Shown: positions 1 through 64,000 of the stretch, piece by piece
How positions within the stretch are numbered: position 1 is the first letter of the stretch
Layout: the number at the start of each line of letters is the position of its first letter
Source of the DNA: an uncultured Flavobacteriaceae bacterium
Lineage (GTDB): Bacteria; Bacteroidota; Bacteroidia; Flavobacteriales; Flavobacteriaceae
DNA: 64,000 nucleotides
Assembly (NCBI GenBank): GCA_947494205.1
Contig: CANLUH010000003.1
Coordinates: forward strand, 1-64,000
Direction: 5' to 3'
Translations under genes and position numbers: made by a program
The notes under the pieces: model-generated
Databases searched by the model: none
What the model was told of the DNA's origin: nothing
The model's input: only the letters and a program-made list of their open reading frames with translations

Positions 1-64
1 AGTAGATTCTGCATGGTCGTTAACAATAAAAATTTCTCCAGTAGAGATTTCGTTACACTTCTAG
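1..64 (+). CDS. RiPP precursor peptide, copy 1 (5' end cut by window edge)
   Basis: Codons 2-61 encode the last 20 residues (VDSAWSLTIKISPVEISLHF) and the stop is TAG at 62-64. This tail is identical in protein sequence to the complete precursor at 136-273. Over about 66 nucleotides the two copies differ at only two third-codon positions (TCG versus TCA, both Ser). The start and leader lie before the window. The copy shows that the precursor gene is tandemly duplicated, and further copies may lie upstream. The core has Ser and Thr but no Cys. Confidence 0.75.
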   Translation, partial: VDSAWSLTIKISPVEISLHF

Positions 65-135
65 AGTATAACTAGTTGCAAGTAAATAGAAATATTTACA
101 ACATATAATTTAATAATCAAGAAAACACAAATATT

Positions 136-273
136 ATGAAACCAGAAAACAAAAAATTAGATTTCTCAAAAAGTTCAATCGTAGAGTTAAATGATCAAGA
201 TATGTTAGGAGTAGATTCTGCATGGTCATTAACAATAAAAATTTCTCCAGTAGAGATTTCATTACACTTCTAG
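136..273 (+). CDS. RiPP (class I lanthipeptide-type) precursor peptide, 45 aa, Cys-free core
   Basis: ATG at 136, stop TAG at 271. The leader begins MKPENKKLDFSKSSIVELND, which resembles the leaders of Bacteroidota class I lanthipeptides with an LDF/FNLD-like recognition box. The spacing L18, D22, M23, V26, S28, A29 fits a double-glycine-type leader (positions -12, -8, -7, -4, -2, -1) with Ser-Ala in place of Gly-Gly. I infer cleavage after A29 by the C39 exporter at 5280-7439, giving a 16-residue core, WSLTIKISPVEISLHF. That core has four dehydratable residues (S31, T33, S37, S42) and no Cys, so a Cys-derived lanthionine ring cannot form within it. The gene was found by translating by eye. 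Its link to the modification operon rests on proximity and leader type. Confidence 0.75.
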   Translation: MKPENKKLDFSKSSIVELNDQDMLGVDSAWSLTIKISPVEISLHF

Positions 274-299
274 AGCTTTATAAAGCACTATTTAATTAG

Positions 300-332
300 A
301 AGCAGCTTGGAGGTAATCTTCAAGCTGTTTTT
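300..332 (+). terminator. Rho-independent terminator after the precursor genes
   Basis: An imperfect hairpin pairs 300-309 with 321-330 (core CAGCTTG/CAAGCTG) around an 11-nt loop, and a run of T follows from 328. It lies just after the precursor stop and fits termination of the precursor transcript. Confidence 0.65.
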
Positions 333-407
333 GCTTTAAAAACATGTCTATGGCTATAATTAGGCATATTTATTAATAGAATTGAGTTAACTATAAAATA
401 CTTAGAT

Positions 408-959
408 ATGGATCAAAAAATTGAAATACCACTAAACAAAAATAAAATGCTTTTAAGTATTATTTGGTGTGTTTTGCTAACAGTAATTGGAGTACTATTA
501 GTTTTTAATAATAACTTTCAAAATACATTTATAACTCTTTTTAAATCTATGTTGCTACTAAAAGGTATTGGCATTTTTTTTATTTTATTTTTTGGAACTA
601 TTGGCGTTTTTGGAACTAAAAAACTTTTAGGAGAAAAAATAGGACTTACAATAGATTTAAAAGGCATAAAAGACAATACAAATAACTCAAGTGTTGGGTT
701 TATTAATTGGGATGATATCTTGAAAATAAAAACTAAAAAAGTATTATGGGTTAAATTTCTTTTAATTGAAGTAATTAATCCTGAAGCTTATTTTGAAACG
801 GTTAAGAGCAAAATGAAGATGAAATCTATGCGGGAAAACATGAAAAACTATAAAACACCTATAACAATAACATCTAGTACTTTAGCCTATAGTTTTGAGC
901 AACTAGAAGCACTTATACAGTTAGAATTTAAAAAGTATAACGAACAAAAAAATGAATAA
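408..959 (+). CDS. STM3941-like two-TM membrane protein
   Basis: A 183-aa protein with a short polar N-terminus (KIEIPLNKNK) and two hydrophobic segments at about residues 14-34 and 48-68. A cytosolic domain follows, containing GFINWDDILKIK. The polar start, paired TM helices and an I-W-D-I segment near residue 100 resemble the STM3941 family of uncharacterised membrane proteins. The function of that family is not known to me. The gene lies between the RiPP precursors and the convergent modification operon. It could be a self-immunity protein, as small membrane proteins often are in RiPP loci, or merely a neighbour. Confidence 0.6.
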   Translation: MDQKIEIPLNKNKMLLSIIWCVLLTVIGVLLVFNNNFQNTFITLFKSMLLLKGIGIFFILFFGTIGVFGTKKLLGEKIGLTIDLKGIKDNTNNSSVGFINWDDILKIKTKKVLWVKFLLIEVINPEAYFETVKSKMKMKSMRENMKNYKTPITITSSTLAYSFEQLEALIQLEFKKYNEQKNE

Positions 960-980
960 CGTTATTAATGTAACAGCATA

Positions 981-1014
981 AAAAAACCGAAACTATTAAC
1001 AGTTTCGGTTTTTT
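981..1014. terminator. Bidirectional terminator between convergent genes
   Basis: A perfect 14-bp inverted repeat (981-994 and 1001-1014, 6-nt loop) has an A run on its left flank and a T run on its right. It can therefore terminate both the plus-strand gene ending at 959 and the minus-strand operon ending at 1034. Confidence 0.85.
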
Positions 1015-1033
1015 TGTTATTACTCTTATTCGG

Positions 1034-2128
1034 TTAGTAAGTGAAACAGACTTTTCCTAAACGATCTTTATTCATGTTAAATGATTTATGAATAAAATCT
1101 GATAAATTGTCGTCTTCATTAAAATTACTATCTATTGATATAAGTGTGTTTTTATTAACTAAATCAATTCCTTTTTCCAAGTCTTCTGTAGAACCTAAAC
1201 AATTACCTATTAATTGAATATTAAAAATAACCATAAGAGGTAATATTTTTGAGATATCTACCGCCTTACCATTTGCAATCTTCTCTGTCGTTTGGTTAAA
1301 AATACCACAGGTTAAATATCTACAATTGTAATTAAGCTTTCGTGTTAAAATTAAATGAGGAAAATAGGTGTCTGAAAAAGGATCTAAAACAGCATCGAAA
1401 ACAAGGTTTTCTGGAATAGCATTTTCTTTTAAAGAGAAAATATCTTTTATGTTAGGAAATTGATTCCTAACATACTCTATATTTTTACCAGAATACGACA
1501 GGCCATAAATATTACAATCGTAATCATGTAATAAATTTAAAAGAAATAGAGATGTGTAGGACGTTACAGAAGTTACTAGTACGTTATCCCCTTTTTTAAT
1601 TTTGGCTTTGTTAATCATAGACATGCCTGTCTGCGCTCCAATACCTAAGCCAAAAGCCACGTCTAAAGGGAAATTTTTAGGAAGTTTTATTAGCTTTAAT
1701 TTGTGTAGTGTCTCTAACTCTTTGCTTCCATGATTTGTAGGAAGTCCAGGTCTAGCGTTTTCTTTTCCTTCTGGATAGAAACCATCTTGTATTACTAAAT
1801 CTCCAACAGACAAATTAGTAACATTAGAGCCAATTTTAACAACTTCTCCACAGAAATCTGACCCAATAGGGTAATATGAGTCTCCTTCAGTTTCTTTTAA
1901 CCTATTCCAAGCGCTTTCTATAACACCAAAGTCTCTATAGTTTAAAGAAAACCCTTTTTTCTTTACTAAAACATAATCTGCATATCTGTCATCATCTTCA
2001 TCAAATTTTTCATCAGGTACATGAATTAAGGCTATTGGTATTTTTAACGAATCTATAGGGATGTAACATTTATCTTCTAAATCTACTTTCTTATCTAATT
2101 CAGGGCTAAGTACAGCAAGTGCTCTCAT
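1034..2128 (-). CDS. MDR-family reductase, putative dehydroamino-acid (LanJ-type) reductase
   Basis: A 364-aa medium-chain dehydrogenase/reductase. The N-terminal GroES-like domain contains LNYRDFG and the stretch GSDFCGEVVKIGSNVTNLSVGD, a typical alcohol dehydrogenase/quinone oxidoreductase signature. A Rossmann domain follows, with a degenerate nucleotide-binding loop near VLVTSVTSYTS. No structural-zinc four-Cys lobe is apparent. It is the last gene of the operon, 13 bp after the dehydratase gene. MDR enzymes in lanthipeptide clusters (the LanJ group) reduce Dha and Dhb to D-Ala and D-aminobutyrate, and I infer that role here. The Cys-free precursor core supports this, because dehydrated residues would have no thiol partner. 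A different oxidoreductive tailoring role is possible. Confidence 0.7.
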   Translation of the reverse strand: MRALAVLSPELDKKVDLEDKCYIPIDSLKIPIALIHVPDEKFDEDDDRYADYVLVKKKGFSLNYRDFGVIESAWNRLKETEGDSYYPIGSDFCGEVVKIGSNVTNLSVGDLVIQDGFYPEGKENARPGLPTNHGSKELETLHKLKLIKLPKNFPLDVAFGLGIGAQTGMSMINKAKIKKGDNVLVTSVTSYTSLFLLNLLHDYDCNIYGLSYSGKNIEYVRNQFPNIKDIFSLKENAIPENLVFDAVLDPFSDTYFPHLILTRKLNYNCRYLTCGIFNQTTEKIANGKAVDISKILPLMVIFNIQLIGNCLGSTEDLEKGIDLVNKNTLISIDSNFNEDDNLSDFIHKSFNMNKDRLGKVCFTY

Positions 2129-2141
2129 AGTTTTGTGTTTT

Positions 2142-5100
2142 TTAATTTGTTAGTGTTTTCTCGTTGCTTTTTTTCTGGGTATGTAGTTGTTTGTTGTAGT
2201 ATTTAAATAACATGTCATAAACAACCATTTCATGTATACGTTGCTTTGCTAAGAAAATACGGTTACAAACCATATGTAAATAGCTTAAAACAACATCGCT
2301 TAAACCAGTAGCTAATTTTTTCTCTTTATTTAATTCAAGCAGTTTCTTTACAATGGGTTTGTTTTTAATTGAACGCTCTTCTAGAATAGCCCATATTGGA
2401 GCATAAGCCTCTAGGTGCTTCTCTTCACTTAAAAAACTTTCAATGGTAGACATGTTATTGCTATACAATTCATTAACCTGTTTATTTAAAGCTCCTGTTT
2501 TATTAAATTCTTTTCCAAACCCTTTTCTAGAGAAATCTAATAGCTTTATTTTTTCTTTAAGAGTAATTCCAAAATCACTTAAAAGATGATCCATAGATAG
2601 TAAAGCAAATAACCATCTAATTTGTTCTCCAGAATCCCCTTCTATCATGTCTGCGAATTTGACGGTACATTCGCTGTCATTAAAAAATAGTTCTTCAGTG
2701 GGGTCAATAGATTCAAAACCATAACGTTGTAATTCTCTTAAATATGTGTCTGTTTGTGTTTTCCAAATTAACAGGTTGTCTTCGAAAGGTTGAATGTGTT
2801 TTTTGATAGTTAAGATACACTCAGAGAAATTTTGTAGGTCGTTTAAATGAACTCTAAAACGTAAATGGTGTCCGTCTTTATCTATATAGCGAATAAAGAA
2901 CCATTTATCTATTAGGTTTTTAGCCTTTAGTTCGTCAACTATTGGCTTAATAGCTTGGTTTAATAATTTTTCTCCTACACGTTCACCACAGTAAAACTTA
3001 TAATATAACCATTCGTCTCCTGTAGAATAAGATGCTTTTTGTATAGAAGAATTTGTCTCTTTATTTTTAGGAGCAACAGGTTGTTCTTTAGGTGCGTTTC
3101 TATAAGCAGGTATTACAAATTCGTTACAATAATTACCCGTAACGGTTTCTTCTTTAAAGAAAAACTCTTTTAAATAGATTAATTTTTCTCCTTTAAGCAT
3201 TAAATAAAATACCTTACAACTTAAATCGTTTTCAAAATTTATAACCACCTCATTATCTCCTTGAGTAAAAGAGATAACATTAGGTATGTCTCTTTCTTTT
3301 TGAAATGAACGAACAGCATCTATGGCATTCTCTTCTTTTTGAGATAGAATATGTTTAATGTCTTTATTTCTAATTGCCCATGTTGCTCTAGATAGTATTA
3401 CATCTTTGTAACAAACTCTTGGTAAGAAATCAAATTCTTGATTTAAAATCCCCCAACTAAAAGCCAGTCCAGACTGTTCTTGGTCCTGTAAGTCGCATAA
3501 AAAATGATATATCGGTAAGGCATTAGCACTATAGTTATGTGCGTTACCTAATCTTGGAATAATTTCTTTATTTAATTTTTTTGAACGTAGTACTATTTTA
3601 TTCCTTTTAACAGAAACGTAAATATCTGAAACATCTATTTGGTTGTCTTTATCTAAAGATGAATTTCCTAAATAAGGTATTTCGTAATCTCTTCTAAACT
3701 TTCTGTATAAAATATTACCAGTTCTGGCCTGCGGTAAATGTATTATTTCTGCTAATATCTTATTTGGGTGAAGGGCTTTGTCATGTTCATGTATTTCGTT
3801 GCAGGATTCTAATATGGCATCGTTTAAATGGCTAAATCTACCAACTAATCCGTTTGCTGAAGGCCCCCAGATAGATTTTAAGTTTATTTTTTCAACTCCA
3901 TCTTCATGGAAAATATTGAAAAAAGTAGAAAAACTATCTGGATATAATGACTCTTTTTCTTCGAATGTATTAATATCTTCATCAGATAGATTAATAACTG
4001 TATCCCCTTTTTTAGTAGCAGAAAGTGCTTTTTTAAATAAAAAAGATGTTTTTTCATTCCAGCTTACTTTTCTGTCTTTAGAGTATTTAGGTAGTATAGC
4101 AAGCTTATCTACTAGAGGTGTTTTTGCACCAGAATTGTTGCCATAACCAATACCTAAATCTGGATCTAATACATTAATTAAAGGTTGTTCATATTCTTCA
4201 TAGCGTTGCTGAAACTTTCGTTTAAAGTCTTCTAGAAGTGTATTTTCTCTTTCGCCTTGAAGTTTATTTAAAACAACAATTGCGTTTCTTATTTTCTTTA
4301 ATGAAGAATAGCTTAATGAAGACTCTGGAAGATGTCTGTAAGTGTCTACTTGAAACAATTTACTTACATCTGCTTCTTGAATTTGATTCTCTATAATTTT
4401 ATGTATGTCTTTATAGCTTTTAGGATCATTAACAACCGAAGTATCTAAATCTGTTATCTTTTCTTTTAAGGTCGTTAATAGTTTCTTAATAGTATTAGCT
4501 TCATAAAAATCGAAACGTTTTTCGTTTAATGTTTTAAGTAGAGCTTCTAAGTAATCATCTCCAGTTAAGGTAAATTCTATTTCACTAGTAAAAAACTGAC
4601 TATCTATAACTTGATTTATAAAGTTTATGGCATCTTCTTCTGCAATACCATCATTAACTATAGGTTTAATAATGTCACTTATAAGCGCTCCATTTTTTGC
4701 AGCTTCTAAGGTCATTTCTAGGTACTCGTTAATATCTACCTCAGATATTTTATGGCATCTTACATTATCTTTATTAAAATAGTATTCTACATAGCGATAT
4801 TTATCCATAACCTTGTACATAGAGTTATTAGGAAAATACCTTAGTGCCGCTCTTATGGCCTTATTTTTAGTGATTTCTGGTAAAAACTTCCCTAAAAAGT
4901 ACATGTCGAATTTTGTTGTACGTTCTATGGTAGCCTTATCCATATTAATATGAGTTTCTTTACCCATTTTAACAGAAGAAACTGTTGCCCAAAGACCAAA
5001 AGGTGTACACCTGTTAGATAAACGAGAGACATATTTGTATAAAGACCCTTGTAAATTTTTTAATTCGTCTTCAGTTTGGAATGCTTCGCCTTTTTCCCAC

Positions 5101-5261
5101 AACTCTAATGCATTATGTATATTTGGGGAGCCTATAAATAACGCTTCTCTGTTTTTTTTATCCTTAAAAATTTCTTGAATCTCTTCCCAAGTTACATCTG
5201 TTTTTTTGATGCCTAAAGGTGTTCGTATAACTGCTTTATTTGTAAATGAATAGTTTTTCAT
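2142..5261 (-). CDS. lanB: LanB-type lantibiotic dehydratase (glutamylation and elimination domains)
   Basis: A 1039-aa full-length class I dehydratase. The first 700 or so residues match the Lant_dehydr_N domain, which transfers glutamate from glutamyl-tRNA to Ser/Thr. They include the early RTPLG motif, the SRLSNRCTPFGLWATVS segment and PRLGNAHNYSANALPIYHFL. From about residue 745 to the end is the SpaB_C/thiopeptide-type elimination domain, with EWLYYKFYCGERVGEKLL and WFFIRYIDKDGHHLRFRVHL. Elimination of the glutamate yields dehydroalanine or dehydrobutyrine. Both domains are on one chain, unlike split LanBs. It lies 18 bp downstream of the exporter gene. No LanC gene is in the operon, which is closed by a terminator on one side and a divergent gene on the other. 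Confidence 0.95.
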   Translation of the reverse strand: MKNYSFTNKAVIRTPLGIKKTDVTWEEIQEIFKDKKNREALFIGSPNIHNALELWEKGEAFQTEDELKNLQGSLYKYVSRLSNRCTPFGLWATVSSVKMGKETHINMDKATIERTTKFDMYFLGKFLPEITKNKAIRAALRYFPNNSMYKVMDKYRYVEYYFNKDNVRCHKISEVDINEYLEMTLEAAKNGALISDIIKPIVNDGIAEEDAINFINQVIDSQFFTSEIEFTLTGDDYLEALLKTLNEKRFDFYEANTIKKLLTTLKEKITDLDTSVVNDPKSYKDIHKIIENQIQEADVSKLFQVDTYRHLPESSLSYSSLKKIRNAIVVLNKLQGERENTLLEDFKRKFQQRYEEYEQPLINVLDPDLGIGYGNNSGAKTPLVDKLAILPKYSKDRKVSWNEKTSFLFKKALSATKKGDTVINLSDEDINTFEEKESLYPDSFSTFFNIFHEDGVEKINLKSIWGPSANGLVGRFSHLNDAILESCNEIHEHDKALHPNKILAEIIHLPQARTGNILYRKFRRDYEIPYLGNSSLDKDNQIDVSDIYVSVKRNKIVLRSKKLNKEIIPRLGNAHNYSANALPIYHFLCDLQDQEQSGLAFSWGILNQEFDFLPRVCYKDVILSRATWAIRNKDIKHILSQKEENAIDAVRSFQKERDIPNVISFTQGDNEVVINFENDLSCKVFYLMLKGEKLIYLKEFFFKEETVTGNYCNEFVIPAYRNAPKEQPVAPKNKETNSSIQKASYSTGDEWLYYKFYCGERVGEKLLNQAIKPIVDELKAKNLIDKWFFIRYIDKDGHHLRFRVHLNDLQNFSECILTIKKHIQPFEDNLLIWKTQTDTYLRELQRYGFESIDPTEELFFNDSECTVKFADMIEGDSGEQIRWLFALLSMDHLLSDFGITLKEKIKLLDFSRKGFGKEFNKTGALNKQVNELYSNNMSTIESFLSEEKHLEAYAPIWAILEERSIKNKPIVKKLLELNKEKKLATGLSDVVLSYLHMVCNRIFLAKQRIHEMVVYDMLFKYYNKQLHTQKKSNEKTLTN

Positions 5262-5279
5262 AATTCAATAAATTTTGAT

Positions 5280-7439
5280 TTATAATCTTATATTTTCCCA
5301 CATTTTGTGGTAATAGTTTTTGTTATCTAATAATTCTTGATGTGTACCAGATTCAACAACTTCTCCTTTTTTAAGAGCTATTATTTTATCTGCTTTAATA
5401 ATTGACTGTAGTTTATGTGCAATTATTATTATTGTTTTTCCTTCTTTAGCTAGGTTATCTATAAGTTTTTTGATGACTAGTTCGGATTCTGAATCTAGTG
5501 CTGAGGTGGCTTCATCCAAAATAAGTACTTCAGGGTCTTTGTATAATGCTCTAGCAAAGGCTATACGTTGTCTTTCTCCTCCAGAAAGGTTAGCGCCAAA
5601 TTCACCTAAGTAGCTTTCAAAACCGTTAGGAAGCGATTCTATAAACTCGTAAGCACCGACTTGTCTACATACTTTCATTATTTTCTCCATATCGGGATTG
5701 TATTCCCCAATAGCGATATTAGAGATGATAGAGCCGTCAAATAATTCTACGCTTTGTGGTACAGTGGTAATGAGTTTATTAATGCTATTTTTTGTTATAT
5801 ATTTTAAATCGTAATCTCCAATATTTATTTTACCGCTATTTGGTAAGTATATATTTTGAATTAATGATGCTATAGTACTTTTTCCACTTCCACTTTCTCC
5901 AACAATTGCTGTAAATTTTCCTTTAGGTATAGTTAAAGACAATTCTTTAAAGATATCTCTACCTAGTTCGTAGTGGAAACTAACCTTGTCGAACTGTATA
6001 TCTCCTAGAGAGTGTTCATTTATATTTATGTTAGCATCATTTAGTTCAGTTTCTAGGTCCATAATACCAAATAGTCTATCTGCTGCTATTAATGCATTTT
6101 GTATAGATTTGTTGGTGTTAATTAGTTGTGATGCAGGTCCGGTGAAATAGCCTATTATTGAATAGAAAGAGAATAACTCTCCAGGTGTAATGTCTCCGCC
6201 TATTACATAATATGTTCCTGCCCATAATAATATAACAGTGAATACTCTAGAAACGAAATCTGTAGATATATTAGAGAAAATATGGTTTAAACCAGAGTTG
6301 TAAACGGTTTTAAGTAAATCTATAAACTTAATTTCCGTTTTGTTTTTAGAAAACTCTTCTAGAGATAATCGTTTTACGGTACCAATGTTTTTTATAGATT
6401 CTACTAGTTGAGATTCTAGCATTGCATTTTTCTCCATCACCTTACGTTCGGCATTTTTATTTAGCTTATTTACTATAAGATATATAATGATGTAGAAGGG
6501 TATGATTAATGTAATAATGGCAGCAAGCTTCCAATAATACGTGTACATGAATATAAAAGAGAAAATAACAATAAAAACGTTTACTATTATGCTTAAAGCG
6601 GTTTCGTTAATAAGTAATCTAATTTTTACAGCATCTCCTATTCTAGACATGATTTCCCCAATTCGCATAGTATCGAAGAATTTTTGAGGCATAGTAAACA
6701 AGTGTTTATAATAGCCTAGAATTAATCTAGAGTCTATTTGTTGACTTGTTTTAAGCATAAAAACGTCTTTTAAAGCACCAAAAATGAACTGAAGAATAAT
6801 ACAGAAAATAACAATTATACTCATTAAATTAAGTAAGCTCTTATTGCCGCTAACCAATACAAAGTCTGTTATTTTCTCAATGTATATTGATATGGAAAAG
6901 CCTAGGAGTGTATATATTATAGACCCTATAATAGCCTGTAAAAGTATTTGTTTGTGAGGCTTTAAAAGAAAAGCCATACGTTTAAAGTTTGAAAACTTTT
7001 CGTTACGTTCTGTAAAAATATCTTCGTCTGGGATTAATATTAACATATACCCAGTAAATATGTCTCTAAACTCTTCAATGTCCTTTTTTTCCAGCTTACC
7101 AGTTGCTGGGTCCATAATTTGTACGTATTCCTTTGTTGCTTTGTAGATTACTACGTAATGAGGGAATTCGTGTTGGTCTATTTTAACCATTATATGGGCA
7201 ATGGCTGGTAAAGGAATATCTGTTATACCTTCTATAGAAGCTTTAACACCCTTTGCAGAAAATCCAAGTTTATTAGCAGCTTCTCTTAACCCTAATAAAG
7301 TTGTTCCTCTTTTACCTGTGTTGGCATATTGACGAATACGTGCAATAGGTAAGCTTAAATTATAATGCTCGGAAATAGAAGCTAAACATGCGGCTCCGCA
7401 ATCACTATAATCATGCTGTTTTATTTCTATTTTACTCAT
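5280..7439 (-). CDS. lanT: Peptidase-containing ABC transporter (PCAT, LanT-type)
   Basis: A 719-aa exporter that cleaves the leader and transports the peptide. The N-terminal C39 peptidase domain (about 1-130) has oxyanion Gln8, nucleophile Cys14 in DCGAAC, His94 and Asp110, so it looks catalytically intact. A six-helix ABC membrane domain follows at about 160-450. The nucleotide-binding domain has Walker A GESGSGKST (about 512-520), signature LSGGERQ (about 617), Walker B LILDEATSALD and the H-loop IIIAHKL. Its start overlaps the end of the upstream hlyD-like gene by 8 bp, indicating translational coupling. The precursor leader has double-glycine-type spacing, which is the substrate class expected for C39 peptidases. 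Confidence 0.95.
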   Translation of the reverse strand: MSKIEIKQHDYSDCGAACLASISEHYNLSLPIARIRQYANTGKRGTTLLGLREAANKLGFSAKGVKASIEGITDIPLPAIAHIMVKIDQHEFPHYVVIYKATKEYVQIMDPATGKLEKKDIEEFRDIFTGYMLILIPDEDIFTERNEKFSNFKRMAFLLKPHKQILLQAIIGSIIYTLLGFSISIYIEKITDFVLVSGNKSLLNLMSIIVIFCIILQFIFGALKDVFMLKTSQQIDSRLILGYYKHLFTMPQKFFDTMRIGEIMSRIGDAVKIRLLINETALSIIVNVFIVIFSFIFMYTYYWKLAAIITLIIPFYIIIYLIVNKLNKNAERKVMEKNAMLESQLVESIKNIGTVKRLSLEEFSKNKTEIKFIDLLKTVYNSGLNHIFSNISTDFVSRVFTVILLWAGTYYVIGGDITPGELFSFYSIIGYFTGPASQLINTNKSIQNALIAADRLFGIMDLETELNDANININEHSLGDIQFDKVSFHYELGRDIFKELSLTIPKGKFTAIVGESGSGKSTIASLIQNIYLPNSGKINIGDYDLKYITKNSINKLITTVPQSVELFDGSIISNIAIGEYNPDMEKIMKVCRQVGAYEFIESLPNGFESYLGEFGANLSGGERQRIAFARALYKDPEVLILDEATSALDSESELVIKKLIDNLAKEGKTIIIIAHKLQSIIKADKIIALKKGEVVESGTHQELLDNKNYYHKMWENIRL

Positions 7440-8592
7440 TGTTGTTGCTGTTGTTGTAAGGGTTAAACCAGTCGTCTATACTGTCGAATAAGAGTTGAAA
7501 AAGGCTTCTTTTTGTTAAGAAAAAACGACTAGTAACTGTCATTCCCTTTTTTAATTTTCCAGAAGCGCCATTGCTTAGAAATAATTCTTTTTCTTTTAAA
7601 GTGCTTCTAATTTTAAAAATAGAAGTGTTTTGGTAGGTTACAATATCTTTCCCTACCTCAGTAATTTCTCCAGTAGCAAAGCCCCATTGATTTGAATTGT
7701 AAGAGTCTATCTGGTACTTGGCAGTTATTCCTTCTTTTATATAACCAATGTCTGAAGGAGAAATATAAGACTCTATAATTAGGTTTTTTGCTGGAGAAAT
7801 ACTTGCAAGTGTTGTACCGCCGTTAACAAAACTTCCCAAATTAAGACCTTGAACGTTTATAAGTTCTCCATCTAAAGGTGCTCTTAAAACATACATGTCT
7901 TTTTCTTCTGTTAATTGTTTTTCGTTAGAATCTAAATTATCCAGAGACTGTTGGTAATCTGTTAATTCGTTTTGCCAAGAAAGCTGTGTAGTTCTTATAG
8001 TAATAACTCTATTGTCTTTAGCTTTGTCTAAAGCTAACCTTGCTTGGTTAAACTCTATTTTAGGGATGACATCTTTTGCGTAAAGATGTTTAGCAGTATT
8101 AAATTTTTCGGTAGCATCTTCAATGTCTGTGTTGATATTTTGTATTTGTTGTAAGTATTTTGTTTTCTCCTTCTGGTATTTACTAGTCTTTAATTTAGAA
8201 TACTGTCCTTTAAGTAAAAACTCTAAATCCGTTATAAAATCCTGAATGTTCTCTTTTTGAATAGTTAATAAATTACCTTTCTCTTCAAGAATTTTTTGGT
8301 CGATAACTAATAACGTATCGCCTTTAGAAACATATTGGTTTTCTATGAGATTAAAATATGTTATTTTACCACTAGTTTGCGCATATAAATTTACAGGTTT
8401 CTCTTCAGAAGTTATTTTACCACGACTTGTGGTATAAACATCTACATAAATAAAAGGAAGTGCTGTAAAAACAGCGATAATTGCTAAAAATATCAGCCAA
8501 AAAATAAGATTGCTTTTTTTGCTGTGTTTGGCAATATGATACTCTACAGTATTGTGTAGAATTTCTTCAGGAAAAATATTATTCTCTTTCAT
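7432..8592 (-). CDS. HlyD-family periplasmic adaptor of the peptide exporter
   Basis: A 386-aa membrane fusion protein. It has a short cytosolic N-terminus, one TM helix at about 29-50 (NLIFWLIFLAIIAVF), a lipoyl-like half-motif (SGKITYFNLIENQYVSKGD), a long coiled-coil hairpin at about 95-215, and the returning lipoyl half and beta-barrel (LRAPLDGELINVQGLNLGSFV). It should link the inner-membrane PCAT to an outer-membrane channel, probably TolC-like and encoded elsewhere. It is the first gene of the minus-strand operon, so the promoter must lie in 8593-8894. No good TAnnTTTG box was found there on that strand. Confidence 0.9.
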   Translation of the reverse strand: MKENNIFPEEILHNTVEYHIAKHSKKSNLIFWLIFLAIIAVFTALPFIYVDVYTTSRGKITSEEKPVNLYAQTSGKITYFNLIENQYVSKGDTLLVIDQKILEEKGNLLTIQKENIQDFITDLEFLLKGQYSKLKTSKYQKEKTKYLQQIQNINTDIEDATEKFNTAKHLYAKDVIPKIEFNQARLALDKAKDNRVITIRTTQLSWQNELTDYQQSLDNLDSNEKQLTEEKDMYVLRAPLDGELINVQGLNLGSFVNGGTTLASISPAKNLIIESYISPSDIGYIKEGITAKYQIDSYNSNQWGFATGEITEVGKDIVTYQNTSIFKIRSTLKEKELFLSNGASGKLKKGMTVTSRFFLTKRSLFQLLFDSIDDWFNPYNNSNNNE

Positions 8593-8798
8593 AATTCAAT
8601 CTTTTTAAACATTTAGAAGTTAATTGTTTTTTAGATTGAGTGTGGGTGATAAGAGAATCACTAAATATTAAATATGTCATTTGCTTGAGTTTTAACCAAA
8701 GCAACGTATTATTAAGAAAAGAAACAAAGCATTAGTGCATTTTTTTATAAAAAAAGGCATTTTTAAAACGGTTTAAATATTTGATTTACAGTCAATTG

Positions 8799-8861
8799 AG
8801 TGTTTTTAATTAAAAAACACTGTATCTAAATGTAAAATGTAAAAATTGAATAAAAAACACT
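8799..8861. promoter_or_regulatory. Inverted and direct repeats in the divergent intergenic region (putative operator)
   Basis: A perfect 9-bp inverted repeat (AGTGTTTTT at 8799-8807 and AAAAACACT at 8813-8821, 5-bp spacer) is followed by a third AAAAACACT half-site at 8853-8861. The last half-site sits between the putative -33 and -7 elements of the plus-strand gene at 8895. These look like binding sites for a dimeric regulator acting on the divergent RiPP operon, the M23 gene or both. The remainder of 8593-8894 is AT-rich and shows no convincing gene. Confidence 0.4.
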
Positions 8862-8879
8862 TTCGATTGATTATATTTG
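8846..8879 (+). promoter_or_regulatory. Bacteroidota-type promoter for the gene at 8895
   Basis: The -7 box TATATTTG is at 8872-8879 and a TTG is at 8846-8848, spaced 23 bp apart. This fits the Bacteroidota pattern TTG, about 19-23 bp, TAnnTTTG. The start codon lies 15 bp after the box, which implies a very short 5' leader. Confidence 0.5.
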
Positions 8880-8894
8880 TGACGTATCTTAATT

Positions 8895-9758
8895 ATGAAA
8901 AAAGAAAAAAAAATACCATTAAAAAGAAAACTACTTCATAAGTATCGTTTAGTAATATTAAATGAGGATACGTTTGAAGAACGTGTTTCATTTAAACTAA
9001 CACGTTTAAATGTGTTTGTTTTAGTTACAATATCGTCTATATTATTAATTGCATTTACAACACTATTAATAGCGTTTACTCCTATAAGAGAATATATTCC
9101 TGGCTATTCTTCTACTGCACTTAAAAAGAAAGCGGTAGAGCTTAATTACAAAACAGACTCTTTACAACAAGTTATTAGGTTAAATGAACAATATTATAGC
9201 TCTATTAAAAAAGTATTAAAAGGCGAGGTGAGTACAGTAGAGTTTAATAGAGATTCTATAATATCTGCAGCAAAGCTAGACCTTAGTGAAGTAGATTTAG
9301 ACCCAATAAAAGAAGACTCTATACTTAGAGAGAAAGTCGATAAAGAAGATAAGTATAATCTATTTGAAACAGCGAAAACAAAAGCGAATTTTATTTTATT
9401 TCCACCTGTTAACGGAACAATTAGCGAAACCTATAACGTAGAAGATAGACATTATGCAGTAGATGTTATTGTTGCAGAGAATTCACCTGTAAAAGCAACT
9501 GCAGATGGTACTGTTATATTTTCAGAATGGACAACAGAGACGGGCTTTGTTATTATTTTAGAGCATAGTTATGGACTAATTTCTGTTTATAAACACAATG
9601 CTTCGTTAACTAAAACACAAGGAGATTTGGTGAAATCTGGAGAAGTAATAGCTATGGCAGGAAATACGGGGGAATTAACAACAGGTCCCCATTTACATTT
9701 CGAATTATGGAGCGATGGCTATCCAGTAAATCCAACAAATTTTATAGATTTTAAATAA
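8895..9758 (+). CDS. M23-family (LytM) peptidoglycan endopeptidase, membrane-anchored
   Basis: A 287-aa protein. It has a basic cytosolic N-terminus and one TM helix at about 36-58 (VFVLVTISSILLIAF). A linker to about residue 165 leads to a C-terminal LytM domain. Zinc-ligand motifs are HYAVD (usual form HxGxD, here with Ala) and HLHFE near residues 256-260, and both are intact as ligands. It should cleave peptide cross-links in the cell wall or help activate amidases. It is 4 bp upstream of the GH3-family gene and likely co-transcribed. This pairing is, as I recall, common in flavobacterial genomes. Confidence 0.9.
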   Translation: MKKEKKIPLKRKLLHKYRLVILNEDTFEERVSFKLTRLNVFVLVTISSILLIAFTTLLIAFTPIREYIPGYSSTALKKKAVELNYKTDSLQQVIRLNEQYYSSIKKVLKGEVSTVEFNRDSIISAAKLDLSEVDLDPIKEDSILREKVDKEDKYNLFETAKTKANFILFPPVNGTISETYNVEDRHYAVDVIVAENSPVKATADGTVIFSEWTTETGFVIILEHSYGLISVYKHNASLTKTQGDLVKSGEVIAMAGNTGELTTGPHLHFELWSDGYPVNPTNFIDFK

Positions 9759-9762
9759 TTTA

Positions 9763-11265
9763 ATGATACCATTTAAGTCTACATTAGCAAAGCAATTTGC
9801 AAAGAAAGTTTATAAGTCCATCCAAAAATGGGCCAATAACCCTATTGAAACGCAAGAACAAGTCTTTAAAAACTTAATAAAGGAAGCTTCCGTTACAACG
9901 TTTGGTAAAGATCACAATTTCGAAACCATAAAAACACACGAAGATTTTGTAAAACAAGTACCTATTAGAGATTACGAAGCATTAAAAAGTTATGTCGATC
10001 AAGTAGTAGCTGGCAAAGTAGATGTGTTATGGAAGGGGAGGCCATTATATTTTGCAAAAACTTCAGGTACAACCTCAGGCGCAAAATATATTCCTATTAC
10101 TAAGGAAAGCATGCCTAATCATGTAAACGCAGCAAGAAATGCAATACTAATGTATATACATGAAACAGGAAATGCGAAGTTTGTAAATGGAAAAATGATT
10201 TTTTTACAAGGTAATCCCGTTTTAGAAGAAAAAAATGGAATACAATTAGGTAGATTGTCTGGGATTGTGGCACATTATGTACCTAAATATCTTCAAAAAA
10301 ACAGAATGCCTTCATGGGAAACTAATTGTATAGACGATTGGGAAACAAAAGTTGATGCTATTGTAGAAGAAACCATTTCAGAAGACATGACTATTATTTC
10401 GGGAATCCCATCTTGGGTGCAAATGTATTTTGAAAGGCTTCAGGAGAAAACAGGTAAAAAAGTAGGCGATATTTTTAAAAATTTCAATCTTTTTATTTTT
10501 GGGGGTATCAATTATGAACCTTACAGAGCAAAGTTTGAAAGCTTAATAGGTAGAAAAGTAGATAGTATAGAGTTGTATCCTGCAAGCGAAGGTTTTTTTG
10601 CATTTCAGGATAAGCAAGATGAAAAAGGGATGCTACTTCAATTAAATTCGGGAATGTTTTACGAATTTATAAAAGCAGATGAATTTTTTAACGAAAACCC
10701 AAAACGTATAACTATAGCAGATGTCGCGTTAGGTATAAATTATGTTATAATAATATCTACCAATGCTGGTCTTTGGGCTTATAACATAGGTGATACTGTT
10801 CAGTTTACAAGTTTAAAACCATATAGGGTTATTGTTTCTGGGAGAATAAAGCACTTTATTTCTGCCTTTGGAGAACATGTAATAGGTAAAGAAGTAGAGG
10901 AAGCATTAAGAGAAGCTATAGAGAGTTCGGGAGCCAGGGTTAATGAGTTTACAGTGGCTCCACAGATTACTCCGCAGTCTGGATTACCTTATCACGAATG
11001 GTTTATAGAATTTGAAAAAGAACCGGAAAATAATGCTACATTTATTAATAAAATAGACGAAGCCTTACAAAAGCAGAATAGCTATTATTTAGATTTAATA
11101 GAAGGGAAAGTATTACAGCCACTAAAGGTGTCTAAAATACAGAAAAATGGCTTTCAAAATTATATGAAATCCATAGGTAAATTAGGGGGACAGAATAAAA
11201 TCCCACGACTTTCTAACGATAGAAAAATAGCAGATGCTTTAGAAGCGTATATTCTCTATAAATAA
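9763..11265 (+). CDS. GH3-family acyl-acid amido synthetase-like protein
   Basis: A 500-aa member of the GH3 family, within the adenylate-forming superfamily. An ATP/AMP-binding loop AKTSGTTSGAKYIPIT lies near residues 101-116. Further family motifs are IFGGINYEPY, ELYPASEGFFAFQ and, in the C-terminal lobe, GRIKHFISAFGEHVIG. Plant GH3 enzymes conjugate amino acids to acyl acids. The substrate of bacterial homologues in Bacteroidota is unknown to me. It lies between the M23 peptidase gene and the DUF6909 gene, all close and co-directional. Confidence 0.9.
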   Translation: MIPFKSTLAKQFAKKVYKSIQKWANNPIETQEQVFKNLIKEASVTTFGKDHNFETIKTHEDFVKQVPIRDYEALKSYVDQVVAGKVDVLWKGRPLYFAKTSGTTSGAKYIPITKESMPNHVNAARNAILMYIHETGNAKFVNGKMIFLQGNPVLEEKNGIQLGRLSGIVAHYVPKYLQKNRMPSWETNCIDDWETKVDAIVEETISEDMTIISGIPSWVQMYFERLQEKTGKKVGDIFKNFNLFIFGGINYEPYRAKFESLIGRKVDSIELYPASEGFFAFQDKQDEKGMLLQLNSGMFYEFIKADEFFNENPKRITIADVALGINYVIIISTNAGLWAYNIGDTVQFTSLKPYRVIVSGRIKHFISAFGEHVIGKEVEEALREAIESSGARVNEFTVAPQITPQSGLPYHEWFIEFEKEPENNATFINKIDEALQKQNSYYLDLIEGKVLQPLKVSKIQKNGFQNYMKSIGKLGGQNKIPRLSNDRKIADALEAYILYK

Positions 11266-11293
11266 TAGTATATTTGCTGGCTAAATAAAGATT

Positions 11294-12985
11294 ATGAGTG
11301 AAATAACATATCATGAAAGAACGAGGGCTCAGGAGAGTTCAAATGCAATAGAAAGAATGTATATTACTATGCGTCATCTATTTAATCGAGGCTTTTATAA
11401 GCCTATGGGGGTTTCTGGAGAAACATTACGAGAAGCTCTTTTGGTATTAAGACCAGAAATATATGGCTCTATTGCAGATGAAAAAGCAGAGTTAGAAGGA
11501 CTATCTTACGTTATAGATAGATTACCAATAGGTATAGAAGAATGTCGTTTTATAAACTTAACAAGTGATGAAGGTTATGCAAATTCGCATTTTGAAGCCA
11601 TTATTCCTCCAAAAAGAAGACGTAATTGCTATCGTATAGACGATGAGCAAATGAATATTGAAATTACCAGAGGGCGATCTGAAATATATGATATTTTAAC
11701 ACATTTAACATTCCTTTTTGTAGAATCTCATAAAATTAGTAAGCGTGTTATTATTAATGATGAAGGGCATACTACAAGAGATTGGTTAAAATTAGAGAAA
11801 GCTGTTTTAAGTAAAAAGAAACTTACTCAAAAAGAAAGAGAAATAGCAATAACGCACACTGCTAATATTTTAGGAAGAACCTTTAGGGAACTGTCATCTA
11901 CATACTCAAATTTTGCAACTAAAGAAAAACCAGAACGTTTATTACATATTGTATATTGGTTAGGTAAATTGGCAATAGACGAGGTGGTAAATAATATTAA
12001 AAGAACAGTTACTTTTAGTCCAGTTTTAAGAGAAAGACTAGGGCACCACATACATGGAGAGATTTGGGCGAATACTATTAAAGAAACGCTTAAAAAGAAT
12101 AATTTATTAGAACGTCCTATTCATATAATTAGTGCAAATTTACATAGCGTTATGAATACGTTGTATGCACCAGTATCACTAAAAAATTTAGTGTCTAAAA
12201 AAGATATTTTTGGTGTTTATGAAGACTTAAGTAATAGTAAAAATGAAGCGCTACGCAATAAAGTGACACAAAAAGCGTTACAGCAGGGAATGATATACAT
12301 AAAAGACAGCTCTGGGACTAATATAGATGTTCAAATTTTTGACACTGCAAAACTAGATTTAAGTGTAACAGATTTAGGTATCAGTAAACAAAATAAGGAT
12401 ACTAAAAATGCACCTGTTATTTTTGTAATGGATTATGCTTTTGGAGAACAGGCTTATGAAACAATAGATGAGCTTTTAAAACCTTATGGAGATAAGAATG
12501 ACAAAACGCATTTAAACGTAGAATCTATATCTATAATGGGTAAAGCTGGTATTTTAGAAGGAGGTAAAGGTGATATAATGATACCTTCTGCTCATATTTT
12601 TGAAGGAACAGCAGATAATTACCCTTTTAAAAATGAACTTAGTAAGTCTGACTTAGAAGGACAAGGTGTAGATGTTTATGAAGGTTCTATGATTTCAGTT
12701 CTTGGAACATCGCTACAAAATAAAGATATATTAAAGTTCTTTTTTAATTCTACATGGAATGTTATTGGTTTAGAAATGGAAGGAGCACATTATCAAAAAG
12801 CAATTCAAGCAGCATCAAAAGTAAGAGGTAGTATAAACCCAGATGTAAAAGTAAGATATGCCTATTATGCAAGTGATAACCCGTTAGAAACAGGAGGCAC
12901 TTTAGCTTCGGGTGGATTAGGAACCTCTGGAGTTAGACCAACATATTTAATAACTAGAAAAATCCTACAACAAATATTTAATTAA
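11294..12985 (+). CDS. DUF6909 family protein
   Basis: A 563-aa soluble protein that I recognise as the conserved Bacteroidota DUF6909 type (N-terminus MSEITYHERTRAQESSNAIE). It has no signal peptide or TM helix. The C-terminal part includes SIMGKAGILEGGKGDIMIPS, GLEMEGAHYQKAI and YYASDNPLETGG. The first two recall nucleoside phosphorylase family motifs (a glycine-rich segment and the M-E-G purine/ribose site). A nucleoside phosphorylase-like C-terminal half is an inference, not an assignment. It sits 28 bp after the GH3 gene. Confidence 0.75.
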   Translation: MSEITYHERTRAQESSNAIERMYITMRHLFNRGFYKPMGVSGETLREALLVLRPEIYGSIADEKAELEGLSYVIDRLPIGIEECRFINLTSDEGYANSHFEAIIPPKRRRNCYRIDDEQMNIEITRGRSEIYDILTHLTFLFVESHKISKRVIINDEGHTTRDWLKLEKAVLSKKKLTQKEREIAITHTANILGRTFRELSSTYSNFATKEKPERLLHIVYWLGKLAIDEVVNNIKRTVTFSPVLRERLGHHIHGEIWANTIKETLKKNNLLERPIHIISANLHSVMNTLYAPVSLKNLVSKKDIFGVYEDLSNSKNEALRNKVTQKALQQGMIYIKDSSGTNIDVQIFDTAKLDLSVTDLGISKQNKDTKNAPVIFVMDYAFGEQAYETIDELLKPYGDKNDKTHLNVESISIMGKAGILEGGKGDIMIPSAHIFEGTADNYPFKNELSKSDLEGQGVDVYEGSMISVLGTSLQNKDILKFFFNSTWNVIGLEMEGAHYQKAIQAASKVRGSINPDVKVRYAYYASDNPLETGGTLASGGLGTSGVRPTYLITRKILQQIFN

Positions 12986-13001
12986 CCGTTTAACCACAAT
13001 T

Positions 13002-14063
13002 ATGAGTAAAGAATTACCATCAAAAAATAATACATCCGAAGAAGTTGATTTAGTCGTATTTTTTAATTTAATAGGAGGTATACTTAATAAAGTTTTAAAC
13101 TTCGTTGGCTCAATTTTAAAAACAATTTTCTCAGCCATAATATATGCAATAAGGGCTTTTGTTGTTAATTGGAAGATAATACTAGGGGCTATTGTTATTT
13201 CTACTGTATTAGGTTACTTTATAGAGCACAAAAAAGCAAAAGTATATAATTCGGAAATGTTAGTAAGGCCATATTTTGGTTCAAAATTTCAATTAGTTAC
13301 TAATATCAATTATTTCAATGCATTAATTAAGAGTAAGGATTATGATGCTTTAGAAAATATTTTTAATAATGAAGAAACTAAAGTAGATACAAAACAAATA
13401 AAGTCCTTTAAAATAGAACCAGGGCCAACTACCGAGAATCAAAGAATTCTTCAGTATGAAGAGTTTATTAGTCAGGTTGATAGTATTAGAGCTCAAGATA
13501 TTTCTTTAGAGGATTATGTTGAAAATAGAAGTATTTATTCAGGAGATCTTTTTCTAATTACTGCAGAGTCTTTTAAAAAAGATATTTTTAGAGACTTAGA
13601 ATTTGGTATTAACTCAGCCTTTACAAATGATTTTTCTGAAAGAAAGAAAAAGAAAGAAAATCAATTATACGAATTAGAAAAAGAAAATATCCTTGAAAAC
13701 TTAAAGGAAGTAGATTCTTTACAGAGAATATATATAGACGTTTTACAAGAAGAGACAAAAAATCCAAGTAAAGACTTTAACTTAGGGCCTATTTCGTTAC
13801 AGCAAGAAAAATCTGGCACAAAAGAGTATGAGTTACTTGAAAAGGAAATTAAGCTAAGAGAGCAATTAAGAGCATTAGAGGAAAAAGCGATTTCTAAAGA
13901 TGTTTTTGTAGACGTTATTTCAAGTTTCCAGAAAGTTGGAAATGTGGTAGACAAATTAAGTCAGAAATACTCTTTAATTTTTCCTGCATTAACATTAATA
14001 TTAATATGCTTACTTTTTATGGTAAGAAAAGTAGTGGTTTACGCAAGTAATTATGAAGGATAA
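13002..14063 (+). CDS. Wzz-like polysaccharide chain-length determinant/co-polymerase
   Basis: A 353-aa protein with hydrophobic helices near the N-terminus (about 24-75) and one near the C-terminus (about 325-345, LIFPALTLILICLLFMV). The large extracytoplasmic part has a coiled-coil stretch at about 205-300. This topology is that of PCP/Wzz proteins, which set O-antigen or capsule chain length. No tyrosine-kinase domain is attached. Its end overlaps the start of rmlB by 11 bp, tying it to the polysaccharide operon as its probable first gene. Confidence 0.65.
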   Translation: MSKELPSKNNTSEEVDLVVFFNLIGGILNKVLNFVGSILKTIFSAIIYAIRAFVVNWKIILGAIVISTVLGYFIEHKKAKVYNSEMLVRPYFGSKFQLVTNINYFNALIKSKDYDALENIFNNEETKVDTKQIKSFKIEPGPTTENQRILQYEEFISQVDSIRAQDISLEDYVENRSIYSGDLFLITAESFKKDIFRDLEFGINSAFTNDFSERKKKKENQLYELEKENILENLKEVDSLQRIYIDVLQEETKNPSKDFNLGPISLQQEKSGTKEYELLEKEIKLREQLRALEEKAISKDVFVDVISSFQKVGNVVDKLSQKYSLIFPALTLILICLLFMVRKVVVYASNYEG

Positions 14064-15066
14064 AACAATATTAATTACTGGTGGTGCTGGATTTATAGGG
14101 GCAAACTTTATTCCTTATTTCTTAGAAGAAAATAAAGATGTTAAAGTTGTTAATATAGATAAGCTAACCTATGCCGGGGATTTAAATAATTTAGATGAGG
14201 TAAAAAATCATAGAAATTATAATTTTGTTGAAGGAGATATTTGTGACCGAGAATTAATAGAAAGTCTTTTTAAAGAATATAACTTTTTTGGAGTAATACA
14301 TTTTGCTGCAGAATCGCATGTAGATAACTCAATTAAAAATCCGGGAGCCTTTATAGACACCAATATTACTGGGACATTTAATTTATTAGATGTAGCTAAA
14401 AATCATTGGATGGACGGCCCTAATAAAATAAAAAAAGAATACAAAGGTGCTAGATTTCATCATATATCAACAGATGAGGTTTATGGCACCCTAGGAGAAG
14501 TTGGTCTGTTTACAGAAAAAACACCTTATGCACCAAATAGCCCTTATAGCGCATCAAAAGCATCTTCAGATTTTATAGTAAGAAGTTATTTTCATACATA
14601 TGGTATGAATGTAGTAACTACTAATTGTTCTAATAATTATGGGCCTAAACAGCATAATGAAAAGCTAATACCTACAATTATAAGAAAAGCACTGTCTGGC
14701 GAGCAAATACCAATTTACGGAGATGGTAAAAATATTAGAGATTGGTTGTATGTTTTAGATCATTGTAAAGGAATTAATTTAGTTTCCAAAATAGGAAAAC
14801 CAGGAGAAACCTATAATATAGGAGGGAGAAATGAAAGAGATAATTTATATATTGTAAATACTATTTGCGATATTTTAGATGAAATAAAACCATCACCTAC
14901 TTCGTACAAAGAACAAATAACATTTGTAAAAGATAGACCAGGGCACGATTTTAGATATGCAATAGATGCTTCAAAAATTGAAAATGAACTAGGCTGGAAA
15001 GCAGATGAAAATTTTGAAACAGGAATTAAAAAAACCATAAATTGGTATATAAATAAATATCTCTAA
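14053..15066 (+). CDS. rmlB: dTDP-glucose 4,6-dehydratase
   Basis: A 337-aa extended SDR. It has the NAD-binding motif TGGAGFIGANF at residues 9-19, HFAAESHVDNSIKNPGAFI, the catalytic STDEVYG segment and the YSASKASSD catalytic Tyr/Lys. It converts dTDP-glucose to dTDP-4-keto-6-deoxyglucose, the second step to dTDP-L-rhamnose. The full RmlB, A, C and D set follows with gaps of only 2-18 bp, so the pathway is complete here. Confidence 0.96.
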   Translation: MKDKTILITGGAGFIGANFIPYFLEENKDVKVVNIDKLTYAGDLNNLDEVKNHRNYNFVEGDICDRELIESLFKEYNFFGVIHFAAESHVDNSIKNPGAFIDTNITGTFNLLDVAKNHWMDGPNKIKKEYKGARFHHISTDEVYGTLGEVGLFTEKTPYAPNSPYSASKASSDFIVRSYFHTYGMNVVTTNCSNNYGPKQHNEKLIPTIIRKALSGEQIPIYGDGKNIRDWLYVLDHCKGINLVSKIGKPGETYNIGGRNERDNLYIVNTICDILDEIKPSPTSYKEQITFVKDRPGHDFRYAIDASKIENELGWKADENFETGIKKTINWYINKYL

Positions 15067-15069
15067 CCT

Positions 15070-15933
15070 ATGAAAGGTATAATATTAGCAGGAGGGTCTG
15101 GTACAAGATTACACCCTATAACTTTAGCTGTAAGTAAGCAATTAATGCCTATTTACGATAAGCCTATGATATATTATCCCTTATCTACATTAATGTCTGC
15201 GAGCATAAAAGATATACTTATTATTTCTACACCACACGATTTACCACTATTCAAAGCACTTTTAGGAGATGGTAAAAAGTTTGGTTGTACTTTTGAATAT
15301 GCTATACAGGAAGCCCCTAATGGGCTAGCTGAAGCCTTCATAATAGGAGAAGAGTTTATAGGCGAAGATAAGGTTGCGTTAATATTAGGAGATAATATTT
15401 TTTATGGTTCAGGATTAGAAAAGCTATTACAATCTAATAATAATCCAGACGGTGGTATTATTTATGCATATCATGTTTTAGACCCAGAACGTTACGGTGT
15501 AGTAGAGTTTGATGATAATGAGAAGGCTATATCTATAGAAGAAAAACCAGAAAAACCAAAATCTAATTATGCCGTTCCTGGAATATATTTTTATGATAAC
15601 GACGTTATAAACATTGCTAAAAATATAAAACCAAGTAATAGAGGGGAATTAGAAATCACAGATATAAACAAAGAGTATTTAAGTCGAAAAAAACTAAAAG
15701 TTAGTGTTTTAGATAAAGGTACTGCTTGGTTAGATACTGGTACTTTTAACTCTTTAATGCAAGCTTCTCAATTTGTTCAAGTTATTGAAGAAAGACAAGG
15801 TTTAAAAATAGGAGCTATAGAAGAAACGGCTTACAAAATGGGGTATATAAATAAAGACGAATTAAGAACACTTATAGACCCGTTAATAAAAAGTGGGTAC
15901 GGTAAACATTTGTTAAGCATTATAGAAAAATAA
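15070..15933 (+). CDS. rmlA: Glucose-1-phosphate thymidylyltransferase
   Basis: A 287-aa nucleotidyltransferase of the short RmlA class. The N-terminal signature [18 protein letters not shown] is followed by [27 protein letters not shown] and GRGELEITD-like ([15 protein letters not shown]) motifs are also present. It makes dTDP-glucose from dTTP and glucose-1-phosphate, the entry step of the rhamnose pathway. It is usually feedback-inhibited by dTDP-rhamnose. Confidence 0.96.
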
Positions 15934-15951
15934 GACTTCTAATAATTTTTT

Positions 15952-16491
15952 ATGAAAGCCACAGAAACCAAGTTAAAAGGCTGCTTCGTTATAGAACCTA
16001 CAGTTTTTAATGATAAAAGAGGCTATTTTTTTGAAAGCTTTAATAACAGACTATTTAACGAGTTAATAAAAGCAAACGTACAATTTGTACAAGACAATGA
16101 ATCTTTTTCAAGTAAAGGAGTCCTAAGGGGGTTGCATTACCAAGAAGGTGAATATGCTCAAGCAAAGTTAGTACGAGTTGTTAAAGGAAGCGTTTTAGAT
16201 GTTGCTGTAGACATAAGAGAGGGCTCAAAAACCTACGGAGAACACGTTGCTGTAGAACTTAATGAAGAGAACAAGAAACAATTGTTTGTACCTAGAGGCT
16301 TTGCTCATGGCTTTGTAGTTTTAAGTGAAACAGCTATCTTTTCTTACAAGTGCGATAATTTTTATAATAAATCTTCCGAAAGAGGTATTATTTACAATGA
16401 TTCAAATTTAAATATTGACTGGAAACTTACTGAAAAAGAATTAATTATTTCAGATAAAGATGAAATACTACCTAAACTAAAAGAGGTGTAA
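15952..16491 (+). CDS. rmlC: dTDP-4-dehydrorhamnose 3,5-epimerase
   Basis: A 179-aa cupin-fold epimerase of the usual family length. The motif GVLRGLHYQ carries catalytic His62, with VLDVAVDIR and FVPRGFAHGFVVLS further along. It acts between RmlB and RmlD. It starts 18 bp after rmlA and ends 2 bp before rmlD. Confidence 0.95.
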   Translation: MKATETKLKGCFVIEPTVFNDKRGYFFESFNNRLFNELIKANVQFVQDNESFSSKGVLRGLHYQEGEYAQAKLVRVVKGSVLDVAVDIREGSKTYGEHVAVELNEENKKQLFVPRGFAHGFVVLSETAIFSYKCDNFYNKSSERGIIYNDSNLNIDWKLTEKELIISDKDEILPKLKEV

Positions 16492-16493
16492 TA

Positions 16494-17354
16494 ATGATAA
16501 AAACTAAGGTTTTAGTAACAGGAGCTAATGGTCAATTAGGCCAGTGTATTAAGGAACTATCTAAAACTATTATAGATATAGATTTTATATTTAAATCTAG
16601 CAAAACCTTAGATATTACAAAAAAACCAGATTTAAAAAAGTTATTTGAAACGGAGGCATTTACTCATTGTGTTAATTGCGCAGCATATACAGCAGTAGAT
16701 AAGGCAGAACAAGAAGCTAATAAAGCTTATAATGTTAATTGTGTTGGAGTAAAAAACATAGCAGAGCTTTGTAGTGTAAATAATATAACCTTAATTCATA
16801 TTTCAACCGATTTTGTGTTTAATGGTTTAGGGTATAAACCATACAAAGAAACAGATGAGGCTATGCCAATATCTGTATATGGGAAAACTAAACTTGAAGG
16901 AGAACAAGTTGTAAAAATGCATTTAAATCAATACTTTGTAATAAGAACATCTTGGTTATTCTCAGAGTATAATAATAATTTTGTAAAAACAATGCTTAAG
17001 TTAAGCAAAGATAGAGATGAGTTAAGTGTTGTTAATGATCAAATAGGAAGCCCTACTTATGCATTGGATTTAGCAAGAAGTATCGTTAATATTATTGAAA
17101 ATAATAATACCAACTATGGTATATATCATTATAGTAACACTGGAGTAGCAAGTTGGTACGATTTTGCAAAAGCCATTTTTGAACTTAAAAATGTGGCTAT
17201 AAAAGTTCAACCAATAGCGACAGAAAATTACCCAACACCAGCAAAAAGACCACATTATAGTGTGTTAAATAAAGAAAAAATTAAAAATACTATAAGTATA
17301 GCTATTCCTTATTGGAGAGATAGCTTAAAAGAATGCTTAGATAAAGTCGTTTAA
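16494..17354 (+). CDS. rmlD: dTDP-4-dehydrorhamnose reductase
   Basis: A 286-aa SDR. It shows the nucleotide-binding GANGQLGQ near residue 11, NCAAYTAVDKAE, the STDFVFNG segment, YGKTKLEGE with the catalytic Tyr and Lys, and RTSWLF. It completes dTDP-L-rhamnose synthesis. It lies 2 bp after rmlC and 2 bp before the UDP-sugar dehydrogenase gene. Confidence 0.94.
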   Translation: MIKTKVLVTGANGQLGQCIKELSKTIIDIDFIFKSSKTLDITKKPDLKKLFETEAFTHCVNCAAYTAVDKAEQEANKAYNVNCVGVKNIAELCSVNNITLIHISTDFVFNGLGYKPYKETDEAMPISVYGKTKLEGEQVVKMHLNQYFVIRTSWLFSEYNNNFVKTMLKLSKDRDELSVVNDQIGSPTYALDLARSIVNIIENNNTNYGIYHYSNTGVASWYDFAKAIFELKNVAIKVQPIATENYPTPAKRPHYSVLNKEKIKNTISIAIPYWRDSLKECLDKVV

Positions 17355-17356
17355 TT

Positions 17357-18634
17357 ATGAAAAAAACTATAGCAATAATAGGCCTTGGTTACGTAGGTTT
17401 ACCTTTAGCAGTCGAATTTGCTAAAAAGTATGAAGTTGTAGGTTTTGATATTAATAAAACAAGAATAAAAGCCTTAAATGAAGGTCATGACGATACTTTA
17501 GAAGTTAGCGATAATGATTTAAAAGACGTTATATATCAAAAAGATAATAGTACAGGTTTAAAATTAAGTTATAATGAAACTTCAATAGCTAGTTGTAACA
17601 TATATATAGTAACAGTACCAACGCCTATAGATAAAAATAATAGACCCGTTTTAAAGCCTTTAGTAGAGGCTTCTAAAACTATAGCTAAAGTTTTAAAAAA
17701 AGGAGATATAGTAATTTATGAATCTACTGTATACCCTGGTGTAACCGAGGATATTTGTGTGCCAGTTTTAGAAGAGTTTAGTGGTTTAAAATTTAACACA
17801 GATTTTTATTGTGGATATTCACCAGAAAGAATAAATCCAGGAGATAAGACTCACACTATAAGTAATATAAAAAAGGTTACTTCTGGTTCTACAAAAACAA
17901 TAGGAGAGGAAATAAATAACTTGTATGCTTCTATAATTACTGCAGGAACACATTTAGCACCAACAATTAAAGTAGCCGAAGCAGCCAAAGTAATAGAAAA
18001 TGCTCAACGAGACATTAATATTGCTTTTGTTAATGAGTTAGCAAAGATTTTTAATAAATTAGATATAGATACTCATGCTGTACTAGAAGCAGCTGCAACA
18101 AAATGGAACTTTTTACCCTTTAAACCAGGTCTTGTTGGAGGGCATTGTATTGGAGTAGATCCATATTATTTAGCACAAAAAGCACAAGAAGTAGGGTATC
18201 ATCCCGAAATTATATTAGCAGGAAGAAGGCTAAACGATAGTATGGGAGAATATGTGGCTGTTGAGGTTTTAAAATTAATGGTGCAAAATGATATTAACAT
18301 TAAACACTCTAAAGTTTTAATGTTAGGAATTACATTTAAAGAGAATTGCCCAGATATTAGAAATACAAAAGCTATAAGCGTATATCATGCTTTAGAGTCT
18401 TTTAATATGGATATAGATGTTTACGATCCGTGGGCAGCACCCATAGAAGTAAGTAATGAATATAGCATTAGCCTTATTAAAGAGTTAAAATCTAATTTTT
18501 ATGATGTAATTATACATGTAGTTGCCCATAGAGAGTTTTTAGAGCTAGATTTAAATACGCTAAAAAAAGAAAAAACTTTAATTTATGACGTTAAAGGTTC
18601 ATTAGATATAGAAGATATAGATAGGAGACTATAG
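17357..18634 (+). CDS. UDP-N-acetylhexosamine 6-dehydrogenase (TviB/WbpO/WbpA type)
   Basis: A 425-aa nucleotide-sugar dehydrogenase with N-terminal IAIIGLGYVGLPLAVEFAKKY. The active-site Cys is in GGHCIGVDPYYLAQKA, near residue 262. FKENCPDIRNTKAI is in the C-terminal domain. The HCIGVDPYYL form is typical of enzymes acting on UDP-GlcNAc or UDP-GalNAc, in contrast to the CFPKD form of UDP-glucose dehydrogenase seen at 32246. It probably supplies an acidic N-acetylhexosaminuronate residue for the glycan. Which epimer cannot be told from sequence alone. Confidence 0.9.
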   Translation: MKKTIAIIGLGYVGLPLAVEFAKKYEVVGFDINKTRIKALNEGHDDTLEVSDNDLKDVIYQKDNSTGLKLSYNETSIASCNIYIVTVPTPIDKNNRPVLKPLVEASKTIAKVLKKGDIVIYESTVYPGVTEDICVPVLEEFSGLKFNTDFYCGYSPERINPGDKTHTISNIKKVTSGSTKTIGEEINNLYASIITAGTHLAPTIKVAEAAKVIENAQRDINIAFVNELAKIFNKLDIDTHAVLEAAATKWNFLPFKPGLVGGHCIGVDPYYLAQKAQEVGYHPEIILAGRRLNDSMGEYVAVEVLKLMVQNDINIKHSKVLMLGITFKENCPDIRNTKAISVYHALESFNMDIDVYDPWAAPIEVSNEYSISLIKELKSNFYDVIIHVVAHREFLELDLNTLKKEKTLIYDVKGSLDIEDIDRRL

Positions 18635-18669
18635 CAGAATATACTGATTAAAAAAACAGATAATTTAAA

Positions 18670-19332
18670 ATGAATGTATCAAATTATATAAATAATTTTA
18701 AAAAAACAGATAGGCGAATTATAAAGCATTCTTTATTACTTCTTTTTGTAACCTTTCTTGTTTCGTGTGGTGAAAAGCAATCTGAAAAAATGGTGTTTAA
18801 ACCAACTCCACTTAATGGAAAAGACACAGCAATATCTGCAAGTAATAAAAAATCTAATTTTTCTACTCTAGACAGAGTTCATATGTTATCACTATCCATT
18901 AACGATTCTATAGATAATGATACTAGGTCGCTGTTAAGATTTGGTTTTGCTACCTTACCAGAAAAGGTTACTGTAGATTCTGCGTTTATATATTTATATA
19001 GTATTGATCCAGGCCATTTTGGAAAAGATAACTCATTTGTACTCGAACCGTTAAAAAACATTTGGATTAACAAAGAAATTAATTGGGAAAATCAACCAGA
19101 AAGTGATGCTAGTAAAGCTGTTAAACTTGAAGCTCCAAAAACTAAAGATCAAGACTATAAAATAGACGTTACAAATTATGTTAGTAATGTTTCTAAAAAC
19201 CTTCAAGCTAATTATGGCTTTATGCTAAAATTAGAAAACGAGAAAAAATCATACAAAGGCGTTAGGTTTCATTCAAGCGATAGTGAAATTGAAGATAAAA
19301 GACCAAGATTGGAAGTTTATTTTTCAGAATAA
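18670..19332 (+). CDS. DNRLRE-domain lipoprotein, copy 1
   Basis: A 220-aa predicted lipoprotein. The positively charged N-terminus is unusually long (about 20 residues). It leads to a hydrophobic stretch ending in the lipobox FLVSC (Cys near residue 33). The rest resembles a DNRLRE domain: TVDSAFIYLYS, WINKEINWENQPES, IDVTNYVSN, NYGFMLKLEN and RPRLEVYFSE. DNRLRE domains occur in surface proteins and carbohydrate-active enzymes. The gene is paralogous to the next one. A role in capsule surface assembly is inferred from position only. Confidence 0.75.
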   Translation: MNVSNYINNFKKTDRRIIKHSLLLLFVTFLVSCGEKQSEKMVFKPTPLNGKDTAISASNKKSNFSTLDRVHMLSLSINDSIDNDTRSLLRFGFATLPEKVTVDSAFIYLYSIDPGHFGKDNSFVLEPLKNIWINKEINWENQPESDASKAVKLEAPKTKDQDYKIDVTNYVSNVSKNLQANYGFMLKLENEKKSYKGVRFHSSDSEIEDKRPRLEVYFSE

Positions 19333-19374
19333 ATGGTTTACTATTTTATAAAAACAATAACAAGGAATATATAA

Positions 19375-19995
19375 ATGACACAAGGAATTAAGATTTTATT
19401 ACTATTAGTTTCTTGCATTATACTTGCATGTAGTGCTAACACAAAAAATGTATATCAACCAAATAGTGAGTATGGAATTGACACTTATATTTCTAAGACA
19501 AGAGTAAATCAGAATTTCTCACAAGATTATAAGCTAAATGCTTTTGGTGGAATAGCAAATAGTTCTGTTTCAGATATTAATAGATTTCTGCTTAAAATAA
19601 GATGTTCTAGTATACCAGTAAACGTTACTGTAGATTCTGCATTTGTATATTTAAAAATAGTTGAAATAAAAAAGGCAGGACAAGATACTTCTTTTTATAT
19701 AGAAAGAATTTTAGAAGACTGGGATGCGGAATGTGTAACTTGGGCTAATCAACCAAAAAGTGATAGTAAAAACTCAATTAAGGTAAAAATAACTAACGAC
19801 CAATTAGATTACTATAAGATAGATATAACAAAGTTTATTAAAGATATTGCTAATCAAGATTATTTAAATTATGGCTTCTTATTTAAATCGGGAAAAGAAT
19901 CTAATGTAAACGGTATAAGTTTTTATTCTAGTAATGCGAAGGATTTAGATAATCAACCTAGATTATTGGTTTACTACAAACATAATAGTATTTAA
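19375..19995 (+). CDS. DNRLRE-domain lipoprotein, copy 2
   Basis: A 206-aa predicted lipoprotein with signal MTQGIKILLLLVSCIILAC and lipobox ILAC (Cys19). The body shares the same landmarks as the neighbouring copy: NVTVDSAFVYLK, ILEDWDAECVTWANQPKSD, IDITKFIKD, NYGFLFKSG and QPRLLVYYK. The two genes are tandem paralogues placed between the sugar dehydrogenase and the membrane polymerase genes. Function is unknown. Bacteroidota often export such lipoproteins to the cell surface. Confidence 0.75.
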   Translation: MTQGIKILLLLVSCIILACSANTKNVYQPNSEYGIDTYISKTRVNQNFSQDYKLNAFGGIANSSVSDINRFLLKIRCSSIPVNVTVDSAFVYLKIVEIKKAGQDTSFYIERILEDWDAECVTWANQPKSDSKNSIKVKITNDQLDYYKIDITKFIKDIANQDYLNYGFLFKSGKESNVNGISFYSSNAKDLDNQPRLLVYYKHNSI

Positions 19996-20005
19996 AGATA
20001 AATTT

Positions 20006-21184
20006 ATGGGAAATAATAACCTAGAAAAAGTTTTTTCTAAGCAATTCTTTTTGGAGAACTTGTTAGTGTTATTCTTTGCCTATGATTTTATTGTTAAGAT
20101 AATTGTTCATATAACAAAAATTAGTGCTTTCTATAACTACGTTATAGTTTTTAAAGTTTTATTAGTTTTAATAGCTATTTATAAATATGGCTTAACTAAA
20201 AGGAAAAAGGTATTTGTATATTCCATAATAGGTCTATCAATAGCATATAGTATAACACAATTATTTAATTTTAAAATTTTAGATATTAATAATATTCAGT
20301 TTAACGGCTATTATTATTTAAGTAGTGTTTTACCTATTGCTTTTATTTATTTTTGTAATGATTACTCCAAAGAGATAATAAATAAACAAGTCCATAGATT
20401 TCTGTGGTTTATGGGGTTTAGTGCTGTATTTGTTTTTGTTGGCTATTTATTAGAAATAGAGGTTTTTAGATCCTACTTTAGAGGTGGAAGGTTTGGCTAT
20501 TCTGGCTTATTATTATACCACCATGAAGCAGGATATATTTATTACATAGTAATACATTTATTATATCTAAAGTTTAAAAGAAATAGAACAACAGTTAACT
20601 TGATTTTGTTATTAGTTATCTTTCTCTCATCCTTTCTTGTAGGAACAAAAAAGAGCCTTTTCTTTACGGTAATATTTTTAATCTATTTCATTATAGATAA
20701 TATTAAAAGAAGAAAAGAGCTATTAATAAGTTTAGGTACTATTCTTGTTTTATTTCTAGTCTTTTTTAATACAGTACATCAGGTTTTTAATAAGTACTAT
20801 GTTCTTTTAGGTAAAATTTATAGAGAAGATGGTTTTTGGAGTTCGTTTTTGTCATACAGAAACGTTTTGTTTAACGAAAAACTGTATCCATATATATCAG
20901 ATTACCCTTCAGTTTTTAATATCCTTTTTGGTTGGCCTTTATTCAGTGGACATAGATCAGAGTTAGAGATGTTCGATTTGTTTTTGTTTTTTGGTATAGC
21001 AGGTTTTGTAGCTTATTTCTGGTTTTTTAAAAATATATTGAAAAGACTAAATTTTATGTCTTATTTTCTTGTGCTTTCGCTTATATTTGGGGCTCTTTTT
21101 TCGGGTAATCTACTTGTAAGTGTAAATGTTATGATAATGATTGTTATAACTTTAAAATATTTTAATTTAAAACCAATAGAATAA
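20006..21184 (+). CDS. Polytopic membrane protein, Wzy-like polymerase candidate
   Basis: A 392-aa protein with about ten hydrophobic helices and a large loop near residues 260-310. It has no conserved catalytic motif that I can name, as is usual for Wzy polymerases. Its place just before the flippase gene and after the nucleotide-sugar genes supports O-antigen or capsule repeat polymerisation. It ends directly against the GTG start of the next gene. Two other proteins here, at 22522 and 27220, could share or hold this role. Confidence 0.65.
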   Translation: MGNNNLEKVFSKQFFLENLLVLFFAYDFIVKIIVHITKISAFYNYVIVFKVLLVLIAIYKYGLTKRKKVFVYSIIGLSIAYSITQLFNFKILDINNIQFNGYYYLSSVLPIAFIYFCNDYSKEIINKQVHRFLWFMGFSAVFVFVGYLLEIEVFRSYFRGGRFGYSGLLLYHHEAGYIYYIVIHLLYLKFKRNRTTVNLILLLVIFLSSFLVGTKKSLFFTVIFLIYFIIDNIKRRKELLISLGTILVLFLVFFNTVHQVFNKYYVLLGKIYREDGFWSSFLSYRNVLFNEKLYPYISDYPSVFNILFGWPLFSGHRSELEMFDLFLFFGIAGFVAYFWFFKNILKRLNFMSYFLVLSLIFGALFSGNLLVSVNVMIMIVITLKYFNLKPIE

Positions 21185-22507
21185 GTGAGGGCTTTTAAAA
21201 ATAGTATATACGCAACATTAGATGTTGTTTTTGCTCCGTTTTTTCTTGTTATAGCGACTCCTATATTTATTTCCCAAATAGGAATTGAGAAATATGGTCT
21301 GTGGATATTAATAAACAGTATCTTAGCTTCACTTTCTATTTTTAATTTTGGAATTAACGAAACGATAATCAAATATATTTCGGAAAGTAAAAGCAATAAT
21401 GATTATGCAACACAAAGAAAGGTTTTTAGTTCTGTAGTTGTATTTTTATTAATTCTAGCAATAGTAGTATTAGCATTAGTATATCTACTATACGGTTTTA
21501 ATATAACGTTCGAGTTTGTAGAAACTAGAGAAATTTTTACGATACTGCTTTTTGCAGTTCCATTATTTTTTATAAAACAATTAGAACAAGCCTTTTTTGC
21601 ACTTCATAAATCTTATGAAGATTTTAAATATTTAGCAAAACAATCCTTTATTTCCAAAGCACTATTATACATTTCTCAAATAGCTGCTGTTTTTGTATTT
21701 AAGGAAGTTAAGGATGTTTTTATGGTTTCTATGGCTGTGGCCGGGATTTATTTATGCTATCAGTTTTTTGCATTATCTAAAAAATACAACCATATTTTTT
21801 CAAGAAAAGAAGCCAGTTTTACAACCTTTAAAGGAGTTTTAGGATATGGTAAATGGGCATGGTTTTCTAGTACAATACTAATTTTTAGCGCGCATATAGA
21901 TAAATGGATTGTAAGTGCTATTCTAGGCTTAAAGATATTTGCATATTACTCGATAGGTGTTTCTGTTTTAAATCAACTAAAAACAATCCATACAGCTTCT
22001 ATTTCATGGGTGTTTCCTAAAATATCAGGAAATCAACTTACAGAAAAAGCGAGAGGGTTATTACATATTAAATTAACACTATTTGTATCTACTCTAGGTT
22101 TAATAGTAAGTTATGTATTAGAAAAAGCAGACTTTATTTTTGTTTTATGGTTAGGTGAAACTACATTTTTAAATAGTAAATTATATTTACATACATTTCT
22201 TTTTTTATTACCAGTTTGGCTTATATCTGCATCCTCCTTTTATTATTTACTTGGTTTAGGCGTAGTTAAGAAAAAGTTTTATGCAGATTTAGTAGTATTG
22301 TTGTTAAAAATTGGAGTGACATATGTAGCTTTGCAAAAATTAAATTTAGAAGCTTGGCCAATTTTATTTGTTATTCCAATGTTAATGGAAGTCATTTTAT
22401 TTTCATATATATTAAACCAATACAATAAATTAAAAATCTTGTATTTAAACTTATTTATTGTATTTAATATTATAATCTTAGCTCTAAGGTTTAACCACAT
22501 CATATAA
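21185..22507 (+). CDS. Wzx-type polysaccharide flippase (MOP/MVF superfamily)
   Basis: A 440-aa protein with about twelve TM helices. The N-terminus (FAPFFLVIATPIFISQIG, then YGLWILINSILASLSIFNFG) is typical of MATE/MVF-fold oligosaccharide flippases. It moves undecaprenyl-linked repeat units across the inner membrane. The start codon is GTG, placed immediately after the stop of the previous gene, so translation is probably coupled. Confidence 0.85.
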   Translation: MRAFKNSIYATLDVVFAPFFLVIATPIFISQIGIEKYGLWILINSILASLSIFNFGINETIIKYISESKSNNDYATQRKVFSSVVVFLLILAIVVLALVYLLYGFNITFEFVETREIFTILLFAVPLFFIKQLEQAFFALHKSYEDFKYLAKQSFISKALLYISQIAAVFVFKEVKDVFMVSMAVAGIYLCYQFFALSKKYNHIFSRKEASFTTFKGVLGYGKWAWFSSTILIFSAHIDKWIVSAILGLKIFAYYSIGVSVLNQLKTIHTASISWVFPKISGNQLTEKARGLLHIKLTLFVSTLGLIVSYVLEKADFIFVLWLGETTFLNSKLYLHTFLFLLPVWLISASSFYYLLGLGVVKKKFYADLVVLLLKIGVTYVALQKLNLEAWPILFVIPMLMEVILFSYILNQYNKLKILYLNLFIVFNIIILALRFNHII

Positions 22508-22521
22508 GTAAAACCAAGTAA

Positions 22522-23760
22522 ATGTATAAGCATGTAGGTCATTTTAAAATAATAATAGGATTAATAGTATCCCTATTTTTCTTCCCTTCTATTACATTTG
22601 GTCTTTTACAAGCAGAAGTATTTCCATGGGGAATATTATTATCTACTGTAATCTTAATTCGTCAAAAAAGGATTAATACAACTTATGTACTGGTATTATG
22701 TGCATTTGCTGTAAATATTATAATCTTTTCTCTTTATTATTTTCCTGATATAAAAATACCCGAAGTCGTAAGGTCTTTATTAGCATATGTTAATAGTTCT
22801 TTATGTTTTGTAGCTTTTTACCAAGCATCGGAAACTTCAACATTAAAAACATTAAGACTTGTTAAAGTTATTTTTATTTTTCTATTAGTTCTGGGTGTTT
22901 TGCAAGCCTTTGGACTTATAAAGATTTTTGATCCTATATTTAAATTTTTAATACCAAGAGCTAGTTCTTCATCATTAGCCCATTTAAAAAGAGGAGTTAC
23001 CTTATTAGCTACAGAACCAGCAAGAGCAGGAGTTAGTTTAGTATTTATATATGTTGTCGTTAGAACAGTATTTATAAATAATAAAAGAATGTTGTACGAT
23101 GCTTTATTTTTGCTTTTTTTGGTATTAATAATAAAATCTATTATGGCCTTGGGGGTATATGCAATATTTGTATTACTTACCTATAGAATGAAAATAATAA
23201 AGGTTTTAGCCATAGGTGTTGTCGTTTTGTTTATAATTGACATGTCTGGAGGAGCAGGTAGATCAACACAAATGATAAGAAAAATAAAGGCTCAAGAGAG
23301 TTTTGGAGAAGCATCCATGGTCGTTGTAGATTTAGCAGGGCCAAGATTAATCTCTGTATATTCATCGTGGTTACATACACTTCACAATCCTTTAGGAGGT
23401 GGTATAGGACATTGGGAGAAAACATCTGTAGATGCCCTAAAAATGACGGATATTGATTTTTCTAAAATAAACTTTTTTAAATTTAAAGGAGACTCCAAAC
23501 CAATCCCTATACGATCAAGTGGTTATATTTCTAACCTAGCATTAGATACCGGTTTTTTTGGAGCTATTGTATTCATGTTTTTTTTATATTCTATTTTAAA
23601 AAAGTTTTGGAGAATGGGAGAAGAGTCAAAAAACATTATAATGCTATTCATGTTTAAAATACTGTTTATCGGGTCTGTTGGCCCACCAGATGCATGGATT
23701 GCTACAATAATATCTCTAAAATATTTACATTACAAAGCGAATTTTATTTATGAAGACTAG
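22522..23760 (+). CDS. O-antigen polymerase/ligase-like membrane protein
   Basis: A 412-aa polytopic membrane protein with about ten TM helices. A large extracytoplasmic loop at about 240-330 includes GPRLISVYSSWLHTLHNPLGGGIGHW, which resembles the loop of Wzy/WaaL-like proteins. It lies 14 bp after the flippase gene and overlaps the following glycosyltransferase by 11 bp. Polymerase versus ligase cannot be decided from sequence. Confidence 0.65.
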   Translation: MYKHVGHFKIIIGLIVSLFFFPSITFGLLQAEVFPWGILLSTVILIRQKRINTTYVLVLCAFAVNIIIFSLYYFPDIKIPEVVRSLLAYVNSSLCFVAFYQASETSTLKTLRLVKVIFIFLLVLGVLQAFGLIKIFDPIFKFLIPRASSSSLAHLKRGVTLLATEPARAGVSLVFIYVVVRTVFINNKRMLYDALFLLFLVLIIKSIMALGVYAIFVLLTYRMKIIKVLAIGVVVLFIIDMSGGAGRSTQMIRKIKAQESFGEASMVVVDLAGPRLISVYSSWLHTLHNPLGGGIGHWEKTSVDALKMTDIDFSKINFFKFKGDSKPIPIRSSGYISNLALDTGFFGAIVFMFFLYSILKKFWRMGEESKNIIMLFMFKILFIGSVGPPDAWIATIISLKYLHYKANFIYED

Positions 23761-24586
23761 TGATTTACCAAAGTTTTCCGTTTCAATGTCAGTTTATAAA
23801 AATGACAACACAGAGCACTTTCTTTTAGCTATAAATAGTGTTATTAATCAAACCGTTAAGCCAAATGAAATAATTGTTGTGGTTGATGGACCGGTACCTT
23901 TAGAGACAGATGAAATTTTAAAAGAATTAGAAAACACTCATGATACTGTCCATGTTCATCGATTAGAGAAAAACATGGGACATGGTTATGCTAGAAATAT
24001 AGGTTTACACAAGAGTAGTTACGATTATGTGGCACTAATGGATAGCGATGATATATGTTTTGAAAATAGATTCGAATTACAATTAAACTTTTTTAAAGAC
24101 AATAAAGACGTTAGTATACTAGGAGGGTCTATAGAAGAATTCTCTAATGAAACAGACGAATACATGTCAAAAAGAGAGTTGCCAACTTCAGATAAAGAAT
24201 TAAAAAAGTACATGAAGTATAGGTGTCCTTTTAATCAAATGAGCGTTATGTTTAAAAAACAAGATGTTTTAGATGCAGGAGGATATAAAGATTGGTTTTG
24301 TAATGAAGACTACTACTTATGGATTAGAATGGCCGAGAAAAAATATAAATTTCAGAATCTACCAAACACTCTATTAAGAGTTAGAACTAATGAAGATTTT
24401 TATAAAAGAAGAGGTGGGTTAAAGTATTTTAAAAGCGAAGCTAAAATTCAAAAGCTAATGTTCTCTAAAGATATCATATCTTTGCCTATATTTTTGTCTA
24501 ATGTAGCCATTAGATTTGTAGTACAAGTAATATTAACAGATAACATGAGAAAGCATTTTTTCAATGCTTTCACAAGATCAAATTAA
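23750..24586 (+). CDS. GT2-family glycosyltransferase
   Basis: A 278-aa GT-A fold enzyme. The N-terminus FSVSMSVYKNDNTEHFLLAINS precedes IIVVVDGP. A DxD-like site, LMDSDDICFENRFE, is near residue 94, and NEDYYLWIRMAEK is near residue 183. It adds one sugar to the lipid-linked repeat at the cytosolic face. The gene overlaps its upstream neighbour by 11 bp. Confidence 0.9.
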   Translation: MKTSDLPKFSVSMSVYKNDNTEHFLLAINSVINQTVKPNEIIVVVDGPVPLETDEILKELENTHDTVHVHRLEKNMGHGYARNIGLHKSSYDYVALMDSDDICFENRFELQLNFFKDNKDVSILGGSIEEFSNETDEYMSKRELPTSDKELKKYMKYRCPFNQMSVMFKKQDVLDAGGYKDWFCNEDYYLWIRMAEKKYKFQNLPNTLLRVRTNEDFYKRRGGLKYFKSEAKIQKLMFSKDIISLPIFLSNVAIRFVVQVILTDNMRKHFFNAFTRSN

Positions 24587-24593
24587 ATAAGTA

Positions 24594-25019
24594 GTGAAAA
24601 AAATTATTAAAGGATACACAGCTGGTGTTTTCGATATGTTTCATGTAGGTCATCTTAACATACTTAAGCAAGCAAAAGCAAATTGCGATTACCTTATAGT
24701 AGCAGTAAGTCCAGATGACTTAGTATTTTCTTATAAACAAAAAAAACCAATTATACCTTTGGAAGATAGAATGGCTATTATAGAAGCCATAAAATATGTA
24801 GATGAAGTTGTGGTGCAACATGATAGAAACAAAATAAATGCATTCAAAAAATATAATTTTGATATCATGTTTGTTGGAGATGATTGGAAAGGAAATCCAA
24901 TGTTCATGGAGGTAGAAAGAGAGCTGAATAGCCATGGAAGTAAAATTCAATTTTTTTCGTATACTAAAAAAGTATCTTCAACGGGATTACGATCGATATT
25001 ATTAGATGATAAAAAATAA
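24594..25019 (+). CDS. TagD-like cytidylyltransferase (glycerol-3-phosphate type)
   Basis: A 141-aa nucleotidyltransferase with the signature HVGH at residues 17-20 (AGVFDMFHVGHLNIL). GDDWKGN at about 95-101 strongly resembles TagD, and a degenerate STGLRS sits in place of the usual STTxxR. Such enzymes make CDP-glycerol, or similar CDP-activated alcohols such as CDP-choline relatives. The start is GTG, 7 bp after the previous gene. With the LicD gene at 25856 it suggests phosphodiester decoration of the glycan. Confidence 0.85.
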   Translation: MKKIIKGYTAGVFDMFHVGHLNILKQAKANCDYLIVAVSPDDLVFSYKQKKPIIPLEDRMAIIEAIKYVDEVVVQHDRNKINAFKKYNFDIMFVGDDWKGNPMFMEVERELNSHGSKIQFFSYTKKVSSTGLRSILLDDKK

Positions 25020-25025
25020 TACGAT

Positions 25026-25850
25026 ATGGAATTTACATATAAACAGTTACATCGAATTTGTGCAAAAGCTGTTGAATTAAAAAAAACAATTAGAGCAAAC
25101 GAAATACTAGATAATAATACTGAAGATGCAGATTGGATAGTATTTAAGCATGATGTAGAAACAAATGTAGAGAGAGCTCTTAAAATGGCTCAAATAGAGT
25201 CAGAATACGGTATTGAAGCAACATATTACGTTCAAGGATATTTGCTTAAAGATAATGTTTCATTATTGAAAAAAATTGCCGATTTAGGGCATGAAGTTAC
25301 CTATCATTATGATGTTTTAGATGCAAATAATGGTGATTATGGAAAAGCAAGAGTAGAATTTATTGATTTTGTTAATGCTTTTGAGGATAATGGTTTTAAA
25401 ATAGATACCATATGTCCGCATGGTAACCCTTTAATGAACAGAAAAGGGTGGAACTCTAATAAAGATTTCTTTAGAAAAGAAGAAATTTCGAAAGAGTTTA
25501 ATGATATTCTAGATGTTGTTGTTCACCTTCCAGATACACTAAAATCTGATTATACCTATATTTCCGATGCAGGATTTCAATTTAAAATAATAGGTAATAT
25601 TGAAGATAACGATATTAGTAACTCAGGAGATATTAATATAAAATCTTTAAAAGAGTTTTCTGAAATTTGTTTAAAAAACAAAAAAATAATTTTCAGCGCA
25701 CACCCTCACAGGTGGAAAACCTCTGGAGTAGCAGCTAAGGCTAATAAATTTAAATTTAAATTTGTTAGAAAAGTAGCAGTAACCGCTTCTAAAAATAAAC
25801 AGATAAAAGCCTTTTTGAGCAAGTTTTACTATTTAGCTAAAAAAATATAG
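25026..25850 (+). CDS. Polysaccharide deacetylase-like (NodB fold) protein
   Basis: A 274-aa protein with segments fitting a divergent NodB-fold deacetylase. These are FKHDVETNVERAL (metal-binding Asp/His region), EATYYVQGYLL, LGHEVTYHYDVLD, ICPHGNP, and FSAHPHRW near residue 230. There is no signal peptide, so it would act in the cytosol, perhaps on a lipid-linked or nucleotide-bound sugar. It lies between the TagD-like and LicD genes with 6-bp and 5-bp gaps, implying a shared cassette. Activity is not certain because the motif spacing is divergent. Confidence 0.7.
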   Translation: MEFTYKQLHRICAKAVELKKTIRANEILDNNTEDADWIVFKHDVETNVERALKMAQIESEYGIEATYYVQGYLLKDNVSLLKKIADLGHEVTYHYDVLDANNGDYGKARVEFIDFVNAFEDNGFKIDTICPHGNPLMNRKGWNSNKDFFRKEEISKEFNDILDVVVHLPDTLKSDYTYISDAGFQFKIIGNIEDNDISNSGDINIKSLKEFSEICLKNKKIIFSAHPHRWKTSGVAAKANKFKFKFVRKVAVTASKNKQIKAFLSKFYYLAKKI

Positions 25851-25855
25851 AGATA

Positions 25856-26686
25856 ATGACAGACGAAGAGCTAAAGAAAATACATTCTAAACTGCTTGTA
25901 ATAGCAGAGTATTTTGATACCTTTTGTAAAGAAAACGAGATAGAGTATTATCTCATGGGAGGTACTGCTTTAGGCGCTATAAGACATAAAGGTTTTATCC
26001 CTTGGGATGATGATTATGATACGTTTATGGATTATAAAAATTATCAAAAATTTAAAAGAATTGTAAAAGAGAAATTAGACACAAAACAATACTATTTTCA
26101 AGAAGAAGATACAGCAGAATTCCCTTTGTTTTTTAGTAAAATAAGAATGAATGGTACTACTTATATCGAAAAAGATTCGCAAGGCATGGATATGCATCAT
26201 GGTTTATTTATAGATGTAATGTGTCTAAACAATACATATAAGAATAAAAAATTAAGATACTTACAATATTTTGCAGCTAGAATACTTAATGCAAATGCAT
26301 TAGGTAAAAAAGGATATATAACAACAAGTTTAAAGAAAAAAATAGCCTTATCTGTAACAAGGCTTATTGTAATAAAACCTGTAAAAAAAGCACTTTTACG
26401 CTTTGTAAGGCGTTTAAATAATAAAGAGACAGAGTATATAGGTCACTTTTTTGGAAGAGCTCCTTTTAAAAGAACATCCTTTAAAAGAACTTTAATAGGA
26501 AAGGGAAAACATGTTAAATTTGAAAAACTAAACCTTCCTGTTTTTTCAGATGTAGATAGTTATCTAACTGTTAGATATGGTAACAGGTTTATGGAAATGC
26601 CTTCAGAAGAAACAAAGAGTCTGTATCCGTCCCATGCACATATTGTAGACTTAGAACAATCTTACAAGAATTACATGAACGATTAA
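25856..26686 (+). CDS. LicD-family phosphotransferase
   Basis: A 276-aa LicD protein. The diagnostic stretch LMGGTALGAIRHKGFIPWDD, at about residues 33-52, carries the nucleotidyltransferase-fold GG and metal-binding Asp residues (D51-D53, D55). Family members transfer phosphocholine or other phospho-alcohols from CDP donors to glycans, forming phosphodiester links. The nearby TagD-like gene suggests CDP-glycerol or a related donor here. It is 10 bp upstream of a phosphoesterase gene. Confidence 0.92.
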   Translation: MTDEELKKIHSKLLVIAEYFDTFCKENEIEYYLMGGTALGAIRHKGFIPWDDDYDTFMDYKNYQKFKRIVKEKLDTKQYYFQEEDTAEFPLFFSKIRMNGTTYIEKDSQGMDMHHGLFIDVMCLNNTYKNKKLRYLQYFAARILNANALGKKGYITTSLKKKIALSVTRLIVIKPVKKALLRFVRRLNNKETEYIGHFFGRAPFKRTSFKRTLIGKGKHVKFEKLNLPVFSDVDSYLTVRYGNRFMEMPSEETKSLYPSHAHIVDLEQSYKNYMND

Positions 26687-26697
26687 AAACGTTTTAA

Positions 26698-27198
26698 ATG
26701 AAAGTTGGAATTTATTCAGACATACATGATAACATCTCTAATTTGGAGAAAGTACTTCAATATTTTAAAAAAGAAAATATAGAAACTACTTTTTTCTGCG
26801 GAGATTTCTGTTCCCCTATTCCTGCAAAAGTAATAGGTAATAGTGGTATTTTAACCCATTGTGTATTCGGAAACGGTGATGGAGATAGATTTACAATTTT
26901 ACAATTATCGGTATCGCAATTTAAAAACCTAAAACTAAATAACGAATATGCTATAATTACCTTAAATGGTAAAAATATAGCAATGACACATTATCCTTTT
27001 TATGCAGAAGCTTTAGCTAAAACAGGAGATTACGATTTAGTATTATGTGGCCACACCCATGAATCTAAAGTAGAACTAATAAATACAACATGGTTTATTA
27101 ATCCAGGAGAAGTAATGGGTTGGAAAGACGATGCTACCTTTGCAGTTTACGATTATGAAACAAATAAGGTTGATATAATAAAAATTAAAGACCTCTAG
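26698..27198 (+). CDS. YfcE/MJ0936-type metallophosphoesterase
   Basis: A 166-aa compact calcineurin-like phosphodiesterase with all metal motifs in order: DIHDN (D8, H10), GDFCS (D36), GNGDGD (58-63), THYP (97-100) and GHTH (118-121). Homologues hydrolyse phosphodiesters. Set directly after the LicD gene, it may edit or proofread phosphodiester intermediates of the decoration pathway, though a general housekeeping role is possible. Confidence 0.88.
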   Translation: MKVGIYSDIHDNISNLEKVLQYFKKENIETTFFCGDFCSPIPAKVIGNSGILTHCVFGNGDGDRFTILQLSVSQFKNLKLNNEYAIITLNGKNIAMTHYPFYAEALAKTGDYDLVLCGHTHESKVELINTTWFINPGEVMGWKDDATFAVYDYETNKVDIIKIKDL

Positions 27199-27219
27199 AG
27201 AATAGAATAACTAAGATAT

Positions 27220-28476
27220 ATGAGTAGTTATGCATCAGTATCAAAAATAACAACGAATGCTCCTTATGTATTACTGGTGCTGTTATCTATTTTTCCGTTA
27301 CTTAATGTAAATTTAATTTCAATTTTAATTTCTGTATTTTTTGCGTTCTCTGTTATTTTTAGATTAAAAACTATAAAAGAAAATATTAAGCGATTAGGGA
27401 TTAAACCACTTGTAATTAATAGCCTCTTTTATTTTGTTCTAATTTTTTCAATATTATATTCTCCAGCTAAAAACAAAGGCTTGGATGTTGTTGTTAGAGA
27501 GATTTCCTTTTTTTTAGTACCATTAATTTTAATTTATGCTGTTAAGATTTCAGATAAATTAATGAAAATTATGGTTAGTATTTTTATAGCATCTAATATA
27601 ATAGTGGTCTTATATTTAACCTACAAGCTAAATTTAATATCCGACCTTATTGAGCAACCAAGGCAGGTTTTTAATAAACGTTATTTTCTAGAAATAGGGA
27701 CTTTCGATTTTAAAGATATGCATGCAACATACGTTGCTTTAAATAATTTAATATCGATATTAATTTTAATTAAGTATGCTTTTTCAACCCAAAATCTAAA
27801 AAAGAGAATAGCAGCAATTGGAATTATTTTAGTATTTACAGTATTCCTCCTAGTACTAAATTCTAGAGTTATAATAGTAATTTCATTATTAGCAATACCA
27901 TTGTTTATATTTTTAAAACTAAAAACTTTAAAGTACAAATTAGCAACAATACTTGTTTTGGTGCTATCTGTAGCAGCATTGGTAATAACCTCAAAAACAC
28001 ATACACTAGGAAGGCTTTTTGTGAAGCCAGTAGAAGAACAAATAAATAATTTTGATGCAGAAGATTTAATAGGAGTTAGGTATAAAATACAAGAATGCAG
28101 TTTAGAACTTATAGCCAAAAAACCTATTTTGGGTTATGGGTTAGGTTACGAAAAAATACTGCTCCCTAATTACTGTTTTGAAACTAAAAACTTTAAAAAT
28201 GTACACCTAAAGACGTATACATCTCATAACGTCTATTTATTTTTAATGTTTGCAGGCGGTATCCCAGCAGTGTTAGCCTTTTTGTTACTATTATTTAATA
28301 ATTTTGCTGTAGCTTTTAAACACAAGGATTTAATGTATCTTTTATTACTAGGGATCTTTACTTTTGCGTTTTTAACAGAGAATTATTTTATTAGAATAAA
28401 TGGAATTTTACTATTTGCTTTTATAAATAGCTACTTTTACCAAAAAAAATTAAACAAAATTGAAAAAGAGAGATAA
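27220..28476 (+). CDS. O-antigen ligase (WaaL/Wzy_C-like) membrane protein
   Basis: A 418-aa polytopic protein with ten or more TM helices. A large loop contains YKIQECSLELIAKKPILGYG and TSHNVYLFLMFAGGIPAVL. The GYG and xxHNxxL arrangement is characteristic of the Wzy_C/O-antigen ligase superfamily. Among the three such proteins here this is the best ligase candidate. Its 3' end overlaps the TTG start of the next gene by 17 bp. Confidence 0.8.
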   Translation: MSSYASVSKITTNAPYVLLVLLSIFPLLNVNLISILISVFFAFSVIFRLKTIKENIKRLGIKPLVINSLFYFVLIFSILYSPAKNKGLDVVVREISFFLVPLILIYAVKISDKLMKIMVSIFIASNIIVVLYLTYKLNLISDLIEQPRQVFNKRYFLEIGTFDFKDMHATYVALNNLISILILIKYAFSTQNLKKRIAAIGIILVFTVFLLVLNSRVIIVISLLAIPLFIFLKLKTLKYKLATILVLVLSVAALVITSKTHTLGRLFVKPVEEQINNFDAEDLIGVRYKIQECSLELIAKKPILGYGLGYEKILLPNYCFETKNFKNVHLKTYTSHNVYLFLMFAGGIPAVLAFLLLLFNNFAVAFKHKDLMYLLLLGIFTFAFLTENYFIRINGILLFAFINSYFYQKKLNKIEKER

Positions 28477-29053
28477 AATTATAAAAAGAGTTTTTGATTT
28501 AATCCTATCTATAATAGGGTTAACCGCTTTTGGTTGGCTTATTATTATAACGGCAATAATAGCTAGGTTAGATACAGGGCTTAGTGGTTTTTTTAAGCAG
28601 AAAAGAGTAGGGCAAAACGGAACACTTTTTAAAGTTATGAAACTTAGAAGTATGAAAAATATTTCTGGAGTAACAACAACAGTATCGACCTCTAGAGATC
28701 CAAGAATAACAAAAATTGGAAACTTTTGGAGAAAGACGAAAATAGACGAGCTACCACAATTAATTAATGTATTTCTTGGACAAATGAGTTTTGTTGGCCC
28801 TAGGCCAGATGTAGAAGGTTATGCAGATAAACTTACAGGAGAAGACAGAATAATATTATCTATAAAGCCAGGAATTACAGGGCCCGCTTCAATTTATTTT
28901 AGAAATGAAGAAGATTTACTAGCTGAGCAAGACAACCCAGAAAAATATAATAACGAAATAATTTGGCCTAAAAAAGTAGAAATTAATAAGGCTTATATAC
29001 GAGACTATTCAATAATAAACGATATTAAGTATATTTTTAAAACAGTAATATAA
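28460..29053 (+). CDS. Initiating sugar-1-phosphate transferase, short PglC type
   Basis: A 197-aa monotopic phosphoglycosyl transferase. The reentrant helix is at about 12-32, followed by FFKQKRVGQNGTLFKVMKLR, the catalytic KIDELPQLINVFLGQMSFVG and GPRPD. The length matches PglC-like core enzymes rather than the longer WbaP/WcaJ forms. It would transfer a sugar-1-phosphate to undecaprenyl phosphate. TTG is used as start because MKKRDKIIKRVFD is the conserved family N-terminus. Its neighbours, DegT and PglF-like, suggest a 4-amino-6-deoxy-HexNAc substrate. Confidence 0.9.
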   Translation: MKKRDKIIKRVFDLILSIIGLTAFGWLIIITAIIARLDTGLSGFFKQKRVGQNGTLFKVMKLRSMKNISGVTTTVSTSRDPRITKIGNFWRKTKIDELPQLINVFLGQMSFVGPRPDVEGYADKLTGEDRIILSIKPGITGPASIYFRNEEDLLAEQDNPEKYNNEIIWPKKVEINKAYIRDYSIINDIKYIFKTVI

Positions 29054-29061
29054 CTCCAATT

Positions 29062-30189
29062 ATGAATTCAAAAATATGGCTATCCTCACCACACATGGGA
29101 GGTAATGAAGAAAAATATGTTAAAGAAGCTTTTGATACTAATTGGATTGCACCTTTAGGACCAAATGTATCAGGTTTTGAAAAAGATTTAGAACAATATT
29201 TAGAAGAAGATGTGCATGTTGCCTGTTTGTCATCTGGTACAGCAGCCATTCATCTTGCCTTAGTGCAATTAGGTGTTGGGTATAATGATGAAGTATTATG
29301 CCAAACTTTTACATTTTGTGGTTCGGCTAATCCAATAAAATATGTTGGAGCTATACCAGTTTTTATAGACAGTGAGCAAGAAACATGGAATATGTGTCCA
29401 AATCATTTAGAGAACGCTATAAAAGATAGAATCGCTAAAGGAAAAACACCAAAAGCTATAATTGTTGTTCATCTATATGGAATGTCTGCCAAAATAGATG
29501 CTATTTTAAAAATAGCAAATCAATATAATATACCAGTAATAGAAGATGCTGCCGAAGCATTAGGCTCTACCTATAAAGGCCAAAAGTGTGGAACCTTTGG
29601 AGATTTCTCTATACTATCCTTTAATGGTAATAAAATTATTACAACATCTGGAGGAGGAGCAATGGTTTGTAACTCTAAAGAAGATAAGGATAAAACCATT
29701 TTCTACGCTACCCAAGCAAGAGATCAAGCACCTCATTATGAGCATACCTCAATAGGCTATAATTACAGAATGAGTAATATAAGTGCAGGTATTGGTAGAG
29801 GGCAAATGGAAGTTTTAGATAAACACATAAATTTGAGACGATCTGTTAATACATTCTACACATCGTTATTTAAAGACGTAAAAGGCATAACAGTAATGCA
29901 AGAGCCAAGTAACGATTATCACTCAAATTTTTGGTTAAGCTGTATACTTATAGATGATACTGCAAGTGTTACGGCCGAAGAATTTAGATTAGCAATGGAT
30001 AAAGAAAACATAGAAACAAGGCCACTATGGAAACCAATGCATTTACAACCTATTTTTAAAGATAATCCGTTTTACGGTGATGGTTTTTCTGAAGCATTAT
30101 TTAAAACAGGACTTTGCTTACCAAGTGGGTCTAATTTAGTAAAAGACGATTTTGATAGAATTACTCAAGCTGTAAAGAGTATTATATAG
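29062..30189 (+). CDS. DegT/DnrJ/EryC1/StrS aminotransferase (PglE-like)
   Basis: A 375-aa PLP-dependent sugar aminotransferase. The start MNSKIWLSSPHMGGNE and then LSSGTAAIHLALVQLG are typical. The PLP Lys is in SFNGNKIITTSGGG near residue 195. It should aminate the 4-keto sugar made by the PglF-like dehydratase next door, giving a UDP-4-amino-4,6-dideoxy-HexNAc. No PglD-type acetyltransferase gene lies in this module. Confidence 0.92.
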   Translation: MNSKIWLSSPHMGGNEEKYVKEAFDTNWIAPLGPNVSGFEKDLEQYLEEDVHVACLSSGTAAIHLALVQLGVGYNDEVLCQTFTFCGSANPIKYVGAIPVFIDSEQETWNMCPNHLENAIKDRIAKGKTPKAIIVVHLYGMSAKIDAILKIANQYNIPVIEDAAEALGSTYKGQKCGTFGDFSILSFNGNKIITTSGGGAMVCNSKEDKDKTIFYATQARDQAPHYEHTSIGYNYRMSNISAGIGRGQMEVLDKHINLRRSVNTFYTSLFKDVKGITVMQEPSNDYHSNFWLSCILIDDTASVTAEEFRLAMDKENIETRPLWKPMHLQPIFKDNPFYGDGFSEALFKTGLCLPSGSNLVKDDFDRITQAVKSII

Positions 30190-30281
30190 TCTTTTTTTAG
30201 CATTATTAGTTGTTAAGTAGTCTTATATTTCGATATTGTAATTATAATTAAGATATTTGCTGCATACAAGTAATTACCCAG

Positions 30282-32243
30282 ATGCTTAAAAAGATAAAAC
30301 AAGCTTTAAAACAAGTATTAGAATCTAGTAAGAAAAAAATAGATTTCAAAAACATAAGTTATTTACCACGTTGGGCAATACTATGTTTTGACTCTGTAAT
30401 TCTTTTAATAGCTTTAATAACGACTAAAATTATTGTAGGTAATTTACAGAACATAAATTACATCTACTTATCGCCTACAAGTCAAGAATTCATTGTAATT
30501 CTAGTTAATATATTATTCTTTATATTATTTAGAACTTATGCGGGGTTAATTAGGCATTCTACTTTTATAGATGCAGTAAAATTCTTTTTAGCATCGGCAT
30601 CAACAATAGTAACTGTACTAATAATTCACTATGCTTATTTTTTAATAACAGGAAGCGTATTGTTTTTAATCCCTCAAATATTAGTATACGCAGTTATTTC
30701 TTTCTGTGGTTTATTTTTATTTAGAATAATGGTAAAACAAGTTTTTGAGGTCTACCTTAATTACAACCATGCCGAATCAGAATTAAACGTATTGGTATAC
30801 GGAACAAGCGAAAATGCAATAGCGATAGCAAGTGCACTACGTTCAGAAAAACCTACACGATATAAAGTTGTTGGTTTTATAGATAAAGCAGATAAAAATA
30901 AAAGTAAAGAAATATTAGGACTTCCCATTATTCACCTTAATAGAAAAACAGCAGTTTTATTAAGAATTTACAAAGCACAAGCACTAATATTAGCAGATAA
31001 TGAATTAACTAAAGAAGAAAGTATTTCTATAGTCGATAACTGTTTAGAATATAACTTTAAAGTGTTTAGAGCACCATTAATTTCCGATATAGAAAGTAAT
31101 ACCAATCTATCGAATCAAATTCAAAATATTCAAATAGAAGATATATTAGAAAGAGAACCAATTAGACTAGATAATAAATTGGTTGCTAAAGAAATATACA
31201 ACAAATGTATTTTAGTTACTGGAGGAGCTGGATCCATAGGAAGTGAAATAGTTAGGCAAGTAGCTAATTACAAGCCTAGTAAATTAATTATTCTAGATCA
31301 AGCAGAATCGCCATTATATCAAATTCAATTAGAAATAAAGAATAATTTCCCAAATCTTTTATTCGAAGCTGTTATTGCAGATGTTAGAAAAGAGAATGTA
31401 ATTGATGAAATCTTTAAAAAACATAAGCCCGATGTTGTTTACCATGCCGCAGCATATAAACATGTACCGCTTATGGAAAATTATCCTTCAGAAGCCGTTT
31501 TTGCTAATGTATTAGGAACAAAAAACATTGCAGATTTATCTTGTAAGTATAATGCCGAAAAGTTTGTAATGGTATCTACAGACAAAGCAGTAAATCCAAG
31601 TAATGTTATGGGGGCCTCTAAGCGAATAGCAGAAATATATGTGCAAGCCCTTCAAGATAAAGTAAAAGAAAAACAAAACGTAAAAACCAATTTTGTAACC
31701 ACTCGATTTGGAAACGTATTAGGGTCCAATGGATCTGTAGTACCATTATTTAAAAGGCAAATAGAAGAAGGAGGACCTTTAACAATAACCCATCCAGACA
31801 TTATAAGATATTTTATGACCATTCCAGAAGCTTGTCAGCTAGTAATAGAGGCTGGAGCAATGGGCAATGGAGGTGAAATTTTTATTTTCGATATGGGAGA
31901 GGCAGTAAAAATTATAGATTTAGCTAAAAAAATTATAAGACTAGCAGGTTTTGTTCCCTATAAAACTATGGATATAAAAGTTATAGGCTTAAGACCAGGA
32001 GAAAAGTTATACGAAGAACTTTTAAATGAGAAATCCAAAACATTGCCAACTTACAACGATAAAATAATGATAGCTAAAATAGAAACCTATGATTACGATT
32101 TTGTAAGTGGGTCTATAAATGAGTTAGTTGAAATAGCAAAAAAAGAAGATAAAAATGAAATCGTTAAGAAAATGAAAGGTATTGTACCTGAGTTTTTAAG
32201 TATGAATTCAGATTTTGAAACATTAGATAAGAAAGTAGTATAG
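30282..32243 (+). CDS. Membrane-bound UDP-HexNAc 4,6-dehydratase (PglF/CapD/WbpM-like)
   Basis: A 653-aa protein with about four N-terminal TM helices (residues 25-160) and a CoA-binding-like Rossmann region (LVYGTSENAIAIASAL). A C-terminal SDR domain starts at VTGGAGSIGSEIVRQ, near residue 312. The catalytic segment VSTDKAVNPSNVMGASK has Met where SDRs usually have Tyr, which is characteristic of this family. It probably converts UDP-GlcNAc to its 4-keto-6-deoxy form for the DegT enzyme. A 92-bp gap separates it from that gene, so a separate promoter is possible. Confidence 0.9.
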   Translation: MLKKIKQALKQVLESSKKKIDFKNISYLPRWAILCFDSVILLIALITTKIIVGNLQNINYIYLSPTSQEFIVILVNILFFILFRTYAGLIRHSTFIDAVKFFLASASTIVTVLIIHYAYFLITGSVLFLIPQILVYAVISFCGLFLFRIMVKQVFEVYLNYNHAESELNVLVYGTSENAIAIASALRSEKPTRYKVVGFIDKADKNKSKEILGLPIIHLNRKTAVLLRIYKAQALILADNELTKEESISIVDNCLEYNFKVFRAPLISDIESNTNLSNQIQNIQIEDILEREPIRLDNKLVAKEIYNKCILVTGGAGSIGSEIVRQVANYKPSKLIILDQAESPLYQIQLEIKNNFPNLLFEAVIADVRKENVIDEIFKKHKPDVVYHAAAYKHVPLMENYPSEAVFANVLGTKNIADLSCKYNAEKFVMVSTDKAVNPSNVMGASKRIAEIYVQALQDKVKEKQNVKTNFVTTRFGNVLGSNGSVVPLFKRQIEEGGPLTITHPDIIRYFMTIPEACQLVIEAGAMGNGGEIFIFDMGEAVKIIDLAKKIIRLAGFVPYKTMDIKVIGLRPGEKLYEELLNEKSKTLPTYNDKIMIAKIETYDYDFVSGSINELVEIAKKEDKNEIVKKMKGIVPEFLSMNSDFETLDKKVV

Positions 32244-32245
32244 AA

Positions 32246-33544
32246 ATGAAAATAACAGTAGTAGGAACAGGTTATGTAGGTTTAGTAACAGGAACTTGTT
32301 TAGCCGAAACCGGAAACGATGTACTTTGTATAGATATAGATGAAAGTAAAGTAAAGCAAATGCAGCAAGGTGAGGTACCTATATACGAGCCTCATTTAGA
32401 TGTTTTATTTGAAAGAAATATAAATGCAAATCGCTTAAAGTTTTCTACCAACTTAGAAGAAGGCTTACAGCATGGAGACATCATATTTTTAGCATTACCA
32501 ACACCAGAAGATGAAGACGGTTCTGCCGATTTAAAATATATTTTAGGAGTTGCAAACGATATAGGAAAGTTAATAACCGATTATAAAGTTATAGTCGATA
32601 AAAGTACAGTGCCAGTTGGCACATCCGATAAAGTTAAAGCAGCAATATCACAACACACTACAGTACCTTTCGATGTGGTTTCTAACCCAGAGTTTCTAAG
32701 AGAAGGCTTCGCTGTAGACGATTTTTTAAAGCCAGAACGAATAGTGGTAGGAGCAAGTAGTGAAAGAGCTATTGCACTTATGGAGAAATTATACAAACCT
32801 TACGTAAGATCTGGCAACCCAATTATAGTTATGGACGAAAAGTCTGCAGAGCTTACCAAGTATGCTTCAAACTCGTTCTTAGCAGCCAAAATTACATTTA
32901 TGAACGAGATTGCAAACTTTTGCGAGAAAGTAGGTGCAGATGTCGATAAAGTAAGAATAGGAATGGGAACAGATTCTAGAATAGGAAAACGTTTCTTATT
33001 TCCGGGAATCGGTTATGGAGGGTCATGCTTTCCTAAAGATGTAAAAGCATTACATAAATCGGGAAAAGACAACGATTATAATTTTAAAATTTTAGATGCT
33101 GTTATTTCTGTAAATGCAAGACAAAAATTAGTGCTTATACCTAAAATAGAACAACATTTTAATAACGATTTAAAAGGTAAAAATATAGCCATTTGGGGAT
33201 TAGCATTTAAGCCAGAAACAGATGATATTAGAGAAGCACCTGCTTTAGATATAATAGATAGTTTGTTAGAGTCTGGCTGTAATATAACGGCGTTTGATCC
33301 AGAAGCAATGCCAAATGTGGAACGAAAATTAGGAAACAAAATTAAGTTTTCTAAAAGCATGTACGATACTTTAGAAGAAGCAGATGCTTTAGTTATATGT
33401 ACAGAGTGGAGCATATTTAGAACACCTAACTTTGAAAAAATAAAAACGTTAATGAAAGAACACGTTATTTTCGATGGTAGAAATCTTTATGATGTTAAAG
33501 ATGTAGAAAATGAAGGACTTAAATACGTTTCAATAGGACGATAA
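32246..33544 (+). CDS. ugd: UDP-glucose 6-dehydrogenase
   Basis: A 432-aa enzyme. It has N-terminal [19 protein letters not shown], the [17 protein letters not shown] signature, catalytic Cys in [14 protein letters not shown] (near residue 259) and [13 protein letters not shown]. It makes UDP-glucuronate. Its stop overlaps the start of the UXS gene by one base, so the product is likely passed on to UDP-xylose. Confidence 0.95.
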
Positions 33545-34536
33545 TGGATAGCAAAAAAGTATTAATTACAGGAGCAGCTGGGTTTTTAGGATCTCATTTA
33601 TGCGATCGTTTTATAAAAGAAGGCTACACAGTTATTGGAATGGATAATTTTATAACTGGAGATAGAAAAAATATAAAACACCTAGCAGAACATCCTCGTT
33701 TTAATTTTATAGAGCATGATGTAACTGAGTTTATTAAAATAGAAGGAGAGTTACATTATATTCTCCATTTTGCATCACCAGCTAGTCCAATAGATTACCT
33801 TAAAATACCTATTCAGACACTTAAAGTAGGCTCTTTAGGAACACATAACCTTTTAGGTTTAGCCAAAGCCAAAAATGCAAGGTTGCTTATTGCATCAACA
33901 TCCGAAGTCTATGGAGACCCATTAGTACATCCACAAACAGAAGAGTATTATGGAAATGTAAATACTATAGGACCAAGAGGTGTTTACGATGAAGCAAAGC
34001 GTTTTCAAGAATCTATAACTATGGCATACCATAGATTTCATGGGTTGGAGACTAGAATCGTAAGGATTTTTAATACCTACGGGCCGCGAATGAGGCTAAA
34101 CGATGGTAGAGTTATCCCTGCCTTTATGGGGCAAGCACTTCGTGGAGAAGATTTAACTGTATTTGGAGACGGGTTACAAACACGTTCTTTCTGTTATGTA
34201 GATGATCAAGTAGAAGGAATATACAGACTGTTACTAAGCGACTATTCTAGTCCTGTAAATATTGGAAATCCACATGAAATAACAATAAAAGATTTTGCAG
34301 AAGAAATTATAAAGCTAACAGGAACCTCACAAAAAGTAATCTATAAAGATTTGCCTGTAGATGATCCAATGCAAAGACAACCAGACATCTCTTTAGCTAA
34401 AAAACTATTACAGTGGGAACCAAAAGTTAATAGAGCGGAAGGAATGCGAATTACTTACGACTATTTTAAAAATTTAAGCGAGGAAGAGTTATATAAGAGT
34501 GAACATAAAGATTTTTCTAGTTATAATAATAAGTAA
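33544..34536 (+). CDS. UDP-glucuronate decarboxylase (UDP-xylose synthase)
   Basis: A 330-aa extended [44 protein letters not shown], the catalytic YDEAKR, and [10 protein letters not shown] are all characteristic of UXS. It converts UDP-glucuronate to UDP-xylose. It is directly coupled to ugd, so xylose or a derivative is probably a glycan component. Confidence 0.94.
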
Positions 34537-34539
34537 TAT

Positions 34540-35949
34540 ATGGAGTATAAACGCGGAAGGTATTCATGGCTTTTACGTCCCTTTCTTATCATTTTTGACA
34601 TCACCGTCATTAATGTTTTAGCGTTTTATTTTTTCAATTTTAATGAAGAAAAATTATACTTTTTTTCTAACGATTTTTTTAATAATAAACACCTATTATA
34701 TTTTCTCTATTCCATAGAGTTATGGATTTTATCCACCTCTCTATTAAGCTTTTATAAAGTATACCGCTATACTTCAGCGCTAAATATTATATCCCTAATA
34801 ATAAAGCAACTTTTTGTTTACAGTATTATATTTTTAGCCTTTGTAGGTGCCTTTAGAAGTATAAATATTCAAGCATTCGAAATGCTTAATTACTTATTGT
34901 TTTCATTTGCTATCATTAGCTTGGTAAAATTGTTAAGTTACTATACTTTAAAAACGTATCGTTCCTATTTACAAGGTAATGTAAGACGAGTAGTAATTAT
35001 AGGGAAAAGCGAAGGTGCAAATGAGTTAAAGTCGTTATTTACTAAGAAAAAAGAATTAGGCTATAATTTATTAGCAACATTTAGCGATTCTAAAACAGGA
35101 GAGTATACAGGCACCGTAGCACAAAGTTTCGACTATTTAAAGGAAAATACTGGGGTCGATGAAATCTACTGTGCTATAGACGAGTTAACAGAAAAACAAG
35201 TTAACGATTTTGTTAAATACGCTAATATTAACCATTGTAATATTAAGTTTATTCCAAATACTAAAAAGCTATTAACAAAACGTCTTAAAACAGATTTTTA
35301 TAATTATTTACCAGTACAATCTATTCAAGAAGTAGCACTTAATAATGATTTTAATAAAATAATAAAGCGGACTTTCGATGTCATATTTTCAATATTTATT
35401 ATCGTTTTTGTACTGTCTTGGGTATCGGTTATTCTTTTTATTTTAATAAAACTAGAATCTAAAGGCCCACTATTTTATAAGCATAAACGTAATGGTATCA
35501 ACTATAAAGAATTTTACTGTTACAAGTTTAGGTCGTTAAGAACATTAGGAGAAGTAAAAGGGACTTATGTAAAGCAAAATGACAATAGAGTTACCAAAAT
35601 AGGACGCTTTTTACGAAAAACTAGTATCGATGAGTTACCGCAATTTGTTAATGTACTTATGGGAGATATGTCTGTAGTAGGGCCAAGGCCGCACATGTTA
35701 TCTTATACCGAAGATTATTCAAAAAAAGTAGATAAATATAACTTTATATTTAGGCATAACGTTAAACCAGGTATAACAGGATTAGCACAAATAAAAGGCT
35801 ATAGAGGAGAAGTAAAGTCCGATGAAGATATAATTAACCGTATAAAGTACGATATCTTCTACATAGAAAACTGGTCTCTATTAATAGATATAAAAATTAT
35901 TCTACAAACGGTAGTACACATTTTTGTAGTACAAGATGAAGCCTATTAA
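34540..35949 (+). CDS. Undecaprenyl-phosphate sugar phosphotransferase, long WcaJ/WbaP type
   Basis: A 469-aa polyprenyl phosphoglycosyl transferase. It has four N-terminal TM helices (to about residue 140) and a Rossmann-like middle region (VVIIGKSEGANELKSLF). The catalytic C-terminal domain has FYCYKFRSLR, KTSIDELPQFVNVLMGDMSV and VGPRPH. It primes a repeat unit on undecaprenyl phosphate, likely with glucose- or galactose-1-phosphate. It is the second initiating enzyme in the locus, besides the one at 28460. Confidence 0.93.
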   Translation: MEYKRGRYSWLLRPFLIIFDITVINVLAFYFFNFNEEKLYFFSNDFFNNKHLLYFLYSIELWILSTSLLSFYKVYRYTSALNIISLIIKQLFVYSIIFLAFVGAFRSINIQAFEMLNYLLFSFAIISLVKLLSYYTLKTYRSYLQGNVRRVVIIGKSEGANELKSLFTKKKELGYNLLATFSDSKTGEYTGTVAQSFDYLKENTGVDEIYCAIDELTEKQVNDFVKYANINHCNIKFIPNTKKLLTKRLKTDFYNYLPVQSIQEVALNNDFNKIIKRTFDVIFSIFIIVFVLSWVSVILFILIKLESKGPLFYKHKRNGINYKEFYCYKFRSLRTLGEVKGTYVKQNDNRVTKIGRFLRKTSIDELPQFVNVLMGDMSVVGPRPHMLSYTEDYSKKVDKYNFIFRHNVKPGITGLAQIKGYRGEVKSDEDIINRIKYDIFYIENWSLLIDIKIILQTVVHIFVVQDEAY

Positions 35950-35960
35950 AACGTTTTAAA

Positions 35961-36731
35961 ATGAACGGATTGGTCTCTATAATAACCCCAATGTATAATT
36001 CTGAAGCCTTTATAGTAGATACTATAAATAGCATTACAGCACAAACGTATACCCATTGGGAGCTACTACTTATAGATGATAAATCTTCCGACAAAACAAT
36101 AGAAATAGTTAGTCGTTATACAAATAAGTATTCTAACATAAAATTATTGCAAAACGAAGTGAATTCTGGAGCAGCAATTTCTAGAAATAAAGGCATTATG
36201 GCAGCTGCAGGAGATTATATCGCTTTTTTAGATGCAGACGATTTATGGAAGCCCGAAAAATTAGAAAAGCAAGTAACCTTTATGCGCACGAACAATTGCG
36301 ATGTTTGCTTTAGTAGTTACGAGCAAATAGATGAACAAGGAAAGCCATTAAATAAACTAGTAGAAGCATTACCAATATTAACGTATAATAAGTATCTAAA
36401 AAGTAATTATATAGGCAACCTAACCGGCATGTATAATTCTAAAGCCTTAGGTAAAATAACATCCCCCAATTTACGTAAACGACAAGATTGGTTACTGTGG
36501 TTAGCAGCAATTAAAGCATCTAGTAAACCTGCGCAGGGTATTCAAGAATCTTTGGCGTATTACCGTATAAGGGAAAACTCGATATCTTCGAATAAATTGA
36601 ACTTATTAAAGTATAATTACGCTGTTTACAAAAAAGGATTAGGCTTTTCTACTGTAAAATCCTTGTTTTATATGCTTGTGTTTTTAAAGGAACACTTTTT
36701 TGTGAAGTCGAAGCAGGTAAAAAAACAATAA
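35961..36731 (+). CDS. GT2-family glycosyltransferase
   Basis: A 256-aa enzyme with the classic N-terminus VSIITPMYNSEAFIVDTINS, LLIDDKSSDKT, the DxD-type FLDADDLWKPEKLEKQ near residue 92, and a WLLWLAAIK segment. It resembles the short TuaG-type glycosyltransferases that follow priming enzymes. It is the last gene of the polysaccharide operon and is followed by a strong palindrome. Confidence 0.9.
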   Translation: MNGLVSIITPMYNSEAFIVDTINSITAQTYTHWELLLIDDKSSDKTIEIVSRYTNKYSNIKLLQNEVNSGAAISRNKGIMAAAGDYIAFLDADDLWKPEKLEKQVTFMRTNNCDVCFSSYEQIDEQGKPLNKLVEALPILTYNKYLKSNYIGNLTGMYNSKALGKITSPNLRKRQDWLLWLAAIKASSKPAQGIQESLAYYRIRENSISSNKLNLLKYNYAVYKKGLGFSTVKSLFYMLVFLKEHFFVKSKQVKKQ

Positions 36732-37142
36732 AACCAAATTTAGTTAATCTGTATTTTTACTATAGAATATATTTTACATTAATAAAAAAGACCTTTAGAA
36801 CTTTCCTGTAAAACACAGAAATGTTTTCTACAAACTCATTAAAAAAGAGGTTTCACTATCTAAATATTTGTTTTAACTCAATAGCTTTTGTCTTATAATT
36901 ATAAAAGAACCACTTTTATACAATAAAGCTAAAATAATCAGGAAGTTTTATAGACATTGAGCTTAACTATAAGTCGATATTTATAAATATCGACTTATAG
37001 TCTTTGTTTTTCTATTCGTGTTGTACTTATATTTGTTTAGTTTTAACATGTAAGAAAATAAGTGTTATTATTTTACGTTATAATAATGACACAATCTCTC
37101 GCTATTAATTTTAATAAAATAAACATTTATCCCTATTAACCA
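36732..37142. other. 411-bp AT-rich intergenic region
   Basis: It separates the end of the polysaccharide operon from the RHS island. Besides the palindrome at 36967-37000 I see no convincing small gene or RNA. A promoter for the RHS gene at 37143 must lie here, but no exact TAnnTTTG box was found near its start. Confidence 0.6.
36967..37000. terminator. 34-bp perfect palindrome, probable operon terminator
   Basis: Positions 36967-36983 are exactly the reverse complement of 36984-37000, and a T-rich stretch follows (TCTTTGTTTTT). It lies 235 bp after the last polysaccharide gene. A terminator is most likely. A binding site for a dimeric regulator is the alternative, because a gapless palindrome makes a poor hairpin loop. 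Confidence 0.6.
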
Positions 37143-40100
37143 ATGAAATACTTTTTTAGATTAAGTCTTATTACGTGTATTCTTTTTTTTACTCAATTTT
37201 CCAATTCTCAAGCGCCTCCTCACGATATTCCTAATATTTTTCCAGCTTCTCCAGAAGCTTCCACTTTAGGGCAATTTGGAGATATCCCTGTAAACTCCTC
37301 GGTAGGAATGGCTAATTTTTCTGTACCTATATATTCTATTGAAGAAGAAGGTGTTCAATTACCAGTTTCTTTAAGTTACCAATATAATGGTTTAGTGGTA
37401 GACCAAATACCAGGACATCTAGGTCTAGGTTGGAGCTTAAATGGAGGAGGAATGATTACACGTCAAGTTAGAGGGCGAGCAGATGAAGACGATTCTGGAT
37501 ATATAGGTGTAAACATGATTGGAGCGAATCAAATACGACCATATTTAAATGGAGACTTCGATGCTGATGCTAAACATGTAATAGAAGAACTTCTTACTGA
37601 TGGTATTATAGATGGGCAACCGGATAAATTCATTGTAAGTGCTGGTAACATGAATGCCTCTTTTTACTTTGATGAAAATAGGAATCCAATAATAAAACCA
37701 TATAAGCCGTATATAATAGAAGTAATAAATAATGATTTTTCTTTTAATCAAGGGATAAAAGTTACAGATGATCAAGGTGTTCAATATTTCTTTCAAGAAA
37801 TAGAGGAAACTAAACAAATTGGACCAATAGATAGCCAGGGAGAAACTATTGCAGGTTTTTTTCTGGGGTATACCTCTGCATGGAAATTATCAAAAATTAT
37901 AACCATTAATAACAAAATTATAGAGTTTTCCTACGATACAAACATTTATTATCAAGGAACAACAACACAAAGTTTTAGTCAAAACCTATCAAATAATTGT
38001 GGTACTATAGGAACAACTTCAGCGAGGCATTTTAAAATAACATCAAAAATCATTAAAGACATTACCTTTCCAAAAGGCAAACTAGAATTTAGTAATACTA
38101 TTGCTACTCATTCTGATGCTATTACTATGAGAAATAAATTTTTGTCTTATACTGATAAAATAGAGTTAAAGAATAATGAGGATATAACAATAAAAAGTTT
38201 TGATTTATATTTTGACGATGTACTTAAAACAAGAAAACTTTTAAACAAAGTAAAAATAAATAATGATGAGAGTAATATTTATGAATTTGAATATTACGGA
38301 ACACCCCCAGATGATATACATTTCTCTCAACAAGATTTTTGGGGATATTATAATACTAATCCAACAAACTTTTTAGTGAACTCATTAAATTCGCATGATA
38401 TTTATGGGGGTAGAAAACCAACATTTGAAAAAGCAGTTTTAGGCGCTTTAAAAACAATACAATATCCAACAAAAGGGTCTACCGAATTAGTTTACGAATC
38501 CAATACTTTCAATCCAGAAGGGGTAGATGATGTTCCTTACAATTGCCAAGCTGCAGAGTTGAATGCAACAACATCTAAATTGGTTACTTTAAATTGGTTG
38601 GAACAAGATCAAGGAACACATAGTAAAACGGATGAAGTAGAATTTACCATAGAAGCACCTTTTGTGTACGTAGATGTTAACCTAAAAGTTCAAAAAATAT
38701 CAGATACAGATTGCCAAGGTGGACCATTAGGAGCAGGTAATGGAGTAAGCGGACGGGTTGAAGCAAAACTTTATAGAGTAGATGGAGGACTTATAGCTTG
38801 TCAAAACTTGCCTTGTTATGGTAGTGATTTACCTTCGAATGGATGTGAGACAGTAACAATATCTTTGGGAGGCGCTTTACATTGTTCTCCAGGAGAGGAG
38901 ACTTTTGTAAATCGCTTAAAATTACTACCCGGAACGTATAAGGTAATATTAGAAGTTGATAATACAATAAATGGAAATGTTTTACCATACGATGTAGGTG
39001 ATATTTTAAAATCTAGTACTACAATTTCTACGTATGCTAATGACGGGACTCCTCTTACTTCTGTGGAAACAGGAGGTGTTAGAATTTCTAAAATGATAAA
39101 TTGTCCTAACTCTACAACTAATAACTGTATAGAAAAAGAGTTTATATACGAAACTGATAATGGAGAGAGTGAAGGTAAACTGTTTAGAAAACGAAATATA
39201 TTTTTTTATGAGTACACCCAATCCATAGTAGGTGGATGTAGTGGATTATATAGAGTGTATTCAAGTAGTAGTAATGTTCCTTTAGGGGTTTACATGGGTT
39301 CTCATGTGTTTTATAATAAAGTTACTGAAAGAACCAAAGGAACAGATGGTACATATTTAGGGCGTACAGAAAAGCGTTTTATTTTTGGACAAGTACAACA
39401 AAACCTAACGTATCCTTTTATAAGTATAGATAATAGAGAGTATATAAATGGTAAACCGTTAAGCGAAAAAATGTATAATAATACATCTCCAACACCGATT
39501 ATTGAGCGTGAGTATGAGTATGACTTTAGTACCGAGACACTAAATGGCATCAATCAAGAAGTGTTTTCATTAACAGCTGGGTTATTGAGTATATCAATAG
39601 GGGGAATAGGGCAGACCAAAACTTTTGGTGTTAATGTTACATCATTTAATAATAGTAATGATCATGATTGGCTTAAGGTTATAAAAACAAAAGAAGTTTT
39701 AAATGGTATAGAATTAGAAAAATCAACCAACTATGAGTATTCTAATCCTGAAGGGCATTTAAAACAAGAGGGATTTACAGACAGTGAAGGAGACATAACT
39801 CAAAAAAACTATCTCTATCCTTATAACATAAATTCAAATATAACGAATACATTAGATAATCTAAATAGAAAAGCAACTCCGATACAAATACAATCCTCTA
39901 AGAACAATAATGTGCTATCAACTTTATATACAGAATATAAAGATTGGGGCAATAATATAATTAAACCTGAATTTATTAAATCCTTAAAAGGAGAATCTTC
40001 CGCGACTAATCAACTAGAAAACCGTTTAGTTTATTATAATTATGATGAATTAGGTAACCCTCTAGAAATTAGCCAGACCAACAATAAGCATTTAGTATAT

Positions 40101-40463
40101 ATCTGGGGATATAATAAACAATATCCAATAGCGAAAATAGAAAATGCCACTTATACAGATGTTAGTAGTTTTGTAAATAATATTCAAGCCTTATCTAATA
40201 CAGATAATGATAGAACATTACATTACTTAGGAAATGAAGGTGCATTACGTCAAGCACTTAATAATTTAAGAAATGAACCTTCGTTATCAGAAGCGCTTAT
40301 AACGACTTTTACATACGATCCCTTAGTAGGTGTTACTAGTATAACCAACCCGCAAGGCATTACTATATATTATGAATATGACGAACATAATCGGCTTAAA
40401 CAGCTCAAAGACCAAGACGGTAATATATTAAGTAAGAACGAGTATAATTATAACCAAAACTAA
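37143..40463 (+). CDS. Secreted RHS/YD-repeat protein (first half of two-gene RHS system)
   Basis: A 1106-aa protein with a Sec signal peptide (MKYFFRLSLITCILFFTQF, mature end near SNSQA). The N-terminal region SPEASTLGQFGDIPVN through VSLSYQYNGL to HLGLGWSLNGGGMITRQVRG is typical of Bacteroidota SpvB/RHS-like proteins. YD-repeat-type segments appear near the C-terminus (YNYDELGNPLEI, FTYDPLVGVTSITNPQG, YYEYDEHNRLKQL). It stops without a core or toxin. The partner gene starts 7 bp later and carries DUF6443, more repeats and the toxin tip, so together they likely form one RHS cocoon. No T9SS C-terminal domain was recognised. Confidence 0.85.
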   Translation: MKYFFRLSLITCILFFTQFSNSQAPPHDIPNIFPASPEASTLGQFGDIPVNSSVGMANFSVPIYSIEEEGVQLPVSLSYQYNGLVVDQIPGHLGLGWSLNGGGMITRQVRGRADEDDSGYIGVNMIGANQIRPYLNGDFDADAKHVIEELLTDGIIDGQPDKFIVSAGNMNASFYFDENRNPIIKPYKPYIIEVINNDFSFNQGIKVTDDQGVQYFFQEIEETKQIGPIDSQGETIAGFFLGYTSAWKLSKIITINNKIIEFSYDTNIYYQGTTTQSFSQNLSNNCGTIGTTSARHFKITSKIIKDITFPKGKLEFSNTIATHSDAITMRNKFLSYTDKIELKNNEDITIKSFDLYFDDVLKTRKLLNKVKINNDESNIYEFEYYGTPPDDIHFSQQDFWGYYNTNPTNFLVNSLNSHDIYGGRKPTFEKAVLGALKTIQYPTKGSTELVYESNTFNPEGVDDVPYNCQAAELNATTSKLVTLNWLEQDQGTHSKTDEVEFTIEAPFVYVDVNLKVQKISDTDCQGGPLGAGNGVSGRVEAKLYRVDGGLIACQNLPCYGSDLPSNGCETVTISLGGALHCSPGEETFVNRLKLLPGTYKVILEVDNTINGNVLPYDVGDILKSSTTISTYANDGTPLTSVETGGVRISKMINCPNSTTNNCIEKEFIYETDNGESEGKLFRKRNIFFYEYTQSIVGGCSGLYRVYSSSSNVPLGVYMGSHVFYNKVTERTKGTDGTYLGRTEKRFIFGQVQQNLTYPFISIDNREYINGKPLSEKMYNNTSPTPIIEREYEYDFSTETLNGINQEVFSLTAGLLSISIGGIGQTKTFGVNVTSFNNSNDHDWLKVIKTKEVLNGIELEKSTNYEYSNPEGHLKQEGFTDSEGDITQKNYLYPYNINSNITNTLDNLNRKATPIQIQSSKNNNVLSTLYTEYKDWGNNIIKPEFIKSLKGESSATNQLENRLVYYNYDELGNPLEISQTNNKHLVYIWGYNKQYPIAKIENATYTDVSSFVNNIQALSNTDNDRTLHYLGNEGALRQALNNLRNEPSLSEALITTFTYDPLVGVTSITNPQGITIYYEYDEHNRLKQLKDQDGNILSKNEYNYNQN

Positions 40464-40470
40464 TAGCGAT

Positions 40471-43400
40471 ATGAAAAAGTTACTAATAACATTAGCGGCA
40501 GTATTTGTGTCTACACTAGTTATGGCACAAACCCCAAATAAGAACTACGTAAAAAGTACCAGTTACCAACAACCCGTACAAAACGAAGCAGATGTAGAGG
40601 CTTTACCTCTATTAGATAAATATGAAAGTGTCACCTATTACGATGGTTTAGGTAGACCTGAACAAAGTATAGCCTTACGCCAAGGCGGAGTATTAAACCC
40701 ACAAAATGAGCTAACCTACGATTGGGAAGACGGGAACATAGGAAGCACTAACTTTTTTTATAGAAATGGATTAGATAACGAAAATAGAATCATTACAGGT
40801 ATAACCCCTAGTGGAGATACCGATTTATTATGGGAATGTCATAACCAAGACGGAGATAACTCTAGTGACGTAAGATCAGACGGAGGTTGGAATACCAGTT
40901 ATTTTACAGTAGATAAAACCGTAGGCTATCGTTACACTACATGGGTAAAGCGTAGTCATAGCGTAAGTGATGGTAGAGCGTATCATGGCACACAAAATGT
41001 ATCCGATTTAAACGGCAATGCATTATCTAACCCTTATTTTTGGCATGGTTTTTTACCAGAATTAGACACTTGGTATCTTATGGTAGGCGTTATCCATCCA
41101 TACGATTATACAGGAGGAGACACTGGAGAAAGTGGTGTTTACGATATAGAAGGGAATAAAATAATAGACGGACAAGAGTTTAAATGGCGAGCAGATACTA
41201 GTGTTTCCCGTTTTAGAAACTATCTTTATTACACAACAGACTTGAATGTAAAACAATACTTTTATAAACCCTTATTACAACGCTTAGATGGCGAGCCGCT
41301 AACAATAGCACAAGTAGTAAATGATACCTATGTAAAAGATATAATAACACCAGTAGTTTACGATGCTCACGGGCGTAAAACCAAAGACTATTTACCCTAT
41401 GCAGATTTAAGTCAAGGAGAATACGTGCCAAACGATTTAGTCGCTATACCAAGTATTAATAACTATTATACCACGACTTATAGTGAAGACCTAGACGCGA
41501 CACCTAATCCTTACTCCGAAAAACATTTAGAACCCTCTCCCTTATCTAGACTATTAGAGCAAGGTGCACCTGGAGCAGATTGGAAGGTAGACAAAACAGC
41601 AAATACAGACCATACTATAAAGTTCGATTATCAATCCAATACTGTAAATGAGGTTATTAACTACACCGTAATATTTCCAACGGATAATACCGAAGTCCCA
41701 CAATTGCATTATAACGGTACTTATAGCGCAGGCCAACTCTATAAAAGTATAACCAAAGACGAAAACTGGAGCCCAAACCAAACCCATTTAAAAAACCATA
41801 CTACGGAGGAGTTTAAAAACAAACAAGGTCAAGTAGTTTTAAAACGTACCTATAGTGATAACGGCAGTGAAAATATAGCACACGATACCCAATATGTGTA
41901 CGATGATTATGGTAATTTAACTTATGTGTTATCGCCTAAAGGGAGTGATGCTGTACTAACAGAAAATCAATATAAAGACTTTAATCAAAATCTATCACCT
42001 TACGATTTTATTTTTCCAGCACGCTACTTACCGAATACTGCGACAGGAACAGCTTCCATCAATTTACAAGGCACAACCTTAACACTAAACCTTAATGTAC
42101 AGTTTAGCTCACCAAGAGAACTACATTTAGGCCCTATTGCCCAATTAACAGATCACGTGCCTAATATAGATTTTAACACAGGAGTTAGTTTAAATGGTTA
42201 TGAGCTTAAAATAGAAGATGGCTATTTAAAATTATCGCACCCGCAATCGTTATACAGTTCTTCTTTACCTAGTATGAGTGGTATAACAGGTGCTTTTACC
42301 GTAACAGTACCAGAATATTCAATAAACATGGATATAATGGATGCTTTAGGGTATCAATACCATTACGATAATAGAAATAGGTTGGTAGAAAAGAAAATAC
42401 CAGGTAAAGATTGGGAATATATTATATACGATAAATTAGATAGACCAGTATTAACACAAGACGCTAACCAACGTTTAAATAATGAATGGTTATTTACTAA
42501 GTACGATATACATAGCAGGCCTATTTACACAGGAAAACATACCTTTAACCCTACAGGTATTACAGACAATGCAGGACGTATAGAATTACAAGAAACTATT
42601 AACTTACAAAGTATTTTTAATGAACATAAGTTAAATACAGCCCTAACAATAGGTGATACATCTTTATATTATAATAACACAATACTCCCTATTAACAATA
42701 TAGAAGTCTATACCGTAAATTATTATGATACTTACCCGCAAGATATAGCAACTGTAGTTCCAGATATAAACACTTTTACCCTTGCTGGGCAAACCTATAC
42801 AACAACAAGTAATGCCACTAGCTTACCAACAGGAAATAAAGTACGCATATTAGGTACTAACCAATGGATTATTGGTGCTACCTATTACGACGATAAAGCA
42901 CGCCCTATTTATATAGCTAGTAATAATGCCTACTTAAACACAACAGACCTAGTTAAAACTGCGCTAGACTTTGTGGGCAAAGCACTAGAAACCGAAAGTA
43001 CGCATATTAAAGACGGCGTAAGTATTATAACAAACGATGCATTTACCTACGATCATGCCTCACGATTAGTTACCCAAACCCAAACCATAAATAATGGTAC
43101 ACCAGAACTTATTGTAAATAATAGCTACGACGATTTAGGGCAGCTTATTAGCAAAAAAGTAGGTGGTAGTGTAGCAAACGAAGCAGAAAACTCTACAGGA
43201 TTACAAACTGTAGATTATAAATACAATATACGTGGTTGGTTAAAAGACATTAATGACTTTAATAATTTAGGAGACGACCTTTTTGGGTTTCATTTGTCTT
43301 ATAACACCATAAAGTCTAACAATGGTAGTGAACTGTATAATGGAAATATTAGTGAAACATTTTGGAGCACTAACAATGAAGATAATACAGAAAGAGGTTA

Positions 43401-45108
43401 TGTCTATACATACGATGCTTTAAATAGATTAACAGATGCTAAAGGTGTTTTATATGTATTTGGTCAATATCACGGACATCATAGCTTATATAATGAAGGT
43501 GGTATGCAATATGATAAAAACGGTAACCTATTGTATTTATTTAGAAAAAAAGATCAGACTTTAACGATAGATAATTTAGCCTATACTTACGATTTAGGCA
43601 ATAAATTACTCTCTGTAACAGATAATTCTAATAACGATTTAGAAGGCTTTTTAAGTGATAACAAAGTTGGAAACGATTATGCCTACGATGCTAATGGTAA
43701 TATGGTAAAAGATCTAAATAAAGAGATTGGTACCACTACCACAGAAGGTATTACGTACAACCATTTAAACTTACCTACAAGTATTACATTTAATAACGAT
43801 GTAACCAAAACTATTTCGTACATTTATGATGCTACAGGCGTAAAACAAGCAAAAGTAGTAACCAATGGAAGTTCATTGACAACAACAAAGTATGCTGGGA
43901 ACTTTATTTATAAAGGGAGTAATGGTAATACAGAAACCTTAGAATTCTTTAACCATCCGGAAGGCTATGTAGAACCACACGGTAATGGGTTTAGGTATGT
44001 TTACCAATACAAAGACCATTTAGGGAATATACGTATTTCTTACTCAGATTATAATGGCGATGGTAATATAGATATTATGCGTAATGGTAATGATATGGAT
44101 GGCGATATGGATAACCAGAATGACATTGTCGAGGAAAGTAATTACTATCCCTTTGGACTGAAACATCAAGGTTATAATGACGGGAGTTCTAGCGGCGAAG
44201 AACATTCTTTTAAATACAACGGTAAAGAATTTGAAAGTGAATTGAATTTAAATACTTACGATTATCACGCAAGATTATATGACCCAGCAATAGGCAGAAT
44301 GATGCAGGTTGACCCTCATGCAGAAAACTGGAGTCCAGTTTCTCCTTATGTTTATACGATTAACAACCCTGTTAATTTTGTTGACCCAGATGGAAAAGAT
44401 GCAAGAATTAGTTTTAATGTTGATGATGATGGAAATATAACTATATCTATTCAATCGACAGTTCATTTATACGGAGGTAGTTCGTCAAAGGGTTTTGCAA
44501 AAGAACTGAACAGTATAGTAAGTAAATTTGGCTCTAAATCTTATGCGCAAGATGATGGCACATCTGTAAAAGTTGATTTTGATATTAGTTATGAACATCA
44601 CGATTCAGAAGAAAGTGCTAAAGAAGCTTTAGATGCTTCTCCAGGAGATAATATTATGCAAGTAGATAAAGACTTAAGTAATGCTGGAATGGGGGCATTT
44701 CCTTATTCAGGAACTGCAAAACCGAGAGGGGATACTGAATATGGCGTAACTATTGGTGGAGGCAAAGAAGCTAACTCAAGAGGCAAAAATGGGAGTAAAT
44801 TACATTTTACTGCAATACACGAAACATTCCATTTTTTCGGACTTGAGGATAAATACACTGAAGGTATTCTTAGTTCTCAATCTAAAGAAGGTTATGAAAA
44901 CGATGTTTTAGGTTTAGGAAACAGGATTTATTGGAATGGTGGAACTGATTCAAATCCTAATAATTTATCCGTACACCAATCTCATTATAATACTATGGGG
45001 CAGTTTTTAATATCTAACAACCCAACAGAATCAAAAAATGGGGGTACCAGAATTTACCAAACGGTTAGTCCAAATATACAATCAGGGTTACAGAATGCAG
45101 AAAAATAA
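40471..45108 (+). CDS. DUF6443/RHS-core polymorphic toxin with C-terminal zincin metallopeptidase
   Basis: A 1545-aa protein. It has a signal peptide (ending near VMAQ, residue 20) and a DUF6443 domain (NKNYVKSTSYQ, VTYYDGLGRPEQSIALRQGG). A possible jelly-roll insert lies at about 95-265. Many YD repeats follow, and then the RHS core (YQYKDHLGNIRISYSD, NYYPFGLKHQGY, YDYHARLYDPAIGRMMQVDP, VNFVDPDGKD) up to about residue 1310. The last 230 residues form a variable tip. It contains HETFHFFGLED (His1450, Glu1451, His1454, Asp1460), the HExxHxxGxxD pattern of zinc metallopeptidases. I infer a protease toxin for contact-dependent competition. The immunity candidate follows 7 bp later. Confidence 0.88.
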   Translation: MKKLLITLAAVFVSTLVMAQTPNKNYVKSTSYQQPVQNEADVEALPLLDKYESVTYYDGLGRPEQSIALRQGGVLNPQNELTYDWEDGNIGSTNFFYRNGLDNENRIITGITPSGDTDLLWECHNQDGDNSSDVRSDGGWNTSYFTVDKTVGYRYTTWVKRSHSVSDGRAYHGTQNVSDLNGNALSNPYFWHGFLPELDTWYLMVGVIHPYDYTGGDTGESGVYDIEGNKIIDGQEFKWRADTSVSRFRNYLYYTTDLNVKQYFYKPLLQRLDGEPLTIAQVVNDTYVKDIITPVVYDAHGRKTKDYLPYADLSQGEYVPNDLVAIPSINNYYTTTYSEDLDATPNPYSEKHLEPSPLSRLLEQGAPGADWKVDKTANTDHTIKFDYQSNTVNEVINYTVIFPTDNTEVPQLHYNGTYSAGQLYKSITKDENWSPNQTHLKNHTTEEFKNKQGQVVLKRTYSDNGSENIAHDTQYVYDDYGNLTYVLSPKGSDAVLTENQYKDFNQNLSPYDFIFPARYLPNTATGTASINLQGTTLTLNLNVQFSSPRELHLGPIAQLTDHVPNIDFNTGVSLNGYELKIEDGYLKLSHPQSLYSSSLPSMSGITGAFTVTVPEYSINMDIMDALGYQYHYDNRNRLVEKKIPGKDWEYIIYDKLDRPVLTQDANQRLNNEWLFTKYDIHSRPIYTGKHTFNPTGITDNAGRIELQETINLQSIFNEHKLNTALTIGDTSLYYNNTILPINNIEVYTVNYYDTYPQDIATVVPDINTFTLAGQTYTTTSNATSLPTGNKVRILGTNQWIIGATYYDDKARPIYIASNNAYLNTTDLVKTALDFVGKALETESTHIKDGVSIITNDAFTYDHASRLVTQTQTINNGTPELIVNNSYDDLGQLISKKVGGSVANEAENSTGLQTVDYKYNIRGWLKDINDFNNLGDDLFGFHLSYNTIKSNNGSELYNGNISETFWSTNNEDNTERGYVYTYDALNRLTDAKGVLYVFGQYHGHHSLYNEGGMQYDKNGNLLYLFRKKDQTLTIDNLAYTYDLGNKLLSVTDNSNNDLEGFLSDNKVGNDYAYDANGNMVKDLNKEIGTTTTEGITYNHLNLPTSITFNNDVTKTISYIYDATGVKQAKVVTNGSSLTTTKYAGNFIYKGSNGNTETLEFFNHPEGYVEPHGNGFRYVYQYKDHLGNIRISYSDYNGDGNIDIMRNGNDMDGDMDNQNDIVEESNYYPFGLKHQGYNDGSSSGEEHSFKYNGKEFESELNLNTYDYHARLYDPAIGRMMQVDPHAENWSPVSPYVYTINNPVNFVDPDGKDARISFNVDDDGNITISIQSTVHLYGGSSSKGFAKELNSIVSKFGSKSYAQDDGTSVKVDFDISYEHHDSEESAKEALDASPGDNIMQVDKDLSNAGMGAFPYSGTAKPRGDTEYGVTIGGGKEANSRGKNGSKLHFTAIHETFHFFGLEDKYTEGILSSQSKEGYENDVLGLGNRIYWNGGTDSNPNNLSVHQSHYNTMGQFLISNNPTESKNGGTRIYQTVSPNIQSGLQNAEK
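43807..44166 (+). repeat. RHS core repeat, copy A (inside the expressed RHS gene)
   Basis: About 360 bp encoding the RHS segment from KTISYIYDATG to YYPFGLKH. It is repeated at 45792-46151 with a constant offset of 1985 bp. By eye there are about 20 mismatches, nearly all at third codon positions, and four amino-acid changes. Similarity ends abruptly where the variable tip begins. Confidence 0.9.
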
Positions 45109-45115
45109 TAAAAAT

Positions 45116-45601
45116 ATGATTTTTAAATACAAAGTTATCTTTATACTTTTCTTAATAATGAGTTCATGTGCAGCTCAAAAGAAGGAAATACCAGAAAATG
45201 TTTTGGAATCTGATAGATTTGGAGATTACCATATTAGGTTTCAAAACAACAATCCGAGCTTAACAAAAAAAGCACAACATAAACTCGATTGTTATCTAAT
45301 GAATGTTAGAAAACATCAATTAAAGACAAAGGAAATTATTTTCATAACTCATAATTTTCAAAAGACTAAAGAAGGTGTGAAGGTTTGTTTTGAAGCTAAA
45401 AACAATATTTTGAATTATTTGATAAGCAATGAAGAAAGTATAATAAATACTTTTCATAGATTTTATTATGGAACGCAGAATACAAAAAAAGAAGAATCTA
45501 ATTTATGGTTTTTCGAGGTACAGATTATATTTGAATATGTCGATGAAAAGACTAAATCTATTGAAGAAGGCACATTCAACTTTGATAATTGTACTAATTA
45601 A
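45116..45601 (+). CDS. Lipoprotein, candidate immunity protein for the zincin toxin
   Basis: A 161-aa predicted lipoprotein with signal MIFKYKVIFILFLIMSSC (Cys18 in the lipobox MSSC). The body has no family that I recognise and is Lys/Glu/Asn-rich. I chose ATG 45116 because the signal peptide begins there. The longer in-frame extension back to 45038 overlaps the toxin gene and would hide the signal. Position directly behind a toxin tip is the usual place of a cognate immunity gene. A membrane-anchored location would suit a toxin acting outside the cytosol. Confidence 0.65.
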   Translation: MIFKYKVIFILFLIMSSCAAQKKEIPENVLESDRFGDYHIRFQNNNPSLTKKAQHKLDCYLMNVRKHQLKTKEIIFITHNFQKTKEGVKVCFEAKNNILNYLISNEESIINTFHRFYYGTQNTKKEESNLWFFEVQIIFEYVDEKTKSIEEGTFNFDNCTN

Positions 45602-45660
45602 AAAGGAAAGCATTTCAAATTAGTTCATACTAAAAATAGAAACAGTTAAATAACTAAAAA

Positions 45661-45694
45661 AGAGTGGTTAGTGAAAATACTAGCTACTCTTTTT
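45661..45694 (+). terminator. Terminator between the RHS/immunity pair and the orphan cassette
   Basis: A 12-bp stem (45661-45672 with 45679-45690, two G-T wobble pairs) with a 6-nt loop, followed directly by TTTTT. It should stop transcripts from the active RHS operon before they reach the orphan toxin tip. Confidence 0.75.
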
Positions 45695-45791
45695 ATACGT
45701 TCATAGATATATTGAAAAAGAGAAAGTTTCTTAGAGACTTTAAAATGGGGTTCTACAAATCGTCGTGTTTCAAAATAGGATATGAAATAGA

Positions 45792-46151
45792 AAAACAATT
45801 TCGTACATTTATGATGCTACAGGCGTAAAACAAGCCAAAGTAGTAACCAATGGAAGTTCATTGACAACAACAAAGTATGCTGGAAACTTTATTTATAAAG
45901 GGAGTAATGGTAATACAGAAACCTTAGAGTTCTTTAACCATCCAGAAGGTTATATAGAACCACACGGTAATGGTTTTAGATATGTATACCAATATAAAGA
46001 CCACTTAGGTAATATACGTATTTCGTACTCAGATTATAATGGCGATGGTAATGTAGATATTATGCGTAATGGTAATGATATAGATGGCGATATGGATAAC
46101 CAGAATGACATTATCGAGGAAAGTAACTACTATCCTTTTGGACTTAAACAT
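45792..46151 (+). repeat. RHS core repeat, copy B (start of orphan tip)
   Basis: The displaced copy of 43807-44166. Homology begins at KTISYIYDATG, just after an in-frame TGA at 45783-45785, so no N-terminal RHS part remains. It offers homology for recombination with the active RHS gene, which would exchange the toxin tip. Confidence 0.9.
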
Positions 46152-47114
46152 GAGGGGTATAATACCAATGTTCAAGGAGAAGAGCATGCTTATAAAACAT
46201 TTCAAGGACAAGAAATTTCAAAAGAGATGGGATACAATATGTTTGAATTTAAGTTTAGACATTATGATCCTGCAATTGCCAGGTTTGTAGCGATTGATCC
46301 ATTAGCAGAGAATTTTGTTAACAATTCTGTCTACGCTTTTAGTGAGAATAGAGTAATCGATGGTTGGGAGTTAGAAGGTAAAGAACGTCGTGATGTCCAT
46401 TCTGAAGATCCTAATCTTCAAGATTTATCACCGGAGCAAAAACAGACTTTTAATAATGGATTGAGAAACGGAACTTCTACTGGGGTTGATTTTTTGCCAG
46501 TAGTTGGAGATGCAAAAGGGTTTATAGAGGCTTTTACAGGTGAAGATTTGATTACTGGGCATCAGTTAAATGCTTTTAGTAGAATCTTAGGTATATTAAT
46601 GCTTTCGGAACTTAGAGTTTTTGATAAAATAGGAGATGCTTATAGAGGACTTAAGGTCTTAGGAGAAGGTTCTATGAGCGCTTTTGAAAGCGCTACAGTT
46701 ACAGCTATGAAAGAAAGAGGTGATCAAATAATTGCAGCAGGAGACTCCTTTTCTGGAACAGGAAAAACGCTTTCTGCTCAATCTCTTGGAATAGGAGGAG
46801 ATAAGGCTGCTGATATTTTATCAGTATCTGCTTCTGGAAAATTTAATATTACTGAGGTAAAAGGAGTGATTTCGGGTAATATATCAGCAGGTCAGGTAGA
46901 TGGCGCGCTAGGACAAATAGGTAATACAGTTAGTGCATTAAAAAGCCAGGTAAACGGTGCAAAAATAGGAAGTCTTGAATTAGCTGTTCCTAAAGGGACT
47001 ACTTTCGGAGGAGTTTATGGTGTTTCAGGAAATCAATTAGTAAGAAATACAGATGCAGGACAACAAGTTGTGAGAGTTCAAGGACAGGTTGTTAATGTGA
47101 GGCAAATTGATTAA
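45861..47114 (+). CDS. Orphan RHS tip: core fragment, PT-TG-like linker and PD-(D/E)XK-like nuclease toxin
   Basis: The open frame runs from 45786 to 47114. The earliest usual start is a poor TTG at 45861, inside the core repeat, so expression as such is doubtful and it may be a silent cassette. It begins with the RHS core (to YDPAIARFVAIDPLAEN). It then has STGVDFLPVVGDAKGFIEAF and GHQLNAFSRILG, resembling the pre-toxin PT-TG linker. The C-terminus holds GGDKAADILSVSASGKFNIT followed by EVKG. This D...ExK layout is that of PD-(D/E)XK nucleases, so I infer a DNase or RNase toxin. There is no signal peptide. The following gene is the likely cognate immunity gene. Recombination through the core would restore a full RHS-nuclease. 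Confidence 0.75.
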   Translation: MTTTKYAGNFIYKGSNGNTETLEFFNHPEGYIEPHGNGFRYVYQYKDHLGNIRISYSDYNGDGNVDIMRNGNDIDGDMDNQNDIIEESNYYPFGLKHEGYNTNVQGEEHAYKTFQGQEISKEMGYNMFEFKFRHYDPAIARFVAIDPLAENFVNNSVYAFSENRVIDGWELEGKERRDVHSEDPNLQDLSPEQKQTFNNGLRNGTSTGVDFLPVVGDAKGFIEAFTGEDLITGHQLNAFSRILGILMLSELRVFDKIGDAYRGLKVLGEGSMSAFESATVTAMKERGDQIIAAGDSFSGTGKTLSAQSLGIGGDKAADILSVSASGKFNITEVKGVISGNISAGQVDGALGQIGNTVSALKSQVNGAKIGSLELAVPKGTTFGGVYGVSGNQLVRNTDAGQQVVRVQGQVVNVRQID

Positions 47115-47125
47115 ATTATTAAAAA

Positions 47126-48034
47126 ATGGATTTTTATATTTCATTTATAGCTAAAAATAAACAGCAATATTCTGAATTATTTAATAGGCTATTCGCTTGG
47201 GTGAAAAAGGAAGGAGTTGATATTGAAATAGAAGAGATTCTTGATGCTGCTGATTTTACAAAGTCTTTAATAAAAGATATAGATTCTTCTAGACTTTTAA
47301 ACTCAGAATTACAGCATATAGTTAGTTTTACCTATTTAAATTTAAAACCATTAGAAATTTCTTCTAAACTTAATTTAGTTGGAGATAAAAGGGGAATGGG
47401 GATTTACATCAAAGAAAATGGTAATATTTATTTTTCATTGAATGGGCGTAACTTATGGGGGTGGTATGAAAGAAAATATTTAAAAAATGAGGAGTATGAA
47501 AAAATAGAAGAACATAGAATTTTGCTATTAATAGGCTTGAGCGAATTATTTAATGAATTGGTTAAATTATGTGAGAGTTTGATATCACATGGGTCTTTCT
47601 TTATAGAAGGAGAATTACGAACGAGAATTACAAGTTCTATGGGGTATTATAATTGTTATAAAGATTTCGTGTTCGATTATAGTAGAGTTTTACTTGACAG
47701 TAAATCAAATTATTATTTTACAGAATATTTAGGAAACGAAAAAAGACTTTTAAATGAAATCAATTCAGATATAGAAAATAAAATTTTTTACAATAATTTC
47801 AAAGATGATGTTAGAGGTGATTTAAGTAATTTTATTAAAAAAATTGACTTTAATTCTATTGAATTATTGAGTAGTTTGACTGAAAAGCATATTGAAGAAA
47901 AATTAAAGATTATTCTTAAAAAAAATGAAGATGTTATTTTTAATAAAACTAAAACAGGTTTTACTATTTGCACTTATCCTAACGATACCTTGTGGACGAT
48001 TTATTATGACTTTTTAGAGGAGATTTTAAGATAA
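47126..48034 (+). CDS. Candidate immunity protein for the orphan nuclease tip
   Basis: A 302-aa soluble protein with no signal peptide or TM helix and no family I recognise. It is Lys/Glu/Asn-rich with an overall acidic to neutral character. It starts 11 bp after the nuclease tip, the usual place of an immunity gene. A cytosolic location fits protection against a nuclease. It ends at a clear terminator. Confidence 0.6.
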   Translation: MDFYISFIAKNKQQYSELFNRLFAWVKKEGVDIEIEEILDAADFTKSLIKDIDSSRLLNSELQHIVSFTYLNLKPLEISSKLNLVGDKRGMGIYIKENGNIYFSLNGRNLWGWYERKYLKNEEYEKIEEHRILLLIGLSELFNELVKLCESLISHGSFFIEGELRTRITSSMGYYNCYKDFVFDYSRVLLDSKSNYYFTEYLGNEKRLLNEINSDIENKIFYNNFKDDVRGDLSNFIKKIDFNSIELLSSLTEKHIEEKLKIILKKNEDVIFNKTKTGFTICTYPNDTLWTIYYDFLEEILR

Positions 48035-48042
48035 AAGTAAAG

Positions 48043-48070
48043 ACCACAATATAAAAGTTGTGGTTTTTTT
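48043..48070 (+). terminator. Terminator after the second immunity gene
   Basis: Stem ACCACAA (48043-48049) with TTGTGGT (48058-48064), an 8-nt loop, then a run of T. It lies 9 bp after the stop codon at the right end of the RHS island. Confidence 0.8.
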
Positions 48071-48169
48071 ATGCGTAAGCCTTTTTAGTACCTCTAAATA
48101 AAAGCATCAATAATTGTTACAATAGTGTTTTTATCTTCAATACTAGTGGTAATTCCAAACTAAAAAAAC

Positions 48170-49477
48170 CTAAACATTAGAACTAAATTGCTTCAATTTA
48201 CCACTTTTAGCACGTTTTAAAACTGTTTTACGCTCAAAGGTAACCGTTAGACCAGATTCCAGATATTTTGCCACAGCATCTTTTATAAGCTGTATTTTAT
48301 CTTCAGAAAGAGGGGTTTTACTAACATAACTTATTTTAAAAGTGTCTAGTGTAAGCTGTTCAATAATAAACTCCTTAACATTACCATCATTTTCAATAAT
48401 AGTTTTAGTAACATAATAGAAGGTTAAACCAGCTGCACGTTTTCCACTTGGCAAAATAGCAATATCGTTAGTACGCCCAACTAAGCTTTTAAGAATTGGC
48501 TTTTGTAGTGTGCTTTCTTCCGACAAGGTTCCAATATCTCCTAATTGATAACGAATAAAAGGATGTGCCTTGTTATAAAGTGAAGTAATAACCACTTTAC
48601 CTTCTTTACCATAAGGAACAGGTTTATTATGCTCGTCTAGAATTTCAATAAATAAATCGTCGCTATTTACTACCCATTCATCATTAGTATTCTGGAAAGC
48701 AATTAAACCCAATTCGGCAGCGCCATATTCATTAACAACAGGAATACCAAATTGTTTTTTTAAAAGAGTTTTATCGTTATCGAAAAGCATTTCCGAAGTC
48801 ACAATACAAACCTTTAAACTAGGACAAACCGATTTTAAAATAATATCTTTTCGTTCTAAGAATTTGGCAAACTGTACAATAGAACTCGTATAACCATTAA
48901 TATAATCGAAAGACGTACTTTTAAATTTATTGAGGTTTTTTTCTAATTGAGCATCGCTTAAATCGAAAACCGAAAATCGGAAACGACGACTTAAAACATC
49001 CTTTAAACGTTCTTTATAATAACCTATTGTATTTAATGGAATACCGTAAAAACGGGCCTGTTTCGATGTGTTAAAATCTAAATGATACCAACCATATCTG
49101 TCTATAAAGCCAGACCAAGTCATGGCATGGCAATATTTATCCTTCGCAAAAATAAAAGGCGTACCAGAAGATCCAGATGTTTTATTAACGTAACAATCTT
49201 TTACAGAAAACCCTTTAGATAATCTATTCTCCAGCGGTTGCTGTAAATCTAGTTTGGTAATTACAGGAATACTATTCCAGTCTTTAGCATTAGCATTTGC
49301 GGCTAGTTGTTTATAAAACGAATTGTTTTTTAAATGGTAGTTTACAATAGCCTCACGTTGTTTATAAAAATACGCTTCATGCTCACTACTATTTAAACGT
49401 TTAATAGCCTTAAAAGCAGTAGAAGCTTCCTTAATTGGGAAGCCGTTAAGTCGTAGAGAAAGGTCAAATAAATTCAA
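48170..49477 (-). CDS. CapK/phenylacetate-CoA ligase-like AMP-forming enzyme
   Basis: A 435-aa adenylate-forming enzyme. The P-loop-like KTSGSSGTPFIFAKD is near residue 90. NEYGAAELGLIAFQ and RYQLGDIGTL lie in the central and C-terminal parts. It matches the CapK family linked with capsule loci, although its substrate is unknown. It is convergent with the RHS island and divergent from purD. It may be a remnant of the same polysaccharide region, split off by the RHS island. Confidence 0.85.
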   Translation of the reverse strand: MNLFDLSLRLNGFPIKEASTAFKAIKRLNSSEHEAYFYKQREAIVNYHLKNNSFYKQLAANANAKDWNSIPVITKLDLQQPLENRLSKGFSVKDCYVNKTSGSSGTPFIFAKDKYCHAMTWSGFIDRYGWYHLDFNTSKQARFYGIPLNTIGYYKERLKDVLSRRFRFSVFDLSDAQLEKNLNKFKSTSFDYINGYTSSIVQFAKFLERKDIILKSVCPSLKVCIVTSEMLFDNDKTLLKKQFGIPVVNEYGAAELGLIAFQNTNDEWVVNSDDLFIEILDEHNKPVPYGKEGKVVITSLYNKAHPFIRYQLGDIGTLSEESTLQKPILKSLVGRTNDIAILPSGKRAAGLTFYYVTKTIIENDGNVKEFIIEQLTLDTFKISYVSKTPLSEDKIQLIKDAVAKYLESGLTVTFERKTVLKRAKSGKLKQFSSNV

Positions 49478-49516
49478 AAGAAAAACGTATAAATATGTTT
49501 ATGTAAAGTAAATAAT

Positions 49517-49524
49517 TATTTTTG
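49517..49524 (+). promoter_or_regulatory. -7 promoter element of purD
   Basis: TATTTTTG matches the Bacteroidota TAnnTTTG box. An in-frame TTG at 49522 lies inside this box and so is not the start of translation. The true start is ATG 49543. Confidence 0.6.
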
Positions 49525-49542
49525 CGCAAACAACAACAAACT

Positions 49543-50814
49543 ATGACTATTTTAATACTTGGTTCTGGCGGAAGAGAACACACTATTGCTTGGAAATTGG
49601 CACAAAGTCCAAAAGCAAAACAATTATTTGTAGCACCAGGAAACTCTGGAACAGCACAAATAGCAACAAATGTAAATATAAAAGTTACCGATTTTGAAGC
49701 TATTAAAACTTTGGTTTTAGAACATAATATCGATATGGTCGTTGTTGGACCAGAAGATCCTTTAGTGCAAGGTATTCACGATTTCTTTTTAAATGATGAG
49801 GCGTTAAAACAAGTTGGTGTTATTGGACCGCAAAAAGCTGCAGCAGAATTAGAAGGAAGTAAAGAATTTGCTAAAGAGTTTTTATTTAGACATAATATAC
49901 CAACAGCAGCTTACCAAAGTTTTAATAGTGATACTGTAGAAGCAGGCTATGCCTTTTTAGAAACCCTAAATCCACCATATGTATTAAAAGCAGACGGCTT
50001 AGCAGCGGGAAAAGGGGTTGTAATATTAAACGATATTAATGAAGCAAAGGCCGAATTAAAAGCCATGTTAGTAGATGCTAAGTTTGGAAGTGCAAGTACC
50101 AAAGTGGTTATCGAAGAATTTCTAGACGGTATAGAGTTAAGCTGTTTTGTATTAACAGACGGTAAAAACTATAAAATACTTCCAACAGCTAAAGATTATA
50201 AACGTATTGGAGAAGGAGATACAGGATTAAACACAGGAGGAATGGGAGCCATTTCGCCAGTACCTTTTGCAGACGACACTTTTATGACTAAAATAAAGGA
50301 ACGCATAGTGATCCCAACCATAAAAGGGTTAGAAAAAGACAATTTACCTTATAAAGGTTTTGTGTTTATTGGGTTAATTAAAGTAGGAAATGATCCTTTT
50401 GTAATAGAATATAACGTACGTTTAGGAGATCCAGAAACAGAAGTAGTATTACCGCGTTTAAAGAACGATTTAGTTGAGGTATTCGAAGCAGTAGCTAACC
50501 AAACATTAAATACAATAAACATTGAAATTGATGAACGTGCGGCAACAACAGTAATGTTAGTCTCTGGAGGTTACCCAGAAGCGTACGAGAAAGGAAAAGA
50601 GATTTCGGGCGTAGAAACTATTGAAGATTCTATAGTTTTCCATGCTGGGGCTACTATAAAAGATGGTAAAATTGTTACCTCTGGAGGACGTGTAATGGCA
50701 ATAACTAGTTACGGAGAAACGTACCAAGAGGCCATAAAAAAATCTTATCAAAATATAGAAAAACTACATTTTGATAAGATGAATTATCGAAAAGATATTG
50801 GTTTCGATTTATAA
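49543..50814 (+). CDS. purD: Phosphoribosylamine-glycine ligase
   Basis: A 423-aa ATP-grasp enzyme of purine synthesis. The N-terminus MTILILGSGGREHTIAWKL, the VVGPEDPLVQGI segment, LKADGLAAGKGVVI, GAISPVPFADD and the metal-site VIEYNVRLGDPETEVVLPRL are all present. It joins phosphoribosylamine and glycine. I use ATG 49543, which gives the family's usual N-terminus and follows a promoter box at 49517-49524. Confidence 0.97.
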   Translation: MTILILGSGGREHTIAWKLAQSPKAKQLFVAPGNSGTAQIATNVNIKVTDFEAIKTLVLEHNIDMVVVGPEDPLVQGIHDFFLNDEALKQVGVIGPQKAAAELEGSKEFAKEFLFRHNIPTAAYQSFNSDTVEAGYAFLETLNPPYVLKADGLAAGKGVVILNDINEAKAELKAMLVDAKFGSASTKVVIEEFLDGIELSCFVLTDGKNYKILPTAKDYKRIGEGDTGLNTGGMGAISPVPFADDTFMTKIKERIVIPTIKGLEKDNLPYKGFVFIGLIKVGNDPFVIEYNVRLGDPETEVVLPRLKNDLVEVFEAVANQTLNTINIEIDERAATTVMLVSGGYPEAYEKGKEISGVETIEDSIVFHAGATIKDGKIVTSGGRVMAITSYGETYQEAIKKSYQNIEKLHFDKMNYRKDIGFDL

Positions 50815-50827
50815 TATAGAATAACGA

Positions 50828-51055
50828 TTAAAGGTAAGAGTGTGATGATATGCTCTTATCTTCTTCGTTATTAGCATTAAATTTCTTTAATTGAAGCATC
50901 CAGTAAGTAATCGCTACAGCTCCAACAATCATAAAAATCCAATTCATAATATTTGCAGACCACCAGTTTTCTAGTTCTTGAGCTCTAAAAGCATCAAAAG
51001 GAGCAAATAATACATTTACAAATAAATCTTGAATTGCGTAAAATAAATCTTTCAT
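50828..51055 (-). CDS. DUF6341 family small membrane protein
   Basis: A 75-aa protein (MKDLFYAIQDLFVNVLFAPF). It has one TM helix at about 37-55 (NIMNWIFMIVGAVAITYWM) and an ISSHSYL-type end. I recognise it as the flavobacterial DUF6341 type, found next to DUF6427 and purD. The start is ATG 51055. An upstream in-frame TTG at 51076 lies in the promoter box and is rejected. Function unknown. Confidence 0.8.
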   Translation of the reverse strand: MKDLFYAIQDLFVNVLFAPFDAFRAQELENWWSANIMNWIFMIVGAVAITYWMLQLKKFNANNEEDKSISSHSYL

Positions 51056-51073
51056 ATTAGTATATTTATAAGG

Positions 51074-51081
51074 CAAAAATA
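51074..51081 (-). promoter_or_regulatory. -7 promoter element of the DUF6341 gene
   Basis: On the minus strand it reads TATTTTTG, a TAnnTTTG match, 19 bp before the ATG at 51055. Confidence 0.5.
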
Positions 51082-51093
51082 CAAAAACAGATA

Positions 51094-52017
51094 ATGATTA
51101 CAAGTATTTTTAGTAAATCTAAACCAATTAATTTTTTAATTGTTTTTTTCATTTCACTTTTAGCCTTTTTTGTTGCTATTTTAAGATTTGATGAAACAGA
51201 ATTAACAGCGAGTTATATTGTAAAGTTAAACCTTGTTTTTCTGTCGTGTTATTTTTCAATTTTACTAACCGATTTTATAGTAAGTAAAAACTATTTGTCG
51301 CAAAAAAGTAATTACGAAGTTCTCTTTTTTAGTCTGTTTTTATTGTTGTTTCCTAAAGTATTTTTGCATCTAGATATTATTTTAGCAAACCTATTTGTAT
51401 TGCTAGCGTTACGTCGTTTATTAAGTTTAAGATCACAAAAAGAACTTATAAAAAAGCTATACGATGCTGCATTTTTAATAGGTATAGCAACACTTTTTTA
51501 TTTTTGGGCCATTCTGTTTTTTGTTATTATTTTCGTGACACTATTTTTTCATTCTAAAAATAGATTAGAACATTGGTTTATACCTTTACTAGGTTTAATA
51601 ACAGTTGCTATTATTGCTATAGCTTGTTCGGTTATTTTTAATAACGATTTCTTCTCGGTACTAAACATAACACCACACGTTAGTTTCGATTTTAGTTTGT
51701 ATAACTCGGTACAATTTATTGTAGCGACAACCTTGTTGTTTTCTTTTGGTATTTGGTCTTCGATATATTATTTAAAAGCCATTAAAAAGAAAAAGAAAGT
51801 ACTGCGTTCTACTTATAAAATAGTATTTACAGCATGTTGTATAGCAATTATTATCATGCTATTATCGTCAATAAAGGATGGAAGCGAATTTCTATTTTTA
51901 TTTGCACCATTAGCCATTATAATAACTAATTATGCCGAAATGATTAATGAAAAATGGTTTAAAGAACTCTTTATTCTATTAATGGTAATAACACCATTTA
52001 TATTATTAATGCTGTAA
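51094..52017 (+). CDS. DUF6427 family polytopic membrane protein
   Basis: A 307-aa protein with about nine hydrophobic helices. It begins MITSIFSKSKPINFLIVFF, which I recognise as DUF6427, a family restricted to Bacteroidota. It is divergent from the DUF6341 gene and its end overlaps the convergent upp gene by 12 bp. Function unknown. Confidence 0.8.
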   Translation: MITSIFSKSKPINFLIVFFISLLAFFVAILRFDETELTASYIVKLNLVFLSCYFSILLTDFIVSKNYLSQKSNYEVLFFSLFLLLFPKVFLHLDIILANLFVLLALRRLLSLRSQKELIKKLYDAAFLIGIATLFYFWAILFFVIIFVTLFFHSKNRLEHWFIPLLGLITVAIIAIACSVIFNNDFFSVLNITPHVSFDFSLYNSVQFIVATTLLFSFGIWSSIYYLKAIKKKKKVLRSTYKIVFTACCIAIIIMLLSSIKDGSEFLFLFAPLAIIITNYAEMINEKWFKELFILLMVITPFILLML

Positions 52018-52665
52018 TTTTTTTCCAAAAGCTAAATCGCCAGCATCTCCAAGACCGGGGACAATATACCCTTTGCTATTTAATACGTTGTCTACAGTAG
52101 CAATCCATAAATGCGTGTTTTCAGGGAACTTGTCTTTAATAAAATCAATACCCTCTTCAGCTCCAATTACTGCCACTAAATGGATTTCTTTAGGTGTTCC
52201 AAAAGGCTTTAAAGCTTCGTAAGTTGCAACTAAAGACTGTCCGCTAGCAACCATAGGGTCTGCTAGAACCAATGTTTTTCCTTCTAAACTTGGGCAAGCT
52301 AGATATTCAACAATAATTTCAAAAACTTCCGGATTGTCTTTATGGTGTCTGTAAGCAGAGATAAAAGCATTTTCTGCAGTATCAAAATAATTTAACAAGC
52401 CATTATGTAATGGCACACCAGCTCTTAAAATAGAGCATAAAACAACATCGTTATTAGGTAAATCTACTGTTGCTTCGGCTAAAGGCGTTTGTATGGTTTT
52501 AGAATTATAAGTGAATGTCTTACTCATTTCATAACCTAAAATTTCCCCAATACGTTCAATATTTCTCCTAAAGCGCATACTGTCTTTTTGTATAGATTGA
52601 TCTCTTATTTCAGAAAGAAATGTATTTAGAATTGAGTTTTTAGAGGATATGTTATGAATATGCAT
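52006..52665 (-). CDS. upp: Uracil phosphoribosyltransferase
   Basis: A 219-aa type I phosphoribosyltransferase. The PRPP loop is LADPMVASGQS (canonical DPMxATG-like). SILRAGVPLHNGL and the C-terminal uracil-binding YIVPGLGDAGDLAFG are also present. It salvages uracil to UMP. The 3' end overlaps the convergent DUF6427 gene by 12 bp. Confidence 0.95.
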   Translation of the reverse strand: MHIHNISSKNSILNTFLSEIRDQSIQKDSMRFRRNIERIGEILGYEMSKTFTYNSKTIQTPLAEATVDLPNNDVVLCSILRAGVPLHNGLLNYFDTAENAFISAYRHHKDNPEVFEIIVEYLACPSLEGKTLVLADPMVASGQSLVATYEALKPFGTPKEIHLVAVIGAEEGIDFIKDKFPENTHLWIATVDNVLNSKGYIVPGLGDAGDLAFGKKLQH

Positions 52666-52754
52666 AATGACTAAGCTTAATTTTATGGTGGTAAAGTTAA
52701 TTATTTACAAGCACAGTTGCATTTATCAATAACAAGATTCTTATATAATTTGCG

Positions 52755-52762
52755 TAGTTTTG
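52755..52762 (+). promoter_or_regulatory. -7 promoter element of the DUF4254 gene
   Basis: TAGTTTTG, a TAnnTTTG match, 19 bp before ATG 52782. No good TTG at the -33 distance was seen. Confidence 0.4.
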
Positions 52763-52781
52763 CGTTTTAAAACAATAAAAT

Positions 52782-53390
52782 ATGTTTACAGATAAGGCAA
52801 ACGCTATTTTTCAAGACGTTATAAATAAGTACCACGTAATAAATACAGTGGATCAAGAGTTCACAAATAGTTACGATAAAAATACAGATTTAATAGCTCA
52901 TTTATTATACAGAAAATGTTGGATAGATACTGTACAATGGCATTATGAAGACATTATTAGAGATCCACAAATAGATCCAGTAGCGGCCTTAACTTTAAAG
53001 CGTAAAATCGATGCTTCTAACCAAGATAGAACAGACATGGTAGAGTATATTGATAGTTATTTCTTAGAAAAATACGCTGATGTAACACCAAAAGAATCTG
53101 CAAAAATAAATTCTGAAAGCCCAGCTTGGGCAATAGACAGACTGTCTATTTTAGCATTAAAAATTTACCACATGAACGAAGAAGTGGAAAGAACAGATGC
53201 TTCTGATGCTCATGTTGCAGCTTGCCAGAAAAAATTAGATATTTTATTAGAGCAACGCGTAGATTTAAGTACAGCAATAGACGATTTAATTACCGATGTT
53301 GAAAACGGAGACAAGTACATGAAAGTGTATAAGCAAATGAAAATGTACAACGACGACGAATTAAACCCAGTATTAAGAAATCAGAAATAA
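52782..53390 (+). CDS. DUF4254 family protein
   Basis: A 202-aa helical cytosolic protein. The segments HLLYRKCWIDTVQWHYEDIIRD (around residue 45) and LKRKIDASNQDRTDMVE are those I associate with DUF4254. In Bacteroidota this gene is often followed by a GT9 glycosyltransferase, as here (32-bp gap). This suggests a shared role in lipopolysaccharide core assembly. Biochemical function is unknown to me. Confidence 0.85.
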   Translation: MFTDKANAIFQDVINKYHVINTVDQEFTNSYDKNTDLIAHLLYRKCWIDTVQWHYEDIIRDPQIDPVAALTLKRKIDASNQDRTDMVEYIDSYFLEKYADVTPKESAKINSESPAWAIDRLSILALKIYHMNEEVERTDASDAHVAACQKKLDILLEQRVDLSTAIDDLITDVENGDKYMKVYKQMKMYNDDELNPVLRNQK

Positions 53391-53422
53391 TCTTTTTTAG
53401 ACGCTTACAACGCTAAACAAAC

Positions 53423-54439
53423 ATGCCAAAGCCAAAACATATACTAGTTATTCGTCTTTCGGCAATGGGAGATGTGGCCATGACTGTTCCGGTGTTACGA
53501 GCCTTTACTAAGCAATACCCAGAAGTAAAGCTTACTGTTTTAACACGTGATTTTTTTAAACCTTTTTTTGGAGATTTGCCAAACACTACTGTTTATGCAG
53601 CAGATTTAAAAGGACAACATAAAGGTGTATTGGGGTTGTTTAAACTTTCAAAAGAACTAAAAACCTTAAACATAGATGCTGTAGCAGATTTGCACAATGT
53701 ATTAAGAACTAAAATTCTTAAGCTTTTCTTCTTCGGAAAGACTTTCGAGCAGATAAACAAAGGCAGAACAGAAAAAAAAGCATTAGTAAAAGGAGAGATT
53801 TTTAAACAACTTAAAACAACGCATGAACGTTATGCGGATGTTTTTAGTACACTTGGATATGTCATCGATTTATCTGAAAAACCAAAACCTTTAACCCATA
53901 GTATTAGTGCTAAAGCGCAACAGTTAATAGGAAATGATACTAATAAATGGATTGGTATTGCACCGTTTGCACAGTATACATCTAAAATGTATCCTTTGGA
54001 TTTGTTAGAGACTATTATTGAAAAATTATCCAAAAACTATAAAATTCTGTTGTTTGGTGGAGGGCAAAAAGAGGTTGAAACACTTAATCGCTTTCAAGAA
54101 AAATATACTAATGTTATTAATTTAGCAGGTCAATTAGATTTAAACGAAGAGTTAAATGTAATCTCTAATTTAGATGTCATGATTGCTATGGATTCTGGTA
54201 ACGGGCATCTTGCTGCGATGCTAGGTGTAAAAGTTATGACTATTTGGAATGTAACCCATCCTTATGCAGGATTTGCACCTTTTGGGCAGCCTGGTACACT
54301 ACAAATACTTCCAGATAGAAGTAAATACCCTTTAATACCAACCTCTATTTATGGTAATAAATATCCAGAAGGCTATGAAGTTGCAGCTGGAACAATACTT
54401 CCAGAGAGTGTAATTAAGCAAATAGAAAGTATACTATAA
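53423..54439 (+). CDS. GT9-family glycosyltransferase (heptosyltransferase-like)
   Basis: A 338-aa GT-B enzyme with N-terminal HILVIRLSAMGDVAMTVPVL, WIGIAPFAQYTSKMYP, LLFGGGQKE and the donor-site AMDSGNGHLAAMLGVKVMTI. These match ADP-heptose:LPS heptosyltransferases (GT9). It probably adds a core sugar to lipopolysaccharide. It is in an apparent two-gene operon with the DUF4254 gene. Confidence 0.92.
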   Translation: MPKPKHILVIRLSAMGDVAMTVPVLRAFTKQYPEVKLTVLTRDFFKPFFGDLPNTTVYAADLKGQHKGVLGLFKLSKELKTLNIDAVADLHNVLRTKILKLFFFGKTFEQINKGRTEKKALVKGEIFKQLKTTHERYADVFSTLGYVIDLSEKPKPLTHSISAKAQQLIGNDTNKWIGIAPFAQYTSKMYPLDLLETIIEKLSKNYKILLFGGGQKEVETLNRFQEKYTNVINLAGQLDLNEELNVISNLDVMIAMDSGNGHLAAMLGVKVMTIWNVTHPYAGFAPFGQPGTLQILPDRSKYPLIPTSIYGNKYPEGYEVAAGTILPESVIKQIESIL

Positions 54440-54760
54440 AATAAATGCCTCATCGTACGATGAGGCATTGGTATTTATAACTGTCTTAAAATCGAATATC
54501 ATCCCTTAAACTAACAAATCTATTTTAGAGCTATAAACTTAGCGTTAAAATTATAGTATTTTATCGAGATTATTTTTCCTTCATTGAAAAAAACAATATT
54601 ATTTCGACAAAACGTTTGTTTTTATGGATAAAGTGCTTGTTTTTTATTTTATTTGTTAAGAAATTAACTGTTTTATTTTATAATTATCTATTAGTAGCAA
54701 TGCTTATTTAGGTATTTAGTACATTCATTCGGTTAAGGTAGTATTAACCAAATTTAGGGT
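54440..54760. other. 321-bp AT-rich intergenic region between convergent genes
   Basis: It contains the palindrome at 54445-54468 next to the GT9 stop. The remainder is AT-rich with no small gene or RNA that I can support. Confidence 0.6.
54445..54468. terminator. 24-bp perfect palindrome after the GT9 gene
   Basis: ATGCCTCATCGT and its exact reverse complement are adjacent, 5 bp after the stop codon. It can form a G+C-richer hairpin than its surroundings, but a clean T run is lacking. A terminator is the most likely role. Confidence 0.55.
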
Positions 54761-55816
54761 TTAAACATCATCATAATCTACAACAATAGAAGCTGTTGTT
54801 GGTTGTGCCTGACACGTTAATATTAAGCCTTCTGCAACTTCACTGTCTGTAAGAATGTTATTTTGCCTCATAGTCGCTTTCCCTTCTGTAACTCTAGCAA
54901 TACAGCTACTGCAAATGCCACCTTGGCAAGAGTAAGGTGCATCTAAGTCTTTTTCTAATGCCGCTTCTAGTATCGTTTGCTTTTGCGACATTTGGAAAGT
55001 AGCTTCCTCATCGTCAACAATAACTTTTATAGAGGTGTTTCCGTCTGCGCTAATAGTTTCTGTAGTGTCATTAATGTTAGAAGCTTTAAAAAGCTCATAG
55101 AAAACAGACGTTTCAGGAATGCCATTTTCAGATAAAACATCTTTAACCGTGTTAATCATGGCTTCTGGACCGCAAAGGTAAAAAGCATCTATAGTAATGT
55201 CCTTGTATCTGTTTTTTACAATTAAGTTAACGGTGCTTTTTTCAATTCTTCCAAAAAGAGCATCTTGTTCTTGGGCTTTACTAAAAACAAACTGTATAGT
55301 AAATCGGCTATTGTAAGTATTTTGTAGTGCTACTAATTCCTTTAAAAATATAGTATCCTGTGTTGTTTTATTTCCGTAGACTAATACAAAAGTACTATTA
55401 GGTTCTTCCTCTAGAACTGTTTTTGCAATACTTAAAACAGGAGTGATACCACTACCAGCAGCAAATGCAGCAATAGTTCTGGTTTTAGAAGCATCTGCCT
55501 CAAAAATAAAACGACCGTTTGGAGGGGAAACCTCTAAAAGGTCACCTTCCTTTAAATCGTTATTGGCGTATTTAGAAAACGTACCATTTTCTACTTCTTT
55601 TACAGCAACTTTTAAAATACCACTTTTAGGAGAAGAACATAATGAGTAATCACGTCTTACCTCTTTACCATTAATATCTGCTTTTAGAGTAATGTATTGT
55701 CCAGCTTTAAATACAAAAGTGTTTTTTAAATCGTTAGGAATAGTAAATGTAAGTGTAACACATTTAGCTGTTTCTCTATGTATATTTTGTATTGTGAGTT
55801 TATAAAATTGAGACAT
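54761..55816 (-). CDS. PaaE-type FAD/NAD(P)H and 2Fe-2S oxidoreductase
   Basis: A 351-aa ferredoxin-reductase fusion. It has an FAD-binding RRDYSLCSSP region (near residue 56), the nucleotide-binding AAGSGITPVLSI and LCGPEAMI. The C-terminal plant-type ferredoxin carries Cys in YSCQGGICSSC and a distant LTCQAQ (C-x4-C-x2-C-x29-C type). It matches PaaE, the reductase of phenylacetyl-CoA epoxidase, but no paaABCD genes are beside it. In flavobacteria a stand-alone copy may serve another oxygenase or desaturase. It is divergent from the PadR gene. Confidence 0.88.
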   Translation of the reverse strand: MSQFYKLTIQNIHRETAKCVTLTFTIPNDLKNTFVFKAGQYITLKADINGKEVRRDYSLCSSPKSGILKVAVKEVENGTFSKYANNDLKEGDLLEVSPPNGRFIFEADASKTRTIAAFAAGSGITPVLSIAKTVLEEEPNSTFVLVYGNKTTQDTIFLKELVALQNTYNSRFTIQFVFSKAQEQDALFGRIEKSTVNLIVKNRYKDITIDAFYLCGPEAMINTVKDVLSENGIPETSVFYELFKASNINDTTETISADGNTSIKVIVDDEEATFQMSQKQTILEAALEKDLDAPYSCQGGICSSCIARVTEGKATMRQNNILTDSEVAEGLILTCQAQPTTASIVVDYDDV

Positions 55817-55881
55817 CGTATAATTTTTTTTGTAAAAATAGTGAAGCCGTTTAGTTTAATAAACCTATTATGAAAAAAATA

Positions 55882-55917
55882 ATACATAATTTTCTTATGC
55901 ATAAGAAAATTATGTAT
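55882..55917. promoter_or_regulatory. 36-bp perfect palindrome, probable PadR operator
   Basis: Each base in 55882-55899 pairs with 55900-55917, centred on ATGCAT. The right edge touches the -7 box of padR and the whole site covers its -33 region. It also lies 66 bp upstream of the divergent reductase gene. PadR-family repressors bind long AT-rich inverted repeats in their own promoters (ATGT/ACAT ends, as here). Autorepression is strongly suggested. Confidence 0.8.
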
Positions 55918-55924
55918 ATATTTG
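55917..55924 (+). promoter_or_regulatory. -7 promoter element of padR
   Basis: TATATTTG matches TAnnTTTG. It ends only 4 bp before ATG 55929, so the transcript is predicted to be leaderless or nearly so. Confidence 0.65.
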
Positions 55925-55928
55925 TGCT

Positions 55929-56267
55929 ATGAGTAATTCAAAATTATATAAGGGGAGTTTAGCAACCATTATTTTAAAACTTTTAAACGAGAGTGATAAA
56001 ATGTATGGTTACGAAATAACTCAAAAAGTTAAAGAGATAACAAAAGGCGAGCTAAAAATAACAGAAGGTGCTTTGTACCCCGCGTTACATAAGTTAGAAG
56101 CTGAAGGGTTACTAGATGTAGAAGTACAGAAAGTAGATAACAGACTCCGTAAATATTATAAGTTAACAGAAAACGGAACTAAAGAAACCGTAAATAAGTT
56201 AGCAGAATTAGAAAATTATATTAAAACAATGCAAGCCTTAGTTAACCCTAAATTTAGTTTAGAATAA
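55929..56267 (+). CDS. PadR-family transcriptional regulator
   Basis: A 112-aa winged-helix protein. The order LYKGSLATIILKLL, DKMYGYEITQKV, ITEGALYPALHKLEAEGLL and NRLRKYYKLTENG is diagnostic of PadR. It probably represses its own operon through the palindrome at 55882-55917. Its stop overlaps the start of the first HAAS-like membrane gene by one base, indicating translational coupling. Confidence 0.95.
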   Translation: MSNSKLYKGSLATIILKLLNESDKMYGYEITQKVKEITKGELKITEGALYPALHKLEAEGLLDVEVQKVDNRLRKYYKLTENGTKETVNKLAELENYIKTMQALVNPKFSLE

Positions 56268-56917
56268 TGAATACACTTACAAAAGAAAATATACAGTTTA
56301 TAGATAATTACTTAGGTAATTCAGGTATTATTTATAATGATGTTAGGCTAGAGATGGTAGATCATATTGCTGCTGGAATAGAAGAACAAATGAATACTGG
56401 AGACACAAGAGGGTTTTATGCTATTTTTAAAGATTATATGGTAGAAAATAAACAAACCATATTAAATAACCATAAAATGTTTATAAAAGCGACAGATAAA
56501 AGAGTAATAAAAACACTTTTTAAGCAGTTGTTTTCAATAAAAGGATGGCTATTGTTTATAATAATTGGGTTAACATTATATTTTGGACTAAACCAATTAG
56601 AGGCTCAATCCTTTAATGGCCTTGTTAGTAATGTTAAAGCCTCTTTATTATTAGGACTTTTAGTGATGGCAGTAGTTATAGGTATAAGAAGAAGAATAAG
56701 GTATTCTGCCTTAGATCGATTGTGGCTTATTTTTATGACAAGTTATTGTTTTGGATTTAATGTTTTGGATTTTAAATATAGTACAGATTTTTCAGATGCA
56801 TACACCTGTTTCTATTTAATAGGAAAATCGATATTCTTAATGCTACCTTTTTTATTTTTAATGACTGCTATTAAATTTAAAAAAGACTCAGAGCTAAAAT
56901 TTAAAAATACTCTTTAA
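56267..56917 (+). CDS. PadR-linked membrane protein with HAAS-like N-terminal domain, copy 1
   Basis: A 216-aa protein. The N-terminal domain, about residues 1-70, has IQFIDNYLGNSGIIYNDVRL followed by EMVDHIA. Two paralogues follow. I infer a HAAS-type (PadR-associated alpha-helical) sensor domain from the D-V-R-L-E...D-H-I signature and from coupling to PadR. Four or so TM helices fill residues 85-210. It likely helps PadR sense a membrane or ligand signal, as HAAS proteins are proposed to do. The family is not one I can name with certainty. Confidence 0.7.
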   Translation: MNTLTKENIQFIDNYLGNSGIIYNDVRLEMVDHIAAGIEEQMNTGDTRGFYAIFKDYMVENKQTILNNHKMFIKATDKRVIKTLFKQLFSIKGWLLFIIIGLTLYFGLNQLEAQSFNGLVSNVKASLLLGLLVMAVVIGIRRRIRYSALDRLWLIFMTSYCFGFNVLDFKYSTDFSDAYTCFYLIGKSIFLMLPFLFLMTAIKFKKDSELKFKNTL

Positions 56918-57586
56918 ATGAAACTATCAATAGAAAATATTTGGTTTATAGACAATTATCTAGAACATTCTGGGGTATATTATTACGATGTAAGATTAGA
57001 AATGATAGACCATATCGCTTCAAAATTAGAGGAGAAATATGAAAACAATACTTTTGAAGAAGCCTTTAAAATGTATATGCTAGAAAATAAAAAGGAGCTA
57101 TTAGAAAATAATAAAACCTTTAAAAGATTGGCAAATAAAAAACTACTAAAGCAGTTTGTTAAAAATGTGTCTGTAAAAAAAGCAGTACTATTTTTCATCA
57201 TTTTCACTCTTACTTATAAGGTTGTTTTCGAATTATTAGGTGTGCAATTTTTCGAATCTCTTATGACGACGATTCCTTTTGTCTCTACACCATTTCTTCC
57301 TTTTGTAACAATACTATTTACAACATTTATATGTACCACTATTTTATCGTCTCATAATATAAATAGAAAGTCTATAGTTTTGGTATTTGCTCTTCTTGTT
57401 CCAATAATTATAATACCATTAAGTCGTTCGTTGTCTCTTTTAGAAGGTTTAATGCAAATAGAAAAGAGTAGAATGATAAGCGTGGTTATAATTTTGTCGA
57501 TGTCTACAACTTTTATTTTAACGCTAATAGATTCTGTTTATAAAACAGCTTCAGGCTATGCTAAACAATTTAAAGTATTAGCATAA
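56918..57586 (+). CDS. PadR-linked membrane protein with HAAS-like N-terminal domain, copy 2
   Basis: A 222-aa protein that starts directly after the previous stop. The N-terminal domain reads IWFIDNYLEHSGVYYYDVRL then EMIDHIASKLEE, clearly paralogous to copy 1. About four TM helices follow from residue 85. The membrane parts of the two copies are much more divergent than the N-terminal domain, which points to the latter as the conserved functional unit. Confidence 0.7.
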   Translation: MKLSIENIWFIDNYLEHSGVYYYDVRLEMIDHIASKLEEKYENNTFEEAFKMYMLENKKELLENNKTFKRLANKKLLKQFVKNVSVKKAVLFFIIFTLTYKVVFELLGVQFFESLMTTIPFVSTPFLPFVTILFTTFICTTILSSHNINRKSIVLVFALLVPIIIIPLSRSLSLLEGLMQIEKSRMISVVIILSMSTTFILTLIDSVYKTASGYAKQFKVLA

Positions 57587-57594
57587 AGAATACA

Positions 57595-58317
57595 ATGAAA
57601 CTAATAAAAGAAGAGATACAGTTTATAGAAGAGTACCTTATTAAAAATGGGGTGAAGTATTGGGATGTTCGTTTAGAGTTACTAGATCATATAGTCTCTG
57701 CAGTAGAAGATAGAATGGAAAATAAGGGTATTTCTTTTAATGAAGCATTACTAGAAGTCCATGCAGAATTTGGGAATCAAGTTCATACGTTAGGAGTAAA
57801 CCCTAAAAGACAATTATAAGAAGGCTTATATCAAAATAACATAGGTTTTAAAAAGTTTGTATTTCGAAAACAAAAGGATATAGCAATAAAAAATAGAAAA
57901 CACTATTGGAAATTGTTTCCCAAGTATTTAATGTCATTGAAGTTTATAACAGAATTCGTATTATCTATACTTGCGGTTTATATCGTTTTTCAATTTCATA
58001 TAAAAGCAGCATTTATTTTAGCAATGTCTTTAGCTTTATTACCTGCACTAGTAAAACTAGCATATATGATTTTTGATAAATCTAATAGGAAATCATTAAA
58101 TATGCAGATGATGGCGAGCTTAAATGTTGTATTTGTATCATTAAATTATCTTTTTATTGCACCATTTAAACATTTTAACGAACCAGATAATATTAATGGT
58201 TACCTCTTTTATATTATTTGCTATTTAGTAATGTTCCCTTTTTTAAGACATAACCTAAATGTGTTTTTAAAAATACAAAGTGTATACAAGTCACGATATA
58301 GATTAATGTTATCATAA
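57595..58317 (+). pseudogene. Third HAAS-like membrane paralogue, interrupted by an in-frame TAA
   Basis: Residues 1-74 (57595-57816) contain the paralogous domain IQFIEEYLIKNGVKYWDVRL and ELLDHIVSAVEDRMENKG. A TAA at 57817-57819 ends it. The same frame then stays open to 58317, encoding GLYQNNIGFKKFVFRK and about four TM helices. Neither half has a frame change, so a single base change (for example CAA to TAA) would explain the break. If real, it yields a soluble 74-aa sensor domain without membrane anchor. Sequencing error and programmed readthrough are alternatives. Confidence 0.8.
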
Positions 58318-58508
58318 AATATATTAAAGTAAAATCATCTCAAATGCAAGTATTGTGTGTGTTTTCGAGACAGCTTTTGTGTAGTTGCATAGCTGTAGTA
58401 TATTACTGAAATTAGCAAAGCAACTGTTAAAAGAAACCGATCTGCAATATAGTTTGTAACATTTTTCTACTTTGTTATACTAACTTTTAAATCTAACGAT
58501 ATCATAAT

Positions 58509-59981
58509 ATGTTTAAGCGTTTTATAAGTTTAGAGTGGAAGCAATTTAGAAGGGCTTCTTATTTCCAAAAAGGATTAGCCATTAAAATATTACTTTTTCT
58601 AGCCGTATTGTATTTTGGTGGAGCTGCAATTATGCTAGGGGTAGGTCTATTTTTTATTCTTAAAAAAGCAATCCCTACTGTAGATCCTATTCAAACCGTC
58701 AATAACTTTTTAATTTATTGGTTTTTGTTCGATTTACTCATTCGTTATTTCATGCAGCAGTTGCCAGTAATGAATATAAAACCTTTAATGACTATTCCTA
58801 TTAAACGAAGTACAGTCATTCATTTTTTACTAGGAAAAACAAGTATATCTTTTTTTAACTTTTTGCCATTATTTATCTTTTTACCTTTTAGTATTGTATT
58901 ATTATTTCAAGGATATCCTGTAATTAACGTACTCTGTTGGTTTGTTGCTATGGTAGCGCTAACACTGTCGAATAATTTTATTAATTTCTTAATAAATAAA
59001 GACAACAAAGCATTCTATGGAATATTAACTGTATTGGTTGTTTTTGTAGCTTTGGAAGTAAAAGGTGTTTTTAAAGTATCTCAGCCTATTGGGCAAGCAT
59101 TTAACTTTTTGTATAACAATCCCTATGTAGCGATTTTGCCAATACTTTTGGAGGTAGGTTTATATCGTTTAAACTTCAGTTTTATTAAAAAAGGATTCTA
59201 TCTAGATGGTGCTATTTCTAAAAAAGTAAAAGAAGTAAATGCAACAGACTTATCCTGGATGAATCGTTTTGGAGCAGTAGCCCCATTTTTAAAAAACGAT
59301 ATAAAATTAATATGGAGGAATGTAAGGCCTAGGCAAGTTATGTTTATGTCGTTTATATTTCTGTTTTACGGTGTTATTTTTTACACCCAAGAAGTATATC
59401 GAGATATGCCAGCGATGTTAGCCTTTGCATCTATGTTTGTAACAGGAGGTTTTTTAATGACTTTTGGACAATTAGTGCCTTCTTGGGATAGTGAGTATTA
59501 TAAAATGCTAATGAGCCAAAATATACCTTACAAAACCTATTTACAATCCAAATGGTATTTAATGGTGTTTGCGGTAATACTATCATTTATTTTAAGTACA
59601 CCATACATTTATTTTGGATGGGATATCTATGGTATGATAGCTGCAGGAGCTGTATTTAATATCGGTTTAAATTCTTTTATAACATTATACGGAGGCGTAT
59701 TAAATAGAGTGCCAGTAGAGCTTAATGCAAAAGCAAAAGCTTTTAGTAATACTAATGGATTTAACCCAACACAATTACTAATAGCGTTGCCAAAATTCGC
59801 ATTACCAATGCTATTATTCTATATACCATACAAACTAATAAGCTACGAAGCAGGAATTATTGCTATAGCCATTGGTGGCGTTCTAGGCATTATTTTTAGA
59901 AACTATATTTTTAATATAATAGAATCCGTCTATCAAAAAGGGAAGTATAAAACCATAGCTGCTTTTTCAGAAAAAAAATAA
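58509..59981 (+). CDS. DUF5687 family ABC transporter permease
   Basis: A 490-aa protein with about twelve hydrophobic helices. The N-terminus MFKRFISLEWKQFRRASYFQ matches DUF5687 of Bacteroidota, seen paired with an ABC ATPase, as here (23-bp gap). It is probably the membrane part of an exporter under control of the upstream PadR system. The 191-bp gap before it, 58318-58508, holds no gene that I can see and may hold a separate promoter. Confidence 0.85.
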   Translation: MFKRFISLEWKQFRRASYFQKGLAIKILLFLAVLYFGGAAIMLGVGLFFILKKAIPTVDPIQTVNNFLIYWFLFDLLIRYFMQQLPVMNIKPLMTIPIKRSTVIHFLLGKTSISFFNFLPLFIFLPFSIVLLFQGYPVINVLCWFVAMVALTLSNNFINFLINKDNKAFYGILTVLVVFVALEVKGVFKVSQPIGQAFNFLYNNPYVAILPILLEVGLYRLNFSFIKKGFYLDGAISKKVKEVNATDLSWMNRFGAVAPFLKNDIKLIWRNVRPRQVMFMSFIFLFYGVIFYTQEVYRDMPAMLAFASMFVTGGFLMTFGQLVPSWDSEYYKMLMSQNIPYKTYLQSKWYLMVFAVILSFILSTPYIYFGWDIYGMIAAGAVFNIGLNSFITLYGGVLNRVPVELNAKAKAFSNTNGFNPTQLLIALPKFALPMLLFYIPYKLISYEAGIIAIAIGGVLGIIFRNYIFNIIESVYQKGKYKTIAAFSEKK

Positions 59982-60004
59982 CACAACACTAAACAAACAA
60001 GATC

Positions 60005-60712
60005 ATGATAACAACATCAAATCTTTCAAAAACATATAACGACGTTACAGTTTTAAATATTGAAAATTTAGAAATACCCAAAGGACAAAGTTTTGGATTG
60101 GTAGGAAATAACGGGGCAGGAAAAACAACTTATTTTAGTTTGCTGTTAGATCTAATACAACCTTCAACAGGACATATTGAAAACAATGGCGTTTTGGTTC
60201 ATGAAAGTGAAGACTGGAAACCGTTTACAGCATCTTTTGTAGATGAAAGCTTTTTAATAGGCTATTTAACAGCAGAAGAATACTTTTATTTTATAGGAGA
60301 ATTAAGAGGGCAAAAACCAAGTGATGTTGATGCGCTTTTAGCACAATTTGAAGATTTTTTCCATGGAGAAATTTTAGGGCAGAAAAAATATTTAAGAGAT
60401 TTAAGTAAAGGAAATCAGAAAAAAGCAGGAATAGTTGCAGCATTAATTGGTAATCCGGAGGTGATTATTTTAGATGAACCTTTTGCAAATTTAGACCCAA
60501 CTACGCAAATACGATTAAAAGGCATCGTTAAAAATTTAGCAGAAAAACAAGGTGTAACCGTTTTAATTTCTAGTCACGATTTAATGCATGTAACAGATGT
60601 TTGCGAGCGTATTGTAGTATTAGAAAAAGGAGAAGTTGTTAAAGATTTAGAAACTAGCGAAGCAACTTTAAAAGAATTAGAAGCACATTTCTCTCAAGAA
60701 GCAGAAGTGTAA
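60005..60712 (+). CDS. ABC transporter ATP-binding protein
   Basis: A 235-aa ATPase. It has Walker A GNNGAGKTT near residue 35, Q-loop region FVDESFLIGYLTAEEYF, signature LSKGNQKKAGIVAAL, Walker B VIILDEPFANLDP and H-loop ISSHDLMHV. The LSKGNQKK signature is the variant common in drug/antibiotic-type ABC exporters (CcmA-like). It pairs with the DUF5687 permease 23 bp upstream. Confidence 0.95.
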   Translation: MITTSNLSKTYNDVTVLNIENLEIPKGQSFGLVGNNGAGKTTYFSLLLDLIQPSTGHIENNGVLVHESEDWKPFTASFVDESFLIGYLTAEEYFYFIGELRGQKPSDVDALLAQFEDFFHGEILGQKKYLRDLSKGNQKKAGIVAALIGNPEVIILDEPFANLDPTTQIRLKGIVKNLAEKQGVTVLISSHDLMHVTDVCERIVVLEKGEVVKDLETSEATLKELEAHFSQEAEV

Positions 60713-60715
60713 TTT

Positions 60716-60928
60716 ATGTTTAAGTATATAATTAGTTTTGTTTTTTTAGTTATAACAATTGTATTTATATACTTTGGTTATTATCAAGACTATAAAAGAA
60801 ACCCAAAAGAGTTTAAGCGAACTCTAATAGTGTTGCCTTTTGGTGTGTTAGCTAAACTTTTTAGAATGGAATCTTTAAATAAGAAAATAAAAGATTGGGC
60901 TAATCTAGAAGATGAAAAAGAAAACTAG
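60716..60928 (+). CDS. Small single-TM membrane protein
   Basis: A 70-aa protein with one TM helix at about 4-24 (YIISFVFLVITIVFIYFGYY) and a charged C-terminal tail. It starts 3 bp after the ATPase stop and is likely co-transcribed. I do not recognise the family. It may be an accessory of the ABC exporter. Confidence 0.6.
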   Translation: MFKYIISFVFLVITIVFIYFGYYQDYKRNPKEFKRTLIVLPFGVLAKLFRMESLNKKIKDWANLEDEKEN

Positions 60929-61085
60929 ATATAATTTAATGAAAGTTTAATAGGCTTAAACTAGTAACTTTAAACCTATAATTTGGTTTAAACTGAAAAA
61001 GATGCTTATTTTTACGTGCTTGTGTAATAAATATATAATATTTGCGCAAGTTTAAAGTTTATGTATTAGACTAAATACAACAACG

Positions 61086-63635
61086 TTGAAAGTAGCATTA
61101 AAACCCATAGTATTCGTTGCAGTTTCTGCACTAATTATTACAAGTTGTTCTCGTAAAAAAGACAATTTTGTAAGTAGAAATTTCCACGCGGTAACCGCAA
61201 AATACAATACCCTATTCAATGGCTATGAAGCCTTAGAAAAAGGAAGAGAGAACCTTAATAATTCGTATAAAGACAATTATTGGGAGATTCTTCCAATAGA
61301 ACGCATGCAAATAGATGAAGATGCTATTTTGCCAGGGCAGTCTAAAAACGAAAGCTTTACTAAAGCAGAAGAAAAAGCTGTAAAAGCTGTGCAGCGTCAT
61401 GGGATGAATATTCAAGGGAAAGAAAAAAACCCACAAATTGATGAGGCTTATTTGTTATTAGGAAAAGCGCGTTACTTCGATCAGCGTTTTGTACCAGCCT
61501 TAGAAGCCTTTAATTATATTTTATATAAATACCCAGCAAGTGATAAAATAAACCAAGCAAAAGTTTGGAGAGAAAAAACGAATATTCGCCTAGAAAACGA
61601 TGAGTTAGCAATTAAAAACCTAAAACGTTTACTAGAACAAGAAGAATTAAATGGGCAAGATTTAGCCGACGCCACTTCTATATTAGCACAGGCCTATATT
61701 AATACTAAATCTTTAGATAGTGCTTTAACACAAATAAGTGTAGCTGCAGAAGTTGCTAAAAAAAGAAATGAAGAAGGGCGTTATCGTTTTATTCAAGGAC
61801 AATTGTATAACATATTAGGAGATAAAGACAGTGCGAATATTGCTTTTGATAAGGTTATAGACCTAAACAGGAAAATACCGCGTAAATATCATATTGCGGC
61901 GCATGTAGAAAAATCAAAAAATTTCGATTACGAAAAAGGAGATAAAATAGCCTTTTTAGAATATTTAACAGATTTAGAAGAAGATAGAGAAAACAGGCCG
62001 TTTTTAGATAAAATTTATCACCAAATAGGAGAGTACCACTTAAACACAAAAAACGATTCCTTAGCCTTTGCTTATTATAATAAATCTATTAGAACACAGT
62101 CTCAAGACAAAATATTGGTTGCTAAAAACTTCGAAACATTAGGCGATATGAGTTTTGATGCGAATGCTTATAAAAATGCAGGCGCTTATTACGATAGTAC
62201 TATGACTAATATGGTTAAAGATAGCAAGCCATTTAGAACAATAAAGCGAAAAAGAGAAAACCTAGATGATGTTATTTATTACGAAGATATAGCTGAGGTT
62301 AACGATAGTATATTAGGTCTTGTAAGAATGACAGAAGTAGAACGTTTAGCCTATTTTGAAGACTATACAAATAAGCTAAAAGCTAAAGCCGAAGAAGAAC
62401 AAGAACGTAAAGAAATTGAAGCGCAGAAAAAAGGATTAGCAGCTAATAACCTTGGTGTGGGTAATATTGTAAACCCAAAAGCAGGAGGTCCAAATGGAGA
62501 AGTATCTTTCTATTTTTATAATACACAAACCGTAGGATATGGAAGAAACCAATTCTTGAAAATTTGGGGAGAACGTGAATTAAAAGATGATTGGAGATGG
62601 TCTAGCACGAAAGCATCAACAGGAGTTGGTATTGCTTCAGGAACAGGAACATTAGATTTAGAAGCCAATAGCGAAGCTTTCGATCCACAAACCTATATTG
62701 CTAAAATACCCACAGAACAAAAGGTTATAGATAGTCTTTCAAAAGACAGAAACTATGCCTATTACCAATTAGGATTAATATATAAAGAGAAGTTTAAAGA
62801 ATATAAATTATCTAAAAGTAAATTCTTAGACCTATTAAAAAGTCAGCCAGAAGAGCGATTAATATTGCCTTCAAAATATAATTTATACAAAATCTACGAG
62901 ATTTTAGGAGAAAATGGAGAAGCTACAATTGCTAAAAATGAGATTATAGCAAACTATTCAGAGTCTCGTTATGCACAGATTTTAAGTAATCCAGAATCGG
63001 TTGCTGCTAAAGATGAAAATAGCCCGCAAAGTCTTTATGAAAATACATATCGATTATTTGAGGAAGAAAAATATGCAGAAGTCATCGCTAATTCTGAAAA
63101 CTATATTAGTGCATTCGAAGGTGATGCTATAGTGCCAAAATTCGAATTACTAAAAGCAACAGCATCAGGAAGATTATATGGGTTTGAAGCTTACAGTAAA
63201 GGGATAAATGCGATTGCAGTAGATTATGCTAATACGGAAGAAGGTGTGCAAGCACAAGACATCATTAATAAAGCTTTTAAAGTAATGTCTAATAAAACCT
63301 TTAAAGACGATGCAGAATCTAAACATTTTAAAGTTATATATCAGTTTACAAAAACAGAAGCAAACGACATAAAAGACTTTGTAAAAGCATTAGATGAAGC
63401 CGTAGCTAAAGTACAGTATTACGATTTAACAACTTCAATAGACTTATACGACCCTAATACAACGTTCGTGGTAGTACATGGTTTAAAAAGTATTGATGGC
63501 GCTAAAGGTTTTTCTGAAATATTAGAAGAAGGCGATGGGTATAAAATAGCAAGACCATCGTTTGCCATTTCTTCCGATAACTATAGAATAGTACAAATTC
63601 ATAAAAACTTAGAAGCATACATAGCAGCAGAATAG
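61086..63635 (+). CDS. porW: Type IX secretion/gliding lipoprotein PorW (SprE)
   Basis: An 849-aa TPR-rich lipoprotein. The signal ends in the lipobox IITSC with Cys21. It continues SRKKDNFVSRNFHAVTAKYN and LFNGYEALEKGRENL, which is the PorW/SprE N-terminus. TPR-type repeats fill about 110-400 and again 560-760. It belongs to the type IX secretion and gliding machinery of Bacteroidota, in the outer membrane. The start codon is TTG 61086. No ATG would give the signal peptide. The bactofilin gene follows 30 bp later. Confidence 0.92.
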   Translation: MKVALKPIVFVAVSALIITSCSRKKDNFVSRNFHAVTAKYNTLFNGYEALEKGRENLNNSYKDNYWEILPIERMQIDEDAILPGQSKNESFTKAEEKAVKAVQRHGMNIQGKEKNPQIDEAYLLLGKARYFDQRFVPALEAFNYILYKYPASDKINQAKVWREKTNIRLENDELAIKNLKRLLEQEELNGQDLADATSILAQAYINTKSLDSALTQISVAAEVAKKRNEEGRYRFIQGQLYNILGDKDSANIAFDKVIDLNRKIPRKYHIAAHVEKSKNFDYEKGDKIAFLEYLTDLEEDRENRPFLDKIYHQIGEYHLNTKNDSLAFAYYNKSIRTQSQDKILVAKNFETLGDMSFDANAYKNAGAYYDSTMTNMVKDSKPFRTIKRKRENLDDVIYYEDIAEVNDSILGLVRMTEVERLAYFEDYTNKLKAKAEEEQERKEIEAQKKGLAANNLGVGNIVNPKAGGPNGEVSFYFYNTQTVGYGRNQFLKIWGERELKDDWRWSSTKASTGVGIASGTGTLDLEANSEAFDPQTYIAKIPTEQKVIDSLSKDRNYAYYQLGLIYKEKFKEYKLSKSKFLDLLKSQPEERLILPSKYNLYKIYEILGENGEATIAKNEIIANYSESRYAQILSNPESVAAKDENSPQSLYENTYRLFEEEKYAEVIANSENYISAFEGDAIVPKFELLKATASGRLYGFEAYSKGINAIAVDYANTEEGVQAQDIINKAFKVMSNKTFKDDAESKHFKVIYQFTKTEANDIKDFVKALDEAVAKVQYYDLTTSIDLYDPNTTFVVVHGLKSIDGAKGFSEILEEGDGYKIARPSFAISSDNYRIVQIHKNLEAYIAAE

Positions 63636-63665
63636 CAGAATATAATCCCCTAAAATTAATAGCAA

Positions 63666-64000
63666 ATGTTTTCCGACAACAAAAAAGACAAAGGACAAGA
63701 CGGAACCTCCATTCAAAATAAAATAGCAAAAGGCACTAAAATAGTAGGAGACTTTTCTAGTGAAGGAGATATAAGAATAGACGGAACCATAGAAGGTAAT
63801 GTTAAAACACCTGGTAAGGTAGTTGTTGGTAAAACAGGAGAAATTGTAGGAACCCTAGAAAGTGCTAATGCCTATTTTGAAGGTAAATTTTCTGGAAAGC
63901 TAAATCTTACAGGAACATTAACACTTAAAGCATCTGCGCAAATAGACGGTGAAGTAACAACACAAAAATTAGCTGTAGAACCAGGAGCAACATTTAATGT
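63666..64000 (+). CDS. Bactofilin (polymer-forming cytoskeletal protein), 3' end cut by window edge
   Basis: ATG at 63666, and the frame is still open at 64000 (111 full codons seen). After an 18-residue polar tail come regular beta-helix repeats: IAKGTKIVGDFSSEGDIRID, GTIEGNVKTPGKVVVGKTGE, GKFSGKLNLTGTLTLKA and AQIDGEVTTQKLAVEPGA. This is the bactofilin domain, which forms filaments at the membrane and scaffolds envelope proteins. It is co-directional with porW. Confidence 0.92.
   Translation, partial: MFSDNKKDKGQDGTSIQNKIAKGTKIVGDFSSEGDIRIDGTIEGNVKTPGKVVVGKTGEIVGTLESANAYFEGKFSGKLNLTGTLTLKASAQIDGEVTTQKLAVEPGATFN

Follow-up and report, generated by a model that had tools for sequence, protein, structure and literature searches.

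The left end of the 64,000-nucleotide stretch of DNA from a marine flavobacterium analyzed here (the window) carries a RiPP cluster that is probably a class I-type system in which a reductase of the LanJA family takes the place of the lanthionine cyclase. All named genes were located by open reading frame and profile searches (Table 1). A short precursor gene converges with a block on the opposite strand encoding the medium-chain reductase (MDR), a LanB dehydratase, a C39-ABC exporter and a HlyD-type adaptor, and the gap between MDR and LanB is 14 bp. The order HlyD, C39-ABC, LanB, MDR facing a precursor array is kept in Bizionia, four Lacinutrix genomes and one Aquimarina, giving seven loci with that of the window, and MDR adjoins LanB in all seven. 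The exporter, which an initial annotation of this DNA had recognized correctly, has its C39, ABC transmembrane and ATPase domains on a single polypeptide and is 86% identical to its counterpart in a genome of the same genus. The STM3941-family gene was not found between the precursors and MDR in the related loci L024, L036, L037 and L040. Because its position is not conserved, this protein is probably outside the system.

Table 1. Features of the cluster at the left end of the window
Feature	Position	Strand	Basis and remarks
Truncated precursor copy, 3' end VDSAWSLTIKISPVEISLHF	2..64	+	63 bases identical to right end of contig C19; cut by contig end
RiPP precursor, 45 aa, core WSLTIKISPVEISLHF	136..273	+	lant_leader_L1a-type leader; predicted cut after DSA (GG position)
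STM3941-family protein	408..959	+	NF041635 E 4e-34; between precursor and reductase
LanJA-type medium-chain reductase (MDR), 364 aa	1034..2128	-	ADH_N E 3e-9; LtnJ match; LanJA motifs
LanB dehydratase, 1039 aa, fused glutamylation and elimination domains	2142..5261	-	Lant_dehydr_N E 3e-123; Lant_dehydr_C E 2e-66
C39-ABC exporter	5280..7439	-	Peptidase_C39 E 1e-34; C39 motif DCGAACLAS and HYVV
HlyD-type periplasmic adaptor of exporter	7432..8592	-	Domain match; same order in seven loci

The window begins at a contig end, so the precursor array is cut. The missing stretch lies on contig C19, which holds 15 leader-sharing precursors and terminates inside another copy of the window precursor. Two further copies, identical over all 45 aa, lie on C19 (three identical copies in total), and together with the copy end at the start of the window they establish that the window precursor is more than a chance open reading frame. 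Its core has four Ser/Thr and lacks Cys, as first noted; three of the four are Ser and one is Thr. The leader scores 20.2 bits (E 5e-4) against lant_leader_L1a (NF038153), for which the curated cut-off is 22 bits, while related leaders from this array score up to 38.8 bits; ten matches above the cut-off occur in the genome, nine of them in the array adjoining the window. The SA cleavage site predicted for the window precursor would be non-canonical compared with GG, its register being deduced by aligning it without gaps to GG and NAG leaders from its precursor family.

The local array also contains three HTH_18 regulators whose N-terminal part carries TPR repeats, and similar genes occur in the Bizionia array and in those of two Lacinutrix genomes. 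These could be read as TPR-AraC membrane regulators that sense GG-leader signal peptides, unmodified or lightly modified, encoded around them, with LanB and MDR serving few of the precursors. We regard this as very improbable. LanB and MDR are tightly conserved and adjoin the exporter, and the cores are unusually rich in Ser/Thr (a fraction of 0.27, vs 0.12 in long open reading frames). Comparable regulators come after LanB in grasp-with-spasm loci as well, which are unrelated, so their function may simply be the control of RiPP genes.

LanB dehydratases are glutamyl-tRNA dependent. The LanB of the window is the only type of dehydratase in the cluster, which contains none of the LanM type, and it is present in a single copy in the genome. 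It matches NisB by profile (E 9e-44), and in the alignment Y77, R80, R84, W628, R803, R846 and H996 correspond to NisB Y80, R83, R87, W616, R786, R826 and H961. Both domains are present, and by this alignment the enzyme is catalytically complete, as had been proposed. The LanBs of the conserved block form one clade (100/100), apart from LanC-partnered LanBs.

No match to the LanC family (PF05147) was obtained at E<=1 in the whole genome, which extends an absence previously noticed only locally; the same search detected LanC in 15 of 300 Flavobacteriaceae genomes. Three LanC-like candidates from a first look at the genome were scored and rejected, and an unrecognized cyclase encoded there is possible. 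Five of the six other genomes with the block also gave no LanC, one of them a complete single chromosome (L. neustonica). A LanC hidden on an unassembled stretch is thus unlikely, given this LanC-less chromosome and the 99.8% completeness of the genome under study. Aquimarina is the sole block-bearing genome with a LanC; that gene lies on a different contig, beside a split LanB of its own, and we do not favor it as serving the block. The fused LanB of Spirosoma was also considered as a LanC-less case and set aside: the stretch first inspected stops just short of two lanC genes, and the precursors are Cys-rich.

By sequence, MDR belongs to the LanJA family and is no generic medium-chain reductase. 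It is 30% identical end to end (E 2e-33) to the LtnJ encoded on pMRC01 beside LanM, and carries the LanJA motifs NxRD, GS[DE]F, GxQTxxSM, SxxSxTS, DPFxD, TCG and GNCxG. Its residues Asn63, Arg65 and Asp66 are invariant. Its AlphaFold2 model (pLDDT 90) has the fold of zinc-free quinone oxidoreductases and enoyl reductases; a structure search with this model returned the MDR fold only, with no solved LanJA among the matches listed. An ordinary quinone reductase or alcohol dehydrogenase beside LanB by accident was rejected, as generic MDRs of solved structure match weakly (E 4e-7) and LanJA proteins over the full length. Across 300 Flavobacteriaceae genomes MDR occurs only together with this LanB. 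A contig scan with the single MDR sequence gave no matches; an alignment-based query returned some.

Because the reductase is of LanJA type, LanB is complete and LanC is absent from this and five related genomes, the dehydration-then-reduction scheme put forward in the initial annotation fits the gene set. LanB would dehydrate Ser/Thr to Dha/Dhb in many related precursors at the expense of glutamyl-tRNA, and MDR with NAD(P)H is proposed to reduce some or all of these residues to D-Ala/D-Abu. The C39 domain would then cleave behind the GG-like site, which is SA in the case of the window precursor, with export through HlyD. Cys-free precursors would yield linear products that carry D-residues and possibly some remaining Dha/Dhb, and those with Cys may carry free thiols, disulfides or rings closed without a cyclase. 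One enzyme set would thus serve about 16 clustered precursors and a few scattered ones, in the manner of the prochlorosins. Precedents show such chemistry to be feasible: a linear nisin variant acquired D-Ala when LtnJA was combined with NisBTC (PMC10373908), and the Dha of a Cys-free precursor system served as substrate for reduction by NpnJA (PMC5808125). Characterized LanJA enzymes mostly reduce Dha and not Dhb (PMC11519912), so that the Thr of the window core may stay Dhb. The [M+H]+ calculated for this core is 1870.05 without modification, 1798.01 after four dehydrations, 1806.07 if all four sites are dehydrated and reduced, and 1852.04/1854.05 for a single site.

Core statistics were compiled from 63 distinct cores in related precursor arrays across genomes. 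Ser/Thr occupies the first core position in 51 of these, vs 1 of 11 in LanC loci, which points to a special role of the first residue. An N-terminal Dhb, if unreduced, would hydrolyze to a keto group. The products could accordingly be dehydrated but unreduced linear peptides, with MDR acting elsewhere, for example on the N-terminal residue only, on an alpha-keto group from N-terminal Dha/Dhb, or in a side reaction, and many Dha/Dhb do escape reduction in known LanJA systems (PMC11519912). This is nevertheless improbable: MDR has the whole LanJA motif set in common with LtnJ, an enzyme that yields D-Ala; it does not belong to the short-chain enzymes known for N-terminal lactate; and the first core residue of the window precursor is Trp. 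As for spacing within the cores, Ser/Thr pairs at i,i+2 number 91 against 112 expected (z -2.7, 63 cores), and an alternating D/L peptide forming a gramicidin- or polytheonamide-like beta-helix was rejected as a general rule. Hydrophobic residues show a weak i,i+4 pattern (z 5.9).

The distribution of Cys is less simple than first described. The system had been called Cys-free, which is too general, as 8 of the 16 local precursors contain Cys; all eight lie on C19, with one or two Cys each. The DNA left of the window had been named as the place where lanC and Cys-containing precursors would speak against a linear product, and C19 has such precursors immediately left of the window but no lanC. 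The description 'ring-free' is thus certain for intramolecular rings in Cys-free cores, but does not extend to the Cys-containing precursors that share the array. These precursors (e.g. TSPVCVGIIISLLVTRE) might instead give the main products, lanthipeptides whose Dha/Dhb and Cys at +5 close rings spontaneously or on LanB, the reductase only clearing left-over Dha and the Cys-free precursors being minor or decaying. The Cys fraction of the cores (0.033-0.034) is about five-fold above that of long open reading frames (0.0066), and the tandemly repeated TSPVC precursor family is conserved in Lacinutrix and Bizionia. Cys stands exactly at +5 behind a Ser/Thr in 11/63 cores. With half of the local precursors carrying Cys, this counts against our proposal and suggests a role for Cys, possibly in rings. 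A Ser/Thr also precedes 51 of 55 Cys by two to six residues, although this is only modestly above the approximately 79% predicted from Ser/Thr richness alone. However, cores served by a LanC have four times as much Cys (0.138), 49/63 of the present cores have none or one, and the Cys-free window precursor is kept in three identical copies. Cys-free cores make up 24/63, compared with 0/11 in LanB+LanC loci of Flavobacteriaceae. Cyclase-independent lanthipeptides as main products therefore seem unlikely, though less so than the other two alternatives.

We favor linear, partly D-configured peptides, and tentatively suggest a broader reading, for which the odds are somewhat less than even: a cyclase-independent LanB branch in which the precursors of a genome, up to about 20-35 of them, are converted by one LanB and one LanJA into a combinatorial set of exported linear D-Ala/D-Abu peptides, most with a reduced (D-) first residue. 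Such a branch would be the first case in nature of a class I dehydratase system devoted to D-amino acids and not to rings. If the favored reading is right, the genome would encode a way of making linear D-peptides in which a tRNA-dependent dehydratase is guided by the leader and accepts a very diverse range of natural substrates, which is of use in peptide engineering, and the natural LanJA-LanB partnership would become directly testable in E. coli.

D-residues made by LanJ enzymes are described from LanM (class II) and class V systems (PMC11519912). The npn locus of Nostoc punctiforme resembles the window in combining a Cys-free, Ser/Thr-rich precursor with a dehydratase and a LanJA; a linear D-amino-acid peptide has already been hypothesized for it, and NpnJA converts Dha to D-Ala in vitro (PMC5808125, PMC10373908). 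This combination, with no cyclase, is found here for the window precursor and 24/63 cores. However, npn (compared by its description in reviews) is a cyanobacterial LanM-type lanthipeptide locus with Nif11 leaders, whereas the window has a glutamyl-tRNA-dependent LanB, L1a/GG leaders and Cys-containing precursors in the same array. No description of a LanB and LanJA set without LanC was found in the open PMC literature (subscription papers lay outside the search). The class I, tRNA-dependent version of a LanJA system without a cyclase therefore appears to be new, while the idea in its LanM form was published for npn. Large surveys have taken LanC as their starting point and discarded Cys-free precursors (PMC7268733), and so would miss a LanC-less LanB system of this kind by design.

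Among other relatives, MDR is like LtnJ (LtnJA) of lacticin 3147, SacJ and RodJA, resembling LtnJ in full length and motifs, but these belong to LanM systems whose peptides also have lanthionine rings. Bacteroidota class I clusters with LanB and LanC (pinensin type, Spirosoma oryzicola pUnnamed8) share the LanB family, L1a-like leaders, C39 exporter and HlyD, but have LanC and multi-Cys cores; the window cluster has neither LanC nor obligatory Cys. Of the features of a class I lanthipeptide, it thus shows a LanB with both domains, but no LanC and, in the window core, no Cys, which other cores of the array do contain. Its LanB is fused, while those of Flavobacteriaceae are mostly split in two genes. 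Prochlorosins and cyanotins likewise pair one enzyme set with many diverse precursors of one leader type, some of them scattered, and some cyanotin precursors lack Cys (PMC7268733), but their LanM brings a cyclase domain of its own and their leaders are of the Nif11 type. Finally, loci found in passing in a Saprospiraceae MAG and in Chamaesiphon place a dehydratase without its cyclase half beside a LanJA and precursors with Cys-free cores. There the dehydratase is of the LanM (kinase-like) type and the leaders of the Nif11 type, which suggests that the pairing of a reductase with cyclase loss arose with two unrelated dehydratases.

The gene block consists of a precursor and a convergent enzyme operon, with all of the genes named in the initial annotation recovered in place by ORF calling and Pfam/NCBIfam scans (see table). 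The window core, WSLTIKISPVEISLHF, contains three Ser, one Thr and no Cys, as had been read earlier. LanC, previously just not seen, gave no match at E<=1 in a PF05147 search of the whole genome (99.78% complete), which encodes only one LanB. Because LanC is absent by this search and the window core lacks Cys, the cluster should not be classed as a lanthipeptide, in agreement with the initial annotation.

Coordinates of features in the window and at compared loci (window rows from ORF calling and Pfam/NCBIfam scans)
Feature	Locus	Position	Strand
RiPP precursor	window	136-273	+
MDR	window	1034-2128	-
LanB	window	2142-5261	-
C39-ABC	window	5280-7439	-
HlyD	window	7432-8592	-
TPR-AraC transmembrane regulator	L016 (C19)	8524-10224	
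TPR-AraC transmembrane regulator	L016 (C19)	12256-13998	
TPR-AraC transmembrane regulator	L016 (C19)	15265-17073	
Orphan precursor, same leader, far from enzymes	L017 (C2)	7183-7335	
Orphan precursor, same leader, far from enzymes	L018 (C9)	7421-7579	
Orphan precursor, same leader, far from enzymes	L019 (C18)	7323-7487	
LanM ending before cyclase domain, LanJA, Cys-free Nif11-like precursors	L041 (Saprospiraceae MAG)	7990-11464	
LanM ending before cyclase domain, LanJA, Cys-free Nif11-like precursors	L042 (Chamaesiphon)	42-12579	

The window starts at base 1 of its contig (C3), whose first 63 bases are the last 63 bases of contig C19. Two copies at the right end of C19 each encode a 45-aa precursor identical to that of the window, the last stopping no more than 2 bases from the contig end; most likely the assembly broke inside a tandem precursor repeat. 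The repeat suggests that C19 and C3 are joined, and this is supported by synteny, since a single Lacinutrix venerupis contig carries HlyD, C39-ABC, LanB, MDR, a precursor array, a TPR-AraC regulator and then the C19-type downstream genes (phosphoglycerate kinase among those common to both). C19 encodes 15 precursor ORFs of the same leader type, most with GG at the end. Including the window copy, 8/16 are Cys-free and 8/16 contain one or two Cys, so the earlier description of a Cys-free cluster holds for the window core and half of the array only. The proposed look to the left of the window for lanC and more precursors thus yielded precursors, some Cys-bearing, and no lanC anywhere in the genome. 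Lone precursors also occur on three other contigs, and such orphans distant from the enzymes are likewise found in prochlorosin systems. All of the arrays inspected (including loci L024, L037 and L040) have their precursors interspersed with regulators that bear N-terminal TPR repeats and a C-terminal AraC-type HTH and are possibly sensors of exported peptides.

Among 300 family genomes, LanB is matched in 24 and LanC in 15, and the MDR occurs in only two, the window genome and a same-genus genome (Bizionia, G196) in which LanB (73%) adjoins MDR (55%) and the survey found no LanC. In a scan of named genomes the block was also present in Aquimarina sp. U1-2, four Lacinutrix genomes and Bizionia. 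LanC was not found in these four Lacinutrix genomes, which include a complete chromosome, and the one LanC of Aquimarina adjoins its own split LanB on a contig other than that of the block. In Lacinutrix neustonica (L040 8636-11094) the LanJA gene is tandemly duplicated; both copies and LanB are frameshifted in the deposited complete chromosome, through sequencing errors or decay.

The MDR matches the protein encoded beside LanM on the lacticin 3147 plasmid pMRC01 (the place of ltnJ) over all 364 residues (E 2e-33), and a Pseudanabaena MDR adjoining LanM at 34%. The motifs NxRD, GS[DE]F, GxQTxxSM, SxxSxTS, DPFxD, TCG and GNCxG are common to 16 LanJA-type proteins from four phyla, while generic MDRs of solved structure reach 4e-7 at best. 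These observations bear out the LanJ-type assignment and rule out a stray alcohol dehydrogenase. An AlphaFold2 model (pLDDT 90) shows the MDR fold, and its best structure matches include quinone oxidoreductases and enoyl reductases. Asn63 and Ser90 probably stand where zinc-dependent MDRs have their catalytic zinc ligands. Zinc-free C=C reductases are substituted there in such a way, and the two residues would fit Dha reduction.

A profile of seven LanBs matches NisB in the PDB (E 9e-44). The NisB residues Y80, R83, R87, W616, R786, R826 and H961, essential or elimination-specific (PMC4341554, PMC4979651), correspond to Y77, R80, R84, W628, R803, R846 and H996 of the window LanB (the last based on the conserved SYLHMxxNR motif), and all seven are conserved across the aligned LanBs. 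A maximum-likelihood tree groups the seven LanJA-linked LanBs in a single long-branched clade (100/100), separate from LanC-accompanied LanBs. A second LanC-less group in Flavobacteriaceae (L105, L027, L030, L106 and others) pairs a split LanB with a downstream TPR-AraC regulator, at L105 beside grasp-with-spasm maturases (TIGR04192, TIGR04193). A Spirosoma oryzicola plasmid (L112 9158-12580) carries a class I cluster that includes two lanC genes and encodes a luciferase-like oxidoreductase, possibly a different Dha reductase.

The arrays of four genomes and parts of others gave 63 distinct cores at 70% identity. Their Ser+Thr fraction is 0.27, against 0.12 in the long ORFs of these loci, and their Cys fraction 0.033, with no Cys in 24, one in 25 and two or more in 14. 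At LanB+LanC loci of the family, 11/11 detected precursors have two or more Cys (frequency 0.138). The Cys-free share differs between the sets (Fisher p 0.013), as does Ser/Thr at core +1 (51/63 versus 1/11, p 8e-6), although these p values are guides only because duplicates share ancestry. Cys at exactly +5 is found in 11/63 cores, e.g. TSPVC and TGYVCSNC (L024, L036, L037, L108), and the CSNC of the latter may form a disulfide or bind a metal. The window core resembles CQWGDSSGATVTIKISIIDNPT of L. neustonica and ASISIYIG, which follows a NAG site, and this supports a predicted cut of the window precursor after SA.

In a Saprospiraceae MAG and Chamaesiphon polymorphus, the LanM proteins next to LanJA are 630 and 657 aa long; their match to the LanM model stops at position 519/932, leaving a dehydratase domain without the cyclase half, and the cores of the neighbouring Nif11-like precursors lack Cys. 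These loci form a class II parallel to the cyclase-free LanB system. LanJA gain coupled with cyclase loss is thus seen with two unrelated dehydratases.

In the proposed pathway, LanB would bind the leader, glutamylate Ser/Thr from Glu-tRNA and eliminate glutamate to give Dha/Dhb; LanJA would convert Dha to D-Ala, and perhaps Dhb to D-Abu, and C39 would cut at the GG-like site as the peptide is exported. RodJA accepts Dhb as well as Dha for reduction (PMC11519912). An earlier survey recorded zinc-dependent dehydrogenases in class I clusters and remarked that until then D-residues had been seen in class II alone (PMC7268733). Because it took LanC as its starting point and discarded cores lacking Cys, the LanC-less LanB and LanJA type was invisible to it. 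The window cluster shares the linear D-amino-acid peptide idea already published for npn, the LanM-type system of Nostoc punctiforme, and differs from it in being that idea with a class I dehydratase and a large mixed precursor array.
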